Source: Isoetes taiwanensis
Lineage: Eukaryota > Streptophyta > Lycopodiopsida > Isoetales > Isoetaceae
Length of the DNA: 64,000 nt
Direction of reading: 5' to 3'
Assembly (NCBI GenBank): GCA_021234155.1
Contig: JAJEKV010000031.1
Coordinates: 14,377,748 to 14,441,747 of the forward strand
Of the stretch, positions 1-64,000 are shown piece by piece. The notes beneath the pieces are model-generated. The model was not told the DNA's origin. It did no database searches and saw only the letters and a list, made by a program, of their open reading frames with translations. Numbering within the stretch: position 1 is the first letter of the stretch; every line of letters starts with the position of its first letter. Position numbers and translations under genes: made by a program.

Positions 1-760
1 AGGGACCAGACCGCTAAGAAGGAGGTTCGTGTTCTCGACTTTGAACGATCCCTCCTCTGTGTGTAAGGCCTACCGGGGATCATTGTGACTAGGTCTAATG
101 GCTTGCCACCGAGTGTGGGCAAGGCATGGGCTCGACACCCGTGAAGTGGGGTTCACTTTCCATTGGGTTCCAAATGAATAAGAGCAAAGTGGGCTCTCTA
201 GTCTCCTTGAGTCAAAGATGTAGATCTCCTCGAGGGAGTGATCCCCGCCGCCCCATCGACCTCGGGAGATGTGACCCAGAATAGCCCTTTCGCCATGCAT
301 CCCCGGCGGGCTACCAAGTCCCAACACTTTTCAACCTACTGCAGTGTGCACAGGAGGGGCGGATGGAGGGACTACCCATTGCCATAAAATTATGCCCAAA
401 TCCATTGTCATGAATTTCGGCCAAGAATGAACTCGAGACCCAAGCTTGTCACCCATCCCCGTGTCCCGAGCCTTGGGTAGGGATTCCCTATATGCATTGT
501 GCTGATCATTGTCTATGCAGATAGATGTACTACCCCACGGGTGGGTATGTGATGCTTTGTATACCGACGGTATGTTTACGCCTCGCAGCCTAGGTAGGCC
601 CCGAGGGAGACGGGTAAATGACCCCTTCACTCTTTCCACCGGAACCCGACTCGGCTGCAAAGCTGTCATGTGGGAGGGCCCCCATTCGGCATGGCGCTGG
701 TATGGGGAGAATCCTGTTTGTATACCTGGTGCAACGTGCATACCAGTAGGGGACGCCATA
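1..760 (+). repeat. 3' part of a Ty3/gypsy LTR (copy 0)
   Basis: The sequence aligns with the last half of the LTRs at 9364-10953 and 20570-22192, starting about 855 bases into the LTR. It ends near 760 in GGACGCCATA, which corresponds to the terminal GACGTCACA of the 3' LTR at 22192. The sequence to its right (block X) is the same as that to the right of the LTR ending at 22192, so both LTR/flank junctions descend from one event. Differences from the other copies cluster at CNG-type triplets. Confidence 0.85.
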
Positions 761-3700
761 ATTGGGTCTAAACCTTCGACATTCTCGCCTACGCCGCCAG
801 CTTTGTCTCCCCTCGCCCTCGCCGCCTTTACCGCTTCCATTTGTCTTCCTCCCCTTGAAATGCTCATGAAGTGTATCCGTGTATGACCAAATGGTTTCAA
901 CCATGTCCTTATTTCCAACCACGGATATAGGTTTCATTCCAAACAAAGATAGCCCCCCGAGAGAACAGCCATTCATGTACCACTGCGATACAATTTGATC
1001 TTCCCACCAAGCAAGTTATGAAGTACTTGATAACTCTTTACCGGATAGGAATTCTATGTATAGGACCTGTCGCACCATCTTTGGTGACTTTTGTCCATAG
1101 ATGGAACATCCTCCATAAATCTTGCCCCCCCTCTAGGGTTCCATCTGCTTTGAGAGATCATGAACCCGCCGAGATAATGATGTTCGCTAGACCACCACTT
1201 ATCCGTGTCTACAGCCGATCTTGAAATCAAAACCAAAACTATATTGGCAAAGCTTGTGCCTTCGCAAGCCAAGTCTACACTCATGATCAAGTTCAGATAT
1301 GGAGTACATGATCTTGTTGGTGAAGTTAATATCACCGCCCATTGGGAGACAAAGAGCTTGTCCGATTGTCTTAAGATGCAAAAGACAAGGAAACCGAAAA
1401 GTATCTAGGTCGGTCATGTCCGTGACACGCCTTGTACCACCGCTCTATGTCAGCCTTTGTCATAAAAAAAGGGTGGGGTCTTCGATCATATTGATGGCAA
1501 ATAGTGCCACGGGTCCAGTGCCCTGCACCACCAAATCCCTTTGTGTCCCAAAGTTACCGTAAATGGGGAGCTATCGCCACCCTTTAAATGGGACCACCGA
1601 ATCCAAGCTTCCTCTTCAATTGCCATAGCACGCTCAGTGGAAAGGAAAGGTTTTAACGCTACGCTTCAGCTTGGTGTTGATGTAGGGTTGACATAGACTG
1701 TTCAATTCCTTCATGTCTTCCTCATCAAGGGCAACCTTTTCCTTGTAATAATCAAAATCATGGTATTCATTAGATGCAACGCTGCGTAACTCCGTGATGC
1801 CTTCTTCTAACGCACGCCGCCTCTTTAGGACCGCGGGCATAATCCTTTGCGCCCCGCATTTTAGAACTCCTAGTCTTCCTTAGCAGATTGTTCCATCCAA
1901 GATTCTCGCCTTTGTAGGTCAAGCGCTTTGTCCGGTGAGGCCCTCAGATCCTCTTCATGAACCGCTTGTCGAACAACTTGGGGTCCGCCCGATGGAAATT
2001 CTCCATTGTTGTCCTTCAGCCTTGCCTCTTGTCCATTGAGCCCATATCTCAGCCCATTTCTCCCAGCACCGCCTCAGGCTAAGAATGAGGTCATATTGGT
2101 CCGAGAGAGACTCCTCGCCTTTCCTTGGTGTTCTTTCTTCTCCTCTTCATCCTCTCCCCATCATCTTCCTCGCCCCCAAAGCAAGAACATATCCCGCATA
2201 GTTTCTCAAAGGTCTTCCACTTATCCAAGGGAGCCCCTCGTTTCCTATAGGACACCGAGGACAACCCAATGCTTTCCACCGCTGCCTAGCGTAGTATGAT
2301 CCGTCGATAAGGGTCGCGATTCAACCAATGTACCAATGTCGAGCATGAAAGTATCTACAAACACCAAATAAACAAAGAATAGTAGTTCGGTTTCTCGACC
2401 TTCATGAGAAAGTTCCTTGAATGTCTAATTTTTTTTACTTTCTTTTTCGACTCGAAAGTCGAGAAAGCTCTGCATCCTTTTGATTTTCTCAGGAATTTGG
2501 CTTTCTCGACCGGGCGAGTCGAGAAAACCCCGATAACCCAAGCGTCGAGAAAACCCCAGCTGATAATCGGAAAATGTTAGATGGTGGCTTTCGACCGCGA
2601 GTCGAAAATGGAAAAGAATCGTAGAGTTATTTACCTTACGTGAAGCCGCACTCGCCGCTATTGTGTTCTCGCAAAGGGCTACGCCGCCGGCCGGTTGTCG
2701 GGCGCTCTCCACCGAAAGAACTCTCGCGACTCTCACTTGGCATATCCATCCTGGTCCTTTAAGCACCTCCTTTCCTCCGGTCGCAATACTTGGCGCCGCC
2801 ATCAATGCCGACCGCCCACTACCCGTAACCGGACGCTTTTTCCTTCGTGTCTTCCTCGACTTCCAAATGAACAACCGACCGGCCGACCGCTAAAAGGTAT
2901 GACATCCGCAGCATTGATCTCGCAATGTGATGTCGCACCATCAGTTCGTAATCTCCCAAGATGTGTGCCGGATTAAATTCCCTCGTGGGTTGAACAAGAC
3001 GCATCTCCCCGCGGCACCTTCAGCGCCCTCGATGTCCAAGAGCAAACTTTGTGTGCTATTCCCAACAGATAATACCGGAGCCCCCGCCCCATTTTCTCAG
3101 GCTCCCTCTCTCGGAAATCCCCGACCGCTTCATCCGATCCATTAGTTGGGAGTCGCACCATATCTTCGCCTCCTTCATCATCCGATTCCTCCCGCAGTGG
3201 TGTCATCTTCTCCATCTTTGGTCTTGTCCGACTTTTTTCTCAGATGAACCACAACTTCCCTCCCCACCGCAGAGTGTTGTAGAGTCTTCAAAGACAAAGA
3301 AGTGAAGCTCCCTCGTGAAACGGGGCTTTTCCCCCGACTGAAATCTCCATTCCAAGCTCCCCGGATGTTAGGGTTCCGCCTCCTTCATCCCTTCCGCATC
3401 CTTCCACCCAAGGTTCCCACAATTTAAAGGCATGCCTTCCTTTTTTCTTCGTGCCTTTCCCTTTTGCTCATGGAAGAGTGAGAATAATTTGAAACTGAAA
3501 ATTTTTTGGTGTGATAGAACTTACTTTCCGGGCAGTCCCTCGACATGTAGTGTTAAATGCTTCAACCGGGCACCGACTCCGAGAGCACAACACCGATTTT
3601 CTTGTACTTGTCTCCTCGAGCTCTTTTTGTCCCTTTGGTGGAGAAACAAATCTTTCCTTCCCACTTGTTGATACCTCGACATACCACCAAGAATCTGGCC

Positions 3701-3918
3701 GTGTGTCAAGAAGCTCGCTCCAGCCCCTCGATGACTAAGAACGGAGTTCGCCAAGGATCACTAGTGAGTCCGCGGTGAATGCCGCAAGAAGAAAGGATGG
3801 ATCAGCTTAAGGTATTCCTGACCAAAGAAAACCCTCGAAGCTCACCCGAGGAGCCCGTTTTTTTTCTTTTGCCGCCGAACCAAAGATCCCTCCGCACTCG
3901 CTTTGACGGAGTCGCCAT
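761..3918 (-). pseudogene. Degraded copy of the unknown minus-strand gene of block X
   Basis: This is the X counterpart of the gene at 22193-25386 and is read on the minus strand from an ATG at 3918-3916. Only short pieces remain open, for example the segment at 1840-1634 that corresponds to the helical segment ending near 23050 in X', and the C-terminal piece near 976-590. Many small indels and substitutions separate it from X', mostly where the other copy has CTG, CAG or similar triplets, so some of the apparent decay may be sequence error. I do not recognise the protein family. The left end of the gene runs directly into the LTR at 760. Confidence 0.5.
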
Positions 3919-4039
3919 GTCCCAGATGCCCCCTCATCTTCTTCCCCGCCAACCCTTCAGAATTAAGTTTCCTCCGCGGGTTGATCGTTTTTAGGACCGC
4001 ATGTAAAAAGATCGGGGTGTTCTTTTAATTTGAATTTAA

Positions 4040-4110
4040 GGACATGCAATCATTTAAGAAAAAAGCGGGCTAAGGGTACAAAGACGGCCGCCTTTTAGCC
4101 CGCCTAAACA
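4040..4110. other. Hairpin between divergent ORFs (copy X)
   Basis: GCGGGCTAA and TTAGCCCGC form an inverted repeat separated by about 20 bases, following a run of A. The same hairpin occurs at 25532-25573 in X'. It lies between the start of the minus-strand gene (3918) and the plus-strand ORF that ends at 4735. It could be a promoter element or a terminator-like stem; nothing in the sequence decides this. Confidence 0.5.
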
Positions 4111-4379
4111 CTATTTCAAATTGAATCACATCAAGGGACTTAGTGAGCGGAGCGAAGTTTATCTTCACATGCGCATTGGGCGACCTTGGAGTTCGAGGCG
4201 AAGCATCGAATCGTAGTTTAATTTCCGAATGGCGCCGCGACGCCGTAAGTCGCTAACAAATACTTTGCTTTGTGTGTTTTTCCCGACCGCCCCTATTGCG
4301 CGCTGATTTGATCGATGAGCACGGAGCTAAGGTAGGAAGTGGAGAGGAGCTGCCGCATTACCTGAACTCTACACCGCCA

Positions 4380-4735
4380 GCGCCCATGGAACGGGATACG
4401 CCGAGAATCGCAGCAGGATACAAGTATTACATGAGAATACACTCTTGATGAGACCGACGTAAGAAGCAAAAGACTCTAGGTGAGGCTGCGATCCGCGGAT
4501 ACAAAGGGCTCCAAGGAATTACCGCTGAAGAGGTGAGTTTCAGAGATGCCTATGTTATTTCGCTTGTAGAACATGCCGCCCCGTGGTTAAATAATGGAAC
4601 CGCCGATAAGCTCGACGGATTCATCGCTTCCCTTGTCCAGCATTTTTCAGCTTCTCGAGATGATTTACTCGGGTTGAGAGATGCTCTCGGCAAGGAAACA
4701 ATGCATCGGGGTAAAGAAATGCCCGCTTTTTAGGT
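4380..4735 (+). pseudogene. Unknown plus-strand ORF of block X
   Basis: A reading begins around the ATG in CCATGGAACGGG (4385) and ends in an open stretch at 4533-4733, followed by TAG. The open part reads like a helical, soluble protein and contains LVEHAAPWLNNG and ASRDDLLGLRDALG. The X' copy at 25856-26207 carries the same segments in shifted frames, so a single original frame is likely but neither copy preserves it fully. It is transcribed away from the minus-strand gene, with about 470 bp between their starts. No family recognised. Confidence 0.35.
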
Positions 4736-4789
4736 GTATTTTTTCATGGAATGTTTTCTTAGAATGTTGTACATAGATCAGGCTAGGTC

Positions 4790-5830
4790 TAAGGCCCGTG
4801 AGATGCGGTTCAAATGCATCCTCTTGTAGTTAGTCGAGGGGCTCTCCACTCAGCCGGAACCACCTCTTTCGCAATATTCGAGGAAGATGGTTCAAGGAGA
4901 GTGGCTCGCATAAAAGCTAGAGGCACTTGGGACTAAAACATGAGAATACAAAGTGCAAGAGTTGTAGAGAATGCAAGCCTTGGCTTCCTCTCGGGTTTCC
5001 CCGCGGTTGTTGGGAGGCCTCCACCCACCGGAGCCCCTCCCTTCGCAATATTCGGATTAAGATGGTTCAAGGAGAGTGACTCGACCGGTCGAGGCCACCG
5101 CTACCATACAATGTGAGAATTGGTCGGTTAAGGGTTTCTCACTGGCGAAGTCGAGAATGCGATCGTTATTTTCTCGTTTACATTTTCACCGCAAGTCGAA
5201 ATGCCTTGGCCATCCGTAACTCCTGATAGTACACATGGAGTGCCGTTGTTAAGGCATTCCCACTCACAGCCGAATGCGCATGCAAGAAGCTCGCGGGTTT
5301 CCCCGCGGGTTAGTTGTAGAGGCCTCCACCCGCAGCGGCCCCCCCCTTCGATATTCGCCGAAGACGGTTCGGGCGAGAGTGGTCGACCGGTAGAGGCCAC
5401 CGCGGTAACAATACGTGAGAATTGGTCGGTTAAAGGATTCTCGACGAAAGCGAAGTCGAATGCGACGTTGGTTTTCCTTCACATTTTCCCTCTCCGCAAG
5501 TCGAGAATGCCTTTAGCCATCGAGAACTCCTCGATGGTACACATGGAGTGCCAAGTAGTAAGGCATTCCCCACTCACGCAGCCGAATGCATACAAACAGC
5601 CTCCGCGGGCGCCCTCGCGGTTAGTTGTAGAGGCCTCCACCCGCCGAGAGCCCATCCCTTCGCAATATTCTACGGTAAGATGGTTCGAAGGAGACGGTTC
5701 TTTGATTGTAGAGGCCATCAGCGACTCACACACGAGAATTAAGGTTGGTCGCAGATAAATAAAACCACTTCCTTCGCGAATCTCGGTGAAGATAGTTTGA
5801 AGGAGTAGCGGAAGCAGATCGGCTCGCAGC
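4790..5830. repeat. Foldback and palindrome array, degraded copy
   Basis: Repeats contain GCCTCCACCC, then CTTCGCAATATTCG, then GATGGTTCAAGGAGA, then the complement of the first arm. They occur near 4838-4920, 5020-5100, 5310-5400 and 5618-5720. Decayed TCTCGAC/GTCGAGA palindromes lie between them. This is the X counterpart of 26312-27424, where the arms pair much better. Short open frames here are by-products of the repeat and do not look like genes. Confidence 0.6.
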
Positions 5831-5904
5831 CGCGCCTCTAGAGTGCACTAGAGCTTCCGCGCTTTCAACTCGCCGTGCTCTAAGAAAGCGCCAGCACCTC
5901 TATG

Positions 5905-6992
5905 GTGGCTGAAGTCGCCGCAGGAAGCGAGGCCACTCTTCTTGTTCACAAAATATTTAGCCGTCCATAGCTTTCACTTGATACGCCTTGCTCTGGATCG
6001 GGTTCGAAGTGAGGCTCGGATAGTTCCTAATCACATGGCTGACAGAATGGCAAAGGGATTCCGCCAAAGGCCGAGGACACAGTCGAAGGACAACCACTAT
6101 CCCGTCTCTCATACTCTTGAGGTCGATATGGCTTAGCAATGATTGTATTTTACTGGCGTTATGATAGCACTTATGGCCGAGATGCGTCTATGTCCGGTGT
6201 TGTGTTTGCCATAGTCTGGAATTGCTCATAAACCTGTCGACCTTTTTCACCATTATAGGCTTCCCCTTTTGTGGTGCATTTTGGATGAGGAGTCCAGGCA
6301 TCTTTCGACCCTTTCGTTTCCTCAAGCGAACTTGAACTTCAAGCTGGAAGGCGAGAACACCAAGAACATTGACCAATATTTTTCTTTGCCATACAAGACC
6401 ATATGCCCACTTGAATCCCGTTCTAGGCACCATTCATGGAATTTCCTTAACTCACAGGCCTCGGATACACTATTTTATGCTGGGTTTGTTCCGGGATCTG
6501 CGAGATTAATTCAGGGGATACATACTATCGTGGTACTGCATTCTAATACTCCATTGTGATCAAAATATTACAAGCTTGGCGGGACCAGGTTGGATCGGTT
6601 GGAGTTTGGCTCACGACCATATTTCGGTTCATGGGATCCATCGAGGGATCATTATCTTTTTCGAGGTCCTTTAAAGGCATTGGCGTTGTCTTGCTCTGGA
6701 TTGTCTTTTTGATTGCATTCTCCTCCTGCGGCTTGATGAACAGCCGGTATCAAGTGACAATGATCGAATTGATTGACATGGAACTCCACGAAATGACATC
6801 TGTCAAAAGGAAAGCGAAGTTTTTCTGAGCTTCAGCGAGGAATGAAAAGGTATTGAAAGGAAGCGAGTTTTCGACTTCATGAGTCGAAACACCGGTATAG
6901 AACAAAAGTAAACCCACCTCAATCTCCCGGGGACTCAAGAATGTATTGGTGACATTCTTGTGGCGTTCCTGACCTGATATCACGGTCAGGCG
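5905..6992. other. Spacer Y between block X and LTR 1; no recognisable gene
   Basis: Similarity to X' stops near 5905 (the corresponding point in X' is near 27100). The rest, up to the LTR start at 6993, has short open stretches on both strands (for example 6269-6559 plus) but no family I recognise. One TCTCGAC-class palindrome with a TTCATGA-type centre lies at about 6867-6890, linking this spacer to the palindromes of X and X'. Confidence 0.4.
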
Positions 6993-7717
6993 TGTTATCA
7001 TGCTTTGCCAATCATCATTACCGCCATCAGAATCGGTAGCATGCGGCGGCCTTTATAGCCAAATTAGGTATACAGGGGGGCAACTTGCTAAAATGTGCAT
7101 TAGCGTGTGTGCACATTTACTAATATACACATTAATGTGGGCACACATTTCCATATGGACACCTTATGCCAGTACCATAGGTAGGTGCAATTAATGTGCA
7201 CATTCTCCAATGTGCACATTCATTAATGTGCACACATTTCCATGTGGGCACATTTTGCCACCTAACCATTAATGGCAAGTGGGCCCATTCCCAATTATCC
7301 CACATGCCAAAGGGGATAATTGGAAACCCTAACCAACCCCCATGTTCATTTAGGAGGGGAACCCTAACTTGCCCAATTTCGTTTCTAGGGCTTTAGAACT
7401 CTGTTTTGGGTGCCTCAAGAGCCAAAACCGCCTCCCCCACTCTGCTAGGAAGGCTGGGACCCTTAGTTTCCCTTGGTTCGAAAGGTTTGGGATGGTCGAG
7501 AGGCTCAGTCGAGGGAGGAGTCCTCAAAGGATCGGTATTTAGGCAATTTAATAGCTTAAACCCTCTTTTAGTCATAAAATCGGTAGGTTTAGCCTATTAA
7601 ATTGCCCATAACAACTGCTTCTAGATCTCTAGGTATCAGACTCTAAACTAAAGAACCTAACTCTATGATATAGATTAGATCTTGTTCTTTAGTTCTCTTT
7701 ATGATGTATGTGGAGGA
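6993..7717 (+). mobile_element. Ty3/gypsy LTR 1, truncated at the integrase junction
   Basis: It starts TGTTATCATGC, equivalent to TGTGGCGTATC at 9364. It aligns with the first 720 bases of LTR 2, including the AATGTGCACATT-rich tract and the block ending TGATGTATGTGGAGGA. At TGGAGGA (7711-7717) it switches to integrase sequence. LTR 2 continues GGAGGATGTATC and the internal region at 18910 reads TGGAGGACATG, so the junction lies in a short stretch shared by both parents. The remaining 870 bases of LTR and all of gag-pol before that point are missing. Confidence 0.8.
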
Positions 7718-8494
7718 CATGCTACTGAAACTATATACGGAATAAGCAAGGTATGTGGGAAGAATTTATTCACTTGGTCGAAGTTTGCATACAATAGCAC
7801 CAAGCAGAATCATCCCAAATGTCGCCGTTTATGATCAATTCACGGCTATCAATGCCTAACTCAGGACACTTGGCACAATCCTGTGTCAAAAGTAGAAGTC
7901 TCCACGGCACATGTTGGCCAATATCACCCAGCTCGTGGAAGAAGTGCGAGGATATCTCCCTAGCGACAAGGGAGTCGGTAAGAGCATCGCCCGACAAGCA
8001 TCGAACGATCGAGAGTTCGGGTTGGCGCGACAATGTGTGGCTCAAGATCCAAGGTGAAGCGGTGGCTCGGGGATCGGGAATTGCAAGAAGCTTGCTCCAG
8101 GGGTGGGCTGGACCTTTCAAGATAATCAAGAGAATAGGTAATCAATCCCTCTGAGTTAGATCTACCAAGACACCTAAAGATTCATAAGGTCTTCCACGTC
8201 GGTTTGTTGAAAAGCACACTCCAAATCTGGGCGAAGTCTTGGACACTCAACGTTGTTGGAAATGGCCGGGAGGAGCTGGAAATAGTTCGAAATTGATTCT
8301 TGATAAAGCTTTCAAGAAAACAAGGAGATCGAGTTTCTCAATATTTGGTCAAGTGGAAGCTTGCCGATGGAAAACCCATGACGTGGGTACTTAAGAAGGA
8401 TCTATTAAAGCGGTACCCACAATTCATGGAGCAATGGGGCGGCAAGGTCATCTCAGAAGAAATCGGCTCGGGCATGTCGATTGGTGTAGATTAA
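7711..8494 (+). pseudogene. Integrase C-terminal part and chromodomain, truncated element
   Basis: It matches 18910-19697 closely. It begins in the integrase core, passes through the GPFKII segment of the integrase C-terminal domain (about 8110), and ends with a chromodomain reading QYLVKWK at 8337-8360 and a stop at 8492-8494. The chromodomain frame 8300-8494 is open; the rest is frameshifted. This is the stump of a second element whose 5' part was deleted. It has no chance of activity because gag, protease, RT and RNase H are absent. Confidence 0.8.
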
Positions 8495-9363
8495 TTCTAT
8501 GTGTAGTTAAGAATAATCTAATGCAACCTATGCTAGGTATGGATTGCATGCGTTGTTACGAAATGATGAGACCGCTCGGCGATCTCTAGAGCGTGGTGTA
8601 ATGTCGATGTAGGCATGATCGCGTTTAAAACTTGGAAGAGTGGAAGGTAGATTAGAAAAGTCTATACGTTCCCGCGGAAGTAGAGCGACCTCGAAGAAAG
8701 GAGGACATGGAAGGATGCATTCATAGGAAAAGCACCTCTAGACCCATATATATGCTTTGATGGGAGGAATCGGCCTTCCGCCCCCATACCTGAAGGACCT
8801 ATCCTCCACTGGGCAACTAGGGTGTAGGCATGAGAGGCATATGCATTTTAGGCGTTGTCTCCTCGGCCATTATGGAAGATTCATCCTCTTCCTAATGGGA
8901 GATTAGCCATGCATCCATGTAGATAGGTGGGGTGGTCACCATATAACCAAAATTTTATTAATAATTAAATGGTACTAACGTGAGTAAATGACCACAGGGC
9001 CAATAGAGCACTCGGAGGGCAAGGAGGTCGAAACTCTGAAGACTTGCAACACAAATTTTGTTGGAATGTGTTGCAAGGAATCAAGAGTACCTAGGATGTT
9101 AATTTGAATTTTTGATAAACTTAATTGCCATGATAAGTGAATTATTGAGTAACTTTGTTTTAATGATGTTGTGAATTGATAAGTGATTTCATAATATAAT
9201 CATGTAATAATGTTCTAAAAAATATTACCTTAAGGTAATGTTAATAAATGTGTAAATGATATAGTAGTATATTGTATGTATCGTGGTGATTGCAGGTTAG
9301 GAAGTTCCCAAGGTGGGGAGACCCACGATCTTTGCTTTACGACATCAATTCAAGAGGGGAGAA
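8495..9363 (+). other. 3' untranslated region and polypurine tract of the truncated element
   Basis: This non-coding stretch follows the chromodomain stop and is nearly identical to 19698-20569, including AT-rich parts that match base for base over long runs. It ends in the purine run CAAGAGGGGAGAA at 9351-9363, directly before the LTR start at 9364, as expected of a plus-strand priming site. The counterpart purine run is at 20555-20569. Confidence 0.75.
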
Positions 9364-10953
9364 TGTGGCGTATCATGCTTTGCGCCACGCCGCCACTACG
9401 CCATCCTCAACGACGTCTGTGCACCGACGCGCGCCAAGTGGGTAGCCCTAGGGGGCCAACTTGCTAGAAATGTGCATTGGCATTAATGTGCACATTTACC
9501 AATATACACATTAATGTGGGCACACATTTCCATATGGACACCTTATGCCAAGTGGGCCATACCCATAGGTGCAATTAATGTGCACATTCTCCATTTTGTG
9601 CACACATTTCCATGTGGGCACATTTTGCCACCCAGCCATTAATGGCAAGTAGGCCCATTCCCAATTATCCCACATGCCAAAGGGGATAATGGAAACCCTA
9701 ACCAAATCCCCATGTCTATTTAGGAGGGAAACCCTAACTTGCCCAATTTCGTTTCTAGGGCTTTAACTCTGTTTTTGGCTGCCTCAAGAGCCAAAACCGC
9801 CTCCCGAACTTCTGTGGAGAGAACTGGACCCTTAGTTTCCCTTGGTTCGAGCGTTTCAGCAGGATGGTCGAGCTCAGGTCAGGAGGAGTCCCTCAAGGAT
9901 CAGGTATTTAGGCAATTTAATAGCTTAAACCCTCTTTTAGTCATAAAATCAGTAGGTTTAGCCTATTAAATTGCCCATAGCAGCCTTCTAGATCTCTAGG
10001 TATCAGACTCTAACTAAAGAACCTAACTCTATGATATAGATTAGATCTTGTTCTTTAGTTCTCTTATGATGTATGTGGAGGATGTATCTCTATGAACTCC
10101 TTGTATTGGGAAGGGGGGTAGAGACCCAAAGCTTGGTAGTGGATGCTCCTAGATTAGCCTCTCTAGCACCATATAGATTAGGCTGTGTACAAGAACCACA
10201 CACAGTTTGTGGGTGAAGGGACCCGGCCGCTAAGAAGGAGGTTCGTGTCCTGACTCTTGAACGATCCCTCTGGTGTGTAAGGCCTACCGGGGATCATTGT
10301 GACTAGGTCTAATGGCTTGCCACTGGGTTCACTTTCCATTGGGTTCCAGTCGAATAAGAGCAGTGGCTCTCTAGTCTCCTTGAGTCAGCATGTAGATCTC
10401 TGGAGGGAGTGATCCCTGCCTGCCCCATCGGACCTGGGGAGATGTAACCCAGGAATAGCCCTTTCGGCTATGCATCCGGCGGGCTACAGTCAAGTCCCAA
10501 CACTTTTCAACCTACTCTGCAAAGTGTGCACAGGAGGGGCGGATGGAGTGGACTACCCATTGCCATGTTCTTATGCCAGCCAAATCCATTGTCATGAATT
10601 CTGTCTGCAATGAACTCTGGAGACCCAAGCTTGTCAATCCATCCCTGTGTCTGAGCCTTGGGTAGGATTCCCTATATGCATTGTCTTGATCATTGTCTAT
10701 CACAGATGTGATGTACCACCCTACGGGTGGGTATGTGATGCTTTGTATCTTGGCGTGTATGTTTACGCTTCCGCAGCTAGGTAGGCCCTGAGGGAGACGG
10801 GGTAAATGACCCCTTCACTCTTCCCACTGGAACCCGTCTCGGTTGCAGTGTCATGTGGAGGGCCCTGTATCGGCATGCATGGCGGTGGTATGGGGAGAAC
10901 TCACGTTTGTATCACGGTGGGTGTACCGTGATATCACAGTAGAAGGCGTCACG
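9364..10953 (+). repeat. Ty3/gypsy LTR 2 (5' LTR of the central element)
   Basis: It starts TGTGGCG after the purine run and ends near CGTCACG at 10953, just before the primer-binding site. It is about 1590 bases and aligns along its whole length with LTR 3 (20570-22192). LTR 3 has the cleaner termini TGTGACG and CGTCACA, a 7-bp terminal inverted repeat. Most differences between the two LTRs sit at CNG-like triplets. Confidence 0.85.
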
Positions 10954-10954
10954 A

Positions 10955-10965
10955 TGGTATCGAGC
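10955..10965 (+). promoter_or_regulatory. Primer-binding site (initiator tRNA-Met type)
   Basis: TGGTATCGAGC follows the 5' LTR by one base. The usual PBS complementary to initiator tRNA-Met is TGGTATCAGAGC; here one base is missing in the middle. Its position defines the LTR end and the element's orientation. Confidence 0.8.
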
Positions 10966-11153
10966 AATGTTCTTGGAGACCAAGAGCAAAGCAGCCCATG
11001 TTCCCGATAGTACTAACTTGATAGGATCCTTAAACCTCGAAAAGTGGGAAATTTTTTTCTCATTTTTGTGGTAGATGCTAAGCTAATAATGATTAAAATG
11101 GATAAAAGCATAAAAAGACTAAAATTGGTGAGCCAACATCCAAAAAGTAGGGT

Positions 11154-11425
11154 GGTCTCACCGCGTCGGCGCCGGGGACGAGGAAATGAGATTTTCATTT
11201 TCGGGTTGGAATTTAGCGTGTGAGACAATAAACAAACACACCAAAAAGTTGTAAATTACAAATAAAAATAGCTTGATAAATCTAAATTAGAGCTAAAAAT
11301 CGATTAGAATTAGCATGTTATATGTTCCAAAAGTACAAAATTTAGTAGTGGGTCCCACCATGTCTCACCGCGTCGCCGGGGACGGAAATGACTTTCTCAT
11401 TTTGGGCTGGGCAAACGTGAGACCT
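11154..11425 (+). promoter_or_regulatory. Pair of 70-bp palindromic modules upstream of the H3-like ORF
   Basis: Two copies start at 11155 and 11362 with GTCTCACCGCGTCG, continue with CCGGGGACG, then AATGAGA and TCTCATTTT-type arms, and end in CGTGAGAC or GTGTGAGAC. The outer ends GTCTCAC and GTGAGAC are inverted repeats, and the centre is a second inverted repeat. The same pair occurs at 13004 and 13204 before gag. The spacing within pairs is about 200 bp. They probably act as promoter or enhancer elements, since a TATA box follows each pair. Confidence 0.65.
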
Positions 11426-11496
11426 TAAAATTAGGTGTTTTAGGCGTTTTAAGCACCCCAAAAAGGTAGTTTAAAAGTTGACCTAAAATTGACCCC

Positions 11497-11504
11497 TATA
11501 AATA
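11497..11504 (+). promoter_or_regulatory. TATA box of the H3-like unit
   Basis: CCTATAAATAGACC lies about 106 bases upstream of the ATG at 11603/11606 and about 70 bases after the second palindromic module. A matching CTATAAATAGG lies at 13451 before gag. Confidence 0.55.
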
Positions 11505-11602
11505 GACCTAGATCCCTCCCATTTCCGCGTTAATCCCTTAGAGGTTTACTCGTGTTAAGCCAAAGCGATTTTACGGCTCAGCTCCGTCGACGAACAAGTA
11601 AA

Positions 11603-12873
11603 ATGATGGCCCGCACAAAACGGACTGCTTTCGGAAGCATCGTGGGGCCGAATCCTCCAACGCCATTGGATTACGGCATCTTTTGGAGAATCCTTCAAAA
11701 CGCCTTTTCGGAAGGCGAATCTTCTTCGGCGAAGATGCGAGATCGGATCGGAAAGCCACCACGTAGATCATAAACGGCAGCCATCCGGACATCATGCATC
11801 AAATCCTAGAGGAGATCGCAGGGGAGGAGGAGAGGACCGAGGAGCAAAGGGATCGCAGGGGCAGCCACAGCCGAGGAGCAACACCGGTGGAGACCCACAC
11901 GCCAGGAGGAGCAAGGGAGAGAAGAGTGCGGCCCATTGAAGCTCACCCCGATGAAGAAGCCGATCTTGCATGCTTCATCGGCAAGTATGAAGCCAAAGAG
12001 TGCACGGAGCGCGGAAGGGCCGAGCGGGAAGACGACCGACCACGGCCCGGCGGGCCAAAGAAGAGAAAGGCCAAAGCCATCAAAAGGCAGGCGGGAAAGT
12101 TGTGAAGGTCGGCAGGCGGGCGGTGGAGGGCCATCAACGAACCAACAGCGAAAGCAGGGACCAGCCCTCTAAACTGACTTCGGGACGAGATTACGTCCCC
12201 AACCCGAGGGGGCGAAGTCTTCAAAACCCCCGCCCGTGGAGAAGGGAGGTACCCGGCGGTGTGGCACCGAGGAAGATCGGTCAGGGCGGAACACGAAGCC
12301 CCCACCTTTTCCAACGTGGGATAGGGGTTAAAGCCCCGCGACCACCCGGGGGGCGTGCGTGATGGGCCCGGTCAAGGTCTATCGAGAAGAAGATCAAGGA
12401 GCTGCTTGGCGTGCATGGTGAAGTGGGAGGCATACAATGCCTACTATCCCGGGGAACACGGGGGTAAGAACAATCGAAGGCGGACATCCATTAAAGAAGT
12501 CAACAACGAAGCCATAGCCACCCGGGCCCCAAGCCTCCCAGAGCACCAGGGAAGAAGCGGAGCAAGAAGAAGAAGTTGGAAGACAGAGCTCTCAAGGAGA
12601 TCCGCCACTTCCGAAGAGTTTCTGGACTCTTGATCCCGGCGCCGTTCCAACGCTTGGTTCGTGAAGTCATGCGGGGAATACAACACGGACATCGCGAAAG
12701 TAACCGGAAATGTTGTTGTGCCTACGGGGAGGCGTGAGAGGCAAAAAAGTCTGCAGCATTTTGAAGATTCAACGGCCTGCACGATTACGCATGAAGAGGG
12801 TTACCCTCATGAGGCGGGATATGTATCTTGCCGGGCACATCAAGGGAGAAGCGGCCTTGAAACCTTTTTGTAA
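11603..12873 (+). pseudogene. Histone H3-like (possibly CENH3-like) ORF inside the chromovirus, frameshifted
   Basis: The N-terminus at 11606 reads MARTKRTA, close to the canonical H3 start MARTKQTA. A charged Glu/Arg/Lys-rich tail follows (11794-12600). The histone-fold part starts at about 12591 with ALKEIRHFRR, then LLIPAPFQRLVREV (12630-12666), matching alpha-N/alpha-1 of H3 (ALREIRKYQ, then PFQRLVREI). After frameshifts, HFEDSTACT (about 12757-12783) corresponds to the H3 FEDTNLC segment. KRVTLMRRD and LAGHIKGE (12796-12850) correspond to KRVTIMPKD and LARRIRGE. TLMRRD resembles CENH3 (TLMRKD) more than canonical H3. A possible polyadenylation signal AATAAA lies at about 12913. At least two frame changes break it. 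The alternative, chance similarity, is unlikely given three colinear H3 blocks. Confidence 0.7.
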
Positions 12874-13003
12874 ATAATGAACATTTTTGCTAATATAAAA
12901 ATTTTTGTGTAAATAAAGTGCGGATCTTGTTTAAATAAGTTAAGATATCGATTTCTAGCTTTTGTTTTAGTTAAATTGGAGCTTTGAGCAAAATTGAGGC
13001 GAT

Positions 13004-13271
13004 GTCTCACCGCGTCGCGCCGGGGACGAAAAAATGAGATTCTCATTTTGGTTTGGCATAACGTGTGAACTATGCCCAAAAGTGCCCAAAACAGCTCCAA
13101 ATCGACCAAATAAAGGGGTCAATTACGCTAACTTCGGCGAGTTTAGTGGAATTACAGCCTTAGATCACTTAAATTGAGTAAGCCTAGCCCAATTAGGACC
13201 CATGTCTCACCGCGTCGGCCCGGGAGAGAAAAATGAGATTCTCAAAATGGGTTAAGAGCAAGCGTGTGAAC
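13004..13271 (+). promoter_or_regulatory. Second pair of 70-bp palindromic modules, upstream of gag
   Basis: Copies start at 13004 and 13204 with GTCTCACCGCGTCG and end near 13070 and 13271 in CGTGTGAAC. The centre of the first copy, AAAATGAGATTCTCATTTT, is a perfect inverted repeat around one base. They lie 3' of the H3-like ORF and 5' of the gag TATA box, so the arrangement repeats that at 11154-11504. Confidence 0.65.
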
Positions 13272-13451
13272 CTCACCTCCATTATTTTCACCAAATGATC
13301 TCGGTTTCTTTGCAATAGGTTCATTAGTGTTCTTAGCATGCTTTAAACCAAAAATTAGCCTCCAAACACTCAATTGCACCTCCTAATAGGTCAGAATCGC
13401 CCAACTCCAGTGAATTCTAGGTCATCCAAAAATTAGGGTTTTCCACTTTTC

Positions 13452-13459
13452 TATAAATA
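13452..13459 (+). promoter_or_regulatory. TATA box upstream of gag
   Basis: TTCTATAAATAGGTCC lies about 125 bases before the ATG at 13577. With the paired modules upstream it gives gag a promoter-like region of its own, separate from the LTR. Confidence 0.5.
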
Positions 13460-13576
13460 GGTCCATCATTTTTCATTTGGCACCACATGAAGTTTGCTCT
13501 CCACTTTGCTTGAGGCGATCTTCCAGCTCCACAGAGGCATACGCATCCGTTTGATACTCCCTTCCTTGCTAGATCA

Positions 13577-15119
13577 ATGGCCCGCTGCTGACTTGACCCG
13601 GATGGTGCCTTGCCGATGCCCATCTTCTTGAGGCGGATGTCAACGACATCTTCCGAGTCTTCGAGAAGGAATTAGATGTGCAAGCTACTTTAAATGCAAA
13701 CCCGACATATAGACAAGTCCTAGCGAGTTCCAAGCTAGGGTAGGACCCTCCCTTGTCCAGGTCCCCCCTTGCATAGGCTATTTTGTCCCCGCCCATCCCT
13801 TCAAGCAGCCTTGGAGGATGTCCCCAACATCGCCAAGTACCTAACCAACAAAGCGCAAAGGCTGCCAGGACTACATGGTCCCGACGTGCCAACAGGACCA
13901 AGTACTTCTCCTACACCGGCCTTAGCCATTTTCTTATCCCACCAATAAAAACCCAATGGGGCAACCTCTATCCCTCCAGATGGAGGTGGACCCCATAGCG
14001 TTGAGGGAAGAAGAGCAGATCGTCTGCAATATCAACAAGAGCGGGAAAGGAGAAGACGAAGAAGAAGAGGAGTCCGACAATAAGTACACCGGGAGCTCGA
14101 CTCGAGGAGGAGGAACGGCAACAAGCGAGCGGGGAGATGGCCAACTTTAAGCGAGCCCGTGAGAACATCGGGATTGCTCCCCCCCTTTCGGGCTAGGCAT
14201 CACAAGCCTAGCCCCAATCATCATCAGCGGGAGAGGAGTATCTACTCCTCGGCGACATCGAAACCTTCCCGAGTGCGGAGGAGAGGGGCTTCAGTTGGAC
14301 GAACTACTCCACCCGGCCTTCGGCCGGTCAGGACTTGGGCGACTTCATCGTCAGGGGAGCCCTCAGGACTTTCCGCTCCAAGTGAGAAAGCCGACACTTA
14401 CGGGGAGAGTGGACTTGAGACATCCAGCCCTACAGCGGCAGCATCGGGCAAATGATGGGCCGCAAGAGCTGCCAGCAGAGGAGGAGTTCCTCCGCCCTCC
14501 AGGAGCAGGAGATGGGGATCAGGTGGGAAGACCACAAGCATTTTAATGTCGAGGCCTTCGACACCACCTCCATCAAGAGGGAGGCGGGGAATGAGACCTC
14601 AGGGCGAAGTCGACTCCCAATTGAAGACTACAGGGACCTCACCCGAAATAGAAGTCGAAACGAATCTGGCGGGAGGCACAAAGGAGGAGGCCAAACAAGC
14701 CGGAGAGGCCGGCGGCACAATGCCAGTCCCCGAGGTACTACACGCCGCTAGATGGGAGAATAGCGGTAATCCACATAAGTTCAGCCCCCGTGAGGTGAAG
14801 AAGAAGTGTTCATGCTGATTGCACTCTCGGGCTTGGCGAGCATGCTCGCATATAAGCGCCAAATGTCGACTCTGCCGTCACTGGTCAAGAGGGCAATGGC
14901 ACTTGACCTCTTCGACTTAGCCATACCCCATCGGCGTCGGCGAGATTGGTGATCACCGCCACCCTTACATCCGACGCGGGGTGGAAGAGCTGGTGAGAGC
15001 CTTGAAGTGGCTTTCGTCGGCAAAGCGTCATCGGGAACTTGGGTCATTAGGTAGGAGCGGCCCAAGTTAAGAAATTCCTTGAGGACAACCCGCTTATCGG
15101 CGATTTCAAGATTAGTTAG
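13577..15119 (+). pseudogene. gag-like ORF of the chromovirus, frameshifted
   Basis: The proposed start at 13577 (ATGGCCCGC) follows the TATA box. Helical segments typical of Gag can be read in pieces: DAHLLEADVNDIFRVFEKEL at about 13615-13675, AALEDVPNIAKYL near 13810, an acidic patch (EDEEEEESD) near 14060, and a C-terminus ending FLEDNPLIGDFKIS then TAG at 15117-15119. The frame changes several times. There is no zinc knuckle in this part; that lies after the spacer. Assignment to gag rests mainly on position and composition, not on a named motif. Confidence 0.5.
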
Positions 15120-15270
15120 ACTCTTGATCCCTGAGACTTTTGTACTAAAATATTATATAATATAAATATAATCCCTCTTGCACTCTTAAATGCCTTGTTG
15201 ATACATTTTGCGCCACAACTATGCCAATAAACGTAAACAATATAAGGAAACAAGAAAACTAACCATATAG
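15120..15270 (+). other. AT-rich spacer separating gag from the nucleocapsid/pol part
   Basis: This stretch of about 150 bases is far richer in A and T than its surroundings (for example TATTATATAATATAAATATA near 15152) and has stops in all frames. It begins just after the gag stop. An ATG at about 15271 opens the following reading. I see no convincing splice-site pair, so gag and pol look like separate ORFs here. Confidence 0.45.
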
Positions 15271-16640
15271 CCATGAATTACTTGTGGATGCGACTAGAGG
15301 CCTAGGCTCGGGGAGAACAACAACGCCGAGACATCATGGAAGAACAGACCCGCTTAGACCACCTCAGGCAAGGAACCTATTTGAAGAAATGGAACCCATG
15401 ATTCCGGAGGAGGAGATATCCCGCATGAGGGCCGGACCTTGAGCGGATAAAGGCTCTGCTTCTAGCGGCCTGGCGAGAGCGGGTTCGGTGGGCAACGCTC
15501 AATTGCCACAAGCATCAGCTCGGAAAACAGGAAGGGACAAGAAGAGAAGCAAGAGAAGGAGATCCCCCAGTTCAGATTCCTCCGACTCAAGCTCAGACTC
15601 AGACTCCGACTCAGGAAGAGGAAGAACAGGCTGGGACCAACAGGATGGAAGGCAAAGGGACAAAGAAGGAAGGCAAGCCCGGAAAGTTATATTGAAGGGC
15701 TTTGAGCGATGAGATTACTTAAAGTTGGTGAGGGCAATAAACCCTAAGACAAGATCGGCCCGCGCCCAGCGGCGGGGTGCAAGGCTATAAGCTTGCAAGG
15801 AACGGGACCTCGAGAATAGCGGGCGAGGCGGCGGCCGGTTTTTCGGGACAAAGGCAAAGCATCGGGGGAGCTATAGCCCTAGAAGCGACAAAGGCCGTGT
15901 CCAATGGCGATAGAGCCCCATATGGTGGCAATCGAGGGAAGCCCCATGAGCGAGAAGAAGCGGTGTTCTTCAAGGACAAGCGGGAGGGATCAAACTACTC
16001 CAAAGCGGTGCGATCCTTTTACAAGGCTATGCCCAAGGAAAAAGGCGAGGAGTGCATGGAGAAAAAAGCTTTGCTTGGATGCTTCGGCCCGGGCCATAGA
16101 AACGGCCCAATTGCCCCTATGTCATGAGTGCGGCACTAAGCAGGTGGGAGATTGGGACATCACATGGCGATGGCGAGCCGAAGTAGCCCGAGACTACATT
16201 GAGGGGTGAGTGTCATATCTTTGCCGCAATAGATACTGAGAACAAGCGGAGTCAATACAAGGTAATTTCCACGGTAGGAAGGCCAAGGCCAAGTCTTTCA
16301 TAGTCCCGATAGATTCGAGAAGTAGCCATAACTTTAAGTCCCAAGAATGGTGCAAATGTTGAAGTTGAAACCGCTGAAGTCGGCCGAGACCCGTTGTTTT
16401 AGCAAGTGGAAGCGGAGCAAAGAAGGCGCAAGCAAGAGGATCAATTTCGACATCGAATTGCCGAGGAATAAACATCCGGATAGGGGGCAAGTAATGGGCA
16501 TTGGCAAGTATAACTTGATCATAGGAATGGAGTACCTTGGGCCGGCGGGGCCATCATTGATTGTGGAAAGCGGAAAGTGACCTTCCCAACGCACGGCAAG
16601 ATTATTGAGATCTCGGGTAAGGAAGTTGTTCCCATCATGC
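15271..16640 (+). pseudogene. Nucleocapsid and aspartic protease region
   Basis: A basic, serine-rich, RS-like tract (SKRRRSPSSDSSDSSSDSD) occupies about 15553-15610. A Cys/His segment around 16070-16130 (C-F-G-x-G-H-R, then C-H-E-C in another frame) looks like a CCHC zinc knuckle split by a frameshift. The stretch 16450-16640 with VMGIGKYNLIIGMEYLGPAG is the second half of a retroviral-type aspartic protease (the IIGM-D/E-YL block). The catalytic DTG-type motif is not readable in the present frames. Confidence 0.6.
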
Positions 16641-16899
16641 AAAGTGTATGTCTTCTAAACGGCTGTTCAAGTCAATCAAGAACAAGCGGTAGCATACATC
16701 TTCAAGCTTGAGATCGAAGAGCCGGTCCGAAGAAAGCAAAGAAGACAAGGTGCTCGACAAGTTGCTTAAAGCAAATAGCTAACTTGATCACGGAATTCCA
16801 TGATCTCTTTCACGATGAGATCGAGCACCTCCCTCCTTACGGGGAGTCGAGTCGCGAGATAGCACTTTCGAACAGGAACAGAAGCCCACAAGTAAGGCT

Positions 16900-17640
16900 C
16901 CATACGAATGGCGGCGAGGAATTGTGAGCTAAAGAAGCAATTGTAGGAGTTGCTCGACCTAGGCTTTATTAGACCTAGTGTCTACCGCCATTTGGGCGCC
17001 CATCCTTTTGTCAAGAAGAAGGATGGCGGTTTGAGGATGTGCATAGACTATAGGCGGTTGAACAAGCACACCATCAAAAACAAGTATCGCGCTTCCCGTG
17101 GTCGGATGACTTGATGGATCAGCTTCAAGGAGCAAAGGTCTTCTCAAAAATCGATTTAAGGTCGAGGGATATCATCAGATCCGGATAAAGGAAGAAGATA
17201 TTCATAAGACCGCTTTCGGGCCGCATGGACATTATGAGTTCCGCGGTAATGCCTTTTCGGCTTATCGAGCGCTCCAAAGAACGTTCATGAGGCTCATGAG
17301 CGATATCTTCGAGGAGTTCTTAGACACCTTTGTGATAGTGTTCTTTGATGACATTTTGGTGTATAGCAGATCCCTTGAAGAGCATGTACAACACTTAAGG
17401 AGGGTGCTCGAAAAGTTGAAGAGGCACCGGTTATGCGCCAAGTTGTCGAAGTGTCGCCACCATAGCGGAAAAGGTGGAATATCTTGGTCACGTGATATCG
17501 GTGAAGGAATTTCGGCCGGACCCTTTCAAGATTGAAGCCGTCATTCGATTGGCGGCACCAAGAATGTGCATGAGGTCAAGTTTCCTCGGCCTAGCGGGGT
17601 ACTCTGAGGAAGTTCGTGAAGAACTTTGCTAAGATAGCGG
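16900..17640 (+). pseudogene. Reverse transcriptase domain
   Basis: Successive RT blocks of the Ty3/gypsy type can be read: [16 protein letters not shown] near 16970, the CIDYR-type block near 17040, KIDL near 17150, and the catalytic block DTFVIVFFDDILVYS at 17325-17367 (F-x-DD in place of the usual Y-x-DD, common in plant Ty3 elements). Then VEYLGHVIS follows in another frame near 17475. Several frameshifts and stops make it non-functional as read. Confidence 0.8.
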
Positions 17641-17822
17641 CCCGCTAACGGACTTTGGACGAGGGCGGAAAAAAAGTGAAAGATTGGGTAGATCATTGGC
17701 ACAAGAAAGCCCAAAGGGGTTTGAACTGTTGAAGGAAGCCTTAACAACCCCCGTCTTAACCACCGGACCGAGAGAGAAAGATAAGCTTGTAGCAACATGG
17801 GAGTAAGATAGCTATAGGTGCA

Positions 17823-18398
17823 GTGCTCATGCAAGAAGAGCGTGTAGTAGCGTACGACTCCAGGAAGATGAACGACGCCGAAACGCGCTACCCCACGCAT
17901 GATCAAGAGCTACTTGCGGTTGTCAGGGCATTAAAAATTTGGAGGCATTACCTTTTGGGAAGAAAGTTCCAATTGGATACAGATCATCAGAGCCTCCAGT
18001 ATGTATTTACGCAACCACACCTCAACCTGAGGCAGAGAAGGTGGATGGAGTTCCTTGAAGAGTATGACTTTGATATAGTCTACAAGCCAGGGAAGCTCAA
18101 TGTGGTAGCGGATGCGCTTTCAAGGCATCCCCTGACAACTAGAGTGCATTGCAATGCAATTTCGACGCTTTCCAGTGACTTCGGGAAGAAGATCGAAGAA
18201 TCCTTGCCAACAGATGTCGACTTCAAGGAAGTTTGGGCAAGTTTATGTAGAGAAGCAAGAACAGATAAGGAGCGGGAAGCCTTCAAAAATTTTAAGAAGG
18301 AAGGTAACCTATTATATCATAAGAACAAGTTGTGTGTGCCAGAATCTTCAGGAGTAAGGAAGTTGATCCTCCATGACACACACAATCCAATCCAATAG
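17823..18398 (+). pseudogene. RNase H domain and start of integrase
   Basis: This 191-codon open stretch is the best preserved part of pol. It contains VVAYDSRKMNDAETRYPTHD and ELLAVVRALKIWRHYL, the RNase H core of Ty3/gypsy elements, then DHQSLQYVFTQPHLNLRQRRW and the KPGKLNVVADALSRHP linker that precedes integrase. The catalytic Asp before this stretch falls outside the open frame. The 3' end leads into the zinc-binding part of integrase. Confidence 0.85.
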
Positions 18399-19697
18399 CC
18401 GCCATCGCGGGATTCATGAAAATATATTTCAAAGTCTGCAGCTATTATTATTGGCCAGGGAATGAAGAAGCGGATAATGCTACATCAAGGAATGTCGGCT
18501 TTGTCGACAAACGAAGCGCGAAACGAGCTTAAATTCGGGGGAGCTTTGGAGCCCTTAGCGGTGCCAAGCGCTAAGTGGGAGGTCATCGGCATGGATTTCA
18601 TCCACGGGGCTTCCAAGGGCGGTAAGAGGGAAGGATGCTTTGATGGTAGTAGTCGACAAGTTGTCAAAAATGGCACATTTAGGTGCCTTGCGGGACTCTG
18701 ATACTGACTATGGATACAACAAAGCTCTTCACCAAAGAGATCTTGAGACTTCATGGTATGCCAAGGGAGATTATCTCCGAAGCGAGGGATCCGAAGTTCA
18801 TGGCCTTTTGGCAAGACCTCTTTCGCGACCATTGGACGAAGTTATCCATGAAACCGCAGCATATCATCCTCGGGGCGGATGGCCAAAGCGGAGGCGGACC
18901 AACAAATTTTGGAGGACATGCTACGAAACTATGTCTGGAATAAGCAAGGTATGTGGGAAGAATTTATTCACTTGAATGAGTTTGCATACAATAGCACCAA
19001 GCGAGGAATCATCCCAAATGTCGCCGTTTATGATCAATTCACGGCTATCAATGCCTAACTCATTAACTTGGCACAATCACATGTCAAAAGTAGAAGTCTC
19101 CACGGCACATGTTGGCCAATATCACGGCGGCTTCGTGGAAGAAGTGCGAGGATATCTCCTAGCGACAAGGAGTCGGCGAGAAGAGCATCGCCGACAAGCA
19201 TCGAACGGTCGAGAGAGTTGAAGTTGGCGACAATGTGTGGCTCAAGATCAAGGTGAAGCGGTGGCTCGGGATCGGGAATTGCAAGAAGCTTGCTCCGAGG
19301 TGGGCTGGACCTTTCAAGATAATCAAGAGAATAGGTAATCAATCCTACAGATTGGATCTACCAACACACCTAAAGATTCATAAGGTCTTCCACGTCAGTT
19401 TGTTGAAGAAGCACACTCCAAATCCAGACGAAGTCTTGGACACTCCAACGTTGTTGGAAATGACGGAGGAGGAGCTGGAAATAGTTCGAAATTGATTCTT
19501 GATAAAGCTTTCAAGAAAAAACAAGGAGATCGAGAGTTTCTCCAATATTTGGTCAAGTGGAAGCACTTGCCGGGAAGAAACCGGCGTGGGTACTTAAGAA
19601 GGATCTATTAAAGCAGTACCCACAATTCATGGAGCAATGGGACGGCAAGGTCATCTCCGAAGAAATCGGCTCAGGCATGTCGATTGGTGTAGATTAA
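18399..19697 (+). pseudogene. Integrase and C-terminal chromodomain
   Basis: Integrase core pieces are readable in changing frames: EVIGMDFIHG near 18580, PREIISEARDPKFMAFWQDLF near 18760, and the GADGQSGG segment near 18870. The C-terminal domain has [19 protein letters not shown] near 19310 and [14 protein letters not shown] near 19375. A chromodomain follows (LVKWK near 19550, then VLKKDLLKQYPQF) with its stop at 19695-19697. The chromodomain places the element among chromoviruses. The truncated copy at 7711-8494 has the same end. Confidence 0.85.
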
Positions 19698-20569
19698 TTC
19701 TATGTGTAGTTAAGAATAATCTACGCATGCAACCTATGCTAGGTATGGATTGCATGCGTTGTTACCGATGATGAGACCGCTACGGCGATCTCTAGGGCGT
19801 GGTGTAATGTCGATGTAGGCATGACCGCGTTTCCGCTTGGAAGAGTGGAAGGTAGATTAGAAAAGTCTACTTACGTTCCCGCGAGTAGAGCGCGACCTCG
19901 AAGAAAGGAGGACATGGAAGGATGCATTCATAGGAAAAGCACCTCTAGACCCATATATGCTTTGATAGGAGGAATCTGGCCTTCACGCCCCCATACGGGA
20001 AGGACCTATCCTCCACGCTGGGCAACTAGGGTGTAGGCATGAGAGGCATATAGGCATTTAGGCGCTGTCTCCTCGGCCATTATGGAAGATTCATCCTCTT
20101 CCTACGCTGGGAGATTAGCCATGCATCCATGTAGATAGGTGGGGTGGTCACCATATAACCAAAATTTTATTAATAATTAAATGGTACTAACGTAGTGTCG
20201 ACCTGCAGGCCAATAGAGCGCTCTGGAGGGCAAGGAGGTCGAGCTACGAAGACTTGCAACACAAATTTTGTTGGAATGTGTTGCAAGGAATCAAGAGTAC
20301 CTCGGATGTTAATTTGAATTTTGATAAACTTAATTGCCATGATAAGTGAATTATTGAGTAACCTGTTTTAATGATGTTGTGAATTGATAAGTGATTTCAT
20401 AATATAATCATGTAATAATGTTCTAAAAATATTACCTTAAGGTAATGTTAATAAATGTGTAAATGATATAGTAGTATATTGTATGTATCAGGGTGATTGC
20501 AGGTTAGGAAGTTCCCAAGGTGGGGAGACCCACGATGCTGCGGACAGCATCAATTCAAGAGGGGGAGAA
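19698..20569 (+). other. 3' untranslated region and polypurine tract of the central element
   Basis: Non-coding sequence between the chromodomain stop and the 3' LTR. It is nearly identical to 8495-9363. The purine tract CAAGAGGGGGAGAA at 20555-20569 ends directly before TGTGACG at 20570. Confidence 0.8.
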
Positions 20570-22192
20570 TGTGACGTATACTGTACTGCCCCGTCACGCG
20601 TACACGCCATCCCGACTGACGCGTACGCCGACGCATAGCCAAGTGGGTAGCCCTAGGGGGCAACTTGCTAGAAATGTGCATTGGCATTAATGTGCACATT
20701 TACCAATATACACATTAATGTGGGCACACATTTCCATATGGACACCTTATGCCAAGTGGGCCATACCCATAGGTGCAATTAATGTGCACATTCATTAATG
20801 TGCACACATTTCCATGTGGGCACATTTTGCCACCTAGCCATTAATGGCAAGTAGGCCCATTCCCAATTATCCCACATGCCAAAAGGGGATAATTGGAAAC
20901 CCTAACCAACCCCCATGTCTATTTAGGAGGGGAAACCCTAACTTGCCCAATTTCGTTTCTAGGGCTTTAGAACTCTGTTTTGGCTGCCTCAAGAGCCAAA
21001 ACCGCCTCCCAGACTCTGCCGGAGAGAACTGGACCCTTAGTTTCCCTTGGTTCGAGCGTTTCAGCAGGATGGTCGAGCTCAGGTCAGGAGGAGTCCCTCA
21101 AGGATCAGGTATTTAGACAATTTAATAGCTTAAACCCTCTTTTAGTTATAAAATCAGTAGGTTTAGCCTATTAAATTGCCCATAGCAGCCTTCTAGATCT
21201 CTAGGTATCAGACTCTAACTAAAGAACCTAACTCTATGATATAGATTAGATCTTGTTCTTTAGTTCTCTTATGATGTATGTGGAGGATGTATCTCTATGA
21301 ACTCCTTGTATTGGGAAGGGGGGTAGAGACCCAAAGCTTGGTAGTGGATGCTCCTAGATTAGCCTCTCTAGCACCATATAGATTCGGCATGTGTACAAGA
21401 ACCACACACACAGTTGTGGGTGAAGGGACCAGGGCCGGCTAAGAAGGAGGTTAGTGTCACGACTCTTGAACGATCCCTCTGGTGTGTAAGGCCTACCGGG
21501 GATCATTGTGACTAGGTCTAATGGCTTGCCACTGAGTGTGGGCAAGGCATGGGCTCGACACCCGTGAAGTGGGGTTCACTTTCCATTGGGTTCCAGTCGA
21601 ATAAGAGCAGTGGCTCTCTAGTCTCCTTGAGTCAGCATGTAGATCTCTGGAGGGAGTGATCCCTGCCTGCCCCATCGGACCTGGGGAGATGTGACCCAGG
21701 AATAGCCCTTTCGGCTATGCATCCGGCGGGCTACAGTCAAGTCTCAACACTTTTCAACCTACTCTGCAAAGTGTGCACAGGAGGGGCGGATGGAGTGGAC
21801 TACCCATTGCCATGTTCTTATGCCAGCCAAATCCATTGTCATGAATTAAATGCGCAATGAACTCACGGAGACCCAAGCTTGTCGGTCCATCCCATTGTAT
21901 GCGAGCCTTGGGTAGGATTCCCTATATGCATTGTCTTGATCATTGTCTATCACGGATGTGATGTACCACCCTACGGTGGGTATGTGATACTTTGTATCTT
22001 GGCGTGTATGTTTACGCTTCCAGCCTAGGTAGGCCACGAGGGAGGCGGGGTAAATGACCCCTTCACTCTTCCCTTTGGAACCCGACTCGGTTGCGGTGTC
22101 ATGTGGAGGGCCCCCAGATCGGCATGGCGGTATGGGGAGAACCCCATGTTTGTATCACGGTGGGTGCACGTATCACAGTAGGGGACGTCACA
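20570..22192 (+). repeat. Ty3/gypsy LTR 3 (3' LTR of the central element)
   Basis: It is 1623 bases, starts TGTGACGTATACTG and ends GGGGACGTCACA, giving a 7-bp terminal inverted repeat. It aligns with LTR 2 throughout. Immediately after it comes block X', the same sequence that follows the LTR end at 760. Confidence 0.9.
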
Positions 22193-25100
22193 ATTCTGGT
22201 CTAAACCTTCGACATTCTCGTCTACGTCAGCTTTGTCTCCCTCGTCCTCGTCGTCTTTACTGCTTCCATTTGTCTTCCTCCCCTTGAAATGCTCATGAAG
22301 CAGATCCAGGTATGACCAAATGGTTTCAACCATGTCCTTATTTCCAACCACGGATATAGGTTTCATTCCAAACAAAGATAGCCCCCCGAGAGAAACGGGC
22401 CATTCATGTACCACTTTCGCATACAATTTGATCTTCCTCGACCAAAGCTGGTTATGAAGTACTTGATAACTCTTGGCGGATAGGAATTCTATGTATAGGA
22501 CACATCGCACCATCTTTCTTGACTTTGTCCATAGATGGAACATCCTCCATAAATCTGCCCCCCCTTCTAGGGTTCCATCGCTCTTGAGAGATCATGAACT
22601 GTCGAGATAATGATGTTAAGCTAGACCACCACTTATCCAGGTCTGGTAGATCTTGAAATCAAAACCAAAACTATATTGGCAAAGCTTGGTGCCTTGACAA
22701 GCCAAGTCTACACTCATGATCAAGTTTCGTATATGGAGTACATGATCTTGTTGGTGAAGTTAATATCGGTTTGCCCATTGGGAGACGGCGGTTGTCCGAT
22801 TGCGGCATGCAAAAGACAAGGAAACCCGAAAGTATCTAGGTCGGTCATGTCCGCACCGCCTTGTACCACTGCTCTATGTCGGCTTTGTCATAAAAAGGGT
22901 GGGGTCTTGATCATATTGATGGCAAATAGTGCCACGGGTCCAGGTGCCAGTTCCAGACCACCAAATCCCTTGTGTCCCAAAGTTACCAGAAATGGGGGGA
23001 GCTATCGTCAGCCTTAAATGGGACCACCTCGAATCCAAGCTTCCTCTTCAGAATTGCCATAGCACGTTCAGGGAAAGGAAAGGTTTTAACGTTACGCTTC
23101 AGCTTGGTGTTGATGTAGGGTTGACATAGACGGTTCAATTCCTTCATGTCTTCCTCATCAAGGGCAACCTTTTCCTTGTAATAATCAAAATCATGGTATT
23201 CATTAGATGCAACGTTGCAGAACTCCGTGATACCTTCTTCTAACGCACTTGCCGCTCTCTTTAGGATCGTGGCATAATCCTTTTTCGCCCCCCGCATTTT
23301 AGAACTCCTAGTCTTCCTTAGCAGGATTGTTCCATCCAAGATTCTGCCTTGTAGGTCAAGCGTTTCTTTGTCCGTGAGGCCCTGTATCCTCTTCATGAAC
23401 TGCTTGTCGAACAACTTGGGGTCCGGCCTGGATGGAAATTCTCCATTGTTGTCCTTCAGCTTGCCTCTTGTCCATTGAGCCCATATCTCAGTCCATTTCT
23501 CCCAGACCGCCTCAGTGCTAAGAATGAGGTCATATTGGTCTGAGAGAGACTCCCTGCCTTTCCTTGGTGTTCTCTTCTTCTTCTCCTCTTCATCCTCTCC
23601 CTCATCATCTTCCTGGCCCTCCAGCAGAACATATCTGCATAGTTTCTCAAAGGTCTTCCACTTATCCAAGGGAGCCCTGTTTCCTATAGGACACTGAGGA
23701 CAACCCAATGCTTTCCACTGTTGCCTAGCGTGTATGATCTGGTCAGGATAAGGGCTGCATTCAGTCAATGTACCAATGTCAGAGCATGAAAGTATCTACA
23801 AACACCCGAAATAAACAGTAAATAGTAGCCCCGGGGTTTCTCGACTCGCGAGTCGAGAAAAGTTCCTTTGAATGTCTAATTTTCTTTTTACTTCTCTTGG
23901 GTTTTCGACTTCGCTTGAAGTCGAGAAAGCTCGCGATCCTTGATTTTCTGTGTTCCCCTGGCTTTCTCGACTCGCGAGTCGAGAAACCCCAGTGATAATC
24001 GGGCGCGAGTCGAGAAACCCCAGTGATAATCGGGAAATGTTAGGATGGCAGGGCTTTCTCGACTTCATGAAGTCGAAAATGGAAAGAATCGAGAGTTATT
24101 TACCTTACGTAGGCGGCACTCGCTGCTATTGTGTTACGGCGTTGGCTAATCTTTGGCGATTCGGTTCTTTGGCGTCTCCAAAAGAACTCGCACTCGCTTG
24201 GCATATCTATCCTTGATCCTTGCGGCACCTCCTTCTCCGTCTACGCAATACTTGCGCCCCCTCACCGAATCTTGGCCGTCCACTACCCGGAACCGGACGT
24301 CTTTTCCCTTCAGTCTTCCTCGGACTTCCAATTGAACAAGCCCGACCGGTCGATCGCTAAAAGGTATGACATCCGCGCGGGCATTGGATCTGCAGCGGGA
24401 TGTCGCACCATCGAGTTCGAATCTCCGGCATGTGTCTTTGGATTAAATTCCACATGGTTGAACAAGGCGGCATCTCCGTCGCGGACCTTCAGCGCCCGAT
24501 GTCCAAGAGCGACTTGTGTGCTATTCCCAGCGAATATCTTGAGCCAGCCGCTCCATTTTCTGTGCCCCTCTCTGTGAAATCCTGATCTGCTCATCTGGAT
24601 CCATTAGTTGGGAGTCGACCATATCTTCGTCTCCTTCATCATCTGATTCCTCCCGTGTGGTGTCATCTTCTCCATCTTTGGTCTTGTCCGGACTTTTTTC
24701 TGTATGAACCACAACTTCCCTCCCCACTGCAGAGTGTTGTAGAGTCTTCAGCACAGTAGAAGTGAAGCTCCTCGTATTGAACAGTTTTTCCCTGACTCTG
24801 GAAATCTCCATTCCAAGCTCCCTGGATGTTAGGGTTCCGGCCTCCTTCATCCCTTCCAGATCCTTCCACCCAAGGTTCTGACAATTTAAAGGCGCCTTCC
24901 TTTTTTCGGTGCCCTTCGCCTTGCTCATGGAAGAGTGAGAATAATTTGAAACTGAAAATTTTTTGGTGTGATAGAACTTACTCTTCTGGCAGTCCTCGAC
25001 ATGTAGTGTTAAATGCTTCGAATCTGGCGCTGAGACGGAGAGCACAACACCGATTTTCTTGTACTTGTCTCTGGAGCTCTTCTTGTCCCTTTGGTGGAGA

Positions 25101-25386
25101 AACAAATCTTTCTCCTTCCCACTTGTTGATACCTCGACATACCACCAAGAATCTGCTGGTGTGTCAAGAAGCTCTGTCTCCAGTCCCTCGATGACGAAGA
25201 ACGGAGTTCGGCCAGTGATCACTAGTGAGTCCGCGGTGAATGCTGCAAGAAGAAAGGATGGATCAGTTAAGGTATTCCGACCAAAGAAAAACCTCAGAGC
25301 TCACCTGAGGAGCCCGTCTTTTTCTTCTTGCTGCCGCTAGAACCAGCATCCCCTCCGGCACCTCGCTTCTTGGACGGAGTCGCCAT
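22193..25386 (-). CDS. Unknown intron-containing gene of block X', minus strand
   Basis: The start is ATG at 25386-25384, giving MATPSKKRGAGG and a Lys-rich tail. Exon 1 ends at 25305 (TCAG, then GTGAGC). A 62-bp GT-AG intron follows, and exon 2 starts at 25242 and stays open to 24521 (about 230 residues, with an acidic patch EESDDEGDEDMVD). A frame change near 24550 leads to another open part to about 24310. The intron-like stretch 24080-23780 carries four palindromes. A 261-codon open stretch, 23768-22983, is rich in charged helices (KWKTFEKLC, EDEEEKKKRTPRKG). A last open part, 22543-22200, ends against the LTR. I recognise no domain. It may be a host gene interrupted by the retrotransposon, or a gene carried by an undescribed repeat, since X holds a second copy. 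Confidence 0.5.
23837..24079. repeat. Cluster of four TCTCGAC/GTCGAGA palindromes
   Basis: Perfect or near-perfect palindromes lie at 23837-23860, 23902-23927, 23963-23986 and 24055-24079. Two share the core TCTCGACTCGCGAGTCGAGA. The other two have different centres (TTCGCTTGAA and TTCATGAA) but keep the dyad. A 29-bp direct duplication containing half a palindrome lies at about 23973-24030. They fall in what looks like an intron of the minus-strand gene. Confidence 0.8.
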
Positions 25387-25855
25387 GTCTGTATGCCCCC
25401 TCATCTTCTTCCTGCTCGAACCCTTCTGTAAATTAAGTTTCCTCCGTGGGTTGATCGTTTTAGGACTGCATGTAAAAAAGATCGGGCGTGTTCTTTAATT
25501 TGAATTTAAGGACATGCAATCATTTAAGAAAAAAAGCGGGCTAAGGGTACAGCACGGTCGCCTTTAGCCCGCCCAAACACTATTTCGAAATTGAATCACA
25601 TCAAGGGACTTAGTGAGCGGAGCGTAGTTTATCTTCAACTGCGGCATTGGCGACCTTGAGTTCGAGGCCGACATCGACCGTAGCGACTTCGGAATGGCGC
25701 CCGCGACGCCGGTAGCGTTGCTAACAAATTTTGCTTTGTGTGTTTTTCCTGACCGGCGTCCTATTGCAAGCGGTTGATTTGATCGATGAGCACGAGCTAA
25801 GGTAGGAAGTGGAGAGGAGCTGCCGGACCGCGGGAACTCTACACCGCTTTGCGCC
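25387..25855. promoter_or_regulatory. Divergent intergenic region with hairpin, block X'
   Basis: This region of about 470 bases separates the minus-strand start (25386) from a plus-strand ATG (25856). It contains a run of A followed by GCGGGCTAA and TTTAGCCCGC arms (25532-25573) around a loop of about 18 bases. It is the X' counterpart of the hairpin near 4040-4110. It probably serves as a shared promoter, but no TATA box is evident. Confidence 0.35.
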
Positions 25856-26207
25856 ATGGAACGGGATACGCGAGAATCGCTGATGATACAAGTATTACAT
25901 GAGAATACACTCTTGATGAGACCGCGTGGAAGAAGCAAAGACTCTAGGTGAGGCTGCGGGATCCGTGATCTGATGGCCCAAGGAATTACTTGGCGTGAAG
26001 AGGTGAGTTTGAGAGATGCCTATGTTATTTAAACTTGTAGAACATGCCGATGCGTGTTTAAATAATGGAACTGGCGATAAGCTCGGCCGGATTCATCGTT
26101 TCCTTGTCCAAATTTTTTTCAGCTTCGAGAGATGATTTACTCTCTGGGTTGAGAGATGCTCGGCAAGGAAACAATGCATCGGGGGTAAAGAACAGTTCCG
26201 TTTTAGG
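25856..26207 (+). pseudogene. Unknown plus-strand ORF of block X'
   Basis: It begins MERDTRESLMIQVLHENTLLMRPRG and is then broken. Further on, KLVEHADACLNNG and the LRDA segment match the better preserved end at 4533-4733 in block X. It ends before 26210. It is paired head to head with the minus-strand gene. No known domain was recognised, and the broken frame may reflect sequence error at CNG sites. Confidence 0.35.
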
Positions 26208-26311
26208 TGTATTTTTTCATGGAATGTTTTCTTAGAATGTTGTACATAGATCAGGCTAGGTCTAAGGCCCAGGAGATGCGGTTCAAATGCATCCTCTTGT
26301 AGTTAGTCGGA

Positions 26312-27180
26312 GGGGCCTCCACCCAGTCGGAACCACTCCTCTTCGCAATATTCGAGGAAGATGGTTCGAAGGAGAGTGGCTCAGACAGGCTAGAGGCACT
26401 TGGGACTAAAAACATGAGAATACAAAGTGCAGTAATTGTAGAGAATGCAAGCCTTGGCTTCCTCTCTGTGGTTTCCCTGTGGTTAGTTGTAGAGGCCTCC
26501 ACCCAGTCCGAGCCCCTCCCCTTCGCAATATTCGACGAAGATGGTTCGAAGGAGAGTGACTCTGACTGGGTCGAGGCCACTGCTACCATACACAGGAGAA
26601 TTGGCTGGCTAAGGGTTTCTCGACTTGCGAGTCGAGAATGCGACTGTTGGCTTCCTGTCTACATTCTCGACTCGCAAGTCGAGAATGCCTTAGCCATCGA
26701 GAACTCCGGATGGTATACATGGAGTGCCGGTTGGGTAAGGCATTCCCGACTCGCGAGCCGAGAATGCATACAGCAAGCTCTGTGGTTTCCCTGTGGTTAG
26801 TTGTAGAGGCCTCCACCCAGTCAGAGCCCATCCCCTTCGCAATATTCGACGAAGATGGTTCGAAGGAGACGGTCTTTGACTGGGTAGAGGCCACTGCGCC
26901 CACACACAGGAGAATTGGGTTGCTAAGAGTTGGCCTGCAGACAGTCAAAACCACTTCCCTTCGCAATCTCCGAGGAAGATAGTTTGAAGGAGAGTGGTTA
27001 AGACTGTCTGCAGGCCAGCTCTAGAGTGCACTAGAGCCTGCGTTTTCTCAACTCACAAGTCGAGAAAGCGGCCAGCACCTCTATGGTTAGTCGCCGAGGC
27101 CTCCACCCAGTCGGAGCCAGTCCTCTTCGCAATATTCGATGAGCATGATTCGAAGGAGAGTGACTCAGACTGGGTGAGGC
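26312..27180. repeat. Array of five foldback (hairpin) repeats of about 85-90 bp
   Basis: Copies lie at 26312-26398, 26492-26588, 26806-26892, 26932-27016 and 27096-27180. Each has a conserved middle with CTTCGCAATATTCGA and GATGGTTCGAAGGAG, and outer arms that pair with each other. In copies 2 and 3 the arms are GGCCTCCACCCAGTC and GACTGGGT-GAGGCC. In copy 4 they are GGCCTGCAGACAGTC and GACTGTCTGCAGGCC, 15 bp perfect. The arms thus change together while pairing is kept. Spacers contain TCTCGAC-type palindromes. Confidence 0.75.
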
Positions 27181-27424
27181 ACCTGCGACTGCACAAAGGG
27201 CCATTGACAGGGTATGACATTCTCGACTCACGAGTCGAGAAGGCTGCAGCAGGCTTAAAAAGAATGTGGACGTTGGGTAGCTGTGTGCAATCCTGAATCG
27301 CGAGTCAAGAATCCCTCAACCAGCCAACAGTCCAGAGTGTACACTCCCTCTTCTCGCCTCGCGAGTCGAGAAGTTCTCGACTCGCGAGTCGAGAAGAAGG
27401 CATGTACTTCCTGGACTGTTGGCA
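26617..27424. repeat. TCTCGAC/GTCGAGA palindromes between and after the foldbacks
   Basis: Palindromes of 22-28 bp lie at 26617-26638, 26663-26686, 26740-26767, 27043-27067, 27219-27241, 27351-27372 and 27374-27395, the last two back to back. The last pair lies inside a larger inverted repeat with arms GCCAACAGTCCAG (27323-27335) and CTGGACTGTTGGC (27412-27424), making a nested cruciform of about 100 bp. Confidence 0.8.
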
Positions 27425-27499
27425 AGCTGAGGTATTCTCAACTCGCCACTCCCTTCTGCATGTCTCCTGCAGTGGAGGATATGCTGTGAGTTAGAAATG

Positions 27500-27925
27500 C
27501 AGATTTTGTGAAGCAATTCCTATTCTTAGTTCTTAGTGGGAGAAAAACATTCCTAGTTATGTTCTGTTATGAAACATTCTTAGACAGTTTAGCTATATCT
27601 TTTGTGAATCTCTCCTAGTAATGTTCTGTTAATGCTCTGCAATATCTTACTTCCTAACACCTGTCTCTGATGATTTCTATCTTGGTTGCTTGCTACTACT
27701 CTTACCACTATTCTCACTTTTACCTGTACAATGTATTCAATTCAACCACAAGCAAGAAAAAGTTAACAAAAACAGAAAACAATACAAAAGGAAAACAGAT
27801 AACAGAGAGACTAGTGAGATTAATGAGAAAACAGAGAACAGTGGAGACAAATGAGATTAATGAGAAAACAGAGAACAGTAGAGAGAAATGAGATTAAAAA
27901 AGGGTATGATATTACAAAAACATAC
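27500..27925. other. AT-rich stretch without a recognisable gene
   Basis: AT-rich sequence between the last palindromes and the putative exon. A 27-bp direct repeat of ATGAGATTAATGAGAAAACA type occurs at about 27815-27875. Nothing else is supported. Confidence 0.4.
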
Positions 27926-27929
27926 CTGG

Positions 27930-28370
27930 AAGATTTGCTGGATGAGGAGGAAGCTCCCCTGTTCGATTCCATGTGGGTACAGTCGTTCGCAAAGCGTGAA
28001 TAAGGATTTGTCGGGCTGTAAATTGTATCAGGGATTAATAAGAGCCTCTAACAACAGAATATAAGTAAATATGCAGTAAAGGACTTACAGAAAACTAAAA
28101 AGCAGCAGTAAAAAAGGCCTCACTTTCTTCTCAGGCAGTAACGCCCGCTCGAACACTCAATCTGCGCGAAAACTTCGGTGCTCGAAGCATCCCGATCCGT
28201 CGACCAAGCTGCTGTCATAAGATGGCCTTGGAATGGCTCGGTTCGATCGATCACCTGATCGGAAAACCGGGCGCTTAAGGAAAATACAGAGCGCGAAGAG
28301 TGATCAGAGAAAACAGGGGAGGAAGAATGGTCGGGGGGGAGAGGAAGAGGTTCTGGCTGCACCCTCGAAC
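27930..28370 (-). other. Possible 5' exons of an unidentified minus-strand gene
   Basis: On the minus strand a donor GTAAGTCC at about 28086 and an acceptor ATACAATTTACAG at about 28016 delimit a 71-bp intron. The next exon (28015-27930) ends at a strong donor, TTCCAG then GTATGTTT. It holds an ATG starting MESNRGASSSSSSKSS. Upstream sequence to about 28370 would be 5' untranslated region. No further exon can be linked with confidence, and the product is unknown. It may be unrelated to the gene in X'. Confidence 0.3.
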
Positions 28371-28499
28371 CTCGTAAAAGTGCAATAATAAACTTCTGTC
28401 ACGTGTGGGCCATGCCCTCCATGACGTGGCGGTCGCGGGAGTTCTTGGACATGGCCACGCTTTCAGCCTCTGAGGAGGCGCCACGTGGCCATGACAAAA

Positions 28500-28760
28500 T
28501 ATTAAAGGTTATGTTATATGTTTATATATGTTATCTTATGTTATATATTTAATATGGTTTCAATGGTTGAATAGTTTCAATGGTTATATATGGTTACAAT
28601 GTTTATATATGGTTTACAATGAATATGGTTGTATGGTTTAATATGGTTATATGATTTTAGTTAATATGGTTGTATGATTTAATATGGTTTAATATGGTTA
28701 TATTTAATATATGTTTGTATGGTTTTATATGGTTCATATGGTCATATTTGTGGTGTTTGG
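28500..28760. repeat. Low-complexity TATGGTT repeat
   Basis: Irregular tandem copies of a short unit of the type AATATGGTTATATGG fill this stretch. It separates the possible minus-strand exons from the transposase-like gene. Confidence 0.75.
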
Positions 28761-28860
28761 GGCTATATGGTTTTAATGTGAGCTTTTTCATTCAGGGACC
28801 ATGTGAGATGAGTAAAATGGAGCCAAGGAAGTCCAGCAGAGGCCATTGCCCTAGGCTCCA

Positions 28861-31715
28861 ATGGAGGAAGATGGGTTGCCTTTTGTTGCACCCTTGCAAA
28901 CTGCATCTTTATTTGCAGAGGGCATAATAACTGCAGTTGATCCATTTGATAGTGTGAATGATGAAAGGCTGGGAGATGAACATCTTGGAGTTGGCATTGT
29001 GAAGCTTCTTATCGAAGTTGATACAATCATGTCCCAGGGAAGCTCTAGTGATTGCATTGTGTGCTCAGGGCTGCTGGAGTCCCAAGCCCAGTTGAGATGG
29101 CCAATTAGATATATTACACACAAGAATGGTGATACTCTAGAATGCCCTACTGAACTACACACCCCAAGGCCCACCCAAGACCATGTGGAAGATTTGGTGG
29201 TCGATGAGCATCCTTTGATCACAAGGAAGAGACGCTATGTTTTTCATAAAAGGCAGCCAAGGGTGCCCAAGAGGCCTAGAAGTGACAAATATTTAGAAAG
29301 GGTGGAAAGTATGGCACCAACCGTGAGAAAACCCGAGGCAATTAGGGGTCAAGAGTGTTGCAACCTAGATTGCACAAAGGCAAAGAAATGTGGATGACCT
29401 CGTGGAGATAAGGTCCCAATACATTGGACAGCTTCAAAAAGATAGGATTAATTTCATTTACTCCTTGTGTAGGAATTCCAGCTATGATGAAAACACAAGA
29501 AGGCTACTATATCAATTGAGGGGCATGAAGGTATGTATGAGAGCATTGAGATGGATTCTTGGGGTGAGCAAGTCTTCATTTTACAGATACTGGGAGCAGG
29601 TTCGAAAAGGGCACAGTTTGTTCCAACATGGTAATGCACTCACTTTGAAACCTAGAGCAAATACTCTCAAGGCCATTGCAGCCTTGAGAGCTTTGTGAGA
29701 TACATGTCTCAATCTATGCCCCACAAGTCGAAGGTGAACGAGCACGGTGTGCGAGTGGTGAAAGAGTGTTGCCACAACACTATATCCAAAAGGAGTGCCT
29801 TAAGGAGGTCAACTCCATCCCGAAACCACCGAGGTAGGCCTCTTTCTCAATCACATTTCAGCAAGTTATGGAGCACTCACTTCTCGGGACGTGAGTGTCC
29901 TACAACACATGCCATTCTCAAAGTGCAACACTTGCATTCAACTCAAGGATACACTTGCATCAACCGCAATAGAGAAAGAAAGAATGGCAATTAGGGAGCA
30001 ATTTGCGATCACCAAAGGGACCAAATATCATGTAGACAGTTGTATTGGCAAAGGGAGAACATTTTCTCGAGATGCAAAATGGACAAATTTTTGTGTATAA
30101 TTCATGATAAGATGGACCAACACAAGACTTTCTTGCAAAAGCTAGATCCTTTACCCAAGCGTTGTCAAAACGCTTTTCAGATGAAAGTAAGTCTGGCAGG
30201 TGTATTAACACATGGTCATGGAACTGGTACATATGGTCATTTTGTGCTTGATCTATGGAGAGATGATCCAAACTTCCATGTGAGCTCTATTTTCAAGTGT
30301 CTGAGAACACTAGAGAAAGGATCGATAGAAGGGAGGAGGTATTCCCCTTGAAAGACCCATTTTGAGGCTTTGATGGATGATCAACCGCTTTGTTACCAGA
30401 GGCAGATAAAAAAGCTCACATCCAAGGTGTCTAGTGAATCAAGGAGGACTTGGAATGATTTCCCCTTACTTGAGAAATCACTGCCTGAGGAGCTATGTGT
30501 TCAGTTGGACAACTGTTGGAAAGAAAACAAGAATAGATGGATGTTTGGGGCAATGTCATACTTGACAAAGAAGGGGAGTATTCAAAGTTGTGAAAGTGGG
30601 ATTCATGATGGTTGGGCATACGATGATGATATAGATGGATTCTTTGGAACTTTCTCCACCAAGCTCAAGAGAGAAAAACGTGACCACTCTCCCTGAACTA
30701 ATGGATGTGTTTGAGAGCTGCATTGACCCCAACCCAATGGCTTTCTTGATGGATGAGGTTGCAGATTGGAAATCATTTGTAGAGGGATACTTGCTAGATG
30801 GTAAGGACCAGTTGACAGGACACACAAAGCCACTTCAGTTCAAGTTTTGGGTTAGGGATGGAATACCAATCATGCAATATAAGTGGAGACCAGGTGACAA
30901 GTTGTGGATGCCCTGTACAAGGTATCGAGTTGTGGCAAAGGGGTGCTGCTGGTGAAGTTCTCATTCCTAAAGGGCAGCCAAAACCACTACCTCCCTTCAA
31001 GACAGTCAAAGACTCTAGCCAACTAGTGAAGGGCATCAAGGATTACATAACGCACTGGGATGATGTTCAAAATGGAAAGCACACCTCCACTCTTAAAAAA
31101 AATCAAATGGACTCCCTAATCAAGTAATTGGGAGAAAGTTGTGACATGCTTAGAAACCCAACAGCCATGTGGGAGGGAGCTAAGAGACGGGTTCTTGCCG
31201 AGTCAAGATGGGAGGGTTCTCAAGGTGTGCACGCCTAAGAATGCTCACTTGGGTTCCAACAAGGGTTCCAAGTGGTTTGTGGGAAGTAAGGCCTCAAAGC
31301 CGAAGTGGTTTGATCTTCCCGAGGGATCCCTTTGAGGACATCAAGGAAGGATACTTTGTGCTAGTAAGGCCCGATGATGAGGACTGGCCCAATATGGTTA
31401 GGGGTGGCACTCTCTCTCGATGTAACCACCACTATGGCTGATGGAGAGGAGTTGCGTCCTGGATTCCAAATTCAATATTGGGAGCCCATTGGGAGACATA
31501 AGAAGGGCAACTTGAAGGAGCAATACACTGACTGCTGGGAGAAGAAGTGGAGGGCAAATTATGCTGACCCTCAAAGGAGGGAATTGGTGGAGTGTGTGGT
31601 ATGGTCATATCCAAGTTCTCACATTGCAAAGGACAACACACACAAGATCCCAAAAAGGGAGATGGACAAGGCCATGAGCAACCTCCATGCTATATCATTG
31701 TATGAGGGTACATAA
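28861..31715 (+). pseudogene. Transposase-like gene, frameshifted (DUF7869-type by impression)
   Basis: Long open pieces in consecutive frames run 28861-29397 (178 codons), 29390-29698, 29695-29994, 30040-30351, 30370-30696, 30635-30955, 30858-31127 and 31374-31715. Together they would give a protein of about 900 residues. Readable segments include a Cys-rich ECCNLDCTKAKKCG, a helix-turn-helix-like ALRWILGVSKSSFYRYWEQV, IIHDKMDQHKTFLQKL with an acidic D-x-x-D, and a C-terminus with YWEPIGRHKKG and CWEKKWRANYADPQRRELV. The D-K-M-D block resembles DUF7869-like proteins of non-seed plants and oomycetes that behave as repeats; this is recall, not a search. A catalytic triad could not be assigned. 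Few mutations per kilobase suggest recent decay. Confidence 0.45.
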
Positions 31716-33104
31716 TATTGAGAAGTTTGAAAACTTTCTCAACTAGTGGTTTGTAAAATTTATGAGGAAAACAAGTAACCCAATTCTTTGTGTGTCATGT
31801 GTAATTCTATTCAAGCAATCAATTCAAAAATTTCTTTTATGGTGTGTGAGTCCCATTTTCAGTCCGAGTCCCAAAATTCAAGATTTGTCCCACTTTAATT
31901 AAATACGACTTATGGATGCTGCCAATGTGGCATGATGTAAACAAGGTGCTGCGCACGGAGGGTTGCCCTCCGGTGGCCCGAGAGTGTGATTTCATAGGTT
32001 CTATTTCATTTTTTTGCATTTGAATGAATGCAAGGGCAATAGTGTCTGTCTTTATTAGTAAAGTTTCCATTCATTGAGATGGTTGTAATAGGTTTTGTTA
32101 ACACACATTGTCTGAGGCCATGAGATTGTATTGCTCATCTAGAGTTGTAACCAATCAAGAAAGGCATAGAATATGGCTATTTACATGGTTGTCCCTACTT
32201 TAATGGACAGATTAAGGATTGCAAGACTTGTGGATATATATTTACATGCAATTTATTAAGCTGCAAATAACGACTCTTCGCAATTGTAGTCATAATATTA
32301 TGCTTGTAACTTAAAGCAACGTTAAAGTCAGACGTCTTTTGCTCCAGCCTTTCAAAGCAAGCCAACATAAAAAAGAGCTAAAGAAAATGAGCCTTCCAAG
32401 GTCTAGGAATATTTGAAGGCTCCAATGCCTTCTAGCCCCCCAAAAATAGAGCAACATCAACGTTTGACCCAGTCTGTGTTCAATGACCTAGATCCTATAT
32501 TTTGGTACATGCCATGGAATCTCTGGAAGTCTGTTCTGAAGAAATTTCGAGTCATAAATTCATTCTTTTGTAAAGCATTTTGAATTCCTTAATAAAGCTT
32601 CATTTTAATTAGATAAAAGAGTCCTCATGGATAGCCTGAGCGAAGGTCTTTTGAGTTTTTTTTCTTTTACTCGTCGATTCTTAAGCCCTAAGCCCTACTG
32701 ATGTTTGATTGATTTGAGTACATAGCACCATTGTCCTTGCATTAGTCAGAGCTACAACCATAACTCAAGATTATGAAGGATTTCTTCCACTCTCCTATGC
32801 ATGATTGTGTTAGGGTGTGTGCTCCAAGGAATTGGGGTGGTCTTGTAGAGCCTAATTAGTTTATACTCTAGTGGAATGTTTTTAAGGCCAATCCTTGAAA
32901 ACCATACTTGAAATAGTAGTCTAGATGATAGGTGCATTAGTTCTTCTACAAAATATATACAATGAATTCAATCTTTGCCATTGAACATATTTTTACCTTT
33001 AACACTGAAACTTTCTGTTTTTGGCATCAAGATCCGTTACACTTGTAAGTGTGGGAAAAAATTTAATGTACATGAAAGAAAACCATATGCTAAAACGGCC
33101 ATAT
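31716..33104. other. Intergenic sequence with one short hairpin repeat
   Basis: No gene is recognised here. GGATGCTGCCAATGTGGCAT (31916-31935) is shared with 41886-41905. It is followed by AAGGTGCTGCGCAC and the hairpin CGGAGGGTTGCCCTCCG (about 31956-31972). The AAGGTGCTGCGCAC part reappears inverted at 35299-35328 and at about 42170-42200. Confidence 0.5.
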
Positions 33105-33735
33105 TTATAGAATATCCTCTTGTATGTATACCACCAGCTCAACAGAATGTAGCCAAACACATCCAACCCAATCAAACAGGCCAATAATCAGTAACAGATC
33201 CAACCTGCCATTATCCATCCTATCAGAAATCCAAGGGTGCCCTTTTGAGCATTGATTAGCCAAACTTATGAGAATGCTACTCAAGAAATGCCCAACTCCC
33301 ATATTTGCTAGGAATAATGCAGATCCAAGGCTCTGCATAGAATCAGGTGCCTGGTCATAGAAAACTCTATCTGTCCAATGCTTACAAAAACTGAAGCTAT
33401 GCCCATGAGAATGTATTGAGGCAAAAGCCAGAACACGGTAATCGGATGCTTTGGATCATGATTGCTAGAATTAAGTCTTTTATTTTCGGTTATTGCAGTC
33501 ACAACCATGGCTAGAACAGTTATAATCACCACAATTCCCATTCTTTGCAGCATGCTAATGCCTCTAGTGTGCCCTGTTATTTTTCTCAGGAGAGGCACGA
33601 GGATTTTGTCATAAATTGGAATGCAGCATATTGCTGTAAGACTGTCAAACACACCCATTGAAGCTGCAGGTATGGTGAAATTTTCACTTAAATGCCTGTT
33701 CATTCTGCTGCCTTGTCTAACAAAGAATATGTCCA
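33105..33735 (-). pseudogene. NPF/PTR-family (NRT1/PTR) transporter, C-terminal fragment
   Basis: On the minus strand FFVRQGSRMNRHL (about 33725-33690) is followed by FTIPAASMGVFDSLTAI, then IPIYDKILVPLLRKITGH, GISMLQRMGIV and ITVFWLLPQYILMGIASVFVSIGQIEF. These are the characteristic blocks of transmembrane helices 7-10 of plant nitrate/peptide transporters (the FTIPAAS, PxYD, LQRMGIG and QYxLxG blocks). The frame shifts near 33338 and continues MQSLGSALFLANMG and the last helices to 33105. The N-terminal half (about 300 residues) is absent. With a frameshift and missing exons it is a pseudogene fragment, probably captured or left by duplication. Confidence 0.85.
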
Positions 33736-33954
33736 GTATATAAGACTACTAACCAAAGCATGGAGAAAGAAAAATATGATATTTTTAACACTTAAGATCA
33801 TATTATAACAGAACAGTCAGAACTCATGTATACAAAAATCGGTCTAGTCAAAGTAATAAACTTGAACTTTATCCTGCATATCTTTCCATAAACTGAATTT
33901 ATCCATACTGCATACATCCAAACCTACATAAAGAAGTTCAGTAAAGTACCTTAC

Positions 33955-34374
33955 CATTCAATCTTTTTACGGTCACAATAGCACAGAAGGCGGCCATCAC
34001 CAGCATAGATCCTGCAGTTCTGGTAGACAGGACCCTTACAAGAAAACTTCTTGACAAACCTCAACCGTGAATAATCCAGGCCTGGACTTTTCCAGCGCTG
34101 GTGAACTTTCTTTCTTGGATCGATTTTACTGACAGATACCGGGCTTTCAGATAATACATCACCTCCATCATCAAGGCTGTTAGCAACATCATCAGATGCT
34201 TGCTTCAACACCTTTAAGAGACTGCCAATGTGATCCAAATATAACGCCATTTATTTCCTGTGTCTCAGAAACTGTAACCAGAATTGACTCATAATCCAAA
34301 GGACAAACTTTTGCAAGACCTAAAAGTGTGGCATCAGACAAAACAAATTGCAAGCTCTCATCTTCCTTGCGCGC
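33955..34374 (-). pseudogene. EXD2-like 3'-5' exonuclease gene fragment (one exon)
   Basis: A minus-strand exon begins after the acceptor TTTGTTTTGCAG (34375) and ends at the donor GAATG, then GTAAGG (33955). It reads KEDESLQFVLSDATLLGLAKVCPLDYESIL, resembling an HRDC-like helical region, and later VYQNCRIYAGDGRLLCYCDRKKIEW. That last segment matches the Cys-rich block found after the exonuclease domain in EXD2-like proteins (NC-x-LY-x-PDG-x-LC-x-CDRKKAQWYL). A frame change near 34240 breaks the exon. Neither the exonuclease domain nor the HNH-like C-terminus is present nearby, so this is an isolated piece. Confidence 0.6.
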
Positions 34375-35040
34375 CTGCAAAACAAAGCAAATATCGGCAA
34401 TTTTACTTTAAAAATTTTTGAGACATGGACAACAAACACCGATATAAATCAGGTACTCTTAAAAGTTGTAATAGAATATGATATATTTCTTAGATCAGTC
34501 TTGACTGAGAAATCTACCCTGGGACATTTGCACCATTTTCTGATTCATCAGGCAAAGAAATATGAGCAACATCGATGGTTTTTGCAGGAGAAATTAGAGG
34601 CAGCAAGCCACTGCCGCACCAGGGCTTCCACTAAAACAGAGCTTTCCACCTACGGTTTCTGGCCAGACTTCATTTTTTTACTTTAACAGAGCTTTCTCGC
34701 TTTCTTCCAACTGCAAACTCCATCCTTCCACCTCCTGCATGCCGTATATGCTTCAGAAATGCTCCACGAAACTGGCTATTGGCTATGGCAGAAAGAAAAC
34801 CCCTAACGCATTGTAGAAATGCTTCGAAATTGGTTATGGCGGAAGGAAAACCCTAATATTCAGTGGCGGTGCCGGTTAACCAGTTCCCACACCAGCCGCA
34901 CATCAACAATGGCGACCGAGCATTTACAGGTAAGAGTAGGTTTTTAGCAGTCACAACATATCCTAGGTATATTCCAGCATATACCTAGGATATGCCAAAA
35001 GCCCACATAAACAAGGGTTTGCCCCCCTAGGGGCAACCCA
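34375..35040. other. Non-coding stretch with a perfect 15-bp hairpin
   Basis: CATATCCTAGGTATA (34957-34971) and its exact complement TATACCTAGGATATG (34980-34994) flank an 8-base loop. A second hairpin, GGGTTTGCCCC and GGGGCAACCC, lies at about 35015-35039, right at the left edge of repeat A. ATGGCGACCGAGCATTTACAG followed by GTAAGA at 34911 looks like a short first exon but nothing supports a gene. Confidence 0.6.
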
Positions 35041-37183
35041 AAAATACTATCTATTAGCTTTAAAATCACTTTTTGTTGTAGCACAAGCGAAAAAATACTA
35101 TTTACTTATCTGATTTGCAGTTGTAGCACAAGTGAACGTGTAAATGTATATTATAACGAAGCCAGCGGTGGCAGATACGTTCCTAGAATCTTTTTGGATG
35201 TAGAGCCCGAGACAATCATGGCTTCACACAATCCAAAAAACACCTAGCACGAAACAACAAAACAGAAACCATGAAAATGTAATTCTCTGGGCATCGAAGG
35301 GCAACCCTTCGTGCGCAGCACCTTGTTTCCATTTGTTCCTTGTTCCAAATACAAAGTTGAAGCATTAGAGGAAAAAAAAAAACAATGTACTCTTTTTTTT
35401 TGGGGGGTTTTTGAACATGTTCATGTATATTTGTGTCTTGATTTATGTCTTTGTTCTTCATATCAAGGAAGTCATAACAATGATAATAATTCCATCAATT
35501 ATGCTATATTATATTGGTTGTCATTACTTTATCTATATTGCATTACATTGTATTTACAATAAATTGAATGTCTTTGTCAAGATGCTTGGAACGTGATGGC
35601 TAATATTTGTCTCTTCATTTTGTGAAAGTTTAGCCAAAAGCAAGAAACTACAATGGAGAAAAATCATTTAGTTTAGCCACGCGTTAGAAACTTCTAACTC
35701 CAATTTAAAGGTACTTTAGCTAAATCTACTTCGACTACAGTAAAATATAGGAGTAGTAATTTATTCTATGGATAGCAAGTTCATGTTACAGTTATGGAAG
35801 CAATCTTTTACATACACAGAGGTCCAGATTTGCTAGCGTATGTACATATGTTGGAAAGTCTCAAAAACCTTTAGTACTTAAGATTTTCTCCGGATGCCCT
35901 AGCCTTGTGCAGTTATTTGCAGCGACCAGCTTTGGATATGCTTGGTTCCAAAACGAAATACCGTGAGTCTATCTTGGTTCCAAAAACGAAATGCCGAATA
36001 TATATCCGATATGTTAACACACACCGACTCTGCACCGAAGTTCAAAAACAAAAGCCGAGGTTTGAGGTCTTTGTAGATGCCGAGAAACTCCAAATTCGAA
36101 ATGCCAGGATGTCTCTTTGCAGGCCGCCGGATATCAAGGAGCTCCAAAACGAATTGCCGGGAGGACTTTGTAGATGCCGGTAGATATCCGCATTTGCTTG
36201 GAAAAAAAATGAGGTAAAAAATGTTCTATTAGCTATTATAGATTGATGTATTTTCCAAGCGTAACCATTGCCGGAAGTGTATAGAGCTAAATGCCTCCCT
36301 CATCTTAATTCTTTCCATTTTCCATATCTCATTGCCCTTGTTTCGTGCTTCAAGAATAAGTGATGTGATCTTTGCTTATTTCGCTAGTCTTTGAAAGCCC
36401 TCTAATGCTTTGGCTTAAATTGTTCTAGACATAAAAAACTTAATGCTATCTGCATGTATGAGATGTTGAAGCGCTTGTTGCTGCTTGTTTCAGGCTTCAA
36501 AAATAAGTGATGCTGCTTAATTTTGCTAGTCTTTGAAAGCCCTCTAATACTTTGGCTTTAATTGTTCTGGACATAAAAAAACTTAATGCTATCCGCATGT
36601 ATGAGATGTTGAAGTGATTGTCCCATCTTGTAATGTTTCTAAACCTAGCATGATCTTCTTGCAAACCGATATTGCAGTGATAATCTTGTCCTGGCGCTTC
36701 AAATACAGGTTAGGGTTCTATACTTTCAGCTTTATCTAAGTTTGAGAAGCATAAGCAAGCAGATGTGATGTATGACTGATGAGGTTTCCAAATTGCCAAT
36801 CAAAAAGCTCATCCTAGAGGACGATTTATAAATTAGCAATGTTGTTATTCCTCAATTTCAACTTGTGTCTCATGAATGCAAAAAAGGATTCATAAATAAG
36901 ATTCGGATTGAGTTGTCAATGGCAAATGGAGCGAAATGAAATGCAGATCTATGGTATCTCTCGCCTGTCTTCGTGATGCTTCCTGACCCTTTTACTAGGC
37001 ATCAATGCGACTTATCTATTCAATTTCTCTAGTATCTAAAATACATTTGAGCTCCCGTGTAAAATACATTTGAACTCATATTTCAACCTTCCCTTGAGTA
37101 TGTCCCATGCAGAGAGAATTCATAAGTCTATATCCACACAAGCTTTTCCCTATATACACCTAGAAATATAAATGCTGGAACCT
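35041..37183 (+). repeat. 2.1-kb repeat, copy A
   Basis: It is colinear with 41912-43907 plus 50044-50184. The left edge is AATACTATCTATTAGC, and the right edge is at AGAAATATAAATG then TGGAACCT. The copies differ mainly by point changes and small indels. It contains a short coding-like part (about 35920-36190: LDMLGSKTKYR, ISDM, FEVFVDAEK) read in broken frames. It has neither TG/CA ends nor a primer-binding site, so it is not an LTR. Unlike copy B it has no LINE inside. Confidence 0.8.
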
Positions 37184-38400
37184 CAAACCTCAATTTCTCT
37201 ACACTAGATTGATCTCTTGGAAAAACCAACTTTCAACTTTGCAAAGAATCACAATTGTGGAGAATGCTCCCTTTTTGTTGCAAAATGTAACAGATATGCC
37301 TGAAGCAGGCACTACGCTGCTGATTAATGCCTATTACTAGCCCAAAACATTTTCTACATTCGTAGCTTGTATTTCACACATGAAGATGCATCTTGGGAGG
37401 CTAGACAGTTGAGCATTTTCTGGAACATACAGGTATGGTCCAGAAATAACCTGCCTCTTGCGCTCACTCACCCTCGCATTTTCATTAAATGGAGACAATC
37501 AGAAGTTACTAAAGTTGGGCATTTATGGGATGGTATATGCGAATGCGATGGCTTTCCTGAACCCGCTTTAAAGGAAAGGTCCATGGGGCTGGGGAGGGGG
37601 GATAAGAAGATATTCTATGAATTATGTGGTACCTTGGATGCTCTCTCAAGAAAGGATGGTCCTAATGATCGATGGGCATGTCAGGGGCAAGACAAGTACA
37701 TTGTTAGTTCTATCTATCGCCTTCTCTGTCCAGGCTCCCCTCAAAAGCTGCTGGCAGGTTGGCTGTTGATGTTTCTCAAGCTACGCAACTACGGAACAAT
37801 TCCTGAACAATCCTATGTTCAAAAAGGCTGCAGTTTTTTAGATGGTTAGCACTATGGGGGGGCTTAGCACTATGGAGAAACTCCATCAGGGATACTTCAT
37901 AATGACAACTGCCCACTTGGATGCAGTACTACTGAACCTCTCTCTCATCTATTCTTTTGCCCCAAGGTGAAAGAGTCTTGGCTATGGGTATCCACATTCA
38001 TAGGTGTCAGTGCTCAACAGTGTTTATAGCCAGGGATAATAGAGGTTACAGATGGAGATATAGTTTCAGCATTGCTGGTTAATATAATACTGTGGACAAT
38101 CTGGAAATATAAATGTGGATCGTTATAGGTGGGCAACACTTTTCTTTGGATAAGCTGAAGAATATTTTTAACATCGAGGTGGCACTTATGGCTTTAGCTC
38201 ATTACAGAAAGTTTGCAAGAAATTACAATAAAGATCTGGATAGGCTTGGTAGAATTCAAGGATTCTACATGTTCTTCAAATGTCATTGGTTAGCTGAGGA
38301 CGTTACCGATGACGGCTTGCTTAGGCTAGCCCTTGCTTAAATTTTACTAGTTTGTACACTATTTTCCATATTATTTAATATATCATACACTTAGAAGGGG
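37184..38400 (+). mobile_element. LINE fragment, ORF2 C-terminal end
   Basis: The open stretch 37367-37849 contains WSRNNLPLALTHPRI and DKYIVSSIYRLLCPG, typical of the region between RT and the C-terminal zinc-finger-like end of plant LINE ORF2 (compare GKQFVRSVYRLLLAP at about 49280 in the nearby LINE). Sequence near 37900-38000 reads HLFFCPKVKESWLW in another frame, matching the LEHCLFDCP-type block. The open part 38113-38340 then gives the end of ORF2. EN and RT domains are absent, so it is strongly 5'-truncated. No poly(A) tail is evident. Confidence 0.65.
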
Positions 38401-39598
38401 AAAAATAATACTTCTATCTGGGAGAGTGATCTTGTGTTCTATGTTTCCCTTTAGGAGTTTGCGAGGTATCTTTGAAAAGAGGTCCTCGTACTCCATAAGG
38501 AGTTCTTGTATCGCTGCAAGGGTCTTACTACCTGAATTACATATGCCTCCAGAGGCTCTAGGGAAACTGCAGTTAATTCTTCAACCTTAACTATTGTTGA
38601 ACTAAGTTCTAATGGCATCAGTTCAAGCTCTTGGGTTAGGTTAGGTGTCTACCTATGATGACTCTTGTGTCGTGCACGAGGTTGACTAAGACATTTTGGT
38701 TATAGGAATCTATGAGTGCTCACTTCCATCTAAGCCGTTCCATTCAGATGATTTTGTCATACTTCCCCTATACAATTAATTATCTGCGCCAATATGACTC
38801 TCTTTATATTTAAGAAAAGAATATGCATTCAACTGCTTTACCCATTGCGATGGTCATATTCTTTGGTGCCAATCTGACTTTCTCTTTCTTCATATATTTG
38901 GTGACGAATTTAAGCTTTTGCATTGCTTTTGGCGACATGAAGTTTTTGGGCTTCCCATCAATACGAATGGTAACTTGCAGTTCTTGCTGAAGTTATTCAA
39001 AAATAACATCATGTTAAAAAAGATCAATACTTATTTTACTAAGGAAAGTAAAGAGGAAAATGTATATACAAGAGTTGACTAGGCAAACACTTGTTATGTG
39101 AGAGACAAAGAGTCTAATTTTACTAAGGAAAGCAAAAAGGAAAATGCATATATAAGAGTCTACTAGGCAAACAATTATTATCTGAGAAACAAAGAATATA
39201 ATTCTAATTTGACAGTTAAGGTTGTACGCTATTTTTGGCCATCCATTGATAGTCGATGGGATTTGCACCTTGTGGTGAACGAAAGCTCAATCAGAGCTCT
39301 AACCCTCAAGCTATTACCAAAATAAAATTATAAGTTAGTGGATGGAAAACCTTAGAACTTTGATTAGATGGTCATGGAGATCAGATGAGCTATACTAGAT
39401 ATAACGGATTTTCTCTTTGAGGGCTGCACCACTATGATTGGACCTTACACACATTGCAGTGCCACAATACATGTTTCTCGCTTAATGAATAGCAGATTAC
39501 TCTCACTAGCATGATAAATTGAAAACATGGAGCTCATGTGTTGAAAAAATGGGATTCATGTAATAATAATATTCTTCAGCAATAATAACAGATTTAAC
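38401..39598. other. AT-rich sequence, no gene seen
   Basis: There is no open stretch with recognisable content. A short direct repeat containing ACTAAGGAAAG and GAGACAAAGA occurs at about 39035-39115 and again at 39120-39190. Confidence 0.4.
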
Positions 39599-41092
39599 AA
39601 AATCTGGACTTATTCATATCTAATAAATTTACCTCAAGGATGTCATTATAAGATTATATGTATTTCAGATTGGTGTGATTCAACTCTTATTGAATCTAAT
39701 AATTTTATCAGTTTATCTTTAGGTCAAAAGTATGATAGTTACTAAAGTATAAAAATTGCTTTCAAAATTAATTTTCACTTCAATCTATTTAAAATTAATT
39801 TTTCATATAAGAAGAATTCTATATGATTAAAATAATATTTTTTCAAATTAGTTAAATAAAATTTTGGATTAAAATTAATTAAGTGATTACATTAATCTGT
39901 TAACAAAAAAAATATGAATAGTTTATTATTGATCAATTTTTGATGTGTTTTAATTCATAAATAAACTATTTAGAAATTTGTTATTAAAACACAGACTTTA
40001 TTATTTAATCAATGTGAACCTAAAACTTTCTAAAAAAAAAATTAATTGTGCTAAGAGGGTATAAATTGTAAAATTCTCATGATAGTTTTAAGTGAACATG
40101 TTGAGGTGGGCGTACAGACATCTCCACAATCCCAAGGGGATCAGGAGTCGCAGTGCCGCGCTAGCAGACAAGAGCAGGCTACCTCAGTATCTTCTGTTAC
40201 TAGGAGCCTGAACTTGCGTATTATAGGGGTTGCAGAGGCAGAAGATGATGCCCTTTCTGATATGGATGCTGCTTTGCATTTTTTCACTGATGTCATGCAT
40301 GTGAAGGCTGGTGGAGTTGTCTCTGCTACTAGGGTGGGAGCGGCAAGACCTGATCGTCCCCGCCATCTTTTGGTTTGGTTTCAAGACACTCTTAGCCGCT
40401 TACATGTTCTTCAGCATGAAAACCATCTCAGAGGGACTAGTTTCTCAGTACAGGAGGACCTCTCCCCTCTTCAATTGTGTAACCGTAAGGAGGAGCTCTG
40501 CAAGGTGAGGGCGGCCCGCCTGCAAAAGAAATGGGCAGTGTATAGGGGAGGCGCAGCAATTATTCTAGATCAATGGCCTTCCAATCCTTGGACTGGCTAT
40601 GTCTAGACAATTTTAGAAGCATAAATTTACCACTAGCATTAGCATTATCTTCTCTTATTCTTGGTAGCCTTTTAATATTTAGTTATTGTATTTGGTGATG
40701 GGGCCTAGTCCCCAGGTTTTAGATGGGATGTTGCCCTTACATGTACCGTCCCATAACCCGTTGGGTTCCCGTGGACGTAAAAATTCTTATCTTATCTTAT
40801 TAAACCATCAAATTTTATTTACAATTTGTTGTAATTATCAAATTATAAATTTATTAAATCACTAAGATTTTAAATTTTATATTCGCAAAATGTTTAATTT
40901 TAGATAAATTCAAGTAAAAATTTATTTAAAAACGATCTTATCTTTTGGTATCTATTATAATTTTAATTTAAGGATAAACTTATAATAGTAATACTTGAAA
41001 TATTTATCAAAATCAAGAAAAATTGAATACATATAATCTTATAATGACATTTCTGAAGTGTTATCTAATAAATCTGAATATGTCCATGTTTT
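39599..41092. mobile_element. Terminal-inverted-repeat element (MITE-like) with a retroposon inside
   Basis: The left arm (39599-39668, containing TGTCATTATAAGATTATATG) is the reverse complement, with few mismatches, of the right arm (41022-41092, containing CATATAATCTTATAATGACA). Similarity continues weakly inward for about 100 bases. The interior is very AT-rich apart from the GC-richer ORF at 40079-40606 and its tail, which look inserted. Flanking target duplications were not clear. Part of the interior (39914-39968) recurs at 50353-50407. Confidence 0.55.
40079..40606 (+). CDS. LINE ORF1-like protein, intact, without ORF2
   Basis: This is an unbroken 175-codon frame. The middle (LNLRIIGVAEAEDD, then HLLVWFQDTLSRLHVLQ) has the layout of the RRM-like domain of L1-type ORF1 proteins (NLRIIGxPE, then LLVxFxD...R..VL). 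The C-terminal part (SFSVQEDLSPLQLCNRKEEL, RAARLQKKWAVYRGGAAIIL) matches their C-terminal domain. Such proteins bind LINE RNA. It is followed by about 190 bases of apparent 3' untranslated sequence ending in the repeated tail TCTTATCTTATCTTATT (about 40785-40800). ORF2 is absent. It could be a 5'-truncated, internally deleted LINE or an ORF1-only retroposon. Confidence 0.65.
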   Translation: MIVLSEHVEVGVQTSPQSQGDQESQCRASRQEQATSVSSVTRSLNLRIIGVAEAEDDALSDMDAALHFFTDVMHVKAGGVVSATRVGAARPDRPRHLLVWFQDTLSRLHVLQHENHLRGTSFSVQEDLSPLQLCNRKEELCKVRAARLQKKWAVYRGGAAIILDQWPSNPWTGYV

Positions 41093-41911
41093 ATTGAATG
41101 TTTCATAATAATGTGTAGCCTTACTTTACAAACTCTCTTATCATACTTTTACAAACTTCAACTTCTTTAGCAATCATGTGTAGCCTTACTTTACAAACTC
41201 TCTCATCATACTTTTCAGCTTGTAGAAGTTCCTTCAGAATTCAAGAAAATTTGAATGAGCTCATAGTTTATTTGATCTAACAATTGTTCTGGATATTTTT
41301 GTTTACTTAAGTTTCAAATATGATAGAATTTGAATCACCAAATGAAAGGGACATAAACGCAAACTAACTGGTATTTTTGAGACAGTTAAACAGGGAAGAA
41401 TCATCCCACGGGCATAACTTGAGATTTTGAAATACATCGTCAGTTGGTTAAAAGGGGAAAAAAGTATCCCATATGCATGATATAGGCCCACACCCCACTT
41501 CCCACATTTACTTTACATTATTACCCCCACCAGTATATCAGTATAAGTACACACAATAATTCACAAATACACATAGAATACGATTCATCCTTTTTGCTAC
41601 GATGAATTATTGTGTTGATGTAATTTGAATTAGTCCAAATAGGAAGAAGTGTGATGCCCAAAAATGATTATTGTTAATCTAAAAAGAGAACATTCTAAGT
41701 ATCATGGCATTGTCACATGGCACAATTATCCAATTATCCATTTCAAAGAAAAAGTGGCAGATTGTATTCTTGTATGATTATCAAGTTTTGAATCTTTTTC
41801 AAATATTGCCATTATCTCTAGTTAGTGGCTACTCCATTAAGAGATCTTGCGTTCAAGTCTCTAGGGATTTGTCATATCTCCTCATGGATGCTGCCAATGT
41901 GGCATGATGTA
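41093..41911. other. AT-rich spacer, with a possible tRNA-derived SINE end
   Basis: Mostly featureless. AGTTAGTGGCTAC (about 41820) resembles a polymerase III A box, and GCGTTCAAGTCTC (about 41850) a B box, about 30 bases apart. The stretch ends with GGATGCTGCCAATGTGGCAT, shared with 31916. A direct duplication ATGTGTAGCCTTACTTTACA lies at 41110-41130 and again at about 41175-41195. Confidence 0.3.
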
Positions 41912-54419: not shown

Positions 54420-54441
54420 AGCCAAGCGTACATAGCGATGT
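53397..54441 (+). pseudogene. 26S rRNA pseudogene fragment
   Basis: This segment corresponds to the 3' half of nuclear large-subunit rRNA. It runs from TTCCGGTGCACCC through GTACTCATAACCGCATCAGG, GACTGTTTAATTAAAACAAA, GGGGAAAGAAGACCCTGTTG and the peptidyl-transferase-centre part CACAGGGATAACTGGCTTGT, and stops at CATAGCGATGT. It has lost about 31 bases after GTCTCCAAGG (53490). It has also lost nine or ten bases in CTCTTAATGCCTCG (about 53865-53880), where functional rRNAs have the invariant GGTAGCCAAA. It is a dispersed, decayed copy and not part of an rDNA array. Confidence 0.95.
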
Positions 54442-57400
54442 GAGGATGAATTTGGACTACCAGGAAGTCAATATTGTCAAGTGAGTTCAAAGCTTATTAT
54501 GGTCTTGTGCATTCTAGTTCTTTAGAAGTATGTTTCTGAATTGGAGTTTTGGCACACTGTCATGTGAAATTTTATGAAGATCTCTGTCAAGATGAGTTTT
54601 CAGTGCCACTACCTTTAGAAGACCCTAGGTAGGTATGTCTACATTCTCGTTTGCAGAGTGTCAACCTTATTATGCATATAAATTGTAATGTAATTTTTTT
54701 CCTTCATTGTCGTGAATTAGAATTCGAGTTTCCACAATGAGCAAAGTCTTTCAGTTCAACATTCTCAATTTCAAAGTGCCACAAGTTCGGGCCGCTGCCA
54801 GCAATGTAACAGTTATACACATGATGAGAAGTAGGTTGACTGGATTGTCTTGGTATTTTGTTCACTTCCTATAGGTGCATTTTCTTTTACCATGTTTTTA
54901 TATTTTATTCTACCAGGTTGCAAGTTGTAAATTAGACCTCAAAGATGTGCCCAAGGATGTGAATGTTTCTGCGCTATCCTATTATTCAGATGCAGTAACC
55001 TACTTATGTCGTTAACACATCCTGTGATTATGCTCTCTAACTGTTTGCTTATTAGTAGCTCATTACCGAACCTTGTGGATTTGATAATAATGCTTAGGTA
55101 GGTTTTTCACCGTAGCGCAGGCTAGTTTAAACAGTTTCAGATTTAGAATCTTGACAATGTCTCCATGCTATAAATTTTTGAAAATATGGATTTCAGATTT
55201 AGACTGAAAAGCCTAGCTGGGACTATTGTTTTAAGTACAATTTATGGCATTTACTAACAGTAGAGCAACTTGATTTTTCTATGTTCAAAGTTGGCTCTGA
55301 TAGAAGTCTCTTCAAATGTAGGGCAAAATCTTTTCTGAAAATTGCCAATCTGGCTCAACTTTGTTATGTATCTCTTGGAGGTGGTTTACTCCTTCTCTGC
55401 TTTTATTCACTTCGTGCTTCGATTTTGAGAAAGATATTTTCCTTTGCAGTCAAAGCTTTACCCAATCTTTAAAGCCAGCAGTAGTAAAGTGTAACAAAGG
55501 AACTTAATCAAAACAAAGGAGTGATCAATATGCCCAGTTCTTTAAACTGTGGACAGTTGTAGCAGAAGATCGTTTATGGATCTTGCTCAAGTCATCAAAA
55601 TACTTGAAGAAGGTAATCTCCATCCCCTGGAATCTCTATTTGGATCGGTAAACTATAGTCTCTTTAATGGTAGATAACTTATCTTATTGCTAACCGTAAA
55701 CATAAGGCCCAATATTGTTCGCACGAGCAGATAGGGTAGACATTCTGAAGGGCATTTTAAAAAAGCAAAATACAACTATTGTAAATCCAAATGTTTTTCT
55801 ATGGGCATGGATTAATATCGCTCTAGCAAGAAAGTATTTCATTCAGTTACCAATGATGATTTTGACGTGCATTTTTTTAGAATCTTTTAAGGCATTGTCT
55901 GGCCCTCTATATTTTTCGTGACTGCCATTAGTAGAACTGAATTTTTGGATCTCGCTACAGTTTTCATGCCTTATCCAGTTTTGGAACTGCATCTGGCATA
56001 ACCTTTGGTGCAAAGCTTCCCTTTTTAGCATTACTCCAGCTCTGTGTTCTTTTGTTGTAGGATGTTGAAGAGAGCTAGGTAAATATGTTTCATTTGTTGC
56101 TATTAGAATCTTAACCTGTTGAATTAAGATGAGGCACCTATAAGAACGCAGGATATTTAAGGTATGATATTGCCGCTTATTCCTCTTTGTGGTTCTGATT
56201 GCAATAGACAATCTATTCATTTTCTAATTAAGGCATGTGAGGCCTTTTTCCTCACATCATGTTGCATTTACCATTGGTATGGGATTTTTCTTATTGCGAT
56301 TGCATGCTTGCCATCAGAATGTTTCATTTGTGGACATGAATATTTGCTTTTAGTTTTTGTCCTTTGTTCAAATGATGATTGGATTCTACAATCTTTTTTG
56401 CAGTTTAGTATTGGAGCTTGAAATGCTCAAGGTTATACATGTCCAACCATATTACGGTAACCAATATGCATCATCGTTGAGTCTCTTGATTTAATAATGA
56501 ACTATTGCTGGATGCATCTTTATTTATGTTGAACTTTTTGTTAATATTCAAAATTTCAAGGAAGCTTGCTAGGTAGAGCAGGCAACTTCTTTTTTCTGAT
56601 TTCCCTCGTATTTTTATTACAATATGGACCATAAATCTTATTTTTGTTTTATTTGAACTTTTGTACAAGATTGATTTAGTCGTTTTGCTGACTTGCAGAT
56701 CCTGCATATGAAAGACATGCATGCACCATATATAGATTCCATGCATGTACAACATATGCAGCTCCACGACACCAAGCTTATTGAAGCACGCCATGAATAG
56801 ATAGAACACAATGTAGGATATTGAACATATTTTCCATTTGAATAGGAGCAGAGCATTCTTCAAATGTATGAGCCGCCAAAGAATTGCAATTTTAATGGTG
56901 ATTGAATTGTAGATGTATTGTTGACAAAGTTGTAGTTAGATAGAGCAAATAAATAAAATATTCCTAGGTAGATTAGATGTTACAAACATATGTAATACTT
57001 GCAAACTCACTCTAAGTACAGTTGCATTTCTTTATGTTTTGAAACATCTATATACCTAGAGTTTTATCAGTTACCCCTTTTTTTCCAAATCAACATTTCT
57101 ATTTTTCTGCCCTGAAACATCTATGCCTATATCCTTATCCGTGCCCATCCAACCCTTGCCCCATTTAGCACTTGCACTTTGCCTCAACTTAGCACTTTTA
57201 ACACTGTAATAGTACATTGGCGGAAGATCTTTGGATATGTACAACCACGGTAGATCTTTGTATATGTACAACCATGAAACAGTGTAACAAATGACGGGAA
57301 AAAATGATGAAATAAAAATGTCCAATTTACATAGGGCAACTATGCAAGAGTTGCCCCAAGATACGTGGATATGAGGAGCACATTATGTAATGACCTGCTT

Positions 57401-57875
57401 AAGTTTATTGTTAAACAATCAGCTCTCTCAGGTGCTAAGATTCTCGCTAAATTCTTGCTATTTGTTTGCTGTAGGTTTTCATTTTCTATGACGTCAATAC
57501 ATTCATTAGTAAAATTCGAACCCTGACAACTTAAAAATACGATGTATGTTAACAACCCAGAGTCACTTGATAGCTAATGTTAGAATATCACAGATTAAAA
57601 ATAAAGTTGATGTACGATGAGTTGGCAAATAGTTGGCAATACCATTGAAACTCATAGTGATGCAAACAACTTACAAAATTGCAGATCATGTAACGTAAAG
57701 TTCTTTCATCTCCTTGCCTATAGCTCCCCTCTCAAAATAGAATGTACAGATGTCGTGAGAGAATGTAATGGCAATCATGGTGAATTTAATCTCAAATTTT
57801 AAATTTAATGGCTAGTCTCGACGTTAGAACTTGATGTCTTTAACTTCTAAATTTTTTAGATTCCAATAAGTAGGA
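54442..57875. other. No recognisable gene
   Basis: AT-rich sequence with only short frames and no family resemblance. At 56690-56780 there are two nearby copies of a CATGCATG-containing word around GCACCATATATAG. Nothing else is supported. Confidence 0.4.
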
Positions 57876-57879
57876 TTCT

Positions 57880-59140
57880 GCACATTGACGAATCTAAGAA
57901 AACCTTCAGAGAATCTCAACGAATCTTGCAATAATCTTATGGAAAACTAAGGAACTTATAAGAATCTTCATAAAATCTTAGGGAGTGGAGGAATGTAGGG
58001 GAATGTAAGCAAATTTCAAGGGATCTTAGAGAATCTGGAGGAACCCTAAGGGAATATATGGAAATCTTCATAGACTATAATGTTTCTAAGGATCTTGGGA
58101 CATAATCTTTGAGGATCTATGGGAATCTCGAGAGAATTTATGGAAACCTAGGGAATCTTCATAGAATATTTGAGAATCTAGAGGAAACTTGATAGATTCT
58201 TAGACAATCTAGGAGAATCTACATAGAATCTTTGAAAATCCAGGCGAATCTTGATGGAATATTTTAGATTTTATGGAAATCTTGATGGAATCTTGCAGAA
58301 TCTGAGAGAATCTTCGTAGTATCTAAGAGAATCTAAAGGAATCTTCATAAAATCTTTAGGAATTTAGGGGAGTCTTGATGAAATCTTTGAGAACCTAGCG
58401 GAATCTTCATAGAACCGAAGGGAATCCAAAATAATATACATAGAACTATGCAAAATCTAGGTGAATCTTGGGGCAATTTTTAGAAATCTAGGAGAATCTC
58501 AAGAGGATATAAGGGTATCGAAGGGAATCTTCATAGAATATTTGAGAATCTAGGGAAATCTTCTTAGAATCTTAAAGAATCTAGGAGAATCTACATCGAA
58601 TCTTGGGGAATTTATGTGTCTTGAGAGAATCTTTGGGAATCTAGGGGAATCTTTATGGAATCTTTGAGATTCTAGAGAAATCTTGATGGAATCTTGGAGA
58701 GCCTAAGGGAATCTTCATATGATCTAAAGAAATTTTCATAAAATCTTCAATAATGGAGGGGAATCTTTGGAAATCTAGGGGATTCTTGATGGAATCATGG
58801 AGAATCTAGAGGAATCTTTATAGAATCATGGGAATTTAAGAGAATCTACATAAAACCATGGAAAATCTAGGTTAACCTTGAGGAATCTTCATAGAATCCA
58901 AGGGAATCCAAGAGAATGTACATAGAATTCTGGGAGTCTAGGTGAATTTTGGGATAATCTTTGGGTTCATAAAATCTTACAGAATATAGGAGAATCTAGG
59001 TGAATCTTTACAAAAAACAGAATGAATCTACAGAATCTAAATAGATTCTTGAGGAATGTATGCAAATCTTAGAACAATTTTTGGAAATCTAGAAAAAATT
59101 CTGTAGAATCTTAAAGGTCTAGTGGAATCTTCTACACTGG
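57880..59140. repeat. Degenerate GAATCT minisatellite
   Basis: More than 1.2 kb are made of variants of GAATCTAGGGGAATCTTCAT and AGAATCTTTGA, with the word GAATCT returning about every 11-13 bases. Copies are diverged, so the array is old. It has no open frame of interest. Confidence 0.9.
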
Positions 59141-59165
59141 TGCAGTCCTTCATAGTATAACCACT

Positions 59166-59253
59166 TGTGTGTTCGTGTGCGTGTGCGTGTGCGCGTGTGT
59201 TTTGTGTGTGTGTGTGTGTGCGCGCGCGTGCGTGCGTGCGTGCGTGTGTGTGT
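59166..59253. repeat. GT/GC dinucleotide microsatellite
   Basis: An alternating purine-pyrimidine run of GT with GC-rich stretches (CGCGCGCGTGCGTGCG), about 88 bases, broken once by TTTT. Such tracts can adopt Z-DNA. It lies just after the minisatellite and before the plastid insert. Confidence 0.95.
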
Positions 59254-59574
59254 CATGCTTTAGATTACTAAGCATTTAGTCAATCTTAAGTAAGATAGAA
59301 GCATCTCAAAAGGAAGGAATGACGGGAAGATTCTGTGTAATTGAATAGTTCAAACAAGTCGCACTGTACATCAATCCAAGCTATGTCTTCATCTCCGAAG
59401 ATTCAAGGGATACTTTTGGAACACCAATGGGCAGTTTCTTGGGGACCAAATATTATTGAACAGGTTAGAGACAATCCAAGAAGTTATATGAAAACTCACT
59501 TGAATTTGGGGTAAAAACGATATGTTATTTTCATAATCTTTTACTTAAGCCATAAAGAGATTAAAATATCATAT

Positions 59575-59997
59575 ATGGTTTTCAGGGGGGGCGAGCGAGG
59601 AATCAACCTATCCCAATATTACGATTTCCTTTTCTCTTCCATCGGATTATTATGTGGAGGAATTTTTATTTCCCAGGGTTGGCGTTTAGATCCCATTCTT
59701 CTATTATCCCAAATGCTTCTAAGTGGAACTGCTATTTCTTATATTACGGAAAGTCTATATTTACGTAGTATTAAAAATAATATAACCAATTTATATTATG
59801 AGAAATATAAATATTTTTTTCTCAACCTATTAACTTGGTTGAAAAATAAATTGATCTATCAAAACTTTGAATTCGGAATAGGAAGAAAAAAAAAGTCTTT
59901 ATATTATGGAAAATGGGAGGGAATTGATTATACCTCATATATTTCTTGCAGGGAAAAAAATAGAAAACAAGTATACAGCCTAGCTTGTATCTCGTAA
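59575..59997 (+). pseudogene. ycf66: Plastid ycf66, 3' intron end and second exon (nuclear plastid insert)
   Basis: From 59620 the reading is YDFLFSSIGLLCGGIFISQG, then WRLDPILLLSQMLLSGTAISYI and ESLYLRS, the hydrophobic core of Ycf66, a plastid membrane protein of uncertain role. It runs to TAA at 59995-59997. Before 59620 the sequence AATCAACCTATCCCAAT has the look of a group II intron 3' end, and the G-run GGGGGGGCGAGCG upstream fits the intron's end region. The first exon is absent within the window, so the continuous frame starting at 59575 is partly intron. Stranded from its promoter and first exon in nuclear DNA, it is not expected to work. Confidence 0.8.
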
Positions 59998-60419
59998 AGC
60001 AAACAATAAATATGAATATATCGTAATATGATACGGAAAAGACGTAAATATATTATGTATACATAATGTATTATCCGATAATGATTGGTTATACTTAGTT
60101 ATTCCACAATAATGACCAGATATGGTTGGTTATCCATAAATGAAATGGTTGAAAACGTTTCTATCTTTTGTTAGATTTCTTCTCATTCCTCCGAATAGGA
60201 ACCTATTAAGCATACATAGATAATCTTACTTTTTCTATGAATGCTTAATTTATTCCTACAACGAAAGGGTTGTAAAGGAAGAGGCTATAAGGGGAGGGGA
60301 TAATAAAAAAAAAAAAGAATCTAATTCGACTACTAGATGGGATACAATTATAACCGTTCCTTCAAATCCCATATAATATAAAAAGCCGAGAATATGGAAG
60401 GATCAATTATAAATGTATG
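59998..60419. other. Plastid-derived intergenic DNA
   Basis: AT-rich sequence between the ycf66 exon and the ycf3 exon, with the texture of plastid spacers. It holds no gene that I can support. Its outer limits set the minimum size of the plastid insert (about 59.6-60.54 kb). Confidence 0.6.
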
Positions 60420-60536
60420 TTATGAATCTTTAAGACGTCCTGCAATTTTCAACCAATTCTGTGCTTCAATGTAATTGCTTGGAGCAAGTGATATAGCTTG
60501 TTCCCAGTAATCAGCAGCCGATCCATAACTAGTATG
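60420..60536 (-). pseudogene. ycf3: Plastid ycf3, last exon fragment
   Basis: On the minus strand the reading is [20 protein letters not shown] then [12 protein letters not shown] and TAA at 60422-60420. It matches the C-terminal TPR end of Ycf3, the photosystem I assembly factor (typically [26 protein letters not shown]). Only the last 35-38 codons are present; the sequence leaves ycf3 near 60530. It is convergent with ycf66. Confidence 0.85.
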
Positions 60537-60645
60537 TTCTTAATCTTTACTATAGATCTTTATTTTGAACCAACTATAATCATGGAATAGAGGCCTTTAT
60601 GAGTTACATAATCTACGAATTTGCTTATGCATCTCATATACTTCC

Positions 60646-62700
60646 CCCCTTTTTTTTTTTTTTTTGCTTCAACAAAGTGGGGCATGTATTGGGTGAGGAA
60701 AACTGGTCAGAAAGTGGTGTACCTCAAGTTGGAGTTCATGAATGCTTATGATAGCATCTCATGGCTGTTCTTCCATCTCATCATGGACAAACTAGGTTTT
60801 GGTCCCACCTTCTCCTCTAAGGCCTGGAAATTATTGAGGTCTGCTAGAGCAGCGGTTCTTTTTCAAGCGCATCCTTCAGATTTTTTTTCACAGTGGAAAG
60901 GGGTATTAGACAGGGCTGTATACTTGCTGCATTTCTTTTTTACTATTGTAAGCCGAGGCATTCTCGCAGTTACTCTATAGGGTGTTGGAAGATGGTCTTG
61001 TTCTGGGTTTGCGTATGGCTGACAGTTCTCAAATAAGTTGCAACTAATTTGCTGTTGACACAATTCTTTTGGTGGAGGCTAGAAAAGGCAATCTTGAAGT
61101 TAAACAACTTCTGCACTCTCTCTCCCTGACTTCAGATTGTCTGTTGAATTGGCAGAAGTGTTAATGCAATTTGGGCACTGGATGGTCCAGCTCCGTCTTG
61201 TTTGTCTCAATACCCATGGAAACTTGTTCCTCCCAGCACTACCAATTTGTGTGGGTTCCTTTTGGAATGGTGATTTCAGCAACTCAAGCATGGGACCAAG
61301 TCATTCTCGGCCTTCAAAGGCATTTGCTTTTGTGAAGAGGGGCTTCCTTATCTCTGGCTGATAGAGTGCAGGTAGCTAAATCTGTCCTTAATAGCACGCA
61401 TGTGTATGTGGTGTCCGCGTTGCTACCTCCTCTTCAAAAATTTAAAGAGATCATTGCGTTAGTTCGAAACTTTGTGTGGGGTGGCAATGAAACAGGTGCA
61501 ATTGTAAAAGTCGCATGGAGCAAATGCATCCGCCCCAAAAAGTATGGTGGCCTAGGTATGCCTGCTCTCAAACTTCATGGCAAACTTCTCATCTCCAAGT
61601 TTCTTTGGCAAATTCTATTGGGCCAGGTACAATCATGTGGAATGCGTCTGCTTGTTCAGTCGTTGCAACCCTGTGTGCTTTTGGCAAACTTGCACTTAAA
61701 CCTCAGTTGCCATGGGCTCTATTGTACACTCTAAGGTCATTTCCGTATGCATCTCCCTTTCTCAAAGGTCTCTTAAACGCATGGCAAAATGTGAGGCCCT
61801 TGGTAGCTATTGTTCTGCTACATTGCATGTAGACTTCTTCCCCCTTTTTGTTGCTTCCTTTTGACCACCTTCCACTTGTGGCCTCTCTCCACCCTAGAAC
61901 ACAGAAGAGTTGGTAGAACGATGGTGTCTCCAAGCTTGGGGCATGGTATCACAATGAACGACTGCTGACCTGGCTAGAATTTCGTGAAAAATATCATCTG
62001 ACAGTCCAGGATTTCCATGTATGGGAGATTGCTGCAGACAACATCCCTTTTGTCCCTAATCACACAGAGGAGCGCATCTAAAAAATTAATGGAGATATTT
62101 CATTGGGTAAGGATTTGGTTCAACACTGCTATAGGTTCCTAACTGCTGCTCCACCCTTGCCCCCATCCTTGAATTGGCCGTTGGTGGTACAAGAGGGACA
62201 TCTCCATCGCATGTCTGCATTTGGAATAAGAGTATCATTCCCAAACACTCCGTGCTTCTTTGACAGATTGTTCACCGGTCACTCAGAGTAAATATAAAGG
62301 TCCATTCGTTTAAGCCACGAGTGAGCCCACTATGTCCTGTATGCAAGAGGTTGCCTGAAACTATTGAACAATGCTTTGTCTTGTGTGACAATGTTCAAGC
62401 CACATGGGCATCCCGCTTTCAATCACATCTTAAGTTAGCAAATTTTCCTTGGTTACTCTCTAGGCGCTGGCCAATACTTAAGAAGTTGGCATTCCACATT
62501 GCACGAGCGCTGGTCTGCTGGGTCATCTGGAAAAGCCGGTGCCACATGGTATTTAGAAACGTTCTTTCTACTCGAGATCAACTACTTCGGGAGATTAAGG
62601 ATAGATCAACTACTTGGGAGATTAAGGACAAGATTATATGATCAGTATTTGATGTCCACCACATTATATTATATGACGATGATAAAGATGATATTAAAAG
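60646..62700 (+). mobile_element. 5'-truncated L1-type LINE, dead
   Basis: After a C6-T18 run (60645-60665) the sequence enters ORF2 in the RT domain: VYLKLEFMNAYDSISWLFFH (about 60718-60778), ILAAFLF-like and TIVS segments, then CN-stop-FAVDTILLV near 61040 where YADD is expected. VAKSVLNSTHVYVVSALL (61369-61420), FVWGGNETGAIVKVAW (61471-61518) and CPVCKRLPETIEQCFVLCDN (61330s in the copy's C-terminal zf-RVT, at 62330-62390) follow. The frame ends at 62639-62641. The element is the same family type as that at 43908-50043 but only its last third. No poly(A) or target duplication was identified. Confidence 0.85.
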
Positions 62701-62749
62701 GGGGAGGGCGTGTGACAATCTTTTAACTGTACTGTAGATGAAGGTTCCT

Positions 62750-62757
62750 TATAAATA
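62750..62757 (+). promoter_or_regulatory. Probable TATA box of CSN4
   Basis: CCTTATAAATAAATAC lies about 45 bases upstream of the CSN4 ATG, which implies a very short 5' leader. It is only about 110 bases from the end of the LINE frame, so the LINE's 3' end abuts or forms part of the promoter. Confidence 0.45.
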
Positions 62758-62795
62758 AATACAGACATAGCCAAGGTTTTAGTCGAAAGAGGGAG

Positions 62796-64000
62796 ATGAA
62801 GATGTCCGGCGATGTCAAGAGCGCCTTGCAAAGTGCCGCAGCAATAAGCGACCAAAAGCAGAAATCTGATCAGTACAAGCTCATCCTTTCAACCATCATT
62901 TCGACCAACAATGTGCAACATGCCAAGACCTTCATTGATCATAGTAAGTAAAAATTCCCACGCTTCTGTGTTTCCCTTTTCGTTTTTCTGGTCAGTTTTA
63001 TCATACTCGTGTATTTCAGTGGTTTCCGACGAGGTCCCTTTAGTAGTTTCACGCCAACTACTTCAAATGTTTGCACAAGATCTCAGCAAGCTTGAACCAG
63101 AAGCTCATAAGGACGTTGCCCAGTATGCATTGGCACAAATTCAACCTCGTGTTGTTTCATTTGAGGAACAGGTATGGTTAGGGTTTAAAGTTACAACTAC
63201 ATAAACCAATTGTAGAAAAAGCATGATCACATAAAATACAGTGGAGGATATGGGAATAGTTTTTACGCATGTCATTCTACTGTCATTCTCATTCCTGCCA
63301 TTTGCCATTTTTTCTATTCATAAACCCTTTATCCATCACCATTGTGTTTGGGGGCAAATTATGGAGTATCGAAGATTGGTGTGAAGTAATACATGTTTAA
63401 TAGACATGTGAGCCCAGAGTCTTTCAACCTTCCGATATAAATCCAAAATAGCTATGATGTTTTGTGTCATCTCTAATGTACGGGCATTTTTAGGTGTCAA
63501 TTATATGTGAGGGGTTAGCGGAGCTGTACGAGAATGAAGAGCAGTGGTCCAAGGCAGCTCAGATGCTTAGTGGAATTGATTTGGAGTCTGGAATCCGGTT
63601 TGTCACCTTATTTTGCTTCCTTATGGTTGATCTATGCACTCGTCCCCTTACTTGTTGCTGTTGGTAGTATCGTTGATGACACATACAAGCTTGCCAAGTG
63701 TGTGAAGATTGCTCTTTTATATTTGGAGGTGGGTGATCTTCCATCATAATAGTTTACACAAGAAATAAGCTTTATGCCACTTCCCTATAATCTATCATGA
63801 AATGGGCAGGACGATGATGCTATAAACGCAGAAACATATATCAAGAAAGCTTCTTTTCTGGTCAATAGTTGCAAGGATGAAGCTCTGAACTTGCAGTACA
63901 AGGTAATTGATCTGAATTATGATAAATGAAATTACTAGGTTATAAATTCATTGCCGTATATGCTGCAGGTGTGCTATGCTCGGATACTGGATTCTAAACG
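62796..64000 (+). CDS. CSN4: COP9 signalosome subunit 4, 5' part (partial at window edge)
   Basis: CSN4 is a PCI-domain subunit of the COP9 signalosome, which removes NEDD8 from cullin-RING ubiquitin ligases. Exons are 62796-62943, 63020-63171, 63494-63597, 63668-63728, 63810-63902 and 63969 to beyond 64000. All junctions are GT-AG and phases match. The ATG at 62796 gives MKMSGDVKSALQSAAAISDQ. Diagnostic blocks follow: LILSTIISTNN, VPLVVSRQLLQMFAQDLSKL, IQPRVVSFEEQ, WSKAAQMLSGIDLESG, LEDDDAINAETYIKKASFLV and LNLQYKVCYARILDSKR. These match plant CSN4 (COP8) colinearly over about 196 of roughly 400 residues. No frameshift or stop is seen, in contrast to everything else in the window. The PCI domain lies beyond the edge. 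Confidence 0.97.

Follow-up and report, generated by a model that had tools for sequence, protein, structure and literature searches.

The 64,000-nucleotide stretch of Isoetes taiwanensis DNA analysed here (the window) contains a degenerate histone H3-like gene borne by a Ty3/gypsy chromovirus (Table 1). The element is enclosed by a pair of long terminal repeats (LTRs) whose ends were set by eye, since the sequence upstream of the 5′ LTR is also duplicated, and the 5′ LTR is followed by a primer-binding site (PBS) that we take to be of the initiator-Met tRNA type. An H3-bearing open reading frame (ORF1) and a second extra open reading frame (ORF2) lie between the PBS and the gag region, and the polyprotein downstream is, like ORF1, split over several frames. 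Pieces of the reverse transcriptase, RNase H and integrase C-terminus were identified by Pfam, whereas the chromodomain was recognised by motif only, the single piece scanned in the window (19506–19694) giving no Pfam match; no gag or protease family was found in the window pieces scanned by Pfam. Searched against the protein database, the RNase H piece returned 2,828 relatives, and among the 120 listed is one from the fern Adiantum nelumboides.

Table 1. Features of the H3-bearing element in the window (positions are those of the window).
Feature	Position	Strand	Remarks
5′ LTR (TGTAATGTC ... GGCGTCACGA)	8597..10954	+	Pairs with 19803–22192, 93.9% identity without gaps
Primer-binding site, degenerate, presumably initiator-Met type (TGGTATCGAGC)	10955..10965	+	Directly 3′ of LTR end
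Two promoter-side boxes CACCGCGTCG.. (11159, 11366)	11159..11425	+	Recur before ORF2 at 13008 and 13208; blastn of both leaders E 4e-16
TATAAATA box upstream of H3 ORF	11497..11504	+	Upstream in 35/40 copies
H3-bearing ORF (ORF1), broken here; a long charged linker joins an H3-type N-terminus to a C-terminal H3 fold	11603..12874	+	Fully open relatives 411–439 aa, 7/40
N-terminus MARTKRTA	11606..11629	+	Fully open relatives (7/7) have MARTKQTARKP
Histone H3 fold from alphaN to the C-terminus, broken by four frameshifts and an in-frame TGA	12588..12858	+	Open in 31/40 copies
Second TATAAATA box, before ORF2	13452..13459	+	Leader comparison
ORF2, second extra ORF, broken; 3′ end approximate	13577..15050	+	Open in L005 and L007 to end of stretch taken
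Gag and protease region, broken	15300..17100	+	Limits estimated from the order in L072 and from motifs, among them YNLIIGMEYLG around 16.5 kb
Reverse transcriptase piece	17110..17532	+	PF00078, 1.3e-12
RNase H piece	17793..18395	+	PF17917, 1.4e-31
Integrase C-terminal SH3-like domain	19163..19492	+	PF24626, 3.6e-24
Chromodomain, broken across frames (..FLQYLVKWKHLPG..)	19500..19697	+	Motif
3′ LTR	19803..22192	+	Pair of 8597–10954

Repeats of the flank and of the integrase end indicate that the element copies sit in a duplicated region. The sequence directly upstream of the 5′ LTR (7711–8596) is the integrase end of an adjoining copy and resembles 18910–19802, while the flank at 730–5425 recurs at 22194–26918 (about 85%), each copy lying next to an LTR; these flank repeats represent the segmental or tandem duplication of a region with element copies in it. 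An LTR fragment (7076–7717) is joined straight to the integrase end 7711–8596 of another copy. Frames of 259 and 270 aa on the minus strand of the right flank copy (22194–26918) have no Pfam match, and local repeats at 26284–27380 include many CGACTCGCGAGTCGAG-like palindromes and repeated units with TTCGCAATATTCGA and GATGGTTCGAAGGAGAG. Elsewhere in the window we observed a POT/PTR2 transporter gene fragment on the minus strand (33311–33745, 3.9e-28), an endonuclease-like frame at 46314–47306 (PF03372, 2.8e-4, below the cut-off) within what is perhaps a LINE-like element at 44000–49000, and a Ycf66 piece in an AT-rich stretch (59515–59994; PF07444, 6.4e-16), which is perhaps an insert of chloroplast DNA in the nuclear genome and is in keeping with a seed-free plant.

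The initial annotation had read the region 11603–12873 as blocks of histone H3 scattered over three frames, and all of these blocks were found, in the order it gave. Pfam Histone matches the single-frame piece 12495–12734 with an E-value of 9.3e-6, 0.1 bit below the curated cut-off, but none of the seven other single-frame pieces of the ORF1 region; read through its lesions, the H3 domain of the window copy matches the same profile at 8.9e-11 and H3 in the PDB at 1.2e-14, so that the histone profile check is significant. A frameshift-aware alignment of plant H3 (hand-entered query) with the ORF1 region scored 134; the highest score was 53 among 60 dinucleotide shuffles and 46 among the other 1,500-base window pieces, which covered 63 kb per strand. 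With cheaper frameshifts, the alignment spans 12588–12856, and 41 of 88 aligned residues are identical to H3 across four shifts and one in-frame TGA, all within about 270 bases (best score in other plus-strand pieces, 43). The frameshifts of the window copy may stem from errors in sequencing; where the duplicated stretches differ, they do so in clusters. At the N-terminus, the MARTKRTA at 11606 scored 34 against MARTKQTA, the runner-up over the six window frames scoring 20, whereas a 35-residue H3 tail query scored 39 at ORF1 and 41 elsewhere in the window; because this longer query falls below background, only the first eight tail residues are clear in the window copy.

In a neutral-decay simulation of the window copy alone, by which constraint from host time and from element time is not separable, 3 of 148 runs matched or exceeded the excess identity seen at conserved positions. 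As protein-database queries, the read-through H3 domain and a 423-aa read-through with its H3 part scored yielded 6 and 60 candidates, respectively, none with E ≤ 0.01; ordinary H3 was not returned by either search, and the empty result therefore says only that the index returned no relatives. A scan of IMG/VR with the H3 domain confirmed no relative.

To compare the window copy with its family, we searched the 1,658,258,908-base assembly (1,110 contigs) with the window H3 DNA and obtained 1,414 first-look candidates, 40 of which were scored; these are the copies most like the window rather than a random sample. A match with E < 1e-88 and 86–100% identity (100% being the window itself) was present at every one of the 40 scored sites. 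The proposal that the element carries an H3-family gene between its PBS and gag is thus borne out, both by the Pfam Histone match and by the occurrence of the gene at the same place in 40/40 sites. Seen within the window, where only one copy lies, the segment could pass for a histone pseudogene nested once in a single element; its presence at a further 39 scored sites spread over many contigs, together with a DNA match to the H3-type start MARTK upstream of the fold in 33 of the 40, refutes that reading. By pattern, the H3 fold is open in all but nine copies, the window among the nine, although two of the folds counted as open (L035 and L038) contain local out-of-frame stretches and a third (L040) has an extra codon.

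Seven of the 40 copies run in a single frame from MART to the stop, and all seven begin MARTKQTARKP, where the host H3 genes of the same genome begin MARTKQTARKS. Their first ten residues, MARTKQTARK, are those of the host H3 tail and are separated from the fold by a linker of roughly 300 residues, which, like the stretch just before the fold, contains lysine-rich runs. The open relative L014 matches Pfam Histone at 3.6e-27 over profile positions 8–122 of 122; its best PDB match is H3.3 (8.7e-28), and the best 60 of 174 PDB rows are all H3, with no H4, H2A or H2B among them. The linker of all seven fully open copies, L014 for example, also includes a conserved acidic motif, TDDSD[ED]DY[VI]P, which we take to resemble the acidic-aromatic histone-binding motif of chromatin proteins.

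Four CACCGCGTCG boxes looked in the window like a promoter module shared by ORF1 and ORF2, a candidate that we rejected; the exact box occurs in 0 of 39 other copies, which leaves its importance unsupported. The distance from the TATAAATA box to the ATG is 107–113 bases in 28 of the 31 copies that have both, the remaining three measuring 82, 93 and 104, and TATAAATAG is found 3′ of the H3 fold in part of the other copies.

The family was also examined for purifying selection, and the pattern is present. Since pairs of copies are not independent, the figures given here are descriptions rather than probability tests, and the pN/pS sets were chosen for openness. For the H3 fold, the pairwise pN/pS pooled over 29 equal-length open copies comes to 0.092; counting distinct variants instead gives 0.18 (55.5 synonymous changes on 60.7 sites and 37.5 non-synonymous changes on 230.3 sites). 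Within the seven fully open ORFs, pN/pS is 0.10 for the first 23 codons, 0.28 for the linker and 0.06 for the H3 fold. When openness is ignored, in a comparison of all 40 copies that still contains the open ones, differences at codon positions 1, 2 and 3 amount to 0.045, 0.037 and 0.099, against 0.129 in the 3′ spacer; the contrast is weaker when only the 9 non-open copies are taken (0.093, 0.099 and 0.145). A few active source copies can account for constraint in a large element family.

These data bear on whether the gene is a mere passenger, that is, a captured piece of host H3 that has been copied along without function and whose conservation dates from its time as a host gene. The broken window copy would fit such a history, and there is precedent, in that captured genes are reported by the hundreds from LTR elements of rice and sorghum, and many of those in rice may be pseudogenes (PMC3726574). 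The differences counted above, however, lie between insertions and hence postdate capture, they are mostly synonymous, and the fold is kept in two element types; we consider the passenger reading very improbable and already largely refuted.

The second of these element types emerged from a Pfam Histone search of the genome, which gave 8,705 first-look candidates; 150 were scored and all of them lay above the cut-off. The best 15 are ordinary host H3, and of the 135 that come after, the next 15 (L056–L070) have an almost canonical H3 fold placed C-terminally in a longer frame. Six of these frames, analysed in detail, measure 337–474 aa from stop to stop; the three complete ones comprise 434, 453 and 459 aa from the start and begin M[PS]RFKLT, without the ARTKQTARK tail. 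In one member, L062, Pfam Histone matches at 1.1e-43 over positions 20–122, and no other part passes the Pfam cut-off. The pN/pS of the second type is 0.090 (14 of 15 with an equal-length open fold), compared with 0.039 for host H3 (15 copies). The further copy L072 presents, in order, an LTR-like end, a PBS (TGGTATCAGAGCC, at 1201), the H3 frame (1877–3283) and a gag-to-chromodomain frame (3546–8339, with one in-frame stop) in which Pfam identifies Retrotrans_gag (9.8e-15), RVP_2 (2e-11), RVT_1 (7.3e-39), RT_RNaseH (6e-33), Integrase_H2C2 (2.2e-20) and Chromo (PF00385, 6.3e-8). This is the domain order of a Ty3/gypsy chromovirus. The genome contains at least two Ty3/gypsy chromovirus types in which an extra gene upstream of gag carries a complete H3 fold at its C-terminus.

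Comparison of the two types also corrected one assignment. L071 has an extra ORF between its H3 frame and gag that L072 lacks, and the ORF2 of the window's family is related to it (blastp 3e-7). Given this kinship, the frame at 13577, initially called gag, is instead a second extra ORF, and it has no Pfam match in the open relative L005. ORF2 starts with MATADFSRWY.. or MARPTLQQWY.. (13577–15050, L005, L007 and L071). The motif TGGTATC was not found in the L071 stretch. No relationship was detectable between the parts that precede the H3 fold in the window's family and in the second type, and any function common to both must accordingly rest on the fold. Taken together, the matches at all 40 scored sites, the 31 open folds, the mostly synonymous variation and the existence of a second element type argue for a maintained chromovirus histone gene rather than a one-off pseudogene, and we are close to certain that ORF1 is an H3-family gene that the element maintains.

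Which H3 the gene derives from is less clear-cut. The ending of the fold had been read as a hint of a centromeric H3 (CENH3). A likeness to Arabidopsis CENH3 (hand-entered sequence) is seen in the segments ALKEIRHF, LLIP.A and TLMR, and a tree built on a hand-entered panel, with a long branch and without host CENH3, which was not found, joined the window's family to plant CENH3 in 71 of 100 resamplings; another run with the typed panel and the same long branch did so in 140 of 200. With the typed panel, the second type grouped with H3 in 65 of 100 resamplings, the two element types grouped together in 11, and both grouped with H3 apart from CENH3 in 14. On the other side, the N-terminus is that of canonical H3, as are the best PDB matches described above, and the open copies align to H3 without a gap, their loop 1 being of H3 length and lacking the extra length expected of CENH3. 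TLMR by itself is no proof of CENH3 identity. We did not accept a CENH3 origin, given that the tree has a long branch and a typed panel and that the protein has an H3-type tail and a loop 1 of H3 length; there may have been one capture or two, one of them possibly from CENH3.

Both plant H3 and CENH3 share with the element protein a complete H3 fold, and in the window's family the first ten residues are H3-type. The element protein differs from them in its roughly 300-residue linker or separate N-terminal part, in its location inside a mobile element and, in the window's family, in a diverged loop 1 and alpha2. In the gapless alignment, open copies keep the positions matching H3 R69, R72, R83, C110, H113, R116, T118, D123 and L126, to which we assign, by presumed H3 numbering and roles, contacts with H4, DNA and the second H3. 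The contacts to DNA may differ, since H3 R63-K64-L65 is replaced by P-R-A.

Extra ORFs before gag are already known in plant elements. The rice elements Retrosat2, RIRE3, RIRE8 and FRetro3, LTR retrotransposons as well, also have long LTRs and, upstream of gag-pol, an extra ORF named ORF0; according to the accessible part of the source, searches outside the grasses did not detect ORF0, and no clear function is attached to it, whereas the extra ORF described here carries an H3 fold, and the word "histone" is absent from that paper's main text as available (PMC3485330). Retrosat-2 is placed among the Tekay/Del chromoviruses in the accessible text of a survey of plant Ty3/gypsy elements, whose class eORF-5′F resembles ORF1 as a forward extra ORF in the 5′ part; the conserved domains given there for eORF-5′F are the plant mobile domain, Transposase_28 and Athila ORF-1, no histone cargo is named, and "histone" appears once in the main text (supplementary tables aside), in connection with chromodomains (PMC6317226). 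The chromodomain of the present element, of the VKWKHLP type, resembles that of the group II chromodomain chromoviruses, in which it likewise lies at the C-terminus of the integrase; for these the accessible part of the source reports a tRNA-Met type PBS in one Selaginella element and a chromodomain partner that was not found, and describes no member with a histone (PMC3350952). "Histone" is also absent from the main text of the I. taiwanensis genome paper as available (PMC8566536) and from that of the I. sinensis genome paper. Among the matches listed from the main texts of the open-licence PMC literature, no LTR retrotransposon with a histone gene could be recognised from title or abstract. 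Selfish elements that encode a histone or an H3-tail look-alike do occur among viruses: giant viruses and bracoviruses encode histones, and viral mimics of histone tails exist. The carriers in those cases are DNA viruses or an RNA virus, unlike the LTR retrotransposons described here.

The element seems to have taken on a DNA-packaging protein as its own gene. We propose that a gene of the host H3 family was captured and that ORF1 may be transcribed from its own internal promoter; its product would pair with H4 and enter host nucleosomes as an element-specific H3 variant, the long N-terminal part providing a new, element-specific tail. Such variant nucleosomes could then tether integration complexes, possibly through the integrase chromodomain, or, as an alternative outcome, the chromatin of the element could be kept from silencing. 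Judged from sequence, this explanation as a whole has a probability of roughly 0.55; the window copy is dead and the whole ORF is open in only 7 of the 40 sampled copies, both of which count against it. Nucleosome entry with H4 is the simplest guess as to the way of working, because the fold keeps the positions that contact H4, DNA and H3 and is common to both element types, but we advance it tentatively, at somewhat less than even odds.

The main rival of nucleosome entry is that the H3 tail (A-R-T-K-Q-T-A-R-K, with P for serine 10) and fold act as a decoy outside nucleosomes, occupying silencing enzymes, readers or chaperones so that the element escapes silencing. The identity of the ten N-terminal residues with host H3 in 7/7 fully open copies and the constraint on the first 23 codons would suit such a role, as would the proline that stands in place of serine 10 and would prevent phosphorylation at that site. 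Yet the second type has the H3 fold while its three complete frames lack this tail altogether, and the strongest constraint in the window's family falls on the fold and not on the tail (0.06 versus 0.10), making a tail decoy possible but unlikely.

More improbable is a role confined to the particle or cDNA, in which the protein, being basic, DNA-binding and histone-like, would package or shield RNA or cDNA of the element and leave host chromatin untouched. Internal encoding before gag and the lysine-rich runs in the linker and before the fold are what one might expect of such a protein. H3 without H4 does not wrap DNA, however, and a search of the element revealed no stretch clearly resembling H4, H2A or H2B, the best scores there being 45, 40 and 44, compared with 40, 44 and 48 elsewhere in the window.

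Returning to entry into nucleosomes, its consequences for the element may be considered further. Chromoviruses are thought to read chromatin through the integrase chromodomain, and a chromovirus with a conserved H3 could write the chromatin state that its integrase chromodomain reads. In a more specific and rather unlikely version, the chromoviruses of I. taiwanensis would supply an H3 that their own integrase chromodomain or particles recognise, the variant marking places for insertion or building an unsilenced state. If this were true, the element would both write and read a chromatin mark of its own, and very many element-borne H3 genes (8,705 first-look candidates, 150 scored) would compete with the host H3 pool. 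The H3-bearing chromoviruses are a naturally occurring system in which to test how chromatin is chosen or protected by mobile elements, they are a possible origin of new H3 variants for the host, and they call for caution when histone genes are counted in Isoetes.
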